Assembly: GCA_004102785.1 (NCBI GenBank)
Contig: SCEJ01000019.1
Location: forward strand, 1-54,968
Direction of reading: 5' to 3'
From: Muribaculaceae bacterium Isolate-013 (NCI)
Lineage (GTDB): Bacteria > Bacteroidota > Bacteroidia > Bacteroidales > Muribaculaceae
Length of the DNA: 54,968 nucleotides
A program made the position numbers and the translations under genes. The notes under the pieces were generated by a model, which worked only from the letters and a program-made list of their open reading frames with translations, was not told the DNA's origin and ran no database searches. Position 1 is the stretch's first letter; the number at the start of each line of letters is the position of its first letter. Of the stretch, positions 1 to 54,968 are shown one piece after another.

Positions 1-130
1 GACTTTTGTCCTTAGCTTCCTTTCGATTCTCCTCACGGTAGACACCGTTGCCTCGGACTATGTGCTTCCCGCTATCGGGGCGCGCTCGGGACTTTCACCC
101 GTTAGATTATGCCCATGTCGGGCGAACCAC
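1..130 (-). mobile_element. Group II intron, 5' end (class C-like), cut by window edge
   Basis: Read on the minus strand from about 127-130 leftwards, the sequence starts GTTCGCCCG, then CATGGG, then GGGTGAAAGTCCCGA, then GCAACGGTGTC and GAAAGGAAGC. This order of short blocks matches the start of domain I of class IIC introns of the Oceanobacillus type as I know it. The exact first base is either 127 or 130. The intron-encoded reverse transcriptase would lie beyond base 1 and is not visible. The intron starts right after a perfect hairpin at 133-160, the site preference known for class C introns. It could be a decayed fragment; that cannot be told from 130 bases. Confidence 0.8.
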
Positions 131-132
131 AA

Positions 133-160
133 AGGGGACCCGGCCATGGCCGGGTCCCCT
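133..160. terminator. 28-bp perfect palindrome/hairpin at the intron insertion point
   Basis: The sequence AGGGGACCCGGCC followed by its exact reverse complement forms a 28-bp palindrome. Read on the minus strand it is followed by TTTG and then the intron, so it looks like an intrinsic terminator serving as the insertion target. Which gene it originally terminated is unclear, because a repeat element lies immediately upstream. Confidence 0.7.
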
Positions 161-167
161 CGTCCTT

Positions 168-487
168 AGAGGTTGTTTAAAATAAATGTGAACACCCGGT
201 GGCGTATCTTTTAGTTAAGGCGCAGTGAATGAAGAGGGAGCGTAGCGGGCTACGTGACCGATGAGTTCAATTGCATTGACAAAAGAGACGCCAAGGCGAG
301 GGTAACTATAAATAATTTCACAGTATGAAACAAAACATGATACAGAAATTACCATACAGTCCGAAAACTTCGGGCATCTTTCACTCTTCAGTTCAGTCAC
401 ATAGCCGGGCTTAGCTCCTTCGCTTCAGAGCGAAAGCTGCCTCGAACTTTTCGGCCGGGTATTCACATTTATTTTTAAACAACCTCT
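168..487. repeat. 320-bp inverted-repeat-bounded element (MITE-like)
   Basis: The left end, AGAGGTTGTTTAAAATAAAT and following bases (168-192), is repeated in inverse at 462-487 with one extra A. Just inside, both ends carry ACCCGG. Near 235-268 there is a GGAGCGTAGCGGGCTACGTG core, very similar to the core of the 185-bp repeats at 23159 and 27352. A degraded inverted version of that core lies near 385-420. No open frame inside looks real. The structure suggests a non-autonomous transposable element; the transposase that would move it is not evident in this window. No clear target duplication was seen. Confidence 0.7.
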
Positions 488-502
488 TATAAACTGTACT
501 GA

Positions 503-775
503 TCGGATTACAGGCCGGCCTTATCACGCAACCTGCATTTTAATTCCTACAAGAAAATCAACGACAGCTCGATGACCGGCGTGGCCACACCCGACGGCTG
601 GCAACAGGTTGTCGACTTCGTTGAGGCGCCACGCGGCTCATACAAGGAGATACGCGATGCACGCAGCCACTGCTCCCCCGTGCGCGGCAAAGAGCTGCTG
701 ATGCAGTATGTTGAAAACTCAAAAGCCGCCAACATGCTCATCCACAACGACTACATCAAAGCAATCATGTAAGCT
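503..775 (+). pseudogene. Truncated C-terminal coding fragment, unknown family
   Basis: The frame is open from 503 (after a stop at 500-502) to the stop at 773-775, about 90 codons. It contains GWQQVVDFVEAPRGSYKEIRDA and ends HNDYIKAIM. It has no convincing start: the first in-frame ATG is at 572, while protein-like sequence (NSYKKINDSS) continues upstream of it. The repeat element ending at 487 sits 15 bases before the frame opens, so the 5' part of a larger gene was probably lost to insertion or rearrangement. I do not recognise the family. A short intact gene starting at 572 is possible but less likely. Confidence 0.45.
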
Positions 776-807
776 CCCGCTTCTGGTTTTCTGAACCACA
801 CTCCCAC

Positions 808-850
808 AAAAAAGCTAACGGCCGCCTCTGCTGATGCAGGGGCGGCCGTT
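808..850 (-). terminator. Intrinsic terminator of the giant surface protein gene
   Basis: On the minus strand a 10-bp stem (AACGGCCGCC pairing at 817-826 with 841-850) is followed by AGC and six T residues (808-813). It lies 17 bases after the stop codon of the gene ending at 867. Confidence 0.85.
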
Positions 851-866
851 GATGTTGTTATCCGGA

Positions 867-3800
867 TTACTTCAGGATAAGGCGCAGGGAGCGCTGCGAG
901 CCGTCGGGGAGTGTGACCGAAAGCAGATGCACGCCCCGGGGCAGATCGCCCACACGAAGGAGGCGGCCCTGCGAGCCGTCGAACACCCTCAGAAGCTGGC
1001 CGCTGACGCTGAACAGACGGGCCTCGGCAAAGTCAGCCGACACCGATGCCACATCAACCGCCGGGTTGGGGGTCACAGCCACAGCGTCGCCGGCCGACAC
1101 CGCCCCGATTCCGGCAGCGAGGTCGAAGCTGATGGAAGCCTTTTTCGATCGTCCGCTGCCATATACGGCGGTAACCGACGCCGTGTGTTCGCCTGACGAA
1201 AGTCCGGCGAGGGGATAGGAGCACTCCTCGGTCTGGCCGAGCACGCGGCCGTCGAGTTCCACCTCATAAAGCACCTCCGGAGCACTCTCCAAGGCGCGCA
1301 TAGGCATTCCCGAACCCGATGAGATTTCAAAATCGTCAAGGAAAAGGATGAAGCCGTCCTCCGAAGTAGAGTTCACGGCCACATAACGGGCCTCGGCAGG
1401 CACATTGAGCGAGAACTTCAGCCATCCGTCATATTCGGGGTCGCACACCGGGCCCCAGGTGAAGTCGGCCGGGTCGGCAGTAGTTGTTGAATAACCCATG
1501 CGGAAAGTCTCGGCATAGCTGGCCGAGCGGCGGCGCGCATAGAGCGAGAATGTGAACGGGCTGAAATATGTCAGACGCGGAGAAATCACATAGTCATCCG
1601 AGCCCAGCGCGCCCCAGAACGACGCGAGCATCTTGCTTCCCGAGTGAGGCTCGGCCGAAGTGATGTCGGGCAGCATGGAGGGGGTGGTGGCCGACGGATT
1701 GAAGCAAATGAACGCATGGGGCTGCTTGCGGCCGGGGAAATCATATTCCTGCTCCCCTACCGTGATACAGCCGTCGGCATCCACATAATTCCATGCCACA
1801 TATCCGGACGGATGGCGCTCGAAGTCGCCGTACGACTCGAAATCATCCTTGACAAGGCCCGACTCGTTCCAGCGGAACACACCGCTTTCGTCAGTGCCTT
1901 CATCGGCCACAACCTGAAGGTTGGAGGGGTCGGCTATAATCTCGGCCAGACAGATTTCAGGCACATTATATACATCATCCTGCGTGAAGTCCATCTCGGC
2001 CGTGTATGTATGGAATCCGTAGAGCGACACCGTCAGGGTGTAACGACCCTTCCATATGCCGCCGAACGTCACCTGGCCACTCTCTCCCACAACAGCGGAT
2101 GACGAGGGGAGACCCTCTGACGACACCAGCGAAACCTCGGCGCCGGCAGCATTGCCCGACACTCCGGCTGTCGACACCGCAACATTCACATCCGTGACCA
2201 TGCGGTAAAGCATGCCTAGAGAATAGGCCGGGGTCGACAACGACCCGTCAGGCATCACAGCAGCCACCTTGTAGCGGTAGACACCGGCAGGTGCCTGCGC
2301 TATGGAAGCATCGGAAAACTCTCCTGCGGTGAGATCGTTGTCGCTGACAAGCACCTCGTCGGAAGCCACGCCGCCATTGAACGACTGGCGCCACAGGCGA
2401 TACTTACGCCAGTCGGGCTGCGAGGCAGGCTGCTGCGGAAGAGCATCGCCCTGAGCCATATTGAAGGGATAGGGGCGACCTATGGCACGCAGCATCAGGT
2501 TGGCATCCAGTCCGGCGTCATCCATCGAATAGAACAAGGCAACGTTATAATCGGAAGTGAAATAATAAGTGCCGCGGAGATATGGCGCCGCCGGCGAACG
2601 GTCGTCTGTTGCCAGACTCAGATAGCCTGGATAGTTGAGGGTCACCAGGCATCCGCGGGGAGCCTCTATCGGCTCGGAAAGCGTGTAGGTGACGAATTCG
2701 CCGTCAACATTCCTTACCGAGCGCTCGGCATGGAGGAGTTCCGGAGTGGGGTTGCCGTACTCGTCGAGATCATAAATGTATATGTTGACAACATTATGAT
2801 AACCACCCTGCGAGGTTGTCATCCACTGTATTTTATCAAGAATCATAGGCTGGCGGAATGCAGTGCCGATAGCATAGGTACCCAACTCGGTATCGCTGAA
2901 ACCGATCTGCGAAGCGGCCACACCGCTGTCGTACTGAAGCGTAGCCTCGGTGGCAGGTGCGTCCCAGCTAACTACGGCCACACCATTGCCGGCCTCAGCC
3001 GTCACATTCAGCGGAGCGTAATCGCTGTAAACCATAGTCAGCGGCTCAAGAGCCATATCGGAGCCGAACGGCACGGATACCCTTGCCTCATTGAACCAGT
3101 CCTTGGCCACCCTGACCGTAAGATTCTCACATTCAATCACGTCATTAATCTCAAAACAACCCCGGCTGTCGGTCACAGCAGTGAGGGTGCCATAACCTTC
3201 AACAGTCACCGCAGCTCCGGCCACAGGCTGGCCGTCGGCCGACACGGCCGAACCCGACAGCGTGTGTACGGGCAGTGAGTTCATTCGTACATCGAGTGTT
3301 ACATCCGAACCGGCAACAACCGCTGTTTCCGTCACATCCGGGCGCCCGAAGCATGAGAACACCACCTGATACGACCCGTCAGCGAGGAATTCAAGCTCAT
3401 AGCGTCCGTCGGCATCGGTGTACTCCACATCGCCGTTACCCGGCACAGCAACCTTGACTCCGGCAAGCGGTGCGCCCGACATATCGGTGACAACACCTTT
3501 CACAGATTTTCCGGATGTGCGCACATTCATGGCAATCACGGAGTTTCCGGTGCACGATTCGCCGGAAGTCTGCGCGAAGTTGAATGCAAGATTATCGGAT
3601 GCCACCGAATAGCAACTGTTGCCCTCGGCCGGCGATGTGTAATAGGCGAAATTAACCGAACTTACATACTGGGGCACCGAGCTGAGTGTAAGCACCGCAA
3701 GATTGCCGCCGGTGTAAAGGAATGTCTCGTCGAGCTCAACCTCAAGAGTGCGGGGCTTTGCGTCCATCTCCACCTTCACGGTACCGTCGTAAACGAGAGT

Positions 3801-6269
3801 CATCTCATTCTCAGTCAGGAAGCCGTCAGAGGCCAGAATGCGGGCGGTATTGGCCATATAGACCTTCACAGCCATCTCAGGCACCTCGAAGCTCTGCGAC
3901 GACGACTGCCATGCCAGGCGCGATATGCGCCCGCGGGCAACTCCTATCTCCGATGCCTGATAGATGTTGAGCGAAGCCGATTTCTTGTGATATGCATTGA
4001 ACGGATGAGTGCTGCCGTAACCCTCGGCCAGGTCTGTCTCCACAAAATCATCGCTGCCGGCAGGCTGCACAGCAATCTGAAATGCGGGAGCCTTGTTGTC
4101 GGCAGGCACGCCGTCGCCCTCGGCCACAACCCTGGCAGCCACTGCCGTACCGGTGTAAGAGGCAGGCACAGTCCATCGCACCCCGGCTCTTACAGTAGCT
4201 CCGGGCTCGAGTGTGCCGGGCATCGCTGTCGAAGCGAGCACACCGTCATTGGCGTCAAGAAGGTCAACCGTATATCCGGCCACAGGCGCCGTGCCGCGGT
4301 TCACCACCGACACATTATAGGTGTAGGTGTTGCCTGCCACCGGACGCGAGGGCCCGCTTACCGCCACCGCGGCAAGGTTGACATCGAGAACCTCTTCGAG
4401 TTTGAAGGTCGACACCATGAGCTGCGAGCGGGCTCCGGGCGATTTCACATGGAGCGCCATGTTGAGCGCACCCCCTTCAGCGGCCACGAATGTGAATTCT
4501 TTTTCGTCAATCGGGTAATACTTCTGAGGAATTACGGCATCACACACCACCTGGGCCACATCGGCAATATCGCCGTTGCGCAGCAGCATGAACTCAAGAT
4601 TATGCTCGCCGTAGCTGATGGTGGAATAAGTGACCTTATATGAGCTTCCGGCCTTGATGTTGGCACAGTGCAGCACCGCATAGTCATCGGCCTGGTTTGA
4701 GCCGGCTCCGTCGTAGCGTATGCAGTCGATGCGGTTGCCGGTGTTGCGTTCGCGGATCCATGTCTTGCCGTCGCCGTTGGCATCATATAGCGTCCAGTCG
4801 CCGAACTCGGCTTCTGTAAAGTCGCAACTGTAAGGGAGCTCTATGGCCGGGCCGAGAGTTAGCGGGTCAGAAACCACCGCCGGACCGAAGCCGGTGGTGT
4901 TTGACGCCGCAACCTCATATGTGTATGTGCCCATCGGAGTAACATCAGTGTCATCGGCAGAGAGACCGGTTATTTCAGATGCCACAACCTTGCCGTCGGG
5001 CATACGGCGCACGGTGTAGCGCACGGGGGTGGCCACATAGCCTCCGTTCAGCCCTCCTGCCGGAGCCTCCCAGGTGATATGGGCGGCATCCGACAGCGGA
5101 CGGCTTACGGCCAGGTTGCGCACCTGGGCGGGAACATCCTGCCCCACAAACACGGTGGTCTGCGACGGAGCGCCCTGCCCCACGGCGTTACATGCCATTA
5201 TCTTATATTTGTGCGAGACTCCCTTGCCGGCCGGCAGCTCATCCACATAGCTTGCCGGCTGCCCGGGGAGCATCCCTGTCAGATCCTTGATTTTGACATC
5301 GTCGCGGTATATCTCCACACGGGTGATAGCCGTCAGCGGGCCGCCGCCAAAAAGGGTGGCGGGGTTTGTCCATGCAAGGGTGGCGGTATTGGCGCCGTTC
5401 GCCCCCGGGGTGACGGTGAAGCCCGACACATGCGCCGGAGCATCTTTGGCAGCGGCGCTGTAAGGTATGTAAAGGCCGGAAATCTGAGTGTTGTTGCCGG
5501 TTGATTTCAGCGAGTACGACTGCCCGGATTCAATGTCGATGGTACGCAGATCCGACACATCCATCTCCATATATTCACCGCTGTAAACATACATGCAAGC
5601 CCAGTAGAGCGTGCCGGTGGAATGGTCGAATGCCATGGAGTTGAATCCGGTGGGCATCACCCCGGTATACCCGATTTCAGTCACTTCGGCTGTCTCCGGG
5701 TCGATGGAGCAGAAGCGGCCGAACGAGTCCACGGCATACAGGTCGCCGTCGTAGGTGCACGCAAGAGTCGAGATGCGGCGCCCCAGGTCGGTGCCGATCT
5801 TAGTAGCCACACCGGTAGTGAGGTCAATGGTATAGAGAGCGTGAAACGACGATGTGTCAAGCAGCCCGAGACGCGCCACGGCGTACATCTTCTTGCGGCT
5901 GTTGTCGTAGGTCATGTCGTTGATGAAGCGGTTGATACCCGTGATGGGAGCCACGGTTGTGATCTGCCCCGACTCGATGTCGAATATCATAAGGTTATCG
6001 GGAATCTCACCGCCGCCGGGGGCGTTTTTTGACCCGGCTACATAATACCTGCCCTCGGCCCAGTCGGCAGCCGAAGTATAGTCGGAATAGACTATCACAT
6101 CTGAAAACTCTGTGGTTTCCGAATCAAGGTCAAACGACACCAGGTGGTTCAGCAGCCTGGTATTGTCATCATGCCCCGCAAGAAAGCCATAGGCCGGATG
6201 CATCTGCGCGCGCAACGTCGGAGCAATGCAAGCCAAGGCCAACAACAAGGAGAATAATAGTTTTCGCAT
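867..6269 (-). CDS. Giant secreted multidomain surface protein with type IX secretion tail
   Basis: A protein of 1800 residues with a clear signal peptide (MRKLLFSLLLALACIAP, cut near RAQ). Residues ~25-265 look like a repeat-rich propeller-type domain. Two fibronectin III-like domains follow (~283-480), then a choice-of-anchor/MAM-like beta-sandwich (~485-640), a CARDB-like domain (~640-750) and two carboxypeptidase-regulatory-like folds (VKGVVTDMSGAPLAGVKV and HTLSGSAVSADGQPVAGA). Next come another FnIII-type region, a second choice-of-anchor domain starting at DDFESYGDF, and a C-terminal sorting domain (VTPNPAVD, then LPRGVHLLSV) ending RLILK. By family knowledge such proteins are exported by the type IX system and held on the cell surface. 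The ligand or substrate is unknown and no catalytic motif is visible. A strong promoter lies at 6342-6372, giving a leader of roughly 65 bases. Confidence 0.85.
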   Translation of the reverse strand: MRKLLFSLLLALACIAPTLRAQMHPAYGFLAGHDDNTRLLNHLVSFDLDSETTEFSDVIVYSDYTSAADWAEGRYYVAGSKNAPGGGEIPDNLMIFDIESGQITTVAPITGINRFINDMTYDNSRKKMYAVARLGLLDTSSFHALYTIDLTTGVATKIGTDLGRRISTLACTYDGDLYAVDSFGRFCSIDPETAEVTEIGYTGVMPTGFNSMAFDHSTGTLYWACMYVYSGEYMEMDVSDLRTIDIESGQSYSLKSTGNNTQISGLYIPYSAAAKDAPAHVSGFTVTPGANGANTATLAWTNPATLFGGGPLTAITRVEIYRDDVKIKDLTGMLPGQPASYVDELPAGKGVSHKYKIMACNAVGQGAPSQTTVFVGQDVPAQVRNLAVSRPLSDAAHITWEAPAGGLNGGYVATPVRYTVRRMPDGKVVASEITGLSADDTDVTPMGTYTYEVAASNTTGFGPAVVSDPLTLGPAIELPYSCDFTEAEFGDWTLYDANGDGKTWIRERNTGNRIDCIRYDGAGSNQADDYAVLHCANIKAGSSYKVTYSTISYGEHNLEFMLLRNGDIADVAQVVCDAVIPQKYYPIDEKEFTFVAAEGGALNMALHVKSPGARSQLMVSTFKLEEVLDVNLAAVAVSGPSRPVAGNTYTYNVSVVNRGTAPVAGYTVDLLDANDGVLASTAMPGTLEPGATVRAGVRWTVPASYTGTAVAARVVAEGDGVPADNKAPAFQIAVQPAGSDDFVETDLAEGYGSTHPFNAYHKKSASLNIYQASEIGVARGRISRLAWQSSSQSFEVPEMAVKVYMANTARILASDGFLTENEMTLVYDGTVKVEMDAKPRTLEVELDETFLYTGGNLAVLTLSSVPQYVSSVNFAYYTSPAEGNSCYSVASDNLAFNFAQTSGESCTGNSVIAMNVRTSGKSVKGVVTDMSGAPLAGVKVAVPGNGDVEYTDADGRYELEFLADGSYQVVFSCFGRPDVTETAVVAGSDVTLDVRMNSLPVHTLSGSAVSADGQPVAGAAVTVEGYGTLTAVTDSRGCFEINDVIECENLTVRVAKDWFNEARVSVPFGSDMALEPLTMVYSDYAPLNVTAEAGNGVAVVSWDAPATEATLQYDSGVAASQIGFSDTELGTYAIGTAFRQPMILDKIQWMTTSQGGYHNVVNIYIYDLDEYGNPTPELLHAERSVRNVDGEFVTYTLSEPIEAPRGCLVTLNYPGYLSLATDDRSPAAPYLRGTYYFTSDYNVALFYSMDDAGLDANLMLRAIGRPYPFNMAQGDALPQQPASQPDWRKYRLWRQSFNGGVASDEVLVSDNDLTAGEFSDASIAQAPAGVYRYKVAAVMPDGSLSTPAYSLGMLYRMVTDVNVAVSTAGVSGNAAGAEVSLVSSEGLPSSSAVVGESGQVTFGGIWKGRYTLTVSLYGFHTYTAEMDFTQDDVYNVPEICLAEIIADPSNLQVVADEGTDESGVFRWNESGLVKDDFESYGDFERHPSGYVAWNYVDADGCITVGEQEYDFPGRKQPHAFICFNPSATTPSMLPDITSAEPHSGSKMLASFWGALGSDDYVISPRLTYFSPFTFSLYARRRSASYAETFRMGYSTTTADPADFTWGPVCDPEYDGWLKFSLNVPAEARYVAVNSTSEDGFILFLDDFEISSGSGMPMRALESAPEVLYEVELDGRVLGQTEECSYPLAGLSSGEHTASVTAVYGSGRSKKASISFDLAAGIGAVSAGDAVAVTPNPAVDVASVSADFAEARLFSVSGQLLRVFDGSQGRLLRVGDLPRGVHLLSVTLPDGSQRSLRLILK

Positions 6270-6341
6270 CTATCTATGATAAAAATATGATTGTAAATCA
6301 AGCATAATGTCAGCTTTAAGGCGCTATACATAACTATTCGG

Positions 6342-6372
6342 CAAAGTTAACGCGAAAAACTCACATCTCCAA
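6342..6372 (-). promoter_or_regulatory. Bacteroidetes-type promoter of the giant protein gene
   Basis: On the minus strand, TTG (6370-6372), a 20-base spacer and TAACTTTG (6342-6349) match the Bacteroidetes sigma-A consensus TTG-N19/20-TAnnTTTG. Confidence 0.75.
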
Positions 6373-6505
6373 ATTTTTAAAAGCGATAATTGCATAGTTA
6401 TGCATCATGCATCAAAGCTGCATCTTCCACCGTTATTTTCATTATATTTTCCATATGATGTCACATAACAGCATCAACGCGCGTCTCTATTTCAGAATAC
6501 GGTAG

Positions 6506-6513
6506 TAAATTTG
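6506..6513 (+). promoter_or_regulatory. Candidate -7 box of ECF sigma operon
   Basis: TAAATTTG at 6506-6513 matches the -7 element, but no TTG lies at the usual distance upstream, so only half the promoter is supported. It ends 21 bases before the start codon at 6535. Confidence 0.45.
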
Positions 6514-6534
6514 CAGCCGCATACATCACGAATC

Positions 6535-7023
6535 ATGAATCAGTCCACCTTCAAAGAACTATATCTGTCGCAATGGCCGCAGCTCTACGGCCTGGCGTCG
6601 AGGATACTGGCCAACGAGGCCGATGCCGCCGACGCCGTGCAGGATGTATTCCAGAGACTGCTTGAAGAGTCCGACAGCCTCGACAAGGTGGAATCGCCCA
6701 AGGCATATGCCTCCACACTCACGCGCCGCAGATGCATCGACATGCTCCGCCGCCGCGCCGTGCGCGCCGCCATGCCTCTCGACCAGGCGTCTCACCTGGC
6801 ACAGACAGGCGCCGAAGCCGAACAGCAGTCGTCGGCCGAATATATCCGCGCCTGCATCGACATCCTCCCCCCAGGGCAGGCCACAGTGATGAAACTCAGA
6901 GTCTACAACGGGCTCGACAACAAGGAAATCGCAAGCCATACAGGCTTCTCCGACGAGACTGTGCGCCAGCAACTGAGCCGCGCACGGCGAAAACTAAAAG
7001 AACTTTTAAACCGACCGAAATGA
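6535..7023 (+). CDS. ECF-family RNA polymerase sigma factor
   Basis: A 162-residue sigma-70 family protein. Region 2 is at the N-terminus (ASRILANEADAADAVQDVFQRL, the helix that binds core polymerase and the -10 region). The C-terminal region 4 helix-turn-helix reads LRVYNGLDNKEIASHTGFSDETVRQQLSRAR. The ATG at 6535 is chosen because earlier in-frame codons fall inside the presumed promoter. The stop overlaps the next start as ATGA, so translation of sigma and its membrane partner is probably coupled. By family behaviour it would be held inactive by the downstream membrane protein until an envelope signal arrives; the signal is unknown. Confidence 0.92.
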   Translation: MNQSTFKELYLSQWPQLYGLASRILANEADAADAVQDVFQRLLEESDSLDKVESPKAYASTLTRRRCIDMLRRRAVRAAMPLDQASHLAQTGAEAEQQSSAEYIRACIDILPPGQATVMKLRVYNGLDNKEIASHTGFSDETVRQQLSRARRKLKELLNRPK

Positions 7024-7739
7024 ACGATTCTCTCCACATACAGCAACGCCTCCGAACTCTGCTTGAACGGTTCTACGACGGCAGTACCTCGCCCGAAGAG
7101 GAGCGCGAAATCAACCGGCTTCTCTCATCCGCAGAGTGCCAGACCGAGGAGTTCGCCGCCGACAGCAGGCTGTTCGCAGCACTGACAGCGCCGACGGCCG
7201 ACACCCCGCCGCCTCCGGCCCTCGGTGAGAAACTGGAAAAAATGGCCGCCGGGCATTTCCGCCCGCACCGCCTCACACCGCCGGTATGGCTTCGATGGGG
7301 TGCGGCCGCCGCCATACTTCTGGGGGTGGCTCTCACACTCCCTCTGCGACACACCGACTCCCCGGCCGACACGGCCCAGGCTCCGCTTACCGCACAGGCA
7401 CTCCCCCCGGCCGTCACCATAAAGGCCGAGACACAGCCGGTCGAAGATACTGCCGTAGCCCCTCCCGCTCCAGAGCCGCGCCGCCAGCGCCACCGCCCGG
7501 CTGTCACTGCGGCTACGCCTGCCCCCGCAACCGATGACGCCGCTGCCGATGACACTGACACTTATCTCTCTCCGGAGCAGGCGGCAAGAATATCGGAGGC
7601 CGCCCTTATGACCATGGCGCGCACTCTGGCCTCGGCCGACGGTGTATGCCGCCAGACCGATGAGCGCATCGGCTCGACCATCAGCTCCACTCTCGGCCTG
7701 CTGCCTGCCGCAATCAATTCACCGACAAACAACATCTGA
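7020..7739 (+). CDS. Putative anti-sigma factor, single-pass membrane protein
   Basis: A 239-residue protein starting at the ATG that overlaps the sigma stop codon. The N-terminal ~85 residues are soluble and charged (LERFYDGSTSPEEEREINRLL, a typical opening for Bacteroidetes anti-sigma proteins). One membrane helix spans ~88-109 (VWLRWGAAAAILLGVALTL). A long Pro/Ala/Thr-rich segment follows, with a short C-terminal part (LSPEQAARISEAALMTMARTL) in the periplasm. The role is inferred from position and topology; I see no FecR domain. The start is fixed by the overlap, since nothing upstream in this frame looks coding. Confidence 0.75.
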   Translation: MNDSLHIQQRLRTLLERFYDGSTSPEEEREINRLLSSAECQTEEFAADSRLFAALTAPTADTPPPPALGEKLEKMAAGHFRPHRLTPPVWLRWGAAAAILLGVALTLPLRHTDSPADTAQAPLTAQALPPAVTIKAETQPVEDTAVAPPAPEPRRQRHRPAVTAATPAPATDDAAADDTDTYLSPEQAARISEAALMTMARTLASADGVCRQTDERIGSTISSTLGLLPAAINSPTNNI

Positions 7740-7764
7740 AACAAAAATAAAGCGACAACTAATT

Positions 7765-8232
7765 ATGAAACGGTTATTATTCTTATTTGCAATTATCTGC
7801 ACGATGCTCACCTCTTGCCGTGCGCAGAATCCGTTCCAGGCAATAGCCGACATGGACGATGTGCAGACCGTCTACGTAGGCAAAGCGGTTATGAAATTAG
7901 CCAAAGGAATCGACCTCGGCGACCAGGCACTCAACAAAATGACCGGAAACCTCGATTCGGTGCTCGTGATGAACATATCCAACAAAAAAGCCGGCCAGAA
8001 GGCCCGCGAGATGGTTAAGGAATATGTGGAGCAAAACGGACTGGAACAGCTACTTGCTGCCACCGAAGAGGATGAGTCGACTACCATTTTCGGACGCGCC
8101 TCCGACGACGGCGAGAATATCAGCGACATGCTCCTCTACACCACCGAACCCGGCGAGAGCAACCTCATCCTCATAAAAGGGAAAATATCAATGGAGCAGA
8201 TCGGCCAGCTCGCCGGCAAATCCAGCGACTGA
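7765..8232 (+). CDS. DUF4252 domain lipoprotein
   Basis: A 155-residue exported protein whose signal sequence ends in a lipobox-like LTSC (MKRLLFLFAIICTMLTSC), so it is probably a lipoprotein. The rest (DDVQTVYVGKAVMKLAKG, then LILIKGKISMEQIGQLAG) fits the DUF4252 family, of unknown function, which is commonly found beside ECF sigma/anti-sigma pairs in Bacteroidetes. It starts 25 bases after the anti-sigma gene and is probably in the same transcript. It faces the S41 peptidase gene tail to tail across 34 bases in which I see no strong terminator. Confidence 0.8.
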   Translation: MKRLLFLFAIICTMLTSCRAQNPFQAIADMDDVQTVYVGKAVMKLAKGIDLGDQALNKMTGNLDSVLVMNISNKKAGQKAREMVKEYVEQNGLEQLLAATEEDESTTIFGRASDDGENISDMLLYTTEPGESNLILIKGKISMEQIGQLAGKSSD

Positions 8233-8266
8233 GCGACAGGCTGACTGCCCAAGACTTCGGCACGGT

Positions 8267-9289
8267 TCAAGGCTGCGGATTGCCGCCAAGAAGCCCCACA
8301 GCGAAATCTATCATGGTGTCGCGGCCGGCAAGGGCTGCCTCCGGGTCAAGATCCACGGCACACCCCTCGGTGGGCTCCACACCGAATTCGGTGAGACGTC
8401 CGTCGGCGTCATAAAGCGGAGAGGCAGAGAAGCGCACCCCCCACCCGCAGGTGAGTTCGGAATTGAACGGCATGCCTGAGCCGCCGCCGGTAGTAGCCCC
8501 GGCCACAGTGACACCGGGAAGCGATTTCATTACCGACACAAAGATGTTGCCTGCCGAGAAGGTGCCCCGGTTGCACAGCACCACCACGGGCTTGTCCCAC
8601 ATTACCCGCCCCTCGGGCGCGGGATTGAAATATACCGGATAAGGGTCGGAGAATGCATCGTGCTCCGGCCCTGTCTTATGGCAGATGGAATAGGCCAGAG
8701 TCCGGTCGGTGATGAAACGCCTCGCTATGGTCTCCACGTAGGTCATGGAGCCGCCCGAATTGGAGCGCACATCGATTATGAGGCCGTCGCAAGGGGCCAG
8801 ATAGCTCAGCGCGGCATCGAGGTTCCCCTCCCCCACCGGCGATGAGAATGACGAGTAACGGATATATCCGATATTGCTCGTGAGCACGGCATAGTCAATG
8901 CCGGCCGACGAGATGTAGTTGAAGTTGAGATAATTCTCCTGAACAAGGCGCCAGTCGAAATTCTCAGGATAGTCGGCCCACCACCGGCGGTAGTAGGAGG
9001 TGCAGAACGAGGCCGATAGATTTGTGTGGCCGTCGCGCAGCTCGTCGAGCATCCTCGCCATCACATCGAAAAGCTCGCGCGAGGTCATGCGGTCGGCCAC
9101 CATCGGCGCATAACGCGAATGCACCTCCTCCCAGTCGACCCCCTTCTCGCGGAAGAAGCAATAATGCTCGTCGAGGATTGTCCACAACTGCTCGAAAGTC
9201 TGGCGGGGCGTGGCGTCGTACTCCTTCACCTCATGGCATGAAGCGAGCACAACGGCAAATAACAGGGGGAGAAAACGTAGCAGTCTCAT
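8267..9289 (-). CDS. S41 family peptidase, lipoprotein
   Basis: A 340-residue protein with a lipoprotein signal (LASC, Cys18). Residues ~28-130 resemble the helical N-terminal part of C-terminal processing peptidases. The catalytic core contains IGYIRYSSF, then DGLIIDVRSNSGGSMT, then NRGTFSAGN, in which Ser245 is the expected nucleophile. There is no obvious PDZ domain between the N-terminal region and the core, as in many short Bacteroidales S41 lipoproteins. It is the last gene of the parC operon and starts 1 base after the preceding gene. The substrate is unknown. Confidence 0.88.
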   Translation of the reverse strand: MRLLRFLPLLFAVVLASCHEVKEYDATPRQTFEQLWTILDEHYCFFREKGVDWEEVHSRYAPMVADRMTSRELFDVMARMLDELRDGHTNLSASFCTSYYRRWWADYPENFDWRLVQENYLNFNYISSAGIDYAVLTSNIGYIRYSSFSSPVGEGNLDAALSYLAPCDGLIIDVRSNSGGSMTYVETIARRFITDRTLAYSICHKTGPEHDAFSDPYPVYFNPAPEGRVMWDKPVVVLCNRGTFSAGNIFVSVMKSLPGVTVAGATTGGGSGMPFNSELTCGWGVRFSASPLYDADGRLTEFGVEPTEGCAVDLDPEAALAGRDTMIDFAVGLLGGNPQP

Positions 9290-9290
9290 T

Positions 9291-10127
9291 TCAGTAAGCG
9301 AATATAATCTTACGGTTTTCGGCCGAGGGGGCGCGGCCCGGTGTTACGGTGAGCCAGTCGTTGGTAACCCCCAGAATGAAAGCGAAACCCCACTGGCGTG
9401 AGGTGATATTGTTGACTTTGGTCGACAGAAGAGTCTGGCAGAACCCCACCCTCAGCGCGTTGGGCGAGAAATGCAGGTCGGCCGTCACCTGGTTGTCCCA
9501 CCTGAAAAAGTTGCCCCACCAGGCGGCATGGGCCAGCCCGGAATGGTTGCCGAGGTATATCTCATAGTAGAGTTCGTCATACTGCGGCGAGAAGAAAGCT
9601 CCGGTCACCGGCAGCTCCGACTGCCACCGCAACGTCACGGGCATACGCCCCAGGGTGAACCTGCGCTGCAGATAGCCGCGCGCCCCGGCCGTGACCGAGG
9701 CTTTCACCGATGCCGGGTTATTGCCGTTGCGGGCGAGATAAATCACACCGATGTCGCCGCGCAGGTGAGGGCCGATGCCGGCGGTGACACCCCACGGCAG
9801 CGATGTGCGCCACAGCATGGCATACGAGGCATCGAAGCCGGCATAATACATCGAGGCGTTGCGGGCCGGATTCTCCATTGAGTCGAAGGCCAGTCCGAAA
9901 TCCACGTTCTGGCTCCACCGCTCAGGGTTGAACTTCATGGCCTGCGCCCGCCGGTAGGTGAGTTCGGCTCCCCATCCTGAATAACGCAGAGGGGTGAGAT
10001 ATGTGTCAATGGTGTGGGCCGACCCTAAGGCAAGCCCCCACGAGGAGTTTACCGGGCGCTCCACTCCGGCGGCCACACAGCAGAGCGCGGCCGACAGACA
10101 CAGCGTTATGAGTAGTTTGCGTAACAA
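9291..10127 (-). CDS. DUF3316-like exported protein
   Basis: A 278-residue protein with a signal peptide (MLRKLLITLCLSAALCCVAAG). The mature part alternates aromatic and polar residues (YYAGFDASYAMLWRTSLPWGVTAGIGPHL, RFTLGRMPVTLRWQSELPVTG) as in small outer membrane beta-barrels, and resembles DUF3316 proteins of Bacteroidales. It lies 22 bases after parC and 1 base before the S41 peptidase, so the three are probably co-transcribed. The function is unknown; the family assignment is from memory of its sequence style and should be treated as likely, not certain. Confidence 0.65.
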   Translation of the reverse strand: MLRKLLITLCLSAALCCVAAGVERPVNSSWGLALGSAHTIDTYLTPLRYSGWGAELTYRRAQAMKFNPERWSQNVDFGLAFDSMENPARNASMYYAGFDASYAMLWRTSLPWGVTAGIGPHLRGDIGVIYLARNGNNPASVKASVTAGARGYLQRRFTLGRMPVTLRWQSELPVTGAFFSPQYDELYYEIYLGNHSGLAHAAWWGNFFRWDNQVTADLHFSPNALRVGFCQTLLSTKVNNITSRQWGFAFILGVTNDWLTVTPGRAPSAENRKIIFAY

Positions 10128-10149
10128 GCGGTCAATGATTTGTCAGTTG

Positions 10150-12933
10150 TCAGAACAGGCGCCCCTGGCCGAGGATGTCGTCGGCCACCTCATCATCGGA
10201 AAGCTCTGGTTCGGCAGGCGCTTCGGCCGGGGTTTCTTCCGGCTCCTCAGTCTCGATTTCGGCCGGCACTTCGGGATTGGGCTCAAGCTCGGTAATCTCG
10301 CCGAGAGTAAAGGAGGTGAGACGCTTCCCCTTGGCCTTGAACGACTTCACGGCGATAAACTCCGCGGCGTCGAGTTCCAGCGGCTCGCGGTGCGAGTCGG
10401 CGCCCCCGAATGCGATACGGAAGCGCGCGCCGGCGGCATCGCTCAGCACAATCAGTCGCGATGCCGGATTCTCGCCGAGATACCGCTGCTTTTTGACCGA
10501 CGGCTCGAATGTGAACCGCTTGATGTAGGGATACTTCTGGTCGGCGTCGTGCAGTATTGCGGTCCAGATGTGGCCGGGGCGGAATTTCTCTATTCTGAGA
10601 ATATTGTCGTCGTAATGGTTGGCGGCATCAAAATTAGTGGTGTAATATTCGCCGGTGCGGGTGATGACCAGCACCAGGTCGGTGCCGGAGAACTCGCCGA
10701 GGTATTCGCCGCGGCCGTCGTAGTTCAGACGCAGCACATCGCGGTCGAACCACACCTGGCGGCCTCCCAGAGTCGACGCACCCTTCTCCTTGAGCGAAAA
10801 GCGGTGCACCTCGTTGCGCGTCACGATATTGCCGAGGCTCTGCTTCCCTTTGACGGCAAGCTGGGCGAAGTCAACATCAAACTGCAGGGTCTTGAGCCTG
10901 GGCTTGGGCTTGAGTGTGACCTTCACCACTTCGGCCTCGCCGTTGGGGTTGGCCGAGAACCACACGATTCTGGAGCCGGGCTTCCCGGGGGTGAGGTTAT
11001 AGTCCTTCTCGCGGGTGACACCGGTGACACTGAAACGCTTCATGAAATATGTGCCGCCGCGGCCGTCCTGGTATATCACATTATAGATTGTGCGGGTGTC
11101 GTTGCGCTTGAACAGCCCTATGTAGCGGATGTTTTTCCCGACAAACAGCTTCTCGGCCACGCGCACAACCCGGTAATGGCCGTCGTTGTAGAATATGATC
11201 ACATCGTCAAGAGCCGAGCAACTGAACAGCGGCTCGTCCTTCTTCATGGCCGTGCCTATAAACCCTTCGTCGCGATTGATGTAGAGCTTTTCGTTTGCCT
11301 CGGCCACCCGCGAGGCATCGATATTGTCAAAGCCGCGGATCACGGTGCGCCGCGGATATCTGGCGCCGTAACGCTCGCGCAGCGACTCGAACCACTCAAT
11401 CGTGTATTCGGTGATGTTGCCCAGATGCTTCTCCAGCTCGGCTATCCGGTCGCGGTAGCCGGCTATGAGGCGGTCGGCCTCGTCGGTCGAGAATTTGAGT
11501 ATTCGCTTCATGCGAATCTCCATCAGGCGCAGCAGGTCGTCGTCGGTGGCCGCACGCGGCAGGCTGGCGGCAAACGGCTCCAGGCGCGTGCGTATATGCT
11601 CCAGCACGGCGTCCATATCCTTCCCCTGCTCGAACTGGCGGTCCTTGTAGACGCGCTCCTGGATAAACCATCGCTCAAGCGAGGCAAAGAAAAGGAGCTC
11701 CATCTGCTCGCCCAGGCGGATCTGCAGCTCGTTGCGCAGCAGCTCACGTGTGCGCGAGGCGCTGTGGCGCACCAGTTCGCTTACGGTGAGGAAGCACGGC
11801 TTGTTGTCGCGGATCACACAGCAGTTGGGCGAGATAGCCACCTCGCAGTCGGTAAAGGCATAGAGGGCGTCGATGGCCTTGTCGGAGGAGGTGCCGGGGA
11901 GGAGGTGCACGAGAATCATCGCCGTTTCGGCGGTGTTGTCGTCGACCTTGCGTATTTTTATCTTCCCCTTTTCAAAGGCCTTCAGTATTGAATCGATTAC
12001 CGCACGGGTAGTCTTTCCGAACGGTATCTCGGTTATGGCGAGTGTCTTGTTGTCGAGTTTCTCGATTTTGGCACGCACCTTCACCACACCGCCGCGCTCG
12101 CCGTCGTTGTAGCGGTTCACGTCGATGAAACCACCTGTGGGAAAATCGGGATAAACAGCGAATTCCTCATCGCGCAGCGATGCCACGCAGGCCTGAATGA
12201 GCTCGTTGAAGTTATGGGGAAGAATCTTTGACGAAAGCCCCACGGCGATACCCTCGACTCCCTGGAAGAGGAGGAGCGGGAACTTCACCGGAAGCGTTAC
12301 CGGCTCACGGTTGCGGCCGTCGTATGATGGCGTCCAGTCGGTGATTTTGGGGTTATAGAGGGTGTCGAGTGCGAACTGGCTCAGGCGGGCCTCGATGTAA
12401 CGGCCGGCGGCCGCGTCGTCTCCGGTGAGTATGTTGCCCCAGTTGCCCTGGCAGTCGACCAGAAGCTCTTTCTGCCCCAACTGCACGAGTGCGTCCTTGA
12501 TTGAGGCGTCGCCGTGGGGGTGATACTGCATGGTGTGCCCCACGATGTTGGCCACCTTGTTGTAGCGGCCGTCGTCGAGCACCTTCATGGCGTGCAGTAT
12601 GCGTCGCTGCACCGGCTTGAGGCCGTCGTCGATATGCGGCACGGCACGCTCCAGGATTACGTATGAGGCGTAGTCGAGAAACCAGGAGCGGTACATTCCG
12701 CCCAGGCGCAGGCGCGCGGTCTCGCTGCCGGGAGCGACCGGAAGCTGTACCTCGGCATCCTCCTCCACCTCTTCCAGCATCTCGGCGGTGTCATCGGCGT
12801 CTGAATCTGCGTCATTGCCGGCTGTATCCGCAGTCGGCTCGGCATCGGAATCGGCTGAGGCAGGCACAGCCGATTCGGCCCGGGTGTCAGGGTCTGTATT
12901 GTGATTGTCAAGAAGTTCTTCCTCGTTCTTCAT
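10150..12933 (-). CDS. parC: DNA topoisomerase IV subunit A
   Basis: A 927-residue type IIA topoisomerase A subunit, which cuts and rejoins DNA to decatenate chromosomes together with ParE. After a ~70-residue acidic N-terminal extension the breakage-reunion domain begins (YRSWFLDYASYVILERAVPHIDDGLKPVQRRIL). The catalytic tyrosine is Tyr179 in GRYIEARLSQFA, preceded by the YHPHGDASIKDALV helix. The residue matching E. coli GyrA Ser83 is Ala143, which I believe is usual for Bacteroidetes ParC. A coiled coil (~430-480) and a C-terminal domain with an acidic tail (TEEPEETPAEAPAEPELSDDEVADDI) follow. GyrA is the alternative, but the absence of a GyrA box and the sequence style favour ParC. parE is not in this window. 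Confidence 0.9.
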   Translation of the reverse strand: MKNEEELLDNHNTDPDTRAESAVPASADSDAEPTADTAGNDADSDADDTAEMLEEVEEDAEVQLPVAPGSETARLRLGGMYRSWFLDYASYVILERAVPHIDDGLKPVQRRILHAMKVLDDGRYNKVANIVGHTMQYHPHGDASIKDALVQLGQKELLVDCQGNWGNILTGDDAAAGRYIEARLSQFALDTLYNPKITDWTPSYDGRNREPVTLPVKFPLLLFQGVEGIAVGLSSKILPHNFNELIQACVASLRDEEFAVYPDFPTGGFIDVNRYNDGERGGVVKVRAKIEKLDNKTLAITEIPFGKTTRAVIDSILKAFEKGKIKIRKVDDNTAETAMILVHLLPGTSSDKAIDALYAFTDCEVAISPNCCVIRDNKPCFLTVSELVRHSASRTRELLRNELQIRLGEQMELLFFASLERWFIQERVYKDRQFEQGKDMDAVLEHIRTRLEPFAASLPRAATDDDLLRLMEIRMKRILKFSTDEADRLIAGYRDRIAELEKHLGNITEYTIEWFESLRERYGARYPRRTVIRGFDNIDASRVAEANEKLYINRDEGFIGTAMKKDEPLFSCSALDDVIIFYNDGHYRVVRVAEKLFVGKNIRYIGLFKRNDTRTIYNVIYQDGRGGTYFMKRFSVTGVTREKDYNLTPGKPGSRIVWFSANPNGEAEVVKVTLKPKPRLKTLQFDVDFAQLAVKGKQSLGNIVTRNEVHRFSLKEKGASTLGGRQVWFDRDVLRLNYDGRGEYLGEFSGTDLVLVITRTGEYYTTNFDAANHYDDNILRIEKFRPGHIWTAILHDADQKYPYIKRFTFEPSVKKQRYLGENPASRLIVLSDAAGARFRIAFGGADSHREPLELDAAEFIAVKSFKAKGKRLTSFTLGEITELEPNPEVPAEIETEEPEETPAEAPAEPELSDDEVADDILGQGRLF

Positions 12934-13002
12934 GTGTGGTATATTTGGCCGGGGACATTACGGCGCCGAAGAGTGTTACGGCGCTATATCTCTGCAAAAA
13001 TA

Positions 13003-13034
13003 CAAAAAAAACCGCGCTTTCGCAAACGCGGTTT
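13003..13034 (-). terminator. Intrinsic terminator of the bamA-ompH operon
   Basis: On the minus strand AAACCGCG (13027-13034) pairs with CGCGGTTT (13009-13016) and runs into eight T residues. It lies about 80 bases after the ompH stop and before parC begins, separating the two operons. Confidence 0.85.
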
Positions 13035-13114
13035 CTGTTATGGCTCACGGCCCGGTTCAAAGGGTGCTTCCGGCTTTTACAATCCTGCCCCCTGAGGCCA
13101 TGTGATGCGTGATT

Positions 13115-13636
13115 TTATTTTGCGGCGGCGGCGGGCAGACCGAGCTTGGTGCGCACGGCCGGGGTGGCGTCAACAACCGAAGCGGAGTTGAACAGCGTGG
13201 CGCCGTCGGGAAGAATCATGGTGTAGCCGCCTTCTGCTCCCACAGCCTTGATGGCGTTCAGCACTTTTTCCTGGATAGGCTGAATCAACTGCGCATGCTG
13301 GCGCTGGAGGTCCTGCTGTGCGGTCTGGGCGAACTGCTCGCCTTTCTCGGCAAGTTCCTGCATCTCGCTCATACGGCGCTCTTTGATGGTCTGGAGTGCA
13401 TTGGGGTCCTGGCTGAGAGTCTGCAGCTCGGTGTATTTTTTCTGCACCTCTTCCTGGATTTTAGCGTATTCGGTCTCGTATGTCTTTGAAGCCTCGGCGA
13501 TTTTAGCATCGACTTCTTTCAGTTCGGGCATATCCTGCAATACCGACTGCACGTCAACGACGCCGAACTTGGGGGCCTGGGCCCAGGCGCAGAGGGGCAA
13601 TGCCATTACCAGCGCCAGAAGGAATTTCTTGATCAT
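13115..13636 (-). CDS. OmpH/Skp family periplasmic chaperone (second copy)
   Basis: A 173-residue protein with a signal peptide (MIKKFLLALVMALPLCAWAQA), a beta start (KFGVVDVQSVLQDMPELKEVD), a long charged alpha-helical arm (~45-115) and a closing IQEKVLNAIKAVGAEGGYTMIL segment. This is the layout of Skp/OmpH, which forms a trimeric, jellyfish-like holder for unfolded outer membrane proteins in the periplasm. It follows another ompH gene by 42 bases, and both follow bamA, the barrel assembly gene, so the group acts together in outer membrane protein assembly. It ends in an alanine-rich tail (LPAAAAK). Confidence 0.88.
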   Translation of the reverse strand: MIKKFLLALVMALPLCAWAQAPKFGVVDVQSVLQDMPELKEVDAKIAEASKTYETEYAKIQEEVQKKYTELQTLSQDPNALQTIKERRMSEMQELAEKGEQFAQTAQQDLQRQHAQLIQPIQEKVLNAIKAVGAEGGYTMILPDGATLFNSASVVDATPAVRTKLGLPAAAAK

Positions 13637-13678
13637 GATGTTTATAGGTGATAGTTTTTTGAAATTTACAATTTACAA

Positions 13679-14194
13679 TCAGTTTGCGTAGCCGAGTTTG
13701 GCAAGCACCTCGTTGGATACGTCGATACGGGGCGAAGCGTAGATGATGTTGGCCGACGACGCACGGTCGAAAATCGCCTGGTAGCCGCGCTCCTCGGAGA
13801 GTTTTTTCACGGCGTTGTATATGTCGTCCTGGATGGGCTTCATCAGCGTCTGACGCTTTTTGTAGAGTTCCCCCTCCGGACCGAAATATTTATATCGCAG
13901 CTCGGTGGCCTGTTTCTCTTTGGCCACAATCTCCTCCTCGCGCTTCTTCACCTGCTCCTCGGTGAGGAACACCTTGTCGGAGATATACTGCTTATACATC
14001 TGGTCGGCCTCCTTGCTGACAGCCTCGACCTCTTTCTGCCAGCGCTGTGAAAGCTGGTTGAGCTGCTCGTTGGCCATCTCGTAGGAGGGCACATTCTTGA
14101 GGATGTACTCCATGTCAATCAGCGCGAACTTCTGCGCCGAGGCGGCCAGGGTGCATATCACCGCAAAGGCCAGCGAGAGAAATATCTTTTTCAT
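13679..14194 (-). CDS. OmpH/Skp family periplasmic chaperone (first copy)
   Basis: The protein is 171 residues if started at MKKIFLSLAFAVICTLAASAQ (14194), which gives a proper signal peptide; ten further in-frame codons upstream are unlikely to be translated. KFALIDMEYILKNVPSYEMANEQL is followed by a long charged coiled helix (KEVEAVSKEADQMYKQYISDKVFLTEEQVKKREEEIVAKEKQ) and IQDDIYNAVKKLSEERGYQAIFD, the Skp/OmpH pattern. It is clearly diverged from the copy at 13115, so the two are old paralogues, not a recent duplication. Confidence 0.9.
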   Translation of the reverse strand: MKKIFLSLAFAVICTLAASAQKFALIDMEYILKNVPSYEMANEQLNQLSQRWQKEVEAVSKEADQMYKQYISDKVFLTEEQVKKREEEIVAKEKQATELRYKYFGPEGELYKKRQTLMKPIQDDIYNAVKKLSEERGYQAIFDRASSANIIYASPRIDVSNEVLAKLGYAN

Positions 14195-14287
14195 ATCAAC
14201 ACATTTATAATTAAAGACAAACAAGCGGCGAAAAGGTTTAACCCCGGAGCACTGAAGCCGGAGCGGCAGCGCCGCCTGCGGCCGTGA

Positions 14288-16918
14288 TTAGAATTCCTGG
14301 CCGAGGATGAAGTGGAAGTGCGAGCCGCCCTTCTGGCCGTTCACCTTGTCGAAACCGTAGGCCCAGTCGATACCCATCATACCCACCATAGGCAGGAAGA
14401 TACGCACACCGGCGCCGGCAGAGCGCTTCAGCGAGAAGGGGTTGAAATCCTTCACGCGGGTCCAGGCGTTACCGCCTTCTACGAATGCCAGGCCGTAGAT
14501 TGTGGTTGAGGGCTGGAGCATGAAGGGGAAGTGGAGCTCAAGACCGAAGCGGGTGTAGGCGTAACCCTCCTGGCTCCAGGGTGTAAGCGAACCGTTCTCG
14601 TAACCGCGCAGGGCGATAGTCTCGGTGGCGTAGGTGTAGGAACCCGACATGCCGTCGCCGCCCACATAGAAAGTCTCGAACGGGGAGCGGAGCCATTTGT
14701 TGTAGCTGCCGAGCAGACCCACGTCGGCACGCGTCATCAGCACCAGGGTCCATTTGCCGTTGGGGTCGGTCAGAGGGGTGTAGGTGCGCGACTTGAAGCG
14801 CAGCTTCCAGTATTCGATCCACTTGTAAAGCTCTTTTTTAGAGGCCACGGTGTTCTCCTTCGAGAGTTTCTCCCAGTTCTTGCCCGGCGAGAAGAGCGAA
14901 GCCGGGGGTGTGAGCTGCAGATTGAGCGAGAATGTGGAGCCGCGACGTGTGTAGAGGGGGTTGTCGATAGAGTTGCGGGCCAGGGTCAGACCGAGCACAA
15001 GGGCATTCGATGTGCCGTTGTTCATATAGTAGAGATACTCCCAGTTTTTGAGGTAGTACCAGTTGTAGCTCAGCTCGGTGGTGAAGGTGAAATAGTCGTC
15101 GGGCCAGTTGAGCTGCTTGCCGAAGCCCACGGTCACACCTGCCATCTGGAGCACCTTGTTGGGGTCGTAGGCGTTCTCGATGGAGTTCTGGTAATAGTCG
15201 TTGTAGCTGTTGCCGTAACCGTAGTTGTAGCCGTAGCCTCCGTAGCCGCTGTAAAGATAGGGGTTGGACCAGTTGGAGTTGTAGTACGACGAGTTCACAC
15301 CGGTCTGGCGCGAATAATAGGCCGACACCGACAGCGAGTTGGGACGTTTTCCGCCGAACCACGGGTCAAGGAACGAGATGGAATACATCTGATAATAGCG
15401 CGCGTTGGTCTGCGCCGAGATGGTGAAGGTCTGCCCTTCGCCCTGGGGGATAAGCCCCTTGAACGATGAGGGGTTGAAGAGGTTCTTGATAGAGAAGTTG
15501 GTGAACTTCAGGGCGAGCTTGCCGATGATACCGGTCTGGCCCCAGCCGAGCGAGAACTCGATCTGGTCATTGGCCTTCGACTCGAGGTTGAATGCGATGT
15601 CGACCGTGCCGTTCTCCTCGTTGGGCTGCACGTCTGGCACCATGTTCTCGGGGTTGAAGTGCCCGGTCTGGGCAATCTCGCGCATAGAGCGCATGAGGTC
15701 CTGCTTGGAGAAGAGTTCGCCGGGCTTTACGCGGAGGTCGCGGCGCACCACCTTCTCATAAAGGCGGTCGTTGCCGGTGATTGTTACCTTGTTGACGCGA
15801 GCCTGCGGACCCTCCATCATGCGCAGCTCCAGGTCTATGGAGTCGCCGTGGATGTTCTTCTCGATGGGCACGACGTTGAAGAAGAGATAGCCCTTGTCCA
15901 TGTAGGCCGACGATACGGCATCCTCGTCCTGTGTCAGACGCTTGTCGAGGTGTTTCTGATTGTACACATCGCCCGGCTTCATGTCGAGGAGGTAGTTGAG
16001 CTGGTCTGTGTTGTAGATGGTGTTGCCCACCCAGGTGATGTCGGAGAGATAATAGCGGTCACCCTCCTCAAGGGTGATGAACACATCAACCTTGTTTTCG
16101 TCCCACGGCGCCACGGAGTCTTTCAGAATCTTGGCGTCGCGGTAGCCCAGTTCGTTGTATTTCTGAATTATGCGCTCAAGGTCGTCGCGGTAGTCCTGCT
16201 CTACGAACTTTTTCTGCGAGAATATTTTCCAGAGGTTGCTCCCTTCGTTGGTCTTTTTGATTACCCGCTTGAGTTTCGAGTCGGAAAGCACTTCGTTGCC
16301 GTCGATATAGATTTTATGCACCTTCACCTTGGAGTGCTTGTCAACGTTGATGGTCACAATCATCTCGTTCTCTTTCGAGAGGTCATCGTCGAGGGTGATT
16401 TTCACATCGGCGTTGCCGAAGCCTTTTGTCTCGAAGTATTTTTTGGTGATATCGGTGGCGCGGTTCACGATGTTCTGCGTAATCTGGTTGCCGGACATTA
16501 GCTGCAGACGCTCCTGAAGCTCCTTCTTCTCGGAGTTCTTCATGCCTGTGTAACGCACCTCGGAGATGCGCGGCTGTGTGCGCAGGTTGATAAGGAGCCA
16601 GGCTTTGTCGCCGGCGGTTTTCTCCAGAATAATCTGGGCCTGGGCGAAAAGCCCCTGGCGCATCAGGCGCTTTACGGCCGTGGTGATGTCGTTGCCCGGA
16701 ATCTCGATACGGTCGCCGACTTTGAGGCCCGAATAGCCGATTACGATATAGTCCTCGTAGTTGTCGGCGCCGGTGACGCGCACCCCGGCTATCTCATAGG
16801 TAGTGGGGAGGCCGGCATAGACAACCGGAGGATTGTATATTGTGTCGGCGGCTTCCTGGGCGCGCGCCGGCAGCAGGGCCATGATGGTCAGCAATGCGAT
16901 GAGCAGTCTGTAAGGCAT
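14288..16918 (-). CDS. bamA: Outer membrane protein assembly factor BamA
   Basis: An 876-residue Omp85-family protein, the central insertase for beta-barrel proteins in the outer membrane. A signal peptide (MPYRLLIALLTIMALLPARAQ) is followed by several POTRA domains (~40-450; for example YEDYIVIGYSGLKVGDRI and YIDGNEVLSDSKLKRVIKKT). The C-terminal barrel carries FYVGGDGMSGSYTYATETIALRGYENGSL, where the conserved loop 6 VRGY/F motif appears as LRGY. The chain ends in Phe (FHFILGQEF), the usual C-terminal barrel signal. A Tyr/Asn/Gly-rich stretch near 545-590 (YSGYGGYGYNYGYGNSYNDYYQNS) is an unusual low-complexity loop. It is followed by two ompH genes and preceded by uppS. Confidence 0.95.
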   Translation of the reverse strand: MPYRLLIALLTIMALLPARAQEAADTIYNPPVVYAGLPTTYEIAGVRVTGADNYEDYIVIGYSGLKVGDRIEIPGNDITTAVKRLMRQGLFAQAQIILEKTAGDKAWLLINLRTQPRISEVRYTGMKNSEKKELQERLQLMSGNQITQNIVNRATDITKKYFETKGFGNADVKITLDDDLSKENEMIVTINVDKHSKVKVHKIYIDGNEVLSDSKLKRVIKKTNEGSNLWKIFSQKKFVEQDYRDDLERIIQKYNELGYRDAKILKDSVAPWDENKVDVFITLEEGDRYYLSDITWVGNTIYNTDQLNYLLDMKPGDVYNQKHLDKRLTQDEDAVSSAYMDKGYLFFNVVPIEKNIHGDSIDLELRMMEGPQARVNKVTITGNDRLYEKVVRRDLRVKPGELFSKQDLMRSMREIAQTGHFNPENMVPDVQPNEENGTVDIAFNLESKANDQIEFSLGWGQTGIIGKLALKFTNFSIKNLFNPSSFKGLIPQGEGQTFTISAQTNARYYQMYSISFLDPWFGGKRPNSLSVSAYYSRQTGVNSSYYNSNWSNPYLYSGYGGYGYNYGYGNSYNDYYQNSIENAYDPNKVLQMAGVTVGFGKQLNWPDDYFTFTTELSYNWYYLKNWEYLYYMNNGTSNALVLGLTLARNSIDNPLYTRRGSTFSLNLQLTPPASLFSPGKNWEKLSKENTVASKKELYKWIEYWKLRFKSRTYTPLTDPNGKWTLVLMTRADVGLLGSYNKWLRSPFETFYVGGDGMSGSYTYATETIALRGYENGSLTPWSQEGYAYTRFGLELHFPFMLQPSTTIYGLAFVEGGNAWTRVKDFNPFSLKRSAGAGVRIFLPMVGMMGIDWAYGFDKVNGQKGGSHFHFILGQEF

Positions 16919-16972
16919 ATCTCTGTGATGACTGTTGTTGGAGAGATCAATTGGGTTAATGATTAACGAAAG

Positions 16973-17761
16973 TTACTTGTCGCGATGTCCGTTCACCTGC
17001 TCGGAAGTGAGTCCGAAACGCCGCTCGCGCCCCTGGTAGTGGAGGAGCATCTCCACAAAATCGGCCTTGGAGAAATCGGGCCAGAATTTCTGTGTGACGG
17101 CAATCTCGGCATAGGCAATCTGCCAAAGCAGGAAGTTGGAAACGCGGAGGTCGCCCCCGGTGCGTATAAGCAGGTCGGGGTCGGGGCATCCTGCCGGGAG
17201 GGAGGCTGTGGAGAGGGATGAGGCGAATAGCGCCTCGTCGATGTCGGTGGCGGCGAGCTCGCCTGCGGCGGCGCGTGCCGCCAGCGAACGCGCGGCGTTG
17301 ACTATATCCCAGCGCCCGGAATAGCTCAGCGCCAGGTTGAGCACCAGGCCGGTGCAATGTGCTGTGGCGGCGAAGCACCCTTCCAGGCGCCTGCGCGGGT
17401 CGGCGGGCATACGTGCGAAGTCGCCTATCATCGTCAGTCGCACGTTATTCTTTATCAGGTCGGGGGTCTCGCGCTCTATGGCGATTCCGATGAGGTGCAT
17501 CAGAGCGTCGACCTCGGCCTGCGGACGATGCCAGTTTTCTGTGGAGAAAGCATACAGGGTGAGACATTTCACCCCTGCTTCAGAGGCGATTTCAGTGATA
17601 CGGCGTACGGTCGTCACCCCCTCTACATGGCCTTCGGAACGGTCGAGACCGCGGGCTTTCGCCCAGCGTCCGTTACCGTCCATTATGATAGCCACATGGG
17701 CCGGCACCCTGTCGGGGTCGAGCCTTTCCATCAGCGAACTGAGATGTTGTATATCATCCAT
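16973..17761 (-). CDS. uppS: Isoprenyl transferase (undecaprenyl diphosphate synthase)
   Basis: A 262-residue cis-prenyltransferase that condenses isopentenyl diphosphate onto farnesyl diphosphate to make the C55 lipid carrier for peptidoglycan and glycan assembly. The signature AIIMDGNGRWAKARG (catalytic Asp28) is near the N-terminus. The C-terminal block LLIRTGGDLRVSNFLLWQIAYAE is typical; IAYAE matches the usual Q-x-AY-x-E motif. The start at 17761 (MDDIQHLSS) is preferred over a start 63 bases upstream, because the latter would overlap the preceding gene and add a tail with no family counterpart. The gene sits between a DUF6089 gene and bamA, as in other Bacteroidales. Confidence 0.93.
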   Translation of the reverse strand: MDDIQHLSSLMERLDPDRVPAHVAIIMDGNGRWAKARGLDRSEGHVEGVTTVRRITEIASEAGVKCLTLYAFSTENWHRPQAEVDALMHLIGIAIERETPDLIKNNVRLTMIGDFARMPADPRRRLEGCFAATAHCTGLVLNLALSYSGRWDIVNAARSLAARAAAGELAATDIDEALFASSLSTASLPAGCPDPDLLIRTGGDLRVSNFLLWQIAYAEIAVTQKFWPDFSKADFVEMLLHYQGRERRFGLTSEQVNGHRDK

Positions 17762-17796
17762 CGGGCTTTGTGAGGGATTGGTTAAAAAATTGTGCG

Positions 17797-18480
17797 TCAG
17801 TCTACGTAGTGGCAGGTCTGACACCTTTCGCCGAATTCGTATGTGACTGAAATCTGTATGTTGGAGTACCAGTCGGTATTACGTCCGAACGACGACTGTA
17901 TCTGATGCAGATCCGAGAGAGGGCCGTCGATATGGTCGTTGAAAACCTTCGTCATGGAGAACTCAGCGCCGAGATTGAGGCGCGGCTTGATTTTATACTT
18001 CACGCCGAAGGCCATGGGGATGTTGAACCCCACGGCAGTCTGGCCGGAGCAGGTGGCAAGGGTGGCGCCCACACCAACGGCGAGATACGGACTCCACCGG
18101 CGCAGATTCTTGTAGGTCTCCCCTATTCCGTAGGGGAAAAAGTTGAATTCCACGCGGGCGCCGAGGTCATAGGCCGTTGACTTGAACGAGTAGTTTTCCC
18201 CTCCGGGAAACACATCGTCCATCCCTTTGGTGTCGCCGCTGAGCCCCATCACGTTGAATACCGTGCGTACGGCCCAGCGCACATCGGGCAGATAGCGGAA
18301 AGAGACTCCGGCCGAGAATCCCGGATGCGCGAATATGCTCTGCGACGCGTCGCCCAGATACCCGGCCATACCGGCCTGCCCTCCAAGGTCGAACTTGTAG
18401 GTCGATTCCTGCGCGTGCCCCCGCAAGGCTGCCGGGAACATGGCAAGAAGCAGTATGAGCGACAAAACCGTTTTTCTCAT
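17797..18480 (-). CDS. DUF6089-like outer membrane beta-barrel protein
   Basis: The protein is 227 residues from MRKTVLSLILLLAMFPAALRGHAQ (18480), which provides the signal peptide. The mature part has the strands and turns of a small outer membrane barrel (FDLGGQAGMAGYLGDASQSIF, VSFRYLPDVRWAVRTVF, YDLGARVEFNFFPYG, LAVGVGATL). DUF6089 family members occupy this place directly upstream of uppS and bamA in Bacteroidales. It ends with CQTCHYVD, a pair of cysteines after the last strand. The function is not known; a structural or assembly-monitoring role beside bamA is inference. Confidence 0.75.
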   Translation of the reverse strand: MRKTVLSLILLLAMFPAALRGHAQESTYKFDLGGQAGMAGYLGDASQSIFAHPGFSAGVSFRYLPDVRWAVRTVFNVMGLSGDTKGMDDVFPGGENYSFKSTAYDLGARVEFNFFPYGIGETYKNLRRWSPYLAVGVGATLATCSGQTAVGFNIPMAFGVKYKIKPRLNLGAEFSMTKVFNDHIDGPLSDLHQIQSSFGRNTDWYSNIQISVTYEFGERCQTCHYVD

Positions 18481-18518
18481 CGTAAGGAGTCCGGGGAGAG
18501 AGGCATATTGAATCATGC

Positions 18519-19964
18519 TTACTGCAATGGTTTGAACCGCAGGGCGTTTATGGCACCCACGCGATAAAAGAACTGGAGCCGCGAATCCTTATCGCGTCCG
18601 CCGAACAGGAACAGGCAGGGCACATCCCACTCGGTAATCGGACGTATGGCTTTGGGCCTGGCGCCGGCTTCATATTCAAAAACAAGGAGGTCAGCTCCGC
18701 TGAGCGCGGGAAAATCCTTCGGAAGCTGCACAGGCACATCGCCCAGCCCCCAGGTCATACCCATGTCGCGCGACACGTAAACCTTGCCGCTGACATCAGC
18801 TCCGTTGCGGCCTCCTACGGCCACGAGCGCGGGCTTCATGGTGGTTACCCAGCTAAGAGTGTCGGTGTGCGCTATGGTGTAACGGCACACGGCATACCCC
18901 TCGGCGGCAGGTAGCCCGGCGCCTACCTTGGCCCAGCGCGAGCCGTCGTAGGCCCAGGTGGAGCCGGTAAGCGCTCCGGAGGCGGCGCGTCCGCCGGCTA
19001 CAAGCACCTGCGGCTTTACGGCCCACTCCGTTGACGACAGCACACTCTGCGAGAAGCCGCTCACCGGGAAATCGGCCGATGCGGCACGCTCCGCTGCGGC
19101 GGGATATGCCACGTGAACGTATGAGCCGTCGGCATTTCTCTTCAGCCCGAGCACACCCGGAGGATATGCCGCCGTGATATTTTCCCAGCCGCCTATGCCG
19201 GCAACCGGGGCGAAGTCAACGCCGTCGGTGCTCGACAGCAGGTTGCCGGAGCCGTCGAGTATATATAAGGTGTCGCCGTCGTGCGAGGCGGTAAGGGTCG
19301 ACACATTCAGGTCGGCAGGAAGATTCGCCGCAACCTTCTCCCACCGGCCGTTGAAAACATCGGTAGAGCGGTAGAGCTCGTAACCGGCCGAAGTGGCAGC
19401 CAGCGTATAGGCCGTGTCGTGGAATTTCACAGTGCGCATTTCCGAGGCCGTGCTCACAGGCATCGGAGGGAGGGCGGCATCGCTCCACTGGAGGGAGTCG
19501 GCAGACTGCGTGTGCACGTTGACTTTCAGCGTATATGTGCGCTCGTATGAACCGTTGTAGCTCTTGATGTAGAGCGACACCGGTTTCTCGAAATTCAGTT
19601 TTTCGTCGGGCGAGGTCAGGTAGTCAACAACCGTGTCGGTGCCGTGCACCGAAGTCATGTGAAACTTGCACTCTGTGCAGGCATCGGTCTGCATCGTCAC
19701 AGCCAGGGCGCTTATATCAGTGCCTACGGGAAGCGAATCGGCATTGAAAATCATGCCGTTTACAAGATCTATGGAGAAAAAGACCGAATCGATATTATTG
19801 AGCACCTGGTCATTTTCCTTGAGCGAGAAACTCTTCACCGCCGTACCGGAATAATCAGCCGTCCCCTCCTGACCGTAGTTTTCAGAAGAGTTGCAGGCCC
19901 CGGCCGCAAGCAGGAGCACTGCCGCGCAGGCGCCATAAAATCCTTTATATATTGCTTTTTTCAT
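18519..19964 (-). CDS. DUF6242-like lipoprotein
   Basis: A 481-residue protein with a lipoprotein signal (AVLLLAAGAC, Cys24). The N-terminal ~130 residues form a beta-sandwich (VKSFSLKENDQVLNNIDSVFFSID). The rest looks like a sialidase/Kelch-type propeller with repeated blade segments (YELYRSTDVFNGRWEKVAANLP, LLSSTDGVDFAPVAGIGGWENI, VYVSRDMGMTWGLGDVPVQL). It resembles DUF6242 of Bacteroidales, of unknown function. It is the first gene of the envelope operon: its stop is 38 bases before the next start, and a -7 box lies at 19988-19995. Confidence 0.7.
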   Translation of the reverse strand: MKKAIYKGFYGACAAVLLLAAGACNSSENYGQEGTADYSGTAVKSFSLKENDQVLNNIDSVFFSIDLVNGMIFNADSLPVGTDISALAVTMQTDACTECKFHMTSVHGTDTVVDYLTSPDEKLNFEKPVSLYIKSYNGSYERTYTLKVNVHTQSADSLQWSDAALPPMPVSTASEMRTVKFHDTAYTLAATSAGYELYRSTDVFNGRWEKVAANLPADLNVSTLTASHDGDTLYILDGSGNLLSSTDGVDFAPVAGIGGWENITAAYPPGVLGLKRNADGSYVHVAYPAAAERAASADFPVSGFSQSVLSSTEWAVKPQVLVAGGRAASGALTGSTWAYDGSRWAKVGAGLPAAEGYAVCRYTIAHTDTLSWVTTMKPALVAVGGRNGADVSGKVYVSRDMGMTWGLGDVPVQLPKDFPALSGADLLVFEYEAGARPKAIRPITEWDVPCLFLFGGRDKDSRLQFFYRVGAINALRFKPLQ

Positions 19965-19987
19965 GCAAGCGTAGTTGTTTCAAATTG

Positions 19988-19995
19988 CAAAGTTA
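19988..19995 (-). promoter_or_regulatory. Candidate -7 box for the DUF6242-bamA operon
   Basis: TAACTTTG on the minus strand matches the Bacteroidetes -7 element and lies 23 bases upstream of the start codon at 19964. No TTG occurs at the expected -33 position, so the promoter is only partly supported. Confidence 0.5.
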
Positions 19996-20106
19996 GCAAG
20001 TTTTTGCAAATCTTGAGCCATAACACGGAGTTTTCAGCATTTTTAAAGTTTATATGCCGACAATCCGGGCGATTTAACATACGTTTCCTCCCGGGGTCAC
20101 ACACTT

Positions 20107-21129
20107 TCAGTCGAATCCGCCGAAAAGCGGGTTGTTGGAAAACCACACCACCTCGTTACCGCCAAAACTCCTGCGGCCGCACACCTCCGCAGGAGGAAGC
20201 GCCGGCGCCGGGGCAGTCCCCGCTGCGCCGAGCGCGAACGGAGCGGTCTCCACCCGCAGGGCATCCCACGTGCCTGTCTCCAGCAGGGCCGAGAGATAGG
20301 TAGGCCCCGCCTCGACCAACACGGATGTGACGCCATGAGCCTCAAACAGCCCGGCGAAGAATTCCCCGGGAGCGCATCGGCCGTCGGACACCACTGTGTC
20401 GGCGCCAAGCACCGGTTCCGCCCCCGTGAGGCGCCGGCTGCGGTCAACGACCACACGCATCGGCGAGGTGCCATCCCAGCCCCGGAGGGTGAGCCGGGCT
20501 CCATCGGCTATGGCAGTGGCCGCAGTTGTCACCACCGCTCCCACCTCAGAGCGCAACTTCATTGTGAGCAGCGAAGTCACAGCATTTGAAAACCTGGCCG
20601 GAGCCTGGCCCGGGCTACGGCGTATATCCATGAATCCGTCGGCCGACTGTGCCCATTTCATATATACGAAAGGCCGGCGCTGCCGCTGGGCCGTGAAAAA
20701 CACATGGTTCAGCATCTCCGACTCGCGGGCGAGAACTCCGGCAGCCACCTCCACACCGGCCTCGCGGAGGATTGCCAGCCCACGGCCGCTGACCTTGGGG
20801 TTAGGATCGCCGGCTCCCACAACCACCTTCGCTATACCGGTGTCGACCAGCAGACGCGCGCACGGCGGCGTCTTACCGTAATGCGAGCATGGCTCGAGGG
20901 TCACATACATCGTGCTCTGCGCAAGCAGATGGCGGTCGGCGTCACTCACCGAAGCCACGGCGTTGACCTCGGCATGTCCCTCGCCATAACGGCGATGCCA
21001 GCCGCTGCCTATAATCCGGCCGCCGGGAGCCACAATCACGGCCCCCACCATAGGGTTGGTGCCGGTCATTCCCCGGCCACGCGCAGCCAGACGCAAGGCC
21101 AGCCGCATATATTGCTCGTTGATTTCCAC
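20107..21129 (-). CDS. ribD: Riboflavin biosynthesis bifunctional deaminase/reductase
   Basis: A 340-residue RibD. The N-terminal cytidine-deaminase-like domain (residues ~1-145) carries the zinc ligands and catalytic residues: HAE (His52, Glu54) and PCSHYGKTPPC (Cys81, Cys90). It deaminates the diaminohydroxyribosylamino-pyrimidine intermediate. The C-terminal reductase domain (~150-340) begins RPFVYMKWAQSADGFM and reduces the ribosyl chain with NADPH. It is divergent from rpsU. No other riboflavin gene is nearby, and I see no FMN riboswitch in the 215-base upstream gap. A -7 box (TACATTTG) lies at 21153-21160. Confidence 0.95.
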   Translation of the reverse strand: MEINEQYMRLALRLAARGRGMTGTNPMVGAVIVAPGGRIIGSGWHRRYGEGHAEVNAVASVSDADRHLLAQSTMYVTLEPCSHYGKTPPCARLLVDTGIAKVVVGAGDPNPKVSGRGLAILREAGVEVAAGVLARESEMLNHVFFTAQRQRRPFVYMKWAQSADGFMDIRRSPGQAPARFSNAVTSLLTMKLRSEVGAVVTTAATAIADGARLTLRGWDGTSPMRVVVDRSRRLTGAEPVLGADTVVSDGRCAPGEFFAGLFEAHGVTSVLVEAGPTYLSALLETGTWDALRVETAPFALGAAGTAPAPALPPAEVCGRRSFGGNEVVWFSNNPLFGGFD

Positions 21130-21152
21130 AGATATCGTTTGTTATTTCAGTG

Positions 21153-21160
21153 CAAATGTA
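21153..21160 (-). promoter_or_regulatory. Candidate -7 box of ribD
   Basis: TACATTTG on the minus strand, 23 bases upstream of the ribD start. No TTG at the standard distance. Confidence 0.45.
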
Positions 21161-21243
21161 CGCAAAAGACACCGGAATCACCCTCTTCCACACGCCTTAA
21201 AACCGTTAAAGAGAAAAAATTGCCGAAAAGAGATGTAAAAATT

Positions 21244-21273
21244 TTGTGATTCCGAAAATTGTGCGTAATTTTG
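21244..21273 (+). promoter_or_regulatory. Bacteroidetes-type promoter of rpsU
   Basis: TTG (21244-21246), a 19-base spacer and TAATTTTG (21266-21273) match the consensus. The resulting leader of about 65 bases is A-rich just before the start codon. Confidence 0.75.
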
Positions 21274-21344
21274 CCCCGCTAAAAGCAAACACCTTAGGCT
21301 TTCAGCACCACGATTACGATAATAACAAACACAAATATTCAAAA

Positions 21345-21536
21345 ATGATCATCGTACAAGTAAAAGAAGGCGACAACATCGAAAAAGCTCTCAAAAAATT
21401 CAAACGCAAATTTGAAAAAACCGGTATCGTAAAGGAACTCCGCAGCCGCCAGGCTTTCGAGAAACCTTCGGTAGCCAACCGCAAGAAGATGATGAAGGCC
21501 GTTTACGTGCAGAAACTGCGCCAGGTAGAGGAATAA
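21345..21536 (+). CDS. rpsU: 30S ribosomal protein S21
   Basis: A 63-residue basic protein starting MIIVQVKEGDNIEKALKKFKRK and ending KLRQVEE, the usual length and pattern of bacterial S21 (Bacteroidetes form), which sits on the 30S platform near the anti-Shine-Dalgarno end of 16S rRNA. The start at 21345 is preferred over an upstream in-frame start because upstream codons lie in the promoter. It is followed by a strong terminator at 21572-21607, so xerC is probably read from its own promoter. Confidence 0.97.
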   Translation: MIIVQVKEGDNIEKALKKFKRKFEKTGIVKELRSRQAFEKPSVANRKKMMKAVYVQKLRQVEE

Positions 21537-21571
21537 TCCCCTCCCCCTTCTTTCAACACGAAAATATCACA

Positions 21572-21607
21572 CCTCGGAGTGCCGTATGCGCGGCGCTCCG
21601 AGGTTTT
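21572..21607 (+). terminator. Intrinsic terminator of rpsU
   Basis: CCTCGGAG (21572-21579) pairs with CTCCGAGG (21596-21603), and the stem can extend inwards by five pairs. Four T residues and TTTTGTG-type sequence follow. It lies 36 bases after the rpsU stop. Confidence 0.85.
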
Positions 21608-21722
21608 GTGCGTACATAATACATAAAACACACCTTCGCGACACAACAAATGGCGACCGACGCCCACTGAAGCCTCGCCAGCTCCGCTCACGCACAATAT
21701 CGTCGAAAAATTCCACAAAAAT

Positions 21723-21753
21723 TTGGTTTTTACAAAACTTGTGATTAACTTAG
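21723..21753 (+). promoter_or_regulatory. Candidate promoter of xerC-hpf
   Basis: TTG (21723-21725), a 20-base spacer and TAACTTAG (21746-21753), a near match to TAnnTTTG. It lies 43 bases upstream of the xerC start. Confidence 0.55.
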
Positions 21754-21796
21754 CGAATCATAAGAAAGAACTAACGCCAACTTAAAGTCGTTAACA

Positions 21797-22732
21797 ATGC
21801 ACACCCCGCAGATAATAGATACATTTATCAGCTACCTGCGCTACGAACAAGGCAGGTCGGAGCTTACAACCGGGGTGTACAGCCGCGAGCTGAAAGCATT
21901 CGCCGGATTCATCACCGGCGATAACCCGGCCAACCGGTTCGACCCGCTTTCAGTAACCACCGACGACGTGCGCCTGTGGATCGACCACCTCTCGCGCCAG
22001 GGCATCTCGCGACGCACCGTGCGAAAGAAGCTCTCCGCAGTAAGCTCTTTCTACCGCTTCCTCATCCACCGGCGCGAGGCCACGTTCAACCCCGTTGACG
22101 ACATTGCCCCGGCCAGGCTGGAGAAAAAACTCCCGGTCTACGTCCGGCAGGATGAGATGCAAGAGGTTATCGAATCGCTGCCGGCAGAGGCCGCGCCGCA
22201 TTCCGCATTTGAAAAACAGCGCAATGCGCTCATTGTATTGATGCTATACTCCACCGGTATGCGCCGGGCCGAACTCATTTCTCTCAAAGACGCCGCCGTC
22301 GACACCGCTCGGAGCGAACTAAAAGTGCTCGGCAAGCGTAATAAAGAGAGAATAATCCCTTTCGGCGAGGAGCTGCACCAGGCCATAGAGAGCTATCGGC
22401 GGGCACGCAGCAGATGCCTCGGCTCACAGACCCCGCCGGAAGATTTCTTCGTGCGCCCCGACGGCACTCCGCTCTACCCCATGCTGGTGCAGCGGGTGGT
22501 CAAAGAGGCGCTCACCGGCCATAGCAACGCCGCACGGCTGTCGCCGCACACACTGCGCCACAGCTTCGCCACCGATATGCTCAACAACGGAGCAGAACTC
22601 ACCGCAGTGCAGCAGCTCATGGGGCACGCATCACTGGCCACAACTCAGATGTACACCCACATCACTTTTCGCGAACTACTCAAGAATTACAGGCTCGCCC
22701 ACCCTCGGGCAGCCCGAAACACTAACAACTAA
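21797..22732 (+). CDS. xerC: Tyrosine recombinase XerC/XerD type
   Basis: A 311-residue site-specific recombinase. The N-terminal SAM-like core-binding domain (~1-100) is followed by the catalytic domain with Arg156 (TGMRRAEL), Lys180, His251 and Arg254 (SPHTLRHSFATD), His277 (LMGHASLATTQ) and the nucleophile Tyr286 (QMYTHIT). By family it resolves chromosome dimers at dif together with a partner recombinase. The place between rpsU and hpf is the standard Bacteroidales location for the housekeeping Xer protein, so it is not a mobile-element integrase. It is followed after 18 bases by hpf. Confidence 0.92.
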   Translation: MHTPQIIDTFISYLRYEQGRSELTTGVYSRELKAFAGFITGDNPANRFDPLSVTTDDVRLWIDHLSRQGISRRTVRKKLSAVSSFYRFLIHRREATFNPVDDIAPARLEKKLPVYVRQDEMQEVIESLPAEAAPHSAFEKQRNALIVLMLYSTGMRRAELISLKDAAVDTARSELKVLGKRNKERIIPFGEELHQAIESYRRARSRCLGSQTPPEDFFVRPDGTPLYPMLVQRVVKEALTGHSNAARLSPHTLRHSFATDMLNNGAELTAVQQLMGHASLATTQMYTHITFRELLKNYRLAHPRAARNTNN

Positions 22733-22750
22733 ACAATAAGGAGGAAACTT

Positions 22751-23041
22751 ATGGAAGTACGCATTCAAGCCATCAACTTCGACGCAACCGAAAAGCTCAT
22801 CGCCTTCATCAACAAGAAAGCCGACCGCCTCCAGCGCCATTTCCCCGCAATCAGCGATATAGAAGTAAAGCTAACCGTGATAAAACCCGAGTCAGCAATG
22901 AACAAAGAGGTGGTGATCACCGCCTTCCAGCCACAGGACGAAGTGGTCGGCAACAAGGTGGCCGACACCTTCGAGGAAGCCGTTGACCTCGCCCTCGAAG
23001 CCATGGAGCGCCAGTTGGAAAAACGCAAGGACAAGAAGTAA
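22751..23041 (+). CDS. hpf: Ribosome hibernation promoting factor
   Basis: A 96-residue short-form HPF/RaiA protein (MEVRIQAINFDATEKLIAFINKKADRLQRHF, then TFEEAVDLALEAMERQLEKRK). It binds the 30S decoding region in slow growth and keeps ribosomes inactive. An upstream GGAGG (22741-22745) lies 6 bases before the start, one of the few Shine-Dalgarno-like sequences in the window. It is co-transcribed with xerC. In other Bacteroidales I recall tRNA genes and tuf following this gene; here repeat elements and IS remnants follow instead. Confidence 0.93.
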   Translation: MEVRIQAINFDATEKLIAFINKKADRLQRHFPAISDIEVKLTVIKPESAMNKEVVITAFQPQDEVVGNKVADTFEEAVDLALEAMERQLEKRKDKK

Positions 23042-23101
23042 CCCCGCTCCCTCCCACCAAAACATTGTGAAACTGTATCAAATTTACCGTAAAACAGCCT
23101 T

Positions 23102-23135
23102 GCCGTAGTGATGCTCCATGGAGCGTCCCTACGGC
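23102..23135. terminator. Hairpin downstream of hpf
   Basis: GCCGTAG (23102-23108) pairs with CTACGGC (23129-23135) around an inner GCTCC-ATG-GAGC stem, forming a long near-continuous hairpin 60 bases after hpf. The T-run is weak, so it could be a terminator or part of a repeat. Confidence 0.5.
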
Positions 23136-23158
23136 TTGATGGTATTTGTTAAATCTGA

Positions 23159-23343
23159 TAAGTAACTGTTCAAAATTATTTTATACTAACCGGTCATCTT
23201 ATTTCAATGTTTCTGCGGCGAAATTTTTGAATCTTTGCCTCTCATCGTCAGTCACGTAGCTCGCTACGCTCCTTCCTCTTCAAGACAAATATTCTAAAAA
23301 TTTCATCCGCATAAACATTAAAATAATTTCGACCAGTTACTTA
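23159..23343 (-). repeat. 185-bp MITE-like repeat, copy A
   Basis: The element is bounded by TAAGTAACTG and its exact inverse CAGTTACTTA. The inverted similarity continues inwards as TxxAAATTATTTTA, for about 24 bases with mismatches. The middle carries GGAGCGTAGCGAGCTACGTG (minus strand), a small hairpin core. Its reverse complement matches copy B at 27352-27536 at all but about four of 185 positions. No coding capacity. Probably a non-autonomous transposable element. Confidence 0.85.
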
Positions 23344-23357
23344 CACCCTCACATATC

Positions 23358-23407
23358 ATCATAATTAGACCGACACACCCCGCGGGGTGTGTCGGTCTAA
23401 TTATGAT
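23358..23407. terminator. 50-bp perfect palindrome, bidirectional terminator candidate
   Basis: ATCATAATTAGACCGACACACCCC is followed by GC and its exact inverse ending TAATTATGAT, a 25-bp stem with essentially no loop. It lies between repeat copy A and the 3' end of the IS630 remnant. The A/T-rich outer arms give a U-rich tail on either strand, as in a bidirectional terminator. Confidence 0.65.
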
Positions 23408-23433
23408 AAGTAAGTCGTAAAAATCAATTTATA

Positions 23434-23800
23434 TTAAGCCGCATGGGCAAAATTGATATTGAGTTCAGTTCCAGGCGCAGCCAACGCACGGTTTGTTGCA
23501 TAGAGCAGGGAATCTGTGGAGCAATAATCCGCAGGTCTGAGCCATTTGCTCTTGAGGATTCTCCAGAGCGTCTCGGCTATATTCAGATGTGGACTGTACG
23601 GTGGAAGGAAAAAGAGATACAACCCACGCTTCTCCCATATCGGACGGAGTTCCCGCATGAGTTTGCATATGTGGACGCTTGCATTGTCAAGGACAACAAA
23701 AGTGTTTTTACGGATACGGAAAGGTACATCCGTCCGCAATAGCGTATTGACGAATATCGGGTTATAGATGTATTTTTGTGGCAAAAAAGACATATGGGTT
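23434..23800 (-). pseudogene. IS630-family transposase remnant (C-terminal DDE part)
   Basis: The minus strand encodes the C-terminal half of an IS630-type transposase. NTFVVLDNASVHICKLMRELR (the second catalytic Asp region) is followed by LYLFFLPPYSPHLNIAETLWRILKSKW (the catalytic Glu in NxxE) and ends LNINFAHAA. Codons upstream of about 23800 in the same frame are not transposase-like and run antisense to an IS66 gene, so the N-terminal half, including the helix-turn-helix and first Asp, is missing. It is probably inactive and was cut by the neighbouring IS66 fragment. Confidence 0.8.
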
Positions 23801-24210
23801 ACAACAAGGGTCTGTCCGCAGTATATTCGGACATATGGGAACGCTATAAACATCACTGTGAGCGCGAAGGCATGATTGCACTGAGCCGCTTCTGCGAAGG
23901 AGAAGGCATCAAGGTCCAGCGACTTTACGAGTGGCTTCGTCGCCGTAAGATCAGTATCAGTGATTATCAGGAGAGTCATTCGGGGATGCCTGCCGGTGTG
24001 GGGAATCATGAAGAGGCGTTGTTCCGGGAGGTCCGGCTTCCACGCCCGTCCCATGCACGCGGAGATACGGAAGCCGGTATGGCGGATGTTGTCCGCGACA
24101 TACGCATCGAGCTTGGCGGGGGTACGGTCATGAGTATGGGAGAGATCGGGGTCAGTGGTCTGACGATGCTGATGGAGGTTCTTACACACAGAGGAGATGT
24201 GGGGGCTTGA
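23794..24210 (+). pseudogene. IS66-family accessory protein (TnpA-like), remnant element
   Basis: The frame starts at MGYNKGLSAVYSDIWERYKHH (23794) and reads LSRFCEGEGIKVQRLYEWLRRRK, a helix-turn-helix as in IS66 TnpA. It ends IRIELGGGTVMSMGEIGVSGLTMLMEVL, the typical C-terminal segment of that family. After the stop, another frame gives ISGWGEYFDARCGYYDIGHV and then stops, which could be the first codons of a broken tnpB. The large tnpC transposase is absent. The reading frame itself is intact, but the element is not. It abuts the IS630 fragment on the other strand. Confidence 0.65.
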
Positions 24211-24295
24211 GCCAGATATCCGGCTGGGGTGAGTATTTTGATGCTCGATGCGGCTATTATGACATAGGTCATGTTTAAATTTGTGAAATTTGTTA

Positions 24296-24303
24296 TATTT
24301 TTG
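24296..24303 (+). promoter_or_regulatory. Candidate -7 box of the surface protein gene at 24327
   Basis: TATTTTTG lies 23 bases before the start codon. No TTG lies at the exact -33 distance, although the region is very A/T-rich. Confidence 0.4.
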
Positions 24304-24326
24304 CAAAAATCTAAGTTGTTCTCTAT

Positions 24327-27300
24327 ATGAAAAGATTCTGTCTTCAATTATTGTTATTGCCGGTTGCCGTGTCGGCCTTATCGGCCGATGTTCTCACTCC
24401 GCCGTATTCGGAGACTTTCGACTCTCAGGCATCTCTTGGTGCGTTTACGGTTATCAACAACAATAACGACTCTAAGACGTGGGCCTGGGATTCGTCCACA
24501 CAGGCGGTCAAGTACTCTAACTCATGGATGGCGGCTGATGATTATCTCGTATTGCCGGGACTTCAGCTTGAGGCCGGTAAGCTATATACATTCTCATTCG
24601 ACTGCTACAGGCAAAGCTCTTTCCGTACCGAAAAAATCGCTGCGTTTGTCGGTACCGGCGATACGGTAGACAAGCTCACAATCTCCCTGCTGGCTCCTGT
24701 GGAGGTAATGGCGGCAAAAGTCGACAATGAGAAAGAGACGAAAAATCTCGACTTCACCCCCGAGGCTTCGGGTGTATACTATTTCGCCGTACAGGCATGT
24801 TCTGACGGGGGGCAGTTGAATCTCTATGTGGATAATATCTCCGTTACGGCCCCCAAGACTATGGACGCTCCCGCCGCCGTTAGTGATTTCACCGTCACTC
24901 CCGCTCCTCTGGGCGCTCTGAAAGCAACCATAAGCTTCGCAGTTCCATCCACAGACATAAACGGCCAGCCCCTCCAGGAGCTTGAACGGGTTGAGATTTA
25001 TCGCGGTGATACGTTCGTCACATCTGTTTATGTGGAACTCGGCGCCACAGAGCCTTATCAGTGTAGCGATGACAACGCTGTTTACGGAGAGAACGTATAT
25101 CGTGCCATACCCTATAACCAAGGAGGAGCGGGTTACGAGGCCCGTACAACCGTGTTCATAGGCAATGATGTGCCTGTGGCTCCCGGGGACATGGTTCTAA
25201 GGCATGGCGAGGGGGACGGCGATGCAATCCTTCAGTGGAGCGCCCCGGAAGCCGACATAAGGGGGCTGTCTATCGATGCGGCGACTCTTACTTATAAGTT
25301 GAAACATACGCGCCCCTCGCAGGAATGGTACGAGGATCTTGCCGATGATGTAGTAGGCACCTCTTACAGCTACACTGAGTGTACGCCTGATTTCCCTCAG
25401 GCTTTTTACAAATATTCGGTGAGGGCCAAGAATCCTGCCGGTGAGGGCGATGCTCTTTTCTCAGAGATGTGGCTCCCACTCGGAAAGCCTGATGTGGCGC
25501 CATTCACGGAATCATTCTCGGGAGGACAGCTCGAACATATCTTCCGCACAAAGATGGAAGTCGGAACCGGTCTGTGGGCTATGAGCGATGACGACACTAA
25601 CCCGGAAATGCAGTCGGTTGACGGCGATAACGGCTTCATCATGTGTAGCGGAGGCGCGGACGGGGATGTAGGCGCCCTCTATTCCGGAAGGATAGACCTT
25701 GCAGGGGTCGAGAACCCCACTCTTGCGTTCTATTACTATAACTTTGACAGCCGGGATGCCGGGACAATACGGGTGATGGTCAGCGACGGCGACGGATTCG
25801 AACCGGTAGGCGAGCCGGTAGCCACCGGCGCCGGCGATGAGATGGCATGGAACCAGGCGATATTATCGTTGGCGGACTATAAGGATAAAAAAATAGAGAT
25901 TGCGTTGAAAGCCACACTTTCTACAACCAAGACTGTCGCCATTGACAATATACGCATATATAACCAGCTTTCCCATGACCTCTCGGTTATCATAGAGTCT
26001 CCTGCTGTTGCTGTGACGGGCAGTCCGTGTCCTGTCGGCCTGATGGTTACTAACGAAGGCGCGGAAACTTCCGGCGGATTTGCGGTGGAAATCTTCATGA
26101 ACGGCGAATCAGTAGCCACGGTAGATGGCGAAGATATTGCTCCGGGCGAAATCGGAAGACTGGCCTTCCAACTGCCGGTATCCTTGTTTGACAAAGCAGG
26201 GAAAATTGACCTGTATGCCGTGGTGAATTATGACCTTGATGAGAATACCGACAATAACCGGAGCTTCACAGTCTCCACTATGGTGGTGAATAGGAATCAT
26301 CCGCGCCCCCTTAACCTGACGGCATCTGCCGCTCCCGAAGGTAATGTCATGCTTGCATGGGATATGCCTGACCTTGTAAACGGCCCTCTCGCATCTGAGA
26401 CTGATGATTTTGAAACATACGATTCGTTTTCCATAGGGAACGCCGGAGAATGGCAGTTTGTAGACGTGGACGGGGCTCCCGTTGACGGGCCGTCTGATTT
26501 CGATATCCCGAATGTCCCAGCCGGAAATCCTGCCTCGTTCTTCGTTATGGATACATCAGGTGAGGACTTCGTGACCTACGGCTTCAATTCTTACTCCGGC
26601 AAGAAATGCCTGGCTGCCGTTTTCAATGCCCGTGGTGTAAAGAATGATGACTGGGCTATATCCCCGGAACTCCCGGGACACGCCCAGGCAATTACCTTAT
26701 GGGCACGTAGCTATTCATCGAAATATCCCGATTCATTCGAAATACTTTATTCCAAGACCGCCGACACCCCGGATTCATTCTTCAGCGTTGCCAAATTCGA
26801 GAATATTCCGTCCGCATGGAAAGAATATGCCGCGCAACTCCCCGAAGGCTCAAAGTATTTCGCCATACGGTATATCAGCGCCGATGCGTTCATCCTTATG
26901 GTGGATAACGTGACATTTGCCAAGGCCGGCGCAGAATCTATGGAATATACCCTCGGCGGCTATAACGTGTACCGCGATATGGAGCCTGTGGGGTCTGTAG
27001 GATCTAATGTGACATCATTCACCGATACCGGTGTCACGCCCGGGAAGCATACCTACCACGTTACTGCCATCTATCAGTCTGCCGGTGAGTCTGACCCATC
27101 GGAACCCGTTATGGCCGATGTTTCCTCGATAGGAAGTGTCGCAACCGATACAGCTATATCTGTTGTCGGGACGGTAGGTAAGATTATCGTTAACGGAGGC
27201 TGTGGCCTTACAACAGAGGTATGGTCGGTAGACGGACGCCTTATATCCCATGTAAGAGATGCACGGTCTATCCCGGCCGGCCCCGGCATATATATTGTCA

Positions 27301-27338
27301 AGATTGCCAACAGCACATTCAGAGTGGCAGTGCGCTAA
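24327..27338 (+). CDS. Secreted multidomain surface protein (choice-of-anchor, FnIII, type IX tail)
   Basis: A 1003-residue protein with a signal peptide (MKRFCLQLLLLPVAVSALSA). Residues ~22-180 form a choice-of-anchor beta-sandwich (YSETFDSQASLGAF to LYVDNISV). FnIII-like domains follow (~185-385), then a second jelly-roll (~395-545, FTESFSGG to IAIDNIRIY-like), a CARDB-like domain (~550-660), a third choice-of-anchor domain (~690-880, DDFETYDSF to FILMVDNVTF) and a short C-terminal sorting segment (VWSVDGRLISHV, GPGIYIVKI). It shares its module types with the proteins at 867, 49243 and 52540. Codon and base use look less GC-rich than the housekeeping neighbours. With the flanking repeats and IS remnants, this suggests acquisition as a unit. 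Confidence 0.82.
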   Translation: MKRFCLQLLLLPVAVSALSADVLTPPYSETFDSQASLGAFTVINNNNDSKTWAWDSSTQAVKYSNSWMAADDYLVLPGLQLEAGKLYTFSFDCYRQSSFRTEKIAAFVGTGDTVDKLTISLLAPVEVMAAKVDNEKETKNLDFTPEASGVYYFAVQACSDGGQLNLYVDNISVTAPKTMDAPAAVSDFTVTPAPLGALKATISFAVPSTDINGQPLQELERVEIYRGDTFVTSVYVELGATEPYQCSDDNAVYGENVYRAIPYNQGGAGYEARTTVFIGNDVPVAPGDMVLRHGEGDGDAILQWSAPEADIRGLSIDAATLTYKLKHTRPSQEWYEDLADDVVGTSYSYTECTPDFPQAFYKYSVRAKNPAGEGDALFSEMWLPLGKPDVAPFTESFSGGQLEHIFRTKMEVGTGLWAMSDDDTNPEMQSVDGDNGFIMCSGGADGDVGALYSGRIDLAGVENPTLAFYYYNFDSRDAGTIRVMVSDGDGFEPVGEPVATGAGDEMAWNQAILSLADYKDKKIEIALKATLSTTKTVAIDNIRIYNQLSHDLSVIIESPAVAVTGSPCPVGLMVTNEGAETSGGFAVEIFMNGESVATVDGEDIAPGEIGRLAFQLPVSLFDKAGKIDLYAVVNYDLDENTDNNRSFTVSTMVVNRNHPRPLNLTASAAPEGNVMLAWDMPDLVNGPLASETDDFETYDSFSIGNAGEWQFVDVDGAPVDGPSDFDIPNVPAGNPASFFVMDTSGEDFVTYGFNSYSGKKCLAAVFNARGVKNDDWAISPELPGHAQAITLWARSYSSKYPDSFEILYSKTADTPDSFFSVAKFENIPSAWKEYAAQLPEGSKYFAIRYISADAFILMVDNVTFAKAGAESMEYTLGGYNVYRDMEPVGSVGSNVTSFTDTGVTPGKHTYHVTAIYQSAGESDPSEPVMADVSSIGSVATDTAISVVGTVGKIIVNGGCGLTTEVWSVDGRLISHVRDARSIPAGPGIYIVKIANSTFRVAVR

Positions 27339-27351
27339 TTCGTTATTATAA

Positions 27352-27536
27352 TAAGTAATTGGTCGAAATTATTTTAATGTTTATGCGGATGAAATTTTTA
27401 GGATATTTGTCTTGAAGAGGAAGGAGCGTAGCGAGCTACGTGACTGACGATGAGAGGCAAAGATTCAAAAATTTAGTCGCAGAAACATTGAAATAAGATG
27501 ACCGGTTAGTATAAAATAATTTTGAACAGTTACTTA
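27352..27536 (+). repeat. 185-bp MITE-like repeat, copy B
   Basis: Starts TAAGTAATTG and ends CAGTTACTTA. It has the same length as copy A and the opposite orientation, with about four differences. It begins 13 bases after the stop codon of the surface protein gene, so it could also affect transcription read-through there. Confidence 0.85.
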
Positions 27537-27547
27537 TCATCATAAAG

Positions 27548-27582
27548 GAGATGTGTCAGAATTTATGTTTCTGACACATCTC
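27548..27582. terminator. Bidirectional terminator between surface protein and Crp genes
   Basis: GAGATGTGTCAGAA (27548-27561) pairs perfectly with TTCTGACACATCTC (27569-27582) around a 7-base loop, followed by TGTTTCT on the plus strand. It lies between two convergent genes and 9 bases from the Crp stop codon. Confidence 0.8.
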
Positions 27583-27590
27583 TGTTTCTA

Positions 27591-28163
27591 TCATAATTTA
27601 CGAAGATATCGGGCTCGGATGCGGTAGAGCGTTTCCGGCCGGACCTTAAGGTACTGGGCGATATATTTGGTCGGCACGTTTTTTACAATATCAGGTCGTG
27701 CGGCGATAAAAACTTCAAAACGGGTCGCGGCATCCTTTGCACCGAAATAGACGTAGCGTTTCTCAATAAGGTAAAGTTCCTCACTCAGGGCCTTGTAAAA
27801 CCAACGGGAAATATCGGGGTATCCGGCAAGTAACACTTCCAGTTCGGAGCAATCAATCACGTATGCCTCCACCTCGGTCATAGCTATGCATGAGAACTGG
27901 GCCCCCTCCCCGGCATAAAATGAATGAAACGACATGAAGCAGTCCCCGCGTTGACCGAAACATATGGTATCTTCAATATCGTCTATCACTCTTCCTACCC
28001 GGAATACACCCTCTTTTACGAGGAAAAGACTTTTCTCGAGCAACCCCTGTGTTACGATACTGTCCCCTTTTTGATAGCGCCTCACCTTGCAGTGTGAAAG
28101 AAATTCTCTGACGGTCTCGGGGGAAACAGGGGAGATCAGGTTCAGAATGTCGGATAATTCCAT
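27591..28163 (-). CDS. Crp/Fnr family transcriptional regulator
   Basis: A 190-residue protein. The N-terminal cyclic-nucleotide-binding-like beta-roll (~20-130) includes YQKGDSIVTQGLLEKSLFLVKEGVFRV. A linker helix and a short C-terminal winged helix follow (ARFEV-type helix, then NVPTKYIAQYLKVRPETLYRIRARYL, the recognition helix). No cysteine cluster for an iron-sulfur centre as in Fnr is visible, and the cAMP-contact residues of E. coli Crp are not conserved, as in most Bacteroidales members of this group. Ligand and targets are unknown. It is transcribed alone, with a terminator right behind it. Confidence 0.88.
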   Translation of the reverse strand: MELSDILNLISPVSPETVREFLSHCKVRRYQKGDSIVTQGLLEKSLFLVKEGVFRVGRVIDDIEDTICFGQRGDCFMSFHSFYAGEGAQFSCIAMTEVEAYVIDCSELEVLLAGYPDISRWFYKALSEELYLIEKRYVYFGAKDAATRFEVFIAARPDIVKNVPTKYIAQYLKVRPETLYRIRARYLRKL

Positions 28164-28276
28164 AGACTATTGTTTTTATGATATTGTTCTATGGAGTTAT
28201 CTAAATTTTTTACAAGGCAAAAATTCAGATTACTTCAATGCAAAGGTACGTAACTTTTGTATCATTCGTAATGGAA

Positions 28277-28325
28277 TAAGTAGCTGGCCGAAATTATTTT
28301 TTACTAATCTCGGCCAGTTGCTTGA
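28277..28325. repeat. 49-bp fold-back derivative of the 185-bp repeat
   Basis: TAAGTAGCTGGCCGAAATTATTTT followed by TTACTAATCTCGGCCAGTTGCTTGA. Both ends resemble the terminal inverted repeats of copies A and B while the middle is missing. The arms TGGCCGA and TCGGCCA can form a hairpin, so it may also act as a terminator of the lipoprotein gene ending at 28373. Confidence 0.6.
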
Positions 28326-28372
28326 TCTAAACTTTTTTAATTACGGCACTTATTATAACATCTTTTATCAGT

Positions 28373-29272
28373 TTACTTTTTGATTTCTACGAGGGGAGTG
28401 CCGGAGAAGGTGGTCTTGCCGCGGCCGTCGGCACGGGTGCAGGAGAATTCGAGGCTACCGGCTACTGCCATCTTGCCGCTGAATTCAGAGAGGGTGTAGG
28501 CCGGGAAAGGCTTGCGGCCGTTCTCCTCCTCCTTGCCATGCTGATCATAGGTTACAGTGTAGGGCAACACATCTTCCTGCGAGAAAGAGAGGCCTTCGTC
28601 GGTGAGCACGAACGGCAGGTTGGGATAAACCAGGTTCATGGCCGGCATTACTGCCGTAAACTTCGACTGGAAAGAGAATAACTCGGCAGTCATTGTCTTC
28701 TGGTCAAGGAAGAGGTCGTAATAAGTAACATCGGTGATGAAAGGCACACCCTCACCGGCGTACACGCGTGTATCTCCGCCGAAGTAGTTGATATTCGGGA
28801 ATATGCGAACCAGGTATTCGCCATCGATTGTAAACTCGGTCATAACAATCGAGGCGGCGTTCTGCGGAAGGCGGATGTAGGTCTTGAGGTCGGTAAGCAC
28901 ATGGGTCTGCCCGGCGCCCGACACCGTGAACGGGCCGTGGTGGTCGGCAACCCAGGCTCCGTCGTTGTCAAAAGTGAGTGGTATTGACGGCACGGTAAAG
29001 GTGAGGTTCTCACCCTGGGCAATCGCCATGCCCGATACACCGAACTGCATCGAGGATTTCTGAAAATCGTAGAGATAACGCACCGTACCGCCGGCATACG
29101 ACTTCCATTCGCCGGTATGTATCTCCTTGACACCGGTGAAATTCAGATTGGGGTTAAGGGTTGCCGTAAAGGTCGAAGGCCCGTCGGGAGTTTCAGAACT
29201 CAGACATGATGTAAGAGCCGGAGCAGAGAGAGCGGCAGCGGCTATGATGCCATAGAGGATTGCTTTCTTCAT
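28373..29272 (-). CDS. Lipoprotein of unknown function, partner of a TonB-dependent receptor
   Basis: A 299-residue protein with a lipoprotein signal (AAALSAPALTSC, Cys23). The mature part appears mostly beta-stranded, in two halves of about 130 residues each (FTATLNPNLNFTGVKEIHTGEWKSY; FITDVTYYDLFLDQKTMTAELFSFQ). I do not recognise a named domain. It follows the receptor gene by 48 bases on the same strand and is probably co-transcribed. By analogy with other receptor-lipoprotein pairs it may be an exposed ligand-binding partner; this is inference. Confidence 0.7.
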   Translation of the reverse strand: MKKAILYGIIAAAALSAPALTSCLSSETPDGPSTFTATLNPNLNFTGVKEIHTGEWKSYAGGTVRYLYDFQKSSMQFGVSGMAIAQGENLTFTVPSIPLTFDNDGAWVADHHGPFTVSGAGQTHVLTDLKTYIRLPQNAASIVMTEFTIDGEYLVRIFPNINYFGGDTRVYAGEGVPFITDVTYYDLFLDQKTMTAELFSFQSKFTAVMPAMNLVYPNLPFVLTDEGLSFSQEDVLPYTVTYDQHGKEEENGRKPFPAYTLSEFSGKMAVAGSLEFSCTRADGRGKTTFSGTPLVEIKK

Positions 29273-29320
29273 TATTATCAGGATATTGATTATTAATTTA
29301 CTTCAGGAATAAACTTTATT

Positions 29321-31558
29321 TCAATTGAATACACGTTTGAGAGTGACGCCGAAACTCATGTGCGGACCGCGCTGGAGGAAGGCATTCCCAATAGAAACGA
29401 AATAAAACGTGTTGTATTGTGTGGCCGTGATATTGTCGGCCCATAATTCAACCGTACAAGGTCGCAGGCGAGCATGTACGCGGGCCGAAAGAGTCATATA
29501 GAACGGCTGGCTCACGGTGTTGGCCTCGTTCCACCATATCCGGCCCACACCGCGCGATGAGACATCCACACCCCATCCGCGCAGAAAACCGCCGTAGGAG
29601 AGAGAGCGGCCGTAACCGGCCGACAGGAAGAGTGTGTTGTTGGGAGCATACGGCACATGCTTGCCGGCAAAATCCTCGCGGCCGTTGTCGTATTGGCGGA
29701 AACGCGCGTCGGTAAAGCCGTATGAGGCTCGGAAATTCAGGCCGTTGTCAAGGCCGAGCGAAGCGGCGGCCTCAAGCCCCCGCGAGCGCGTGCGGCCGGC
29801 ATTGGCCATTATGCGCCCCGTAGTCACCCCGGGAGGGAACACAGTGATCTGCTGGTCGGTACACTCAATCCAGAATGCCGAAAAATCAGCGCCGAGCCTC
29901 CCTTCCCACAGCGAAAGATGCGCCCCTAACTCGAAATTCCAGTTTTTTTCGGGGTTATAGGAAATGATATCGTTGACATCATAAAGCATCGACATCCCCA
30001 TCATCTGCATCAGGCGCTGCTGAAGCACATCGGAGAACATCTGTGTGTTGTAGCCTCCGGCCTTGTATCCCTTTGTAGCCGAAGCATATATATTGCCTGC
30101 ACCCGATGGAAGCAGATATTGCACCGAGAGCTTCGGCAGCAACTGAGTGAAATCCTTGCGCAAGCGGCCGGAGTCGTCTATTTTAAGCGGTACTGTCTGA
30201 AACGGCACCGGCTCGCCAGGCCCTGTGGCATCATAAATAGTATATGAGGCGTCGGCCAGCGAGCGGTAGCGCAGGCGCGCCTGCTCCCAGTCGAACCTCA
30301 GCCCCAGCGACAGAATCCACTGGTCGAGCCGAAGCTCGCTCTGGTGATATGCCGACACGCCGCCCGACGGAAGCGTGAAATCCGACTGCAGAAGCAGCGA
30401 CCGCTCGTCCCAGCGTATCGGATAGGTGCCGGTGCCGCCGTTGACATGCTTCTCAATAAGCTGCTCTATGCCGTAGTCGCCGAATGTGACCGGAGCGCTC
30501 ATATCGGTGCGCCGCCCCATGGCGAAAAGACCTCCGAGCCAGTGCCACCTCCCGGCCGAGCCGCGCGCCACAAAGTCGGCGGTCACCGCCCACTCGTGCC
30601 TCTTCTGCCGCAAGGTGAAATAATCCACCGGAAGGAAATCCTGGTCGAGTGTCATATCGTCGTTGAGATACTGGAATGAAATAATCGATGAGAAATCCAC
30701 CCCCGAGAATGAATGTTTCACCGTCAGCCCGTCGGTAAAACTCAGACGCCGGTAGTAGCATGTGTCATTGTAGTTTACCACCTTCGAGCCGGCCGGCGCA
30801 TAAGGGTAGCCGTGCTGCCATGTGCGGCTCAGCGTGGCGGCGTTCTCGAAAATAACGTTCGAGGCCGGGCGCCATACCGTTTTCCAACGGGCGCTCCACT
30901 GGTTCTCCCTCCCCACCCGCGAGCCGTTGAAGGCATTCCGGTAAAATCCGTCGGTGCCGGTGGCATAGAGATTCAGACTCATTCCCAGCTCCTTCACCGG
31001 CAGCGAGTGCGAGTATATGCCGAGGGCGGCCCGGTAGGTATTCTGCGAGCCATAGCTCACCGAAGCCCTTATCCCCTCGAAGCTCAGCGGCGAGAGGGTA
31101 TATATATTAATGAGCCCGGCCATGGTGTTGCGGCCATACAATATGTTCTGCGGACCGCGGAGCACCTCCACACTCTGAATGTCGGCCAGGTCGAAATCAA
31201 AATTATCCTTGTTTATCACCGGCACATTGTCGATATTCAGCCCCACCACAGGCTGGTCGATGCGGGCTCCGAGACCGCGCACATATACCGACGATGTCAT
31301 GCGTGAGCCATAGGCCGGAATATAGAAATTCGGGGCAATCTCCCCGGCCTGCTTCAGGTTGTCGATGCCCAGACGGCTTACCACTGAAGGGGAGATTACC
31401 GTCACCGACTCGTCGGCGTTGGCACGCGAGCCCCCCTTTATGGCGGTCACGGTCACCTCGTTGAGCGGCAGCACGGTATCCGCTTTCTCGGCTCCATACA
31501 GCATGGCCGGCAGCAGACATAGCGATATATAAACGAAAGTTCGGATAGCTGTTCCCAT
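29321..31558 (-). CDS. TonB-dependent outer membrane receptor
   Basis: The protein is 745 residues from MGTAIRTFVYISLCLLPAMLYG (31558), which gives the signal peptide; the 19 codons before it overlap the promoter. A TonB box-like LNEVTVTA leads into the plug domain (NADESVTVISPSVVSRLGIDNLKQAGEIAPNFYIP; SVEVLRGPQNILYGRNTMAGLINI). The 22-stranded barrel follows and ends VTLKRVFN, with an aromatic-type last strand. No SusC-type carboxypeptidase-regulatory domain or STN signalling domain precedes the plug, so it resembles small-ligand (siderophore, cobalamin or haem-like) receptors more than SusC. The ligand is unknown. Confidence 0.88.
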   Translation of the reverse strand: MGTAIRTFVYISLCLLPAMLYGAEKADTVLPLNEVTVTAIKGGSRANADESVTVISPSVVSRLGIDNLKQAGEIAPNFYIPAYGSRMTSSVYVRGLGARIDQPVVGLNIDNVPVINKDNFDFDLADIQSVEVLRGPQNILYGRNTMAGLINIYTLSPLSFEGIRASVSYGSQNTYRAALGIYSHSLPVKELGMSLNLYATGTDGFYRNAFNGSRVGRENQWSARWKTVWRPASNVIFENAATLSRTWQHGYPYAPAGSKVVNYNDTCYYRRLSFTDGLTVKHSFSGVDFSSIISFQYLNDDMTLDQDFLPVDYFTLRQKRHEWAVTADFVARGSAGRWHWLGGLFAMGRRTDMSAPVTFGDYGIEQLIEKHVNGGTGTYPIRWDERSLLLQSDFTLPSGGVSAYHQSELRLDQWILSLGLRFDWEQARLRYRSLADASYTIYDATGPGEPVPFQTVPLKIDDSGRLRKDFTQLLPKLSVQYLLPSGAGNIYASATKGYKAGGYNTQMFSDVLQQRLMQMMGMSMLYDVNDIISYNPEKNWNFELGAHLSLWEGRLGADFSAFWIECTDQQITVFPPGVTTGRIMANAGRTRSRGLEAAASLGLDNGLNFRASYGFTDARFRQYDNGREDFAGKHVPYAPNNTLFLSAGYGRSLSYGGFLRGWGVDVSSRGVGRIWWNEANTVSQPFYMTLSARVHARLRPCTVELWADNITATQYNTFYFVSIGNAFLQRGPHMSFGVTLKRVFN

Positions 31559-31567
31559 ATTCGGGCG

Positions 31568-31575
31568 CAAAGTTA
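31568..31575 (-). promoter_or_regulatory. -7 box of the TonB receptor gene, implying a very short leader
   Basis: TAACTTTG on the minus strand lies only 9 bases before the start codon at 31558. Transcription would begin a few bases before the ATG. No TTG lies at the standard -33 distance. Confidence 0.5.
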
Positions 31576-31673
31576 CCAATTTTTCTCCATATAACAGCCC
31601 CGCCGCCTTTCTCATCAGGTTAAGAAAACGTTAAGAAACTCCTTAATAATAATTAAAAAGGCTGCCGGCCGCA

Positions 31674-31703
31674 TTGCCATTCCGCCGGAAAGTGTTAAAT
31701 TTG
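31674..31703 (+). promoter_or_regulatory. Promoter of the second ECF sigma operon
   Basis: TTG (31674-31676), a 19-base spacer and TAAATTTG (31696-31703) match the Bacteroidetes consensus. The start codon follows only 12 bases after the -7 box, so the leader is very short. Confidence 0.65.
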
Positions 31704-31715
31704 AACCCATAAAAT

Positions 31716-32276
31716 ATGTCAACCGAAGCACCTCAGGAAAACAGCGCGCTCATCGAACGTCTGCGACAGCCCCAAAGCTGCCGCCAGGCTTTCAACGAGG
31801 TTATCCGCCTGTACTCCGAGCCACTTTACCGCCAGATACGCCGCATGGTGCAGACCCACGACGATGCCGCCGACATACTGCAGAACACCTTCCTGAAGGC
31901 ATGGCAGTCAATCGAGAATTTCCGCGGCGACGCCAAGCTCAGCACATGGCTCTACAAAATAGCCTTCAATGAAAGCATCACGCACCTTCAGCGCGAGCGC
32001 AAGCGTTTAAGCCTGAGCATCGACGACGAGGAGAGCCATCTTGTGAACCTCATCGAAGCCGACGAATGGGTCGATGGCGACGCCCTGGCCTTGAAACTGC
32101 GAAAGGCCGTGGCCACCCTCCCTGAAAAGCAGCGGATGGTGTTCAACATGAAATACTACGACGAGATGAAGTACGAGCAGATGTCGGAAATTCTCGGCAC
32201 ATCAGTCGGAGCGCTGAAAGCCTCATATCACCTCGCGGTAAAAAAAATCGAGAATTTTTTCGCAAACAACGACTGA
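31716..32276 (+). CDS. ECF-family RNA polymerase sigma factor
   Basis: A 186-residue sigma factor. Region 2 reads LYRQIRRMVQTHDDAADILQNTFLKAWQSIENFRGDAKLSTWLYKIAFN, and region 4 reads LPEKQRMVFNMKYYDEMKYEQMSEILGTSVGALKASYHLAVKKI. It heads a three-gene group with a small membrane protein (32338) and an LTXXQ-type periplasmic protein (32807), and is divergent from the TonB receptor gene. The group resembles envelope-stress sigma loci of Bacteroidales. It could also influence the receptor, but nothing in the sequence proves this. Confidence 0.93.
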   Translation: MSTEAPQENSALIERLRQPQSCRQAFNEVIRLYSEPLYRQIRRMVQTHDDAADILQNTFLKAWQSIENFRGDAKLSTWLYKIAFNESITHLQRERKRLSLSIDDEESHLVNLIEADEWVDGDALALKLRKAVATLPEKQRMVFNMKYYDEMKYEQMSEILGTSVGALKASYHLAVKKIENFFANND

Positions 32277-32337
32277 ACCGGTTAAACCTTTCAGACACCA
32301 GGGCGTCAAAATATCGAACAGCTTCAAAAACAAAGAC

Positions 32338-32790
32338 ATGAAAAAAGATAACGACATACTCTCCCGCGTGGGCCGCAACGACGGCCTCGCCGTCCCGGAG
32401 GGATTCTTCGAGGCTTTCGCAGCGAAGATGGAGGCGTCGTTGCCCGAGAATCCTGCCGCCGAAAAGCCTCTGACAGTTATCCCGCCACGCACTTTCTGGC
32501 AGCGTATAAGGCCATATACTTATATGGCGGCGATGTTCGCCGGCGTATGGTGCATGGTGAAAATGTTCTCGCTGATGTCGCCCGCCAATGTGGATTTATC
32601 CATTGACAACAACAAGGTGCTCTCCGATGCCTTGAGCGATGACAATTTCGTGTATGAATATATCCTCAATGATGTGTCGGAAAGAGAAATCCTCCAGGAG
32701 ATGTATGACGACTCGCTCGACATCGACGACATTATGCCGGCCGACGGTGTCGTGTATGAGAATACGGATACCCCCTCGATAACTGAATAA
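32338..32790 (+). CDS. Small single-pass membrane protein, putative anti-sigma factor
   Basis: A 150-residue protein. The cytoplasmic N-terminus starts MKKDNDILSRVGRNDGLAVPEGFFEAFAAKMEASL; VPEGFF-type motifs are common in Bacteroidales proteins encoded after ECF sigma genes. One membrane helix lies at ~59-79 (YTYMAAMFAGVWCMVKMFSLM), and the periplasmic tail is acidic (DDSLDIDDIMPADG). It is 61 bases downstream of the sigma gene. The anti-sigma role is inferred from position and topology; no known anti-sigma domain is visible. Confidence 0.7.
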   Translation: MKKDNDILSRVGRNDGLAVPEGFFEAFAAKMEASLPENPAAEKPLTVIPPRTFWQRIRPYTYMAAMFAGVWCMVKMFSLMSPANVDLSIDNNKVLSDALSDDNFVYEYILNDVSEREILQEMYDDSLDIDDIMPADGVVYENTDTPSITE

Positions 32791-32806
32791 ACAAGTTGAT
32801 TCCCGC

Positions 32807-33286
32807 ATGAGCCACAGATTTCTCATATACATAACTCTGCTCTTCGCCGCTCTGCTGCCGCAGGCAGCCGGCGCTCAGCTCAAAACGGCAGAGAATCTCC
32901 GTGAAAAATGGTTCTCTGAAATACGCCAGGTAAAACGCAACTACTTCGTGAAGGAGCTTGACCTCAGCCGCGAGCAGCAGAACAAATTCTTCCCCCTCTA
33001 CGAAGAGATGGAAGACCGGACATTCCGCATCGACGACGAGGCCCGACAGATGGGGCAGCGCATAGCCGAGGCCAAGGATGCCACCGACACCGAATATGAG
33101 AAAGCCGCCGAAGCGCTCTACGATGCCGACGTGCAGACCTCGCAGATACGCCGCGAATACATGGACAAGTTCAAGACCATCCTCACCAGCCGCCAGCTCT
33201 TCGAGCTGAAGAATGTGGAAAGAAAATTCTCACGCGAGATGATGCGCCAGCACAACCGCCTGCGCTCAGAAAAAAAGAGAAACTGA
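32807..33286 (+). CDS. Spy/CpxP-like (LTXXQ-type) periplasmic protein
   Basis: A 159-residue protein with a signal peptide (MSHRFLIYITLLFAALLPQAAGAQ). The mature chain is helical and highly charged (FVKELDLSREQQNKFFPLYEEMEDRTFRIDDEARQMGQRIAEAK; ILTSRQLFELKNVERKFSREMMRQHNRL). The LDLSREQQNKF and LTSRQLFEL segments correspond to the repeated LTxxQ-like motif of Spy/CpxP chaperones, which bind unfolded protein or sense envelope stress. It starts 16 bases after the membrane protein and probably shares its transcript. Confidence 0.75.
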   Translation: MSHRFLIYITLLFAALLPQAAGAQLKTAENLREKWFSEIRQVKRNYFVKELDLSREQQNKFFPLYEEMEDRTFRIDDEARQMGQRIAEAKDATDTEYEKAAEALYDADVQTSQIRREYMDKFKTILTSRQLFELKNVERKFSREMMRQHNRLRSEKKRN

Positions 33287-33416
33287 GTTTGCAATAAAGT
33301 ATACAATACAAGAATCCATCAGCCGACTCAGACGTTAAATAATAAAACACGATAGCGGGCGTCATCCCACCGGTTCCGATTGTGCCGGAACACCACCGCG
33401 GGGAACGCTCCAGTCT

Positions 33417-33455
33417 GGGCAACAAAGGGCCACGCCCTCGTTGCCCTTGCTTTTT
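33417..33455 (+). terminator. Intrinsic terminator before the macroglobulin gene
   Basis: GGGCAAC (33417-33423) pairs with GTTGCCC (33440-33446), with an inner GGGC/GCCC stem, followed by TTGCTTTTT. A smaller hairpin (GTTCCG/CGGAAC, 33374-33391) lies just upstream. It may end the sigma operon or act as an attenuator in the leader of the gene at 33502. Confidence 0.7.
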
Positions 33456-33501
33456 ACAGACCGTTTACTCACATCCCCCACACAAAACATACATTTCGAC
33501 T

Positions 33502-36500
33502 ATGAACAGATTAATAGCATTGATTATGGCTATTGCCGCAACAGCAGGGATGTGGGCGCAGAAAAACAGCGCCCCCGATTTCGCATATCCACGTCAGGTG
33601 GAGAAGAACGCCGACGCCGCCATAGGCAAGGCCTTGTCGCGCGCCGATTATCCGGCGCTGCTCGAAGCCGTCGTGCAATGGAGCCTGGCCAAGACACAGG
33701 TATCGTCCGACTCCATACCGGCCGTGCTCACACGCCTCAATGCAATCGCCTCATCTGTCAGCGACCCGGCCGCCGGCGCCATGCTCACATCACTGCGCGC
33801 CACAATCTACACCCGGGCCTACCTCAACAACCGCTACACCTACGACCGGCGCGAATTCACAGCCGACGCCGGCGAGGATTTCGCTCTCTGGAGCAAAGAG
33901 AACTTCGCCCGGAGGGTCGATTCCCTCACAATGGCATCACTGCAGCCTCAGGAGAGCCTGCTGGCAACCCCCGCGGCCGTTTACAGCGCCGTGATTGACT
34001 TCAAGAACGCCGACAAGGCACTCTACCCCACCCTGCTCGACTTCATAGGGATGCGCGGTGTGGATAATCTATCGGAGTTCGCATCCGGAGGGAGCACCCT
34101 GAGCCAGGCTCTTGTGACCGACTGCACCGACACCTCCCTATATCCCCCGGCCGGCAACCCTGCCGGCGACATCCTCCGCATCTACCGCTCGCTCGAAACA
34201 GCCGCAGCCGATGCAGGCCGCACCTCCGCGCAGGTCAATTACCTGCTCGACATGATGGAATTCATCAACGAACGCGCTTTCTATCATACCTCCGGCACCG
34301 AACTATACAACGAGGCGCTTATGAGCCGCTACCGCAGCATGCTGCCGGCCTCCGATTCGGCAGTACGCTTCCTCCTGGCCACCGACAGCGACTTCAACAG
34401 AGCCGAAGTCTACGGCGAGCTGCTCCGATTCAGCCAGGAGCATCCCGCGTATGCCGGCATCAATGCCGTCACGAACCGAATCAACGCCATGGGGCACAAA
34501 GGCGTGGAACTGTCATATAACACTTTCGCCGTGCCCGGCACGCCGGTGAAGGTCAAGGTGGCTGCCGAAAACGCCTCGGAGGTAAAACTCCTCCTCTACA
34601 ACGTCACCGGCCTGATACCCCGCACCGACTCAGGCATAAACATGGCCAAATACAGCGGACGCCTCGGCAAACCGGTAGAGGAGCGCACCCTGCGGTTCAG
34701 CGGCTCCGTGCCGTTCGTGGCCGACACAACAGTGGCGTTCACCCTGCCCGACTTCGGCCGCTACATATTCGTGGCCGAGGTCGACGGCAAACGCAACACC
34801 CGCCAGTGGGTGCAGGCTCTCTACGCCACGGCGATAGCTCCCGCCGTGCTCACCACCGTGCCGGAGCCATGGCTTGTGGCCGCCAACCCGCTCACAGGCG
34901 AGCCGCAGAAGGGGGTATCGTTCTCAATGCGTCCCTGGAGCCGCAACTCCGATTTCGTCGAAATCAGCGGCACAACCGATACCGACGGATTTCTCAAGGC
35001 AAAGCCTCAGAAAGATGGCGGCAACATACTTGCGCAGCGCGGCAACGACTGCTACGGACCCGACGCCACCGTCAACGGCCACTACCGTCAGCCGCTTGAC
35101 GAGCGCATGGAAGTAAATCTCGTCACCCCCCTCTCGCTCTATCACCCCGGCGACACCGTGCAATGGGCCGCGGCCGCATTCATCCGAGCAAAAGGAAAAT
35201 CAGGCTACTGCATAGCCTCCGGCCGCAAGGTCAGCCTGACACTCTGCGACGCCAACGGCCAGGAGCAGGGACAGGCTGTGGCCACCACCGATGAATGGGG
35301 ACGCGCCGAAGGCTTCTTCGTGCTCCCCGCAGGCGGCCTTCAGGGGCAGTACCGCATCATGGCGCGATACACCGGCGCCTCAGGAGGCAATGAGTTCGGC
35401 GGCAACGTATGGTTCAATGTAAGCGACTACCGCCTTCCCACATTCCGTGTGGAGGATGTGGCGGCGCGTGCTCCCCGTCTCGCTGACGGCGAGGGTATTG
35501 TCACCGGCAAGGCCCTGACCTTTGCCGGGTTCCCGGTGGCCGATGCCAAAGTCGAGGCGCAGCTTAAAGTGCGCACCGGCTTATGGCTGTGGTCGCGCAC
35601 ATCGCCGGTGTTCGCATCGCTCAAAGGCACCACCGGCGCCGACGGCTCCTTCGCCATAGCGCTCCCCTCTGAGGTGCTCGACAGTTCGCCGGCGCCCGAC
35701 GGTGTTTTTCTCGTATCCGTGACCGTCACCTCTGCCGACGGCGAGACACACGAGGCTTCGGCGCAATTCAACCGAGGCAAACCCCTGGCCGTATCGGCCG
35801 AGATACCATCGGAAATCGACCTGTCGAAACCATTCAGCGTATTCGTAAACACCCTCGACTACAAAGGCGACAAAACCGACACCGAACTGACCTACACCAT
35901 CAGCGGATGCGACGCCGCGACAACATTCAGCCCCGTCAGCGGAGTGATTGCCTCCGGCAATATCAGCAGTGTGCTCGGCGACCTCCCCGCCGGCAGCTAC
36001 ACCGCACGCTTCGCCACCACCGACACCACACTCGCCTCCGCGGCCGACAACGTGAAATTCATTCTTTACCGCCCCGACGCCGCAGTATCGCCTGTGAAAC
36101 AGCCGCTTTGGGTTCCTTATCAGAATCCCGTGACCGACAACGGCGGAAAAGCCGCGCTCACATTCGGCTCCGACACCGACGGCGCATGGATATGGCTCTC
36201 CGTCACAGGTCCGGATGCCTCGCTGGTCGAAAACCGCTGGCTCCGCTCCCGCAAAGGGATGCAGACCGTGGAGGTCAGTCTGCCTGAAACACTGGAGCAG
36301 GCTACCGTCACCCTGCGGTGTCTCCGCGACTACGCATATTACAGCGATGAGACGGTTATACGCCAGGCATCGTCGCTCAAAAAAATAGCGCTCCGCATCG
36401 AGACCTTCCGCGACAAGGTCACTCCCGGCGACCTTGAAAAAATCACCTTCCGCATCACACCTGCCCACGGTGCCGGTGTGCAGAGCGCCGTGATGGCCTC

Positions 36501-39165
36501 CATGACCAACATGGCCATCAACCAGCTTTCGCCGGCGGCCATGCGGGTCAACATTCCGTCGCCCCCCTCCTCATACCCCTGGCTCAACGGATGGAACAGC
36601 AGCCCCCTGATATCCTCGTGGACAGCCGACTTAAAGCCCCTCCCCACCGGCAGCCACAACCCTCCGCAGTGGAACCTCTACGGAGTCAACTTCTACCCCG
36701 GCGGCATGAGGATCACCGACAAGCTATATGGCTCGCAGGTACGCGGACTGGCCGTCATGTCAAAAACCGAGGCTGAAGTTGAGGAAGTGGCTTTCGACAA
36801 TGCCGCTCCACAGATGGCCGCGGCAGGCGCCACTGCCGACGGCGGCGCCGACGAGGTGACAAACGTCACCACCCACAGCCAGGAAGTAGCCGTTACGGAA
36901 AAAGCCGACGACAGCGCCGGACAATACCGCCCGTCGGAGATACCGGTGGCATTCTTCCGCCCCATGCTCACCACCGCGGCCGACGGCTCGCTTGAACTTA
37001 CCTATCGCGTGCCCGACGCCAACACCACATGGATACTGCGCGCCGCGGCATACAACCGCGACCTGCTCACAGCCTCGGCCTCCGCCGAAATCATGGCGTC
37101 CAAGCCTCTGATGGTCAACCTCAACGCCCCGCGTTTTCTCCGCAGCGGCGACCATATCACAATCCCTGCATCGGTGATGAACGCCACCGACTCGGTCTGC
37201 TCCCCCTCGGGGCATATCGAGATTATCGACCAGGCCACCGGGCGTGTGCTCGCATCAAAACCATTCACATGCCAGGAGCTGGCTCCACAAGGGCAGGCCA
37301 CAGTCGGGCTTGACTACGAAGCCAACACCCTGACCGCCGCCCTGGTGGTGCGCGTGAAGGCGTCAGCCGGCAACTACACCGACGGCGAGCAGCAGCTCGT
37401 GGCTGTGCTCCCCGCCCGGCAGGATGTTATGGAGTCGCGTATATTCTACATCCCCGCCGACTCATCACGCTTCGCCATGCAACTCCCGGCGATAGCCCCC
37501 GGCGGCAAGGCAATGCTGAATTTCACGGAGAATCCCACCTGGCAGGTGGTGTCGGCGCTCCCCGGTCTGCGCGAGAACTCGGTGAACTCCTCGGTTGAAG
37601 CCGCCCACACCCTCTTCTCAGCCGCCGTGGCACGCGGCCTGGTGCAGCGCTATCCCGAAGTGGCGCGCACTCTGCGCCAATGGAGCGAAAATCCCGGCGA
37701 CTCCGCGCTGGTGTCGGCCCTTCAGGCCGACAGCCGGCTCCGCCAGGTGCTTCTTGACTCAACGCCATGGGTGCAGGAAGCCCTCAGCGACACCCAGCGC
37801 CTCCAGCGTCTGGCCCTGCTCCTTGACCGGAACGAATGCGCCAGAGTCACAGCCGAAGCCATCGACCTGCTGGCAAAAACCACTGCGTCCGACGGCGGAT
37901 GGAGCTGGACCGCGCGCTATACCGAAGTATCGGAATGGGCCACCTCCGAGATTCTTCTCACCCTCGGCCAGCTCAACAGAATGGGATGGCTCCCCGCCGA
38001 CCAGCGCCTGGAGCGGATGGTGGCAGGCGCCTGCCGCTGGCTCGATGCCGAGACCGCACGCCGCTATGCCAAGTACCCCAAATCGGACTACTCACTCTAT
38101 ACCTACCTGCGAGTCCTCTTCCCCGATGTGAAACAGTCGACCGCAGCGCAGCGCGTAAGCCAGGCCGCAGTGCAGCAGTGCATCGCCCGCTGGAAAGAAA
38201 GCACCATCCAGCAGAAAGCCCTCTCGGCCCTGATTCTCTCGGCCAAAGGGTATGCCGCCACAGCCCGGCAGATTGTGGCCTCGCTTGCCGAATACGCCAC
38301 CTCCACCCCCGAAAAAGGGATGTGGTGGCAACAGCTCGACCACACCTCATGGAACTCCCTCGACCGCGTCGGAGTGACTGCCGTGCTGCTCCAGGCCTTC
38401 AACGCCGTGCAGCCGAAATCGGCCGAAGTCGACCGCATACGCCAGTGGCTCGTGCTCCAGAAGCAGAACACTTCGTGGGGCTCGTCGGCCGTCACATCGC
38501 TGGTTGTGGCCTCGATACTCACCACCGGCAGCGAATGGACAGTGAACCCCTCCGGCACAGCCATACACATCGGCGACTCACTGCTCCAGCCCGACAAGGT
38601 GCAGTATGCCACCGGCGAGTTCACCGCCGACATCACCTCGCGGCTCACCTCCCCCGCCGAGCTCACAATCGACCGCCAGGCGAACTATCCGTCGGTCGGC
38701 AGCGTTATAACCCTTGAGCGCCGTGCGATGCAGGATGTAGCCGCCGTGGGATGCGCCGAAGCCACGATAGCCAAATCGATGAAAGTCTTCCGCAACGGGC
38801 AGTGGGCCGAAACCACAGAGTTCCATCCCGGCGACCGCGTGCGGGTGACCCTAACCGTCACTGCCGACGATGACCTCGACTATCTCGTAATCACCGACCC
38901 GCGCCCCGCCGGATTCGAGCCTGCCTCACAGCTTCCCGAACCGGTATGGAGCGAAGGCACATGCTTCTACCGCGAAAACCGCGACTCCTCCACAAACCTC
39001 TACATCAACCGCCTGCGGCGCGGCTCCTATATCCTCTCCTACGAACTTTATGCCGCTCAGACGGGCGTGTTCACCTCAGGTGCCGCTCAGCTCCAGAGCC
39101 AATACAATCCCATAGTCGCCGCACACTCTTCGGGCAGCGTAATCACCGTAAGCTCACATGAATAA
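33502..39165 (+). CDS. Alpha-2-macroglobulin family protein without thioester motif
   Basis: The protein is 1887 residues from MNRLIALIMAIAATAGMWAQ (33502), which supplies a signal peptide without a lipobox. A long N-terminal helical region is followed by macroglobulin-type beta domains (LVTPLSLYHPGDTVQWAAAAFIRAKG; YRLPTFRVEDVAAR). The conserved A2M segment lies near residue 1150 (FFRPMLTTAADGSLELTYRVPDANTTWILRAAA). The terpenoid-cyclase-like helical domain is at ~1350-1670. Where active family members have CxEQ, this protein reads LRENSVNSSVEAAHT, so it cannot form the thioester. Bacterial members are usually seen as periplasmic protease traps; without the thioester it may act through binding alone. 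It overlaps the next gene by 8 bases. Confidence 0.88.
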   Translation: MNRLIALIMAIAATAGMWAQKNSAPDFAYPRQVEKNADAAIGKALSRADYPALLEAVVQWSLAKTQVSSDSIPAVLTRLNAIASSVSDPAAGAMLTSLRATIYTRAYLNNRYTYDRREFTADAGEDFALWSKENFARRVDSLTMASLQPQESLLATPAAVYSAVIDFKNADKALYPTLLDFIGMRGVDNLSEFASGGSTLSQALVTDCTDTSLYPPAGNPAGDILRIYRSLETAAADAGRTSAQVNYLLDMMEFINERAFYHTSGTELYNEALMSRYRSMLPASDSAVRFLLATDSDFNRAEVYGELLRFSQEHPAYAGINAVTNRINAMGHKGVELSYNTFAVPGTPVKVKVAAENASEVKLLLYNVTGLIPRTDSGINMAKYSGRLGKPVEERTLRFSGSVPFVADTTVAFTLPDFGRYIFVAEVDGKRNTRQWVQALYATAIAPAVLTTVPEPWLVAANPLTGEPQKGVSFSMRPWSRNSDFVEISGTTDTDGFLKAKPQKDGGNILAQRGNDCYGPDATVNGHYRQPLDERMEVNLVTPLSLYHPGDTVQWAAAAFIRAKGKSGYCIASGRKVSLTLCDANGQEQGQAVATTDEWGRAEGFFVLPAGGLQGQYRIMARYTGASGGNEFGGNVWFNVSDYRLPTFRVEDVAARAPRLADGEGIVTGKALTFAGFPVADAKVEAQLKVRTGLWLWSRTSPVFASLKGTTGADGSFAIALPSEVLDSSPAPDGVFLVSVTVTSADGETHEASAQFNRGKPLAVSAEIPSEIDLSKPFSVFVNTLDYKGDKTDTELTYTISGCDAATTFSPVSGVIASGNISSVLGDLPAGSYTARFATTDTTLASAADNVKFILYRPDAAVSPVKQPLWVPYQNPVTDNGGKAALTFGSDTDGAWIWLSVTGPDASLVENRWLRSRKGMQTVEVSLPETLEQATVTLRCLRDYAYYSDETVIRQASSLKKIALRIETFRDKVTPGDLEKITFRITPAHGAGVQSAVMASMTNMAINQLSPAAMRVNIPSPPSSYPWLNGWNSSPLISSWTADLKPLPTGSHNPPQWNLYGVNFYPGGMRITDKLYGSQVRGLAVMSKTEAEVEEVAFDNAAPQMAAAGATADGGADEVTNVTTHSQEVAVTEKADDSAGQYRPSEIPVAFFRPMLTTAADGSLELTYRVPDANTTWILRAAAYNRDLLTASASAEIMASKPLMVNLNAPRFLRSGDHITIPASVMNATDSVCSPSGHIEIIDQATGRVLASKPFTCQELAPQGQATVGLDYEANTLTAALVVRVKASAGNYTDGEQQLVAVLPARQDVMESRIFYIPADSSRFAMQLPAIAPGGKAMLNFTENPTWQVVSALPGLRENSVNSSVEAAHTLFSAAVARGLVQRYPEVARTLRQWSENPGDSALVSALQADSRLRQVLLDSTPWVQEALSDTQRLQRLALLLDRNECARVTAEAIDLLAKTTASDGGWSWTARYTEVSEWATSEILLTLGQLNRMGWLPADQRLERMVAGACRWLDAETARRYAKYPKSDYSLYTYLRVLFPDVKQSTAAQRVSQAAVQQCIARWKESTIQQKALSALILSAKGYAATARQIVASLAEYATSTPEKGMWWQQLDHTSWNSLDRVGVTAVLLQAFNAVQPKSAEVDRIRQWLVLQKQNTSWGSSAVTSLVVASILTTGSEWTVNPSGTAIHIGDSLLQPDKVQYATGEFTADITSRLTSPAELTIDRQANYPSVGSVITLERRAMQDVAAVGCAEATIAKSMKVFRNGQWAETTEFHPGDRVRVTLTVTADDDLDYLVITDPRPAGFEPASQLPEPVWSEGTCFYRENRDSSTNLYINRLRRGSYILSYELYAAQTGVFTSGAAQLQSQYNPIVAAHSSGSVITVSSHE

Positions 39166-40645
39166 AATCTTACGAAAACTCCTCGCAGTGGGAGCGCTCC
39201 TGGCCGGGGCGCTCCCGCTGATGTATGCACAGGCACCCAAGCATGAAATGCGGGGAGCCTGGGTGGCCACCGTCTACGGCATCGACTGGCCCTCTGTGCA
39301 GGGTGCCACACCCGAAATAGCCGAGCAACAGAAAGCCGAGCTGACAACACTTATCGACACGCTCCAGACGGCCGGACTCAACGCCATCTTCCTGCAGGTG
39401 CGCCCTATGGCCGACGCCCTGTATGCATCCGACAAGGAGCCATGGAGCAGCTACCTCACCGGCCGGCGCGGCACCGCTCCGGCCGACGGCTGGGACCCCC
39501 TGGCCTTCGCCGTGGAGGAGGCCCACGCACGCGGCATGGAGCTGCACGCCTGGGTCAACCCGCTGCGCTTCGCCGCCTCATCGGCATCGCTCCCCTCTAC
39601 CCCGGCCGACACACGCGCCCTGCGCAACGGCTGGATTCTGAAATCAGGCAAATCGCCGGCGGTGTTCGACCCTGCCAACGAATCGGCCGTGCAACATGTT
39701 GTTGAAGTGTGCCGCGACATCATCCGCCGCTACGACATTGACGGGCTGGTGTTTGACGACTATTTCTATCCCGACCGTTTCCCGCGTCAGGCCAACGAGC
39801 CCGCCGACAGATACGGCGAGCTGCGCCGGCACTACGTCAACAAAACCGTGGCCGCCGTACACGCCATGGTGGAGAAAACCAAGCCCTGGGTGCGCTTCGG
39901 AGTAGCACCGGCAGGGGTGGCCGGAGGCAACGGCAAAGCCACGGCGAAATACAATATCCTCCCCCCCATCGTGGGAAGCGACTGGATGTACGACCGTATT
40001 TTCTGCGACCCGCTGGCATGGCTCAACGAGGGGACGGTCGACTACGTCTCGCCCCAGCTCTACTGGCCCACCGACCACGCCACCAACCCCTACGAGCCTC
40101 TGGCGCAATGGTGGGACAAGACGGCGCGGCATTTCCGCCGTCACTGCTTCCCCTCGCACTCACTCACGGACCTGGCCGCCACAAGGGCACACTGGGTAGA
40201 GCAAGGGAAACAGATCGACATCGACCGCCGCGCGGCCTCGCCCGGCTCGGTGCTCTATTCGGCCTCCTCGCTCACCGGTAAAAAAGCCGGAGGACTGGCC
40301 TCCTGGCTGAGCAACAGACAATATCTCATGCCGGCGCTGATGCCCCCTATGGAGTGGAAACACGCCCGCAACCCCGGCAAAATCACAGGCCTGACCCTCG
40401 ATGGCGAAACCCTTGGCTGGGATGACAACGACGCCGGCCGATATGTGGTTTACGCCCTGCCCCAGGAGCTGGCAGAGGAGGATGTCGCCGCCGACGCACC
40501 CGACCGCAACTACCTGGCCGCCTACATCGCCGGCATCACCTACAAGCCTGAATTCGAGCTTCCCGCCTACCTCCTCGATGGCTACCGCTATGCCGTGGCC
40601 CCCTACGACCGCTACGGCAACGAATGGGCCGCCACCCTCCTCTGA
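39158..40645 (+). CDS. GHL10-type glycoside hydrolase-like protein
   Basis: A 495-residue exported protein (signal MNKILRKLLAVGALLAGALPLMYAQ). The (beta/alpha)8-like domain starts EMRGAWVATVYGIDWPS and includes LNAIFLQVRPMADALYAS, GMELHAWVNPLR and YDIDGLVFDDYFYP, where the paired Asp residues (FDDYF) fit the active site of GHL10/DUF187 proteins. Relatives such as E. coli DigH cut denuded peptidoglycan glycans; that this one does so is inference. A short C-terminal FnIII-like part follows (~410-495). The start overlaps the macroglobulin stop by 8 bases, so translation is probably coupled and the two act in the same compartment. Confidence 0.85.
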   Translation: MNKILRKLLAVGALLAGALPLMYAQAPKHEMRGAWVATVYGIDWPSVQGATPEIAEQQKAELTTLIDTLQTAGLNAIFLQVRPMADALYASDKEPWSSYLTGRRGTAPADGWDPLAFAVEEAHARGMELHAWVNPLRFAASSASLPSTPADTRALRNGWILKSGKSPAVFDPANESAVQHVVEVCRDIIRRYDIDGLVFDDYFYPDRFPRQANEPADRYGELRRHYVNKTVAAVHAMVEKTKPWVRFGVAPAGVAGGNGKATAKYNILPPIVGSDWMYDRIFCDPLAWLNEGTVDYVSPQLYWPTDHATNPYEPLAQWWDKTARHFRRHCFPSHSLTDLAATRAHWVEQGKQIDIDRRAASPGSVLYSASSLTGKKAGGLASWLSNRQYLMPALMPPMEWKHARNPGKITGLTLDGETLGWDDNDAGRYVVYALPQELAEEDVAADAPDRNYLAAYIAGITYKPEFELPAYLLDGYRYAVAPYDRYGNEWAATLL

Positions 40646-40846
40646 ATATCAAAATGTCAGAGTCCCCATCCGGGGAAGGCTTCCGGCAACTGTTTACTAA
40701 AGCAGGTTATCAAAACTATACTCCCATCAAACACTGCGAGGGTGTATCGAAATCAGCAATTGTATACCTCTAAACGCTGCACCGCATCAGCCAAAGCCGC
40801 TACCATCCACAGCTTGATAAGTGCGCGGTTACTTCATCCTTATGTC
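40646..40846. other. Convergent intergenic region with a possible small ORF
   Basis: This 201-base gap lies between two convergent genes. It holds a short hairpin (TCCCC-atcc-GGGGA, 40663-40676) and a 39-codon open frame (40654-40773, plus strand, MSESPSGEGFRQLF...). The small frame has no recognisable relatives and no ribosome binding site, so I do not call it a gene. No strong terminator with a T-run was seen. Confidence 0.4.
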
Positions 40847-42478
40847 TTAGAGGTTGTTGTATGTTATTATGTGTACTCCATGTTTTGAAATCTTATCGAA
40901 ATCCACTTTCTTTAATGCCTTTAAATCATCAAGTACCCATATTATATTTTTGACTCCAATCTTTGTACCAACCGAAGACGAAGTTTGAGCCTGCTTTTTC
41001 GTCAAATTATCCGATGAATAATTTAAAGCTTTCGCAAATGCACGCATTATAACAAAGCACCCCCTTGACTCCGGTATTGACGCGGAACTAACCCCTGTAC
41101 TCCTTTCAAGGTTACCTGCTACATCGTAAAAATCAAATACAGCAGCAAAACCATACCCCTCTTTCAAATATTCCTTCTTCAATTTCTCCACTCCTTTCTC
41201 CCATTTCTTTTTGTAGGATTCATCCGGAAAGGTAAGAGGTTTTAGCCCTGCCATATCCATAGGGAATGAAAATGCCAGGCCATCCTGATAAATATCCTTC
41301 ATCACCGGTTTGTGCGGCAGCATGGCCGAATATCCCATGCAAGCCGTCTCGATGCTGACGTTTTCACCATCCTGGAGTGTAGTACCTCTTATTTCCACAC
41401 TATCGGGAACGAATGGCAATGAATACAAAAGACGTGTCTGCGCCGCACCTATCGAGTTGGAAGTATTGACAAACAAACCGGTTTCAGACTTATCCTTTAC
41501 TGAAGTATATACAAAATCTGCAGGTAATGTGAATCTTACGCCATTACAGGATATGAAATTATCCTCCATAAAGTCAGTGGCAACAGAGCAGGAGGTAGAG
41601 CCTTGCAATTCCGAACCGTCAATCATCAGCCTCATCGCCACACTCATATATATACCTCCCCTTTCGCTTCTTTCAGTCTTATCAAACGTAGCAAGCCATT
41701 TGATTATCGCCACAGAGGCGTTCTCCTTTTTAGAATCCGTGATGCGGCACAGCACGAAATATTCTCCTCGATGGTTATAATATTCCTGCAGCACCTCGAT
41801 ATCCATTTTGAGATTTACATTGGATTCCATCATTATGGCTTCCAAATCGGATGCGCCTGATATACTTTTATAATTTCCGGTGAAGCTCACCGGCACGCGC
41901 GAGGCGTTGGCGTACATACCTATGGCGTTGGAAATAGCCATGGTTTTGGCTCGCTTGCCGTCAAGGGTGGGAGGCGCGATACCGACATACAGGTCAGACT
42001 CCGTGGCGGTATTCCACCATTCCGGCATGAGCGGCTCAGTGGCGGCACACATGGCCACCGGCTGCACTTCTTTCTTGCTTTGGGATAGAAGCACTTCAGG
42101 CGGAAGATCACTGTCAAGTTCGAGTATATATGTCATCTTCTTCACCACTCCTTTTGGAAACCATTCGTACAGATTGACCATCAACGGCTTATGTTTCTCG
42201 CCGATAATCTTCACCATTTTCGTTCCCTCAGGTAGATAGAGCCACGTCTCGGTACCATTGTCAACACGCCTCAATATATCGCCCTCGGCTTTTGCCATGC
42301 GGTCAAGCATCTGCACCTTTAGCAGCGCGCACGGCACACCGTTGAGATCTTTGACCGGCTGATGCGCAGCCGTGAGATCCATTTGGTCAAGTTCAAGCGA
42401 TTTTATAGTCAGATTTTGCGCCACGGCTCCCGACACCGCCATCACACAAGCAGCAATGAAGAAAAACAGTCGTCGCAT
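40847..42478 (-). CDS. Exported protein of unknown function, last gene of the kinase operon
   Basis: The protein is 543 residues from MRRLFFFIAACVMAVSGAVAQ (42478), which gives the signal peptide. Residues ~25-130 resemble the PEGA-like surface domain often found in Bacteroidales (LKSLELDQMDLTAA-type start; RVDNGTETWLYLPEGTKMVKIIGEKHKPLMVNLYEWFPKGVVKKMTYILEL). The middle part (~160-280) resembles LPP20-type repeats (YVGIAPPTLDGKRAKTMAISNAIGMYANA). The rest is not recognised. Base composition changes sharply near 41880: the part encoding residues ~130-200 is GC-rich like the neighbours, while the 3' 1000 bases are clearly A/T-rich, which suggests a mosaic origin. It starts 5 bases after the previous gene. 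Confidence 0.75.
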   Translation of the reverse strand: MRRLFFFIAACVMAVSGAVAQNLTIKSLELDQMDLTAAHQPVKDLNGVPCALLKVQMLDRMAKAEGDILRRVDNGTETWLYLPEGTKMVKIIGEKHKPLMVNLYEWFPKGVVKKMTYILELDSDLPPEVLLSQSKKEVQPVAMCAATEPLMPEWWNTATESDLYVGIAPPTLDGKRAKTMAISNAIGMYANASRVPVSFTGNYKSISGASDLEAIMMESNVNLKMDIEVLQEYYNHRGEYFVLCRITDSKKENASVAIIKWLATFDKTERSERGGIYMSVAMRLMIDGSELQGSTSCSVATDFMEDNFISCNGVRFTLPADFVYTSVKDKSETGLFVNTSNSIGAAQTRLLYSLPFVPDSVEIRGTTLQDGENVSIETACMGYSAMLPHKPVMKDIYQDGLAFSFPMDMAGLKPLTFPDESYKKKWEKGVEKLKKEYLKEGYGFAAVFDFYDVAGNLERSTGVSSASIPESRGCFVIMRAFAKALNYSSDNLTKKQAQTSSSVGTKIGVKNIIWVLDDLKALKKVDFDKISKHGVHIITYNNL

Positions 42479-42483
42479 ACAGG

Positions 42484-43455
42484 TCAGGGGAAGAAGAAGT
42501 CGTGGTGGGAGAAAACGCCTTCGGCGGCCGCGGCCTGGTCTTCCTGCCATGTGCGCACGAGAATCTGCGGATGCTCCTCATCGTTGAAGTCCCACAGAAG
42601 GAAGAGCCAGCCGTCGTCGTTGTAGGTGGATGAGCGCCAGGACTGGTGGAGGGTCACGCCATAAATATTTTCCTTGGAGCCATGGGCGGCGACAGAAATC
42701 CGGTCGAAACCCAGGTTGATCCAGCGGTTGTTGCGGAAGCAGCGGGCGAGGTTGCTCATATACTGCTCCTTGTTCTGCACGGTGTGTCGCACCTGCCGCA
42801 CATTTACTCCGCCATCGCCGAGCTTCCTCTGTTTCATCACCGAGCCGGTGATGATGATGGCGTCATCGCTGAATATCGCACGCAGAGCCTCAAGATTTTT
42901 CTCGTTGTAGAAGCAGCGGAAATCCTCCACGAACTTAAGAATCTCGCGACGCCGGCGGAGGTCCTCAACGGTGCGCCCTCCTTGCATTATTTTATCCATA
43001 TCCTCCTGGCTCTCCATTGCCAGACGCACGCCGGTAATTACCCCGCTGCGGTTGAGCGAGACTGTGAGCTGGCGGTTGAGCGACTGGTCGTAAGAGGCAT
43101 CCTGCGGCTTCATGGTCACGTTTATGCCGCGCACCTGGTAGCCCTGCATATCGTGCAGACAGGCGCTGATATTAAGCTGCTTGTCAACAGAGAACGGCAC
43201 ATTTGAGAAAAGAGCGTCGAGGCGGACGCGCGCCCCCTCCTCTATGTCGATACCTGTATAGTCGATGGCGCCGCCGGGAGCCGTGGCGTTCACGGCGGAG
43301 AGCACTGCTGAAATCTGACGCTCCATAGTGTTTTTCAGTGCGCCGTTGTCGATGGTGTTGGCCTTGAATTTAAACGATACATTCGCCATCGCCGAAAAGC
43401 TGACCGCCAGGAGCATAATGGCGGCAAGGCGTTTGAAGTCAATCACTTGAACCAT
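42484..43455 (-). CDS. Exported protein with NTF2/SnoaL-like domain
   Basis: A 323-residue protein with an N-terminal signal-type segment (FKRLAAIMLLAVSFSAMA). Residues ~25-160 form an unrecognised domain (FKFKANTIDNGALKNTMERQISAVLSAVN). The C-terminal part (~170-310) has the cone-like fold signature of NTF2/SnoaL proteins (ILKFVEDFRCFYNEKNLEALRAIFSDDAIIITGSV, then VTLHQSWRSSTYNDDGWLFLLWDF). These folds bind small ligands or mediate protein contacts; no catalytic residues can be assigned. The start overlaps the upstream stop by 13 bases. It is the fourth gene after trpS. Confidence 0.75.
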   Translation of the reverse strand: MVQVIDFKRLAAIMLLAVSFSAMANVSFKFKANTIDNGALKNTMERQISAVLSAVNATAPGGAIDYTGIDIEEGARVRLDALFSNVPFSVDKQLNISACLHDMQGYQVRGINVTMKPQDASYDQSLNRQLTVSLNRSGVITGVRLAMESQEDMDKIMQGGRTVEDLRRRREILKFVEDFRCFYNEKNLEALRAIFSDDAIIITGSVMKQRKLGDGGVNVRQVRHTVQNKEQYMSNLARCFRNNRWINLGFDRISVAAHGSKENIYGVTLHQSWRSSTYNDDGWLFLLWDFNDEEHPQILVRTWQEDQAAAAEGVFSHHDFFFP

Positions 43456-44195
43456 ATTATTCCGTAATCGTGATAGTTGGTTTCGTTATCCTGCGCCCCG
43501 GTGACGTAGTTCACGCGGGGAGATGAGTGGCGGGGAGAGAGGATGGCCTTCACACCGTAGTCGCGCCCTACAATCACCACAAAGGCGCCGTCGGGCACCG
43601 AGCGGTCGGAGCCTGCCTGGCCGAAATCGGCAACTTTTCCCAGCCCTTTGTTGTGGTTGAGTATGCGCCCCAGCTCGTCGAGCTGCAGGGGGCAGCAGGC
43701 GGCGAGCAGCTCGGCAATATCGGCGGCTGGAAGTGAGGAAATGGGACTTGTAGGACTGGCGGGAGCCGGGGTGGCGGGCTGAGAAATGGCAGGAGCGGGT
43801 GACGGCACGGGGATTGGTGACTGGGCCTCCGGGGCGGAGTCGTGGCGTGGTGTGATGGCAAGCGCCTTTTCTACGGTGAGATAGAGGAGCATCATATGGC
43901 GGACGTCGTCATTCAGACTCTGCGCATGAATCTGGACATCACCGACAGATACCGACGTCTTGCCCCGCTGCAGCCGGAAGTCCGACACCGTGGCCGCAAG
44001 GTCTTGTAGCGCAGCCTGATAAGCCTCCTGTTCCGAGTTCCCCTCCCCTATTCCGGAGATGTAGTTTTCGTTGATAAGGATGGCATTGACGCGCTCCTCG
44101 GCGCTCTGGGCCGCGGCAGTAAGGGGGCAGCAAAGCGCAAGCAGCAGCAACAGCAGCGCTGCGGCATTATTTTTTACCGACCTCATACTTCTCAT
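43443..44195 (-). CDS. Exported protein of unknown function in the kinase operon
   Basis: A 250-residue protein with a signal peptide (VKNNAAALLLLLLALCCPLTAAAQ). Residues ~31-110 resemble LPP20/SIMPL-like folds (YISGIGEGNSEQEAYQAALQDLAATVSDF: a glycine-rich turn followed by a helix). A Pro/Ser/Thr linker (~120-160) follows, then a C-terminal domain of ~85 residues (IAELLAACCPLQLDELGRILNHNKGLGKVADFG; FVVIVGRDYGVKAILSPRH). The start could be this ATG or the one 9 bases later; either way it overlaps the preceding gene by 20-29 bases, an unusually long overlap. Function unknown. Confidence 0.72.
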   Translation of the reverse strand: MRSMRSVKNNAAALLLLLLALCCPLTAAAQSAEERVNAILINENYISGIGEGNSEQEAYQAALQDLAATVSDFRLQRGKTSVSVGDVQIHAQSLNDDVRHMMLLYLTVEKALAITPRHDSAPEAQSPIPVPSPAPAISQPATPAPASPTSPISSLPAADIAELLAACCPLQLDELGRILNHNKGLGKVADFGQAGSDRSVPDGAFVVIVGRDYGVKAILSPRHSSPRVNYVTGAQDNETNYHDYGIIWFK

Positions 44196-44874
44196 GGTTT
44201 GGACATTCTACCTGATTGTCGTCGTTGAAGAGGGTTTTCACATTCTTCGTGGGCACATATAGGGATACACGCCCGGCAACGGCTCCTTCACCGCCGAACA
44301 GTTCAGCAGGGCGGCAGGTCACCTTCACCACATGGTCGTAGCCTTTGGCGGCATTGTAGAGGAAAAGCGCTCCCTGCAACTCCTCGCCGCCAATCTTCTC
44401 CACGCCCCAGAAAGGGGTACATCCCTCCTGGCGGCAATGCTCCACAAAGTCGCCTACGGTGGTCTCCACTGTCTCCTTCTCGCCCGGCTCATGCTTGAGG
44501 ACCGTAACGGTCATGGGGGTATCGAAGGCCTGTGCTACCGGCAGGATGAAAAGGTTTGCCATCGACTCGGCGGGATATTCAGCCGAGAAAACAGGGGTAG
44601 TCAGGCTGTCGGCTCCTGAAATATAATAGGTGCTTGCGTTGACGCTGCGAAGGTTATAGTATGGCCCCGGAAGGCGCAGCAGCACCGAGTCGACGAGCTC
44701 AAGGCTGTCGGGCACGGCAACTTCCCTCGGCTCGCCGTGAGCTACCCGCAAGCCGGCGATAAAGTTATCCTCGGCGGCCGAGCGCACGCTCACCTCACCC
44801 TCACCACGCAATGACGGGACAGCCACGGCGGCAACAACCGCCATAATAATTGATATTTTTCTGAAAATCATCAT
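44167..44874 (-). CDS. Exported protein of unknown function, directly after the kinase
   Basis: A 235-residue protein with a signal peptide (MMIFRKISIIMAVVAAVAVPSLRG). The mature part starts with a short domain resembling those that report stress or stalk regions (YNLRSVNASTYYISGADSL; FSAEYPAESMANLFILPVAQAFDTPMTVTVL). It contains a pair of Cys residues (CRQEGCTPFW) and a later Cys (VTCRPAE). I do not recognise the family. The start overlaps the kinase stop as ATGA, so kinase and this protein are probably made in step. Confidence 0.72.
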   Translation of the reverse strand: MMIFRKISIIMAVVAAVAVPSLRGEGEVSVRSAAEDNFIAGLRVAHGEPREVAVPDSLELVDSVLLRLPGPYYNLRSVNASTYYISGADSLTTPVFSAEYPAESMANLFILPVAQAFDTPMTVTVLKHEPGEKETVETTVGDFVEHCRQEGCTPFWGVEKIGGEELQGALFLYNAAKGYDHVVKVTCRPAELFGGEGAVAGRVSLYVPTKNVKTLFNDDNQVECPNHEKYEVGKK

Positions 44875-46391
44875 GGAATGATAGTTTTAAGGAGATTCCC
44901 GGCTGAGTCGTAAAGTTTACCGGAAATAAGCTGGCCGTTCTCGTAGGTGGCATTGAAATAGTCGCCGGGCGAGGCCTGCACCGATGAGTGGCGGTCAACA
45001 GCATGGGACGAGTGGAAAGTCAGGCGCCCGGCCCCGTGAGGCTTGCCGTCGCGGATGCCGCCGCTCCAAGTGGCGTAGCCGAAGGTGAGCGTGCCGGAAG
45101 TGACATTAGGCTTCGCGGGAGTGGGAGTGGTGGAACTCGTGGGAGTGGACTGTGGGGACTGTGTGGCCGGAGCTGTCGACGCGGCCTCGGCCCGGCGTAT
45201 TGAGTCGGCCTTGGCATGAGCCAGCGAGTCGATATATTCCTGTGTCACAACAATCTGCCCGGCAACTTCCGCCGGAGACTCAACCACTGCCGAGTCGGCT
45301 ATCTCCGTCTTCTCGGAGACGGCATCGCCCTTTTCCTGACGGGAATCATCGCCTCGGTTTCCGGCAACAAACCATATAACCGCCGCCCCGACAACGAGCA
45401 CCCCGATGAGCACCCATCTGAGCCAATTCGGGCGGGAGTCATCGCCCATGCGTATCTCCACAGTGCCATTTCCGCCGGAGGTGACGATGCCCAGGTCGGC
45501 CTTAAGCCTGGCCACGCTCTGCGTGCGGTCATCGGACGACTTGCACAATGCCCGGCAGAGCCCTTCGAGTTCCTCCTCCCCGAGCTTGTCACCGACGGCC
45601 TTTCGCACATCCTGGAGACGGAGCTCAGAGGCTTTGGCCGGAATCCTGCCGGTGAGACAATAGAGAAATGTAGCAGCCAGGGCGTAGACGTCGGTCGTGG
45701 GATTGAACTCCTGTATGCCGGCATACTGCTCCAGTGGCGCGAAACCGTCGGTGACACCCATCACCCCTTTGGGCGACGTCTTGCCGCCGCTTTTCCTGAA
45801 ATGCACACTGAGGCCGAAGTCAATCAACACCGGAGTCACGGCATCGCCCTTTTTCTGCAACATGATGTTTTCGGGCTTGATGTCGAGGTGGTTCACACGG
45901 TGTGAATGCAGATAGGTCACAGCATCAAGCACCGGGCCCAGTATGTTTTTTGCCTCCGCAGGAGTGAGGGTGCCGCGCGACCGCACATAGTCGTCGAGCG
46001 ACTCACCGCTGATATACTGCATCACATAGTAGACCGTGCCGTTGGCCTCGAACACCTCATTGACCTTCACAATATTGTCGCAGTCGGTGCCATACTTCTG
46101 CAGGCGCCGGGCCTCGGCCTCGAAGTCGGTGGCCGAGCGCCTGAAATCGTCGGCATGCCCTTCGAGAGGCACCACCGACCCGTCGGCGCCGCGGCGGCAA
46201 TAAGCCGAGGGGAAGTGTTCCTTCACTGCAAAATGCATGTCGGCGGTAACATTGCCAACCTTTACCTCACTGACAGTGAGATAGGTTATACCGAAACCAC
46301 CCGAACCGAGCTTCTTCTCGATCCGGTATGCGCCGACTCCGCTGGAGAGTATGTGCCCCTCAGGGAGAATGTTTTCTACTGATGCAGCCAT
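44871..46391 (-). CDS. Membrane-anchored Hanks-type Ser/Thr protein kinase with periplasmic MORN-like end
   Basis: A 506-residue protein. The cytoplasmic kinase domain covers ~22-300: Gly-rich loop GSGGFG (29-34), ATP-anchoring Lys57 (FAVKEHF), catalytic loop HLDIKPEN with Asp170, Lys172 and Asn175, and magnesium-binding DFG at 191-193. The usual HRD is HLD, so it is a non-RD kinase that may not need activation-loop phosphorylation. One membrane helix follows (~324-344, WLRWVLIGVLVVGAAVIWFVA), then a Ser/Thr/Pro-rich stalk and a periplasmic C-terminus (~430-506) with MORN-like repeats (YATWSGGIRDGKPHGAGRLTF; ATYENGQLISGKLYDSAG). It starts 9 bases after trpS and overlaps the next gene by 4. 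Target unknown; a signal from the envelope sensed by the MORN part is inference. Confidence 0.9.
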   Translation of the reverse strand: MAASVENILPEGHILSSGVGAYRIEKKLGSGGFGITYLTVSEVKVGNVTADMHFAVKEHFPSAYCRRGADGSVVPLEGHADDFRRSATDFEAEARRLQKYGTDCDNIVKVNEVFEANGTVYYVMQYISGESLDDYVRSRGTLTPAEAKNILGPVLDAVTYLHSHRVNHLDIKPENIMLQKKGDAVTPVLIDFGLSVHFRKSGGKTSPKGVMGVTDGFAPLEQYAGIQEFNPTTDVYALAATFLYCLTGRIPAKASELRLQDVRKAVGDKLGEEELEGLCRALCKSSDDRTQSVARLKADLGIVTSGGNGTVEIRMGDDSRPNWLRWVLIGVLVVGAAVIWFVAGNRGDDSRQEKGDAVSEKTEIADSAVVESPAEVAGQIVVTQEYIDSLAHAKADSIRRAEAASTAPATQSPQSTPTSSTTPTPAKPNVTSGTLTFGYATWSGGIRDGKPHGAGRLTFHSSHAVDRHSSVQASPGDYFNATYENGQLISGKLYDSAGNLLKTIIP

Positions 46392-46400
46392 AATGACCGT

Positions 46401-47495
46401 TTATTTTTTGCCGGCGGCGTATTTCTTAGCCTGTTCGGCAATGAGTTTATGGTCGGAGAAATAGTTGATTTTCATTGCGGCACGCACTTCGTCGAGAGTG
46501 GCGGATGCAGTGGCGCGCGCTTTCTCCGAACCTTTCTGCAGAATGTCGTACACCTTGGGGATGCGGGCTTCCCAGTAGGCGCGTCGCTCGCGTATCGGCG
46601 CAAGCACCTCCTCAAGCACATTGATGAGGAGCTTCTTCACCGTGCCGTCGCCCACGCCTCCCCGGCAATAGCAGTCCTTGAGGTTCTGGAGCGTGCCGAA
46701 CTCGGGGGCGAAGCGTGCCACCTGCTCGTCGGAGGCAAAGGCGTCGAGATAGATAAACGGGCAGTTGCCTTCGAGATGCCCGGGGGAGTCGATGGTGAGA
46801 TGCTCGGGGTCGGTGTACATGCTGTTGACCTTCTTCTTGACCTCCTTGGGGGTGTCGGAGAGGTAGATGCAGTTGCCCAGCGACTTGCTCATCTTGGCCT
46901 TGCCGTCGGTGCCCGGCAGACGCTGGCATACAGCCGAGTCGGGCAGCAGTATCTCAGGCTCCACCAGCGTGGGGCCGTAGATGTTGTTGAAGCGGTTGAC
47001 AATCTCGCGTGTAAGCTCAATCATCGGCGACTGATCGTCGCCGGCAGGCACGGTCGTTGCCTTGAAGGCGGTGATGTCGGCGGCCTGGCTTACAGGATAA
47101 CTGAAGAATCCCATCGGGAGCGACTTCTCGAAGCCGCGCATCTGTATTTCGGTCTTCACCGTGGGGTTGCGCTGCACACGCGACACCGACACCAGGTTCA
47201 TATAATAGAACGCCAGTTCACACAACTCCGGCACCTGAGTCTGCACGAAGAGCGTGCACTTCTCCGGGTCAAGACCGACGGAAAGATAGTCAAGCGCCAC
47301 CTCTATCACATTCTGACGCACCTTCTCAGGATTGTCGGCATTATCGGTCAGCGCCTGCGCGTCAGCGATGAAGATGAAAATCTTGTCGAATTCGCCTGAA
47401 TTCTGCAGTTCAACGCGGCGACGCAGCGAGCCCACATAGTGTCCGAGATGAAGGCGTCCGGTAGGGCGGTCGCCGGTAAGTATCACTTTTTCCAT
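46401..47495 (-). CDS. trpS: Tryptophan--tRNA ligase
   Basis: The protein is 364 residues from [24 protein letters not shown] (47495). The HIGH-type motif is HLGH and the KMSKS loop is [10 protein letters not shown], both needed to activate tryptophan with ATP and charge tRNA-Trp. Upstream in-frame codons up to 47588 overlap the promoter and the end of an insertion sequence, so they are excluded. The stop is 9 bases from the kinase start with no terminator between, so trpS is likely the first gene of a six-gene transcript. A -7 box is at 47525-47532. No T-box or trp leader was recognised. Confidence 0.95.
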
Positions 47496-47524
47496 TTTAT
47501 TTCTTTCTATTCGTTTACGTTCCA

Positions 47525-47532
47525 CAAAGTTA
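47525..47532 (-). promoter_or_regulatory. -7 box of trpS and probably of the kinase operon
   Basis: TAACTTTG on the minus strand, 29 bases before the trpS start. The -33 region reads TTT instead of TTG. The ISAs1 element begins 53 bases upstream of this box, so the promoter itself is intact. Confidence 0.6.
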
Positions 47533-47576
47533 AGAAAAAAAACTTTTTTATAAAAACCATTATCCATATATAGCCG

Positions 47577-47584
47577 GCGCCAGC
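47577..47584. repeat. 8-bp target duplication, left copy
   Basis: GCGCCAGC immediately before the left inverted repeat; the same 8 bases lie at 49120-49127 immediately after the right inverted repeat. Confidence 0.85.
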
Positions 47585-47765
47585 CCACGGCTTTTTCATT
47601 TAAGATTCCGTCTCATTGTCGAGAAATGTGTTATTTTATAGCGAGGGCAGTTCGGGCGGAGAGAGCTTAACCTCTGATTTTTAAGAAAATAAGTGTATTA
47701 AAAATTTGGTCAAGTGGTAGATTTTTAGTAACTTTAAGGGTGAATATCAATTAGTTACACTAAAA

Positions 47766-48995
47766 ATGGAGACACTTGACCAAAACCGTTCGATTGACGC
47801 GCATAAGCTCAATCACACCACAAAAGTAATAAATAAATTCGTTCCACAGGGCAGTATTCTGGAACGGCTGATGAATTTTGCCGCCTCAGTCCCTGATTTT
47901 CGCAGATGCGACAAAGGAAACCTCCGACACCGACTCCAAGACATCATCATTCTGATGATACTCGGACGGACGTGCGGGCATGTCGGACGATCCGATATAA
48001 TAGCGTTCGGCAAATATAATCTTAATAAACTCCGTAAAATGGGGATGCTGAAGAATGGGATTCCCTCGGGGGCAACCCTTTGCCGGGTAGAGAACGGCAT
48101 CGATGATCTGGCCATGGCGGACAGTATGCAGGCATTTGCCGAAAACTTCCATAACGAACTGTTTAAGGCATGCCGTGACAGGGAGATAGTCTGCATTGAC
48201 GGCAAAGCCGAGCGCGGCACCGTTCAGGAAAACGGGCGTAGCCCGGATATCGTCTCGGCCTATTCATTCAACACCGGCATAACAATAGCCACCGAAGCTT
48301 GTAAGGAAAAGAGCAACGAGATAAAGGCCGTACCGATACTTCTTGATAAAATAGATATCTCAGGAAAGATTGTCACGGCCGACGCCATGTCTATGCAGAA
48401 GGACATTGTCGAGAAAATCAGAAAGAAAGGCGGAGACTTTCTGATAGAACTTAAAGCCAACCAGCCGTCATTGCGATACGGCATTGAGGACAGGCTGGTG
48501 GAACACACACCGGTATATTCTTACACCGAAGGTCCCGAACTGGCCCACGGCAGGATAGAGACGAGAACCTGCCGCGTATATGACGGACTGGACATTATCG
48601 CAGACAAGAAGAAATGGGGCGGAAACATGACCATCATAGAGTATGAATCGTCCACAGTCAAAAAGTCAACAGGAGCACATACCTCAGAAAAACGCCTGTA
48701 CGTCAGCAGTATGCCCACGGATACTCCGAAGCTCGGAACCATCGTACGCAACCACTGGTCGATAGAAAGCATGCACTGGGGGCTGGACCACAATCTTCAG
48801 CAGGACAATATAAAACGCAAGTCGACGAGAGCTGCCCGAAACCTCGACACCATACAGAGAATCGTTTACTCGGTGTTCTCAATATGGAAAGGACTTCGCA
48901 AAAAACGATCGGACAAGAATAAAGGCATAGCCGAACTGATCAGACATATCTCGATGAGTTTTACCCGACTAATGCGATTTTTAAGCCAAAAATGA
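47766..48995 (+). CDS. ISAs1-family transposase
   Basis: A 409-residue DDE transposase, apparently complete. The N-terminal domain (VPQGSILERLMNFAASVPDFRRCDKGNLRHRLQDIIILMILGRTCG) is typical of the ISAs1 family. The catalytic core contains VCIDGKAERGT (first Asp), ISGKIVTADAMSMQKDIVEKI (second Asp) and RNHWSIESMHWGLDHNLQQDN (Glu in the WxIE/NxxxWxIE block). It lies 159 bases inside the left inverted repeat and ends 103 bases before the right one. No frameshift or internal stop is seen, so the protein is probably functional. Confidence 0.93.
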   Translation: METLDQNRSIDAHKLNHTTKVINKFVPQGSILERLMNFAASVPDFRRCDKGNLRHRLQDIIILMILGRTCGHVGRSDIIAFGKYNLNKLRKMGMLKNGIPSGATLCRVENGIDDLAMADSMQAFAENFHNELFKACRDREIVCIDGKAERGTVQENGRSPDIVSAYSFNTGITIATEACKEKSNEIKAVPILLDKIDISGKIVTADAMSMQKDIVEKIRKKGGDFLIELKANQPSLRYGIEDRLVEHTPVYSYTEGPELAHGRIETRTCRVYDGLDIIADKKKWGGNMTIIEYESSTVKKSTGAHTSEKRLYVSSMPTDTPKLGTIVRNHWSIESMHWGLDHNLQQDNIKRKSTRAARNLDTIQRIVYSVFSIWKGLRKKRSDKNKGIAELIRHISMSFTRLMRFLSQK

Positions 48996-49050
48996 AAAAA
49001 ATAAGATTTTAACGAAGAGATAAACAACTGAAATACAGATATAACAAATT

Positions 49051-49073
49051 ACCCGCTTCAGCCCGAAGCGGGT
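49051..49073 (+). terminator. Hairpin after the ISAs1 transposase
   Basis: ACCCGCTTC (49051-49059) pairs with GAAGCGGGT (49065-49073) inside the element. A second small hairpin (AAGGG/CCCTT) follows. There is no long T-run. Confidence 0.55.
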
Positions 49074-49177
49074 AAGGGCTGGTATACCCTTTATTTTATC
49101 TTAAATGAAAAAGCCGTGGGCGCCAGCCCTCACACACCCCTTTCACGAAACGGCGCAGAGGAGCCGCCAATATGCAG

Positions 49178-49215
49178 AAAGGGGATGTGCCATCCACTCT
49201 GACACATCCCCCTTT
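49178..49215 (-). terminator. Terminator of the surface protein operon
   Basis: GGGGATGTG (49181-49189) pairs with CACATCCCC (49203-49211), flanked by AAA and TTT on each side, so it can work on both strands. It lies 28 bases after the stop codon of the gene ending at 49243. Confidence 0.75.
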
Positions 49216-49242
49216 AGAGATTGTTTAAATGGAGCTACGGGG

Positions 49243-52200
49243 TTATTTTACCGTCACTTTTTCGGTACGTCCGGCCTGGCGGCGTATATAGACATTGCCG
49301 GGCACGGGCTGTGCCACTTTCACACCCTGGAGGTTGAAGTACTCTGCTTCCATGTCGCCGTCGGCAGCCACGCCACAGATGCCAGAATAGACGATATAGA
49401 AGTTCTCAACATCATTCCTTGAGGCAAATGTATGCACATTGGAATAGCGTACAATGCCATCCTGGGTGATTGTCACGGCATAGGGTCTGGCGAGTTCCGA
49501 AACCTCAAGGCTATATGCGCCGTCGCCGTCGGTAACTGCCGCTACCTTTTCATCGCCGTTTGAAAGAGAAATCTCTACGCCGGCAGCCGGCTCGTTGTCG
49601 GAAACGCTGTACACATGACCTGAAAGCACGGCTGTGCGGTCAGTCCAGCTCATCGCAAGGTCAACGGTTGTTTCCGGCTGCCTTGCATTAAGCACGATGT
49701 TGTCGCGTACAACCCTGTCAAAGTCATCGGCAGTAGCTGTGAGCGTATAGGTCAGTGACACATTTGCCACATTCATCCGGTATGCACCGGAAGCATCGGT
49801 AAAGGATGTATAGAGAATATCACCCGATTCAAGAGCTATATGCGCGCTCTCGACCGCCGAGCCGAAGTCATCAACGACATTACCTTTCACTACCACCACA
49901 TCCTTGGCTACGGTGAAGAAGGAGGCCGGGAATCCGGCGCGGAAGAGGGTCCACGAGGCTTCATCCTCCAGGTCCTCGCTGTAACGCTGTTTGTTCACGA
50001 TGGCGTAATGGTTGTATTTGTCATTGTAATAGTCATAGCCGGTGTTGTCGACCATAAACATCATATTGCTGCCATAACCGCCTTCCTCGCCGCCGATAAG
50101 CTCGAATGCCAGACGGAGATTATTTCCGGTGTACTCAAACGGAGTGTCGAACACGATGTGCAGTACCGGTTCGTAGATTTTGGCTCCGGTGTCGCCTGCA
50201 ATGGGGAATTCATAGTCACTGTCATAGACCAGTGTCATGTCGGCCACTGGTGCCGGCTGAATATCCCGCTCGGGATACTCGATGTCCGTCGTGTTCTCAG
50301 CCCACACCTTGATATGCTTGCTGATGGCGTTTGAGTTGGCACCGGTGAAATATACTCCTGTGATTTTCATCCCTTTCTCCATCTGAAGCATATCGGCTTT
50401 ATAGAGAATCTGAGTCTGCACGCCGGCGTATCCGGTGTTGAAGGGATCGGTATTTGTAATCTTCTCGTCACCAACCTGATATATGGCTTCCGCTTTTTCC
50501 GGTCCGATTTCGGCTTCGAAAACGGCCAGCGGCAGGCTTGCCTCGCCGCTTATAAAGGCGATAGTGGCTGTATAGGCGCCCTCTACGTGCGGTGTGGCCA
50601 CGATTTCAAACGTCATCTCTTCGCCGGCACCGATGGCTCCGGTCTCGGGGCTTACGGCAATCTGCGTGTCGTCAAAATAGAGTGCCACTTTGTAGTCATT
50701 CTCCTCTTCGGTAAGCAGGTTGCGCACGGTGACGGAAGAAATATAGCGCGCGTTGACGGAGCCCACGCCATCCTTCGGAGTGCTTAATGCGGTGACATAC
50801 AGGTCATGGTCAACAGCCACCTTTTCACCGCCATATACATTGTCGAGCAGCACGCCGCCGGCCTCGAACGCTACATAGCATTCACCCTCAGGCATCGGGG
50901 CCGAGAAAATACTGAATTCATAGGTGCCGTAGCCGGTTCCGGTCGGTTTATCCTGCCCGAAAATCGCCTGCCCCTCTTCCGGGCGGGCATTTACGGCCAT
51001 AACCGGAGTCCAGTCTATGCGGTCGGTAGAAGTGTACACAGTCAGCAGCGAGCTGGTGTTATCCTTTTTAGTGGCGGAGAAGTAAATACGCTCGTCGGCG
51101 GCGAATCTCAGTTTCGGGGTAATCAGCATCCCTTTGGAAGATGCATATGAGGATTCGGCACTCTGTGTAGCGCCATTGGCGGCAAGGCTCTCGGGCACGG
51201 CGCCAAGTTTCCACGGGTTGCCGAATATCCATCCCGCCGGAGCCTGTTCGGCTTCAAAATCCTCGAAGAACTTACCTGCTTCGGTTACAAGCGCCTGCAG
51301 GCCGTAGGTTATATCACCGAGATTCTTCTCCGTGAAGGTTACAACACCCTCTTTGAGACCGGCGCCCGAAGCGGCGCTGATCCGAACTGCCTTCTTTTCA
51401 CCCGGAGCGAGGGAGAACGCATTGACATCTGCCACGAATCCGCCTGAGAGCGTAGTTGATGTGACCTCCATTTCGGCTATACCGGAGTTCCACATCCAGA
51501 GAGTGCGGCTTGGCGAGGCGCCGGAGCCGATTGTTATGAATTCCGTAGCGTCGACATCGGTGAAATTGTTCTGATTGGCATCATTGCCCTCGTTGTACAT
51601 AAATTTGGGCGCCGGCAGGTAGGGCACGAAAATAATCGAGCCGAGGCTGCCGTTGAACGAACTCATGTCGGGATGGGAAAGCACCACCGAATAGGAATAG
51701 GCTTTTACATCGTCAGTGGTGACGTGTGTGCCCGTGATGCTGAACTCTTTCTCTATCTTGACTCCGCGCGGCAGGCTGCCGGTAATTTCTCCCGAGCCGA
51801 AAGTGCTTTGGGTTACGTTGTTTATCACCTCCACGGTGACGGGAGCGTTGCCTCCGAAATCCACATCGCCGGCATTTTCCATTGTCACCTTGAAGTTGAT
51901 GGTGTAGGTGTTGTCGGGATTGGCATTTATGGTGGTACCCGACTGGTTGTCGACCTTGCAGTAGAGAAGCTTGAAAGGCGTCACGTCGGCGGTAGTTGCT
52001 GTAAACTCGTCAAGGTCAAGGTCGTGGGCACGGATGCCTATGTATGTGCCGTCAGCAACACCGGGCACGGTGATTTTTGTCCATGAATCGACGTTGACAC
52101 CCTCCACCATGTTGATTTCCGTACCCTCGACGAGCACCGGTGCCGAATATGAGCTTGGCACGGTGTTCTGGTCGGAAAGCTTGTAGAAGGTGAGCGCCGG

Positions 52201-52521
52201 CTCGGTTCCGTTCTTACGCACCCATATGCTCACCTCACCCGAAACTTTCGGCGTGGCCAGCAGATCGGAATAACTGTAATTCTTGTAATAGGAGGAGAAG
52301 TAGCTGCTGTACTGTTTCACGGAGATGTATCCGCCGGAGTGCCCTCCCTCGCCGCAAACGGTGTAGGTGCCCGGCGAATATGATGAGGAGAGTATATTCT
52401 TCCACCCCACCGGACGGAATGACGGATTCTCGAACTGCTCGGTATATGGCGACTGCACTTCCGCCGCCATATTGGTGGCCGCAAGCAGCGCTGTAATAAT
52501 GGTAAATAATAGCTTTTTCAT
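49243..52521 (-). CDS. Secreted multidomain surface protein with type IX tail
   Basis: A 1092-residue protein with a signal peptide (MKKLLFTIITALLAATNMAA). Residues ~20-185 form a choice-of-anchor sandwich (YTEQFENPSFRPVGWKNI). CARDB-like domains (~190-290 and ~580-690), an Ig-like flank (~300-415), a second choice-of-anchor domain (~420-570, FFEDFEAEQAPAGWIFGNPW) and a jelly-roll (~700-860) follow. Two carboxypeptidase-regulatory-like folds come next (VVKGNVVDDFGSAVESAHIAL; AVLSGHVYSVSDNEPAAGVEI). The C-terminal sorting signal reads AEYFNLQGVKVAQPVPGNVYIRR and ends TVK. It is the second gene of a two-gene operon, 18 bases after the first. No enzyme motif; probably adhesion or glycan/protein binding. 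Confidence 0.83.
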   Translation of the reverse strand: MKKLLFTIITALLAATNMAAEVQSPYTEQFENPSFRPVGWKNILSSSYSPGTYTVCGEGGHSGGYISVKQYSSYFSSYYKNYSYSDLLATPKVSGEVSIWVRKNGTEPALTFYKLSDQNTVPSSYSAPVLVEGTEINMVEGVNVDSWTKITVPGVADGTYIGIRAHDLDLDEFTATTADVTPFKLLYCKVDNQSGTTINANPDNTYTINFKVTMENAGDVDFGGNAPVTVEVINNVTQSTFGSGEITGSLPRGVKIEKEFSITGTHVTTDDVKAYSYSVVLSHPDMSSFNGSLGSIIFVPYLPAPKFMYNEGNDANQNNFTDVDATEFITIGSGASPSRTLWMWNSGIAEMEVTSTTLSGGFVADVNAFSLAPGEKKAVRISAASGAGLKEGVVTFTEKNLGDITYGLQALVTEAGKFFEDFEAEQAPAGWIFGNPWKLGAVPESLAANGATQSAESSYASSKGMLITPKLRFAADERIYFSATKKDNTSSLLTVYTSTDRIDWTPVMAVNARPEEGQAIFGQDKPTGTGYGTYEFSIFSAPMPEGECYVAFEAGGVLLDNVYGGEKVAVDHDLYVTALSTPKDGVGSVNARYISSVTVRNLLTEEENDYKVALYFDDTQIAVSPETGAIGAGEEMTFEIVATPHVEGAYTATIAFISGEASLPLAVFEAEIGPEKAEAIYQVGDEKITNTDPFNTGYAGVQTQILYKADMLQMEKGMKITGVYFTGANSNAISKHIKVWAENTTDIEYPERDIQPAPVADMTLVYDSDYEFPIAGDTGAKIYEPVLHIVFDTPFEYTGNNLRLAFELIGGEEGGYGSNMMFMVDNTGYDYYNDKYNHYAIVNKQRYSEDLEDEASWTLFRAGFPASFFTVAKDVVVVKGNVVDDFGSAVESAHIALESGDILYTSFTDASGAYRMNVANVSLTYTLTATADDFDRVVRDNIVLNARQPETTVDLAMSWTDRTAVLSGHVYSVSDNEPAAGVEISLSNGDEKVAAVTDGDGAYSLEVSELARPYAVTITQDGIVRYSNVHTFASRNDVENFYIVYSGICGVAADGDMEAEYFNLQGVKVAQPVPGNVYIRRQAGRTEKVTVK

Positions 52522-52539
52522 GCAAGTTACTGTTCTGAA

Positions 52540-54621
52540 TTATTTTATTACGGAGACCTTGACCGACTTGCCGGAACAGGAGGCGATATATATGCCGGGG
52601 GCTAATGCCACTGTGGCCGATGTAGCTTCCGTAGATGCCACAATCCGTCCGGATAGATTCACCACTGTCACAGGTAACCCGCCGGGATTGCTGATTGCAA
52701 TGCCGCCTTCGGTTGCGGCGGCCTCGAATCCGGTGTCGCCGGCAATGGCTGCGGATACTCCGCTCCACTCCACATCAGGCACGTCATATATCGGGCTGTC
52801 GTCGCTGTAAATGTAGATCGGGAAGAATGTGGTGCCGGGTTTGCGGCGTATGGCCGTGAGCGATACGCCGTAGGCATCGTTGGGCGTGCGGTCGGGAGTA
52901 GGCACATATATCGAATGCCCGTCCTCCTCGGCAATCTCGCGGCAATGGTAGGGCATCACCTGTATCCCCCCTTTGGGCAGATGCGCCGTGATGCGCAGGT
53001 TGTCCATGTAAAGCCATCCGCCATCGGTACATCCGAGCGAGAAACGTACTATCCCGGGCTTCACCTTATATTCGAGCTTTACATGTTTCCAGTTTTTGTC
53101 GAGGTCAACATCGATTTCACCGCCGGCGCCGAGCATCCAGCCGGTTTTTCCGTCGACAGTCTCCACCACAGCCACCTGTATATACGGCTTGACGCCCTTG
53201 TCAAGTGTGGCGTAGTCGGCCTCGATAGTGATGTCGCCGGTAGTCTGGCTGAGTATCAGTATCGGCGATACCAGCTCACCATAATATTTCTCTCCGTAAG
53301 ATGATACATAGTTGTGGAAGCACACTCCGCCGTCGATGACTCCACCCTCATACATCACCCAGCCGGCGCGCTTCATGCCATACACATCCATATCGTAATA
53401 GCCGTAGGTATTGCCGTAGGGGTCGCCGACCGAGCCCTGGCTTACGATGGCGGAGAAATCATCGTTTATCAGTTCAAAGTCCTCGTCCTCCTCAGCCACA
53501 TGGGCCAAAGAAGTGCGCACTTCATAGCTCTCGGCGTTGTAGACATGATTCCAGCTCACATCGAAACCATTGGTCGTGACATTGGCGAACTCGACTCCGG
53601 CAGGAACGGTCAGCGCCATCACCTCCACTACCTGCGATTCCTCGCTCAGTTGGCCCGACGGCCCTGCGGCGCGCACATAGTAGTAATATACACGCTCCTG
53701 GCTAAGGCCGGTGAAGTGGTACGAAGTGCCGTCAACCTCCTTGTCCTTCAATATGTACTTATAGTCGGCAGGCATCTCTTCGGTAGCCTCGCGCCTGATA
53801 TAGAAGCAGTTCAGCACATAGTGGTCGGCGCCCTCCACTGCGGTCCAGTTGGCAGTGAACGAGTCACCGGTATAATCGGTCCATTTCAGAGCCTTGGGTG
53901 CATCGATTTCCGGACGATGCTGCTTTATCACTATATCATCGAGGAGCACTTCATGGTACTCGCTGAATATCTGCACACAGGCATTCGACGGGCATTTCGT
54001 GAGGTCAACCTCCACCGTCTGCCAATGACCCGGCTGTATATATACGGTCTGCTCCTCTCCGCTTGTTCCGAACGGATTCTCAAGGTCGGGTGGAGTAACC
54101 CACCGTATGGTAAGCATATCCACATCAGGAGGCAGCGGCCGGGCCTTGAATGAGAGATATGCACGGCCGGCATCCTTGTGGAGGTCAAGCTCCGGCAGTT
54201 CGAGCTGGCCTGTCATTGTGGCATGTGTATAGGGGTCGGTGACGAAGCCGATGCAAACGGAGCCTCCGGCCGACATCACTCCGCGTCCTTTCCAGCCGGG
54301 AGTGTGGGTGTAGCGCGACGGAATCACCTCATCAGCGCCTTCAAGATAATTCTTGTCGGGGTCGTCGACACTACCGGCGGTGAAAAGCGAAAAGTCCTCT
54401 TCTATCACCGTTTCATAATCGCGGCCGTCATCCGGCAGGGCCTTGGCCGGAGCTTTTACCGCCGCATTGACAAACGCCTGCGGCCGGTGCCCGGGGCGCA
54501 CTATTCCACGCAGGCCGGTGAATGCATGTGACTTCACTGCGGCACATTCTGTCTGGGCGCAAAGCTCAGGCGAGGACGAGGCCAGTGTAGCAATCAATAG
54601 TAAACAAAGTTTCCTGAACAT
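52540..54621 (-). CDS. Secreted FnIII/choice-of-anchor surface protein with type IX tail
   Basis: A 693-residue protein with a signal peptide (MFRKLCLLLIATLASSSPELCAQ). Residues ~68-240 form a choice-of-anchor domain (VIEEDFSLFTAGSVDDPDKNYLEG to EVLLDDIVI). Two FnIII domains follow (~245-345, APKALKWTDYTGDSFTANWTAVEGADHYVL; ~345-385), with a second jelly-roll between them and ~555 (LINDDFSAIVSQGSVGDPYGN to WLYMDNLRI). The C-terminal ~70 residues are a sorting-like segment (VTVVNLSGRIVASTEATSATVALAPGIYIASCSGKSVKV). It is the first gene of the operon, with a consensus promoter about 100 bases upstream. Confidence 0.82.
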   Translation of the reverse strand: MFRKLCLLLIATLASSSPELCAQTECAAVKSHAFTGLRGIVRPGHRPQAFVNAAVKAPAKALPDDGRDYETVIEEDFSLFTAGSVDDPDKNYLEGADEVIPSRYTHTPGWKGRGVMSAGGSVCIGFVTDPYTHATMTGQLELPELDLHKDAGRAYLSFKARPLPPDVDMLTIRWVTPPDLENPFGTSGEEQTVYIQPGHWQTVEVDLTKCPSNACVQIFSEYHEVLLDDIVIKQHRPEIDAPKALKWTDYTGDSFTANWTAVEGADHYVLNCFYIRREATEEMPADYKYILKDKEVDGTSYHFTGLSQERVYYYYVRAAGPSGQLSEESQVVEVMALTVPAGVEFANVTTNGFDVSWNHVYNAESYEVRTSLAHVAEEDEDFELINDDFSAIVSQGSVGDPYGNTYGYYDMDVYGMKRAGWVMYEGGVIDGGVCFHNYVSSYGEKYYGELVSPILILSQTTGDITIEADYATLDKGVKPYIQVAVVETVDGKTGWMLGAGGEIDVDLDKNWKHVKLEYKVKPGIVRFSLGCTDGGWLYMDNLRITAHLPKGGIQVMPYHCREIAEEDGHSIYVPTPDRTPNDAYGVSLTAIRRKPGTTFFPIYIYSDDSPIYDVPDVEWSGVSAAIAGDTGFEAAATEGGIAISNPGGLPVTVVNLSGRIVASTEATSATVALAPGIYIASCSGKSVKVSVIK

Positions 54622-54722
54622 GATGATATTTTGGAGATAATTGTATTTTGTCGAAACGTGAAAATCTAATCAAGCAGACAGCAGACATGCGCACTATGAC
54701 AGCAGTACAATTTTAAACACCG

Positions 54723-54753
54723 CAAATCTACACACATATTCGCGCAATCACAA
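54723..54753 (-). promoter_or_regulatory. Bacteroidetes-type promoter of the right-end surface protein operon
   Basis: On the minus strand TTG (54751-54753), a 20-base spacer and TAGATTTG (54723-54730) match the consensus. The leader would be about 95 bases, with nothing recognisable in it. Confidence 0.75.
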
Positions 54754-54842
54754 ACAATATGCCAAATAATAGTCCAAATTAACAATAATTAATACCTATA
54801 TTCCAATTCTATCCGCTCATACTCATTCAGTAGCCCTAAAGA

Positions 54843-54968
54843 ATCGAGTAGGAGGTAAACACTAATCATAGGTGTTTATCTCCTACTTTCGTGTTTACCG
54901 ACCTCTCACACCACCGTACGTGCCGTTCGGCATACGGCGGTTCTTAACGCGGATGCAGTTTCTCGTAG
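54843..54968 (-). mobile_element. Group II intron, 3' end (domains V and VI), cut by window edge
   Basis: On the minus strand GAACCGCCGTATGCCGAACG and the following GCACGTACGGTGGTG form a 35-base domain V hairpin with the CGC triad of class C introns. TGAGAGG and then a domain VI stem (GTAAACAC/GTGTTTAC) follow, ending in CTCCTACTCGAT, a very common 3' end of these introns. The exon would resume at 54842. The intron body and its reverse transcriptase lie beyond the right edge. Confidence 0.85.

Follow-up and report, generated by a model that had tools for sequence, protein, structure and literature searches.

What is encoded by a Ser/Thr kinase gene that is followed directly by four genes for exported proteins, and does its position behind trpS matter? 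This question is raised by a locus in the window, the whole stretch of 54,968 nucleotides of Muribaculaceae DNA analyzed here. The five-gene set noticed in the first-pass annotation, a kinase (K) with its exported partners B, C, D, and E, was confirmed together with its layout on the reverse strand (overlaps of 4, 20–29, and 13 bases, a 5-base gap, and a 9-base gap to trpS), all gene calls being longest-ORF calls. K (44871..46391, 506 aa) is indeed, as first described, a non-RD Hanks-type kinase with a membrane helix (Pkinase 2.1e-30). Motif alignment showed that it keeps the Pkinase fold with the Gly loop, Lys, Glu, HxD, and DFG, with Leu in place of the Arg of HRD. By heuristic hydropathy, a single span (residues 326–344, 45360..45416; 19-mer hydropathy 2.47) lies between the kinase and a MORN-like C-terminal domain, M (residues 427–506, 44874..45113), which was recognized by profile match and HHalign and is probably extracytoplasmic.

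The exported partners differ in how much can be said of their folds. B (44167..44874) has no Pfam family in alignments and a tally of 72 members; the copy in the window spans just the C-terminal half of a protein that is usually 310–440 aa long, and the predicted model of B from locus L076 has a pLDDT of 91.4. C (43443..44195, with an alternative start at 44186) also aligns with its relatives without a Pfam family. An LPP20-like fold, first proposed among the partners, was not borne out for C, as PF02169 scores 14.4 bits against a cut-off of 25.9 and is absent from the families found in 47 C members (E ≤ 0.05). D (42484..43455) is a two-domain protein and, by alignment, the most conserved partner (model pLDDT 91.9). 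The NTF2-like fold expected among the partners resides in its residues 161–312 (42520..42975), as judged from Foldseek matches and from Pfam Cds6_C in the family. E (40847..42478), the variable partner, was defined by an E-family profile and a Pfam tally of 44 E proteins; it has a PEGA-like N-terminal part and an unclassified C-terminal part, and is AT-richer (GC 0.456 versus 0.558 for the window).

Conservation was assessed in 79 named loci from the best 80 of 429 D relatives, a sample picked by D similarity and therefore not even, which contains near-copies (e.g., L105/L106, L075/L087, L080/L081, L132/L137, L139/L151, L126/L135/L141, and L091/L092). B was found in 79/79 of these loci, with the B and D profiles seeded from the same group as the loci counted; M stands directly upstream of B in 66 of the 78 visible loci, and C lies between B and D in 63 of 79. 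The protein that M terminates is of two main types. In 23 loci, as in the window, M ends a Hanks kinase, while in 36 loci it ends a membrane protein with a zinc ribbon, next to a Tubulin_2/FtsZ-like protein of about 990–1,070 aa by profile (Pfam Tubulin_2 5.7e-44 in L041). The other 20 loci have neither a kinase–M fusion nor a tubulin gene (M only in 7, an unfused kinase nearby in 4, other settings in 9). Neither fused kinase nor tubulin seems essential, because 17 of these 20 loci hold at least 4 kb upstream of B. The exported genes do co-occur with the kinase: the 23 kinase-type loci contain B in 23, D in 23, and C in 16, and E lies less than 500 bp from D in 13 of the 20 visible. On a quick D tree with SH-aLRT support only, the kinase and tubulin types are split by one switch, a count that covers these two types and not the 20 other loci. 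M-B-C-D is a recurrent Bacteroidales cassette, usually followed by a variable PEGA-type E, and not a conserved trpS system. Among the matches listed, no description of this gene set was found in the open-access literature.

The M domains of the two types are homologous (HHalign 99.9%, E 7.9e-34). Of 69 M proteins, 67 have a hydrophobic segment ahead of M, and no such segment follows it. The MORN family (PF02493) matches 26 of 65 M family members at E ≤ 0.1 (best 8.3e-6), and K of the window has no match at E ≤ 1. In locus L079, M forms the end of a WG-repeat protein that bears a lipobox and has no kinase match, which argues for a location of M outside the cytoplasm. The best PDB relative of K is PpkA (1.4e-23), by kinase domain similarity. 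The kinase tree was limited to the 28 kinases whose catalytic match is long, so that 8 of the 24 K–M proteins fall outside it.

Compared to PASTA kinases such as PknB and StkP, K is alike in having a cytoplasmic kinase, one span, a C-terminal domain beyond it, and associated PP2C and FHA genes, and one lineage of cassette loci shares the FtsW/RodA and transpeptidase neighbor. It differs in its MORN-like domain and separate exported partners, and in its score of 104.9 bits against the PASTA kinase model NF033483 (cut-off 450), over the kinase part only, with no PASTA match in the Pfam scan. Furthermore, while the PP2C and FHA genes share the locus in relatives, in this genome they lie on a separate contig and their pairing with K is presumed.

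By profiles seeded from the same loci and counting matches anywhere in a locus, 14 of the 23 kinase loci have a PP2C and none of the 36 tubulin loci does; in 13 of the 14 it is upstream of B on the same strand. Three of the 23 kinase loci, of which 9 lack PP2C, have less than 3 kb upstream of B. Across genomes of the family with a visible upstream gene, PP2C is present in 6/6 with the kinase–M fusion and 0/9 of the zinc-ribbon/tubulin type (Fisher 2e-4); in two of these nine, which reach a contig edge, the zinc-ribbon M protein alone is visible. Left out of this comparison are G137, with PP2C but at a contig edge; G102 and G146, which have PP2C and a kinase that is not fused to M; and D genomes in other settings, for example G012 and G027 with PP2C and G056 without it. 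G150, which has D, was outside the sample.

At E ≤ 0.001, a single PP2C and a single FHA match were found in this genome, both on contig C184 beside a second kinase, a C14 caspase, and a LytTR protein, with TerD (2.5e-41) further along. The caspase ORFs begin, by eye, with a signal-like stretch. Most C184-type genes directly precede K-M-B-C-D in L075, L076, L084, L085, and L087, and the C184 locus is likely paired with the K locus here, a view taken solely from this shared membership in relatives. Within the genus, the system is patchy (5 of 14 genomes), and G097 has PP2C with the D operon absent. D and PP2C lie on different contigs in four genus genomes, suggesting that one pathway can be split over distant loci, which single-operon annotation would miss.

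Several links point to the cell wall. The nearest Foldseek relative of D is Bd1075 (1.2e-6), with Pgp2 at 2.5e-4, and Cds6_C was found in 42 of 54 D proteins; the NTF2-like fold is widespread, with 135 PDB matches to D below 0.001. The accessory NTF2 domains of Csd6, Pgp2, and Bd1075 have a fold like that of the D C-terminal domain, but D has a different N-terminal part. In Pgp2, lysine K307, two residues after G305, belongs to the peptidoglycan pocket (PMC8038945). By residue spacing, Leu284 of D falls at this position, so that binding of the wall in the same way as Pgp2 may not hold. An FtsW/RodA–transpeptidase fusion precedes the kinase in L036 (on the same contig as L081), and a look-alike does so in L080; these loci are near-copies and hence one lineage. 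LysM was found on a propeller protein of L119, and CW_7 on a C184 protein near TerD.

Collectively, the conservation of K-M/B/C/D, the topology, the PP2C association, the C184 genes, and the wall links suggest that this locus encodes the membrane and envelope side of a Ser/Thr phospho-signaling system in Bacteroidales, a reading given a probability of about 0.5. Counting against it are the 20 loci of neither type, the 9 kinase loci and the genome G097 in which PP2C and the cassette do not go together, the commonness of the NTF2-like fold, and Leu284 at the place of the Pgp2 lysine. M lies behind the single predicted membrane span, with the Hanks-type kinase on the other side in this genome, and would be periplasmic. 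B, C, and D would form a complex on M, and the NTF2-like domain of D together with the variable E would sense the condition of the cell wall or the outer envelope. A change in that condition would alter the kinase, and the phosphorylated partners would be bound by the C184 FHA proteins; PP2C would reverse the phosphorylation, and the LytTR protein would provide the transcriptional output. Such an envelope-to-kinase system possibly senses the wall, its ligand, direction, and function being inferred. The dedicated transmembrane signaling system of the first-pass annotation is well supported by conservation (23 kinase loci, 14 with PP2C), but that description missed both the pairing of this exported set with a tubulin-like protein in other loci and the likely PP2C and FHA partners on another contig.

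The occurrence of the exported set with a kinase or a tubulin-like protein suggests a reusable device linking the envelope to the cell interior. A more tentative proposal, a little short of even odds, is that M-B-C-D serves as an interchangeable transmembrane adapter, in which one conserved periplasmic sensor complex would have been joined in evolution to cytoplasmic machinery of two unrelated kinds, a Ser/Thr kinase cascade and an FtsZ/tubulin-like GTPase. If so, the same kind of envelope signal would lead to phosphorylation in one lineage and to a cytoskeletal protein in another. The exported cassette, common to the kinase and to the still unexplained FtsZl1 tubulin-like family, would offer a testable envelope-side partner for both.

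FtsZl1 (Tubulin_2, PF13809) operons also give rise to the best-placed rival, a doubtful one, in which M-B-C-D-E is the envelope anchor of a membrane-remodeling machine and the kinase variant would act by phosphorylating a tubulin-like partner rather than standing next to one. In their work on these operons, Makarova and Koonin (2010; PMC2875224) included Bacteroides caccae, marked associated families A1–A2 and B1–B9, noted that most other genes of these operons are lineage-specific without recognizable domains and that kinases are frequent neighbors, and predicted membrane remodeling. The cassette follows a Tubulin_2-type gene in the 36 loci described above, and C184 encodes a protein of 542 aa whose similarity to Tubulin_2 is weak (2.6e-4) and falls below the cut-off. 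At the locus in the window, the tubulin is replaced by the kinase, which itself carries M. However, no Tubulin_2 match was found in this genome at E ≤ 0.001, the two types are separated by the one switch on the D tree and differ in PP2C, and remodeling itself is a prediction only.

Inside-out control, in which synthesis of the envelope or wall is under the command of the kinase and B to E are parts of the controlled machine rather than sensors, is unlikely. It would account for the outer-membrane barrel families matched by 7 of 44 E proteins and for L080, where PP2C and the FtsW/RodA–transpeptidase-like fusion stand directly before the kinase (domains scanned in the near-copy L036), an arrangement resembling the actinobacterial cluster pknB-pstP-rodA-pbpA. 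However, the synthase is seen in one lineage only, and an exposed C-terminal domain on a kinase is the usual arrangement in receptors.

Quite improbable is a Ter/TerY-P-type system for stress or anti-phage conflict in which the caspase would act as effector. The TerY-P triad consists of PP2C, a kinase, and the vWA protein TerY; C184 carries PP2C, a kinase, and TerD with the caspase, but no vWA protein was found among the 16 C184 proteins scanned, which are part of the contig's genes, and FHA, caspase, LytTR, and the exported cassette are additions to that scheme. The kinase domain of K matches 36 PADLOC models, led by mad6 (1.8e-37) and PD-T4-6, the L038 PP2C and caspase match PDC-M21C (1.1e-8) and a caspase model (1.3e-15), and the patchy distribution in the genus also fits. 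On the other hand, no PADLOC model matches B, C, D, or E, K reaches only 90 of the 460 bits needed for MADS6 in NCBIfam, and a signal-like start would be odd for a cytoplasmic suicide effector.

As to trpS (46401..47495; TIGR00233, 252 bits), it is an upstream neighbor only, and the link is local to this genome. Among 13 same-genus genomes with a trpS match, K adjoins trpS only here; the 12 other loci have no kinase or partner in the flank, which reaches 1.5 kb at most and stops 0.2 kb past trpS in G148. The 119 related stretches L035–L153 contain no trpS-like ORF at E ≤ 1e-10; their flanks vary, some of the stretches overlap, and L055 and L074 are other places in this genome. A signaling system tied to translation capacity through trpS, as first suggested, is therefore scarcely credible and largely refuted as a conserved feature, even though the 9-base gap holds no terminator-like site and the nearest TAnnTTTG, presumably the Bacteroides –7 consensus, lies before trpS. 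This motif (47525..47532, reverse strand) is a pattern match only, with no match to the two-part promoter pattern at the site, and may be a promoter of trpS and, by read-through, of the operon in this genome. A transposase-like ORF, recognized by eye, adjoins trpS here and is consistent with recent rearrangement.

The kinase operon lies on the minus strand of the window, where the gene for K, a Hanks-type kinase (44871-46391; Pkinase 2.1e-30, Pfam), starts 9 bases after trpS (46401-47495) and is followed by B (44167-44874), C (43443-44195), D (42484-43455) and E (40847-42478). These coordinates agree with the five-gene row and the overlaps described in the first-pass annotation. K keeps all its catalytic motifs, with leucine in place of the HRD arginine in the motif alignment; heuristic hydropathy predicted a single membrane span from residue 326, and a profile match placed M, its MORN-like C-terminal domain, at residues 427-506. 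A heuristic search found a hydrophobic stretch at the N-terminus of each of the four partners B, C, D and E. By alignment, the B of the window is a short form without the N-terminal half found in most relatives. The 3′ part of E (40847-41700) is AT-rich, with a GC content of 0.415 versus 0.558 for the window, which suggests a different origin for the C-terminal half of E.

The B-C-D-E set together with M is a conserved cassette. The D alignment, used to search named genomes, found 429 relatives, and the best 80, which define 79 loci, were kept; the locus counts that follow refer to these best 80 of 429. All titles are of Bacteroidales type except for one "uncultured bacterium," and the conservation in Bacteroidales that the first-pass annotation proposed to check was found: B is present in 79/79 loci, 63 of 79 have C placed between B and D, and no more than 500 bp separate D from a downstream E in 52 of the 74 where this is visible. 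B and D share a strand with D downstream in 77/79, and of the 78 loci where the position is visible, 66 have M immediately upstream of B. D matched at 0.001 in 39 of 149 genomes of the family sample, some of these matches being to another, larger protein, and at 1e-30 in 5 of 14 genus genomes. No Pfam family was found in more than one member of B (72 proteins) or C (47 proteins).

One locus carries seven E-type ORFs in a row behind a single D gene (L085:10993-20129), and E therefore looks like a diversifying component. Elsewhere in the window genome, and in a number of family genomes, a protein of about 615-660 aa carries the NTF2-like region of D at its C-terminus (L055:8971-10878), and in L055 neither B nor C is matched nearby. 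Five further stretches (L056, L057, L058, L059, and L065) have genes resembling D and E but no match to B or C; these genes come after ones for large lipoprotein-like proteins in L056-L059, and a kinase-like gene is nearby in all but L056.

Two types of upstream partner account for most of the 79 loci (best 80 of 429): a kinase fused to M in 23, and a tubulin-like gene with a zinc-ribbon/membrane/M protein in 36. The remaining 20, only 3 of which have less than 4 kb upstream of B, comprise M without kinase or tubulin (7), an unfused kinase nearby (4), and others (9). In one locus, L079, M is the end of a lipobox-bearing WG-repeat protein with no kinase match. In HHalign, an alignment of M from the kinases (24, counting the window's) matched a separate alignment of M from the tubulin loci (36) at 99.9% over 78 columns. 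MORN was detected by Pfam search in 26 of 65 M proteins, and 67 of 69 have a hydrophobic segment ahead of M and none behind. On a quick D tree, with the 20 rows of other types omitted, one change separates the kinase (24) from the tubulin (36) rows. A tree built from 28 kinase domains, weak because of its long branches, requires a minimum of three changes in the presence of M by starred branches and six overall, so kinases and M seem to have entered new pairings.

The kinase type has further neighbors. PP2C occurs in 14 of the 23 kinase loci, in 13 of them upstream of B and on its strand, along with zinc-ribbon/FHA (9), FHA (8), caspase (7), and LytTR (4); none of these five profiles matched in the 36 tubulin loci. 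Five loci (L075, L076, L084, L085, and L087) show the single row FHA-caspase-other gene-zinc-ribbon/FHA-PP2C-(kinase)-K-M-B-C-D, headed by LytTR in L084 and L085. In L080 PP2C and the kinase are separated by a 1,398-aa ORF (2089-6285), whose near-copy (L036:15-4211) matches FtsW/RodA and transpeptidase domains in a single protein.

In the window genome, PP2C and FHA each gave a single match at 0.001, both on another contig, C184, in the row LytTR-FHA-caspase-other gene-zinc-ribbon/FHA-PP2C-kinase without M-Sel1 protein. We infer that this locus is the missing half of the cassette's pathway in the window genome. Further on, the same strand encodes a 542-aa weakly tubulin-like protein, a TerD domain protein (L183:12064-12771; 2.5e-41), and a CW_7-repeat protein. 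PP2C is present in 39/149 family-sample genomes, including 6/6 with a visible M-fused kinase versus 0/9 of the zinc-ribbon/tubulin type, a comparison drawn from genomes whose upstream gene is visible (Fisher 2e-4). Of the nine, seven show the tubulin and two show the zinc-ribbon M protein at the edge of a contig. Among the ten genus genomes of the family sample, PP2C was found in 4/4 with D versus 1/6 without (Fisher 0.048), and the two genes lie on separate contigs in all four genomes that have both.

Makarova and Koonin 2010 (PMC2875224) described FtsZl1 operons in which the partners are vWA, kinase, GTPase, and OmpA proteins. Their study covers Bacteroides caccae and marks unnamed associated families A1-A2 and B1-B9, to which some of the proteins of the present cassette may belong. 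PMC9871819 reports an N-terminal kinase in Planctomycete members. Tubulin and caspase conflict systems are treated in PMC7159879, in the accessible portion of which no description of the present cassette was found. Because the open-access literature matches listed include no description of either the kinase form or the shared cassette, both are apparently new; FtsZl1-type operons are already known.

The first-pass annotation had suggested a possible tie to translation capacity through the trpS promoter, but the cassette is not a trpS system. trpS matched at 1e-60 in 13/14 genus genomes, and only in the window genome does a kinase profile match adjoin it (in one of the other 12, the sequence stops 0.2 kb past trpS). 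No trpS-like ORF was found in 119 stretches (L035-L153); their flanks vary, some of the stretches overlap, and two of them, L055 and L074, come from elsewhere in the window genome. A strong terminator or promoter between trpS and K had been named as evidence against the coupling; a pattern search found no terminator-like site there. The closest TAnnTTTG lies before trpS, at a site with no match to the two-part promoter pattern. Since no terminator-like site intervenes and the nearest TAnnTTTG precedes trpS, transcriptional read-through from trpS into K is plausible as a feature local to the window genome. Divergent from trpS is a transposase-like ORF (47766-48995, plus strand; by eye, ISAs1 or similar), which may mark the rearrangement that brought trpS next to the kinase operon. 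On the other side, a GHL10 gene (39158-40645) converges with E, and in the same-genus genome G137 a GHL10 look-alike, recognized by eye, is immediately upstream of trpS (L155:2720-4084).
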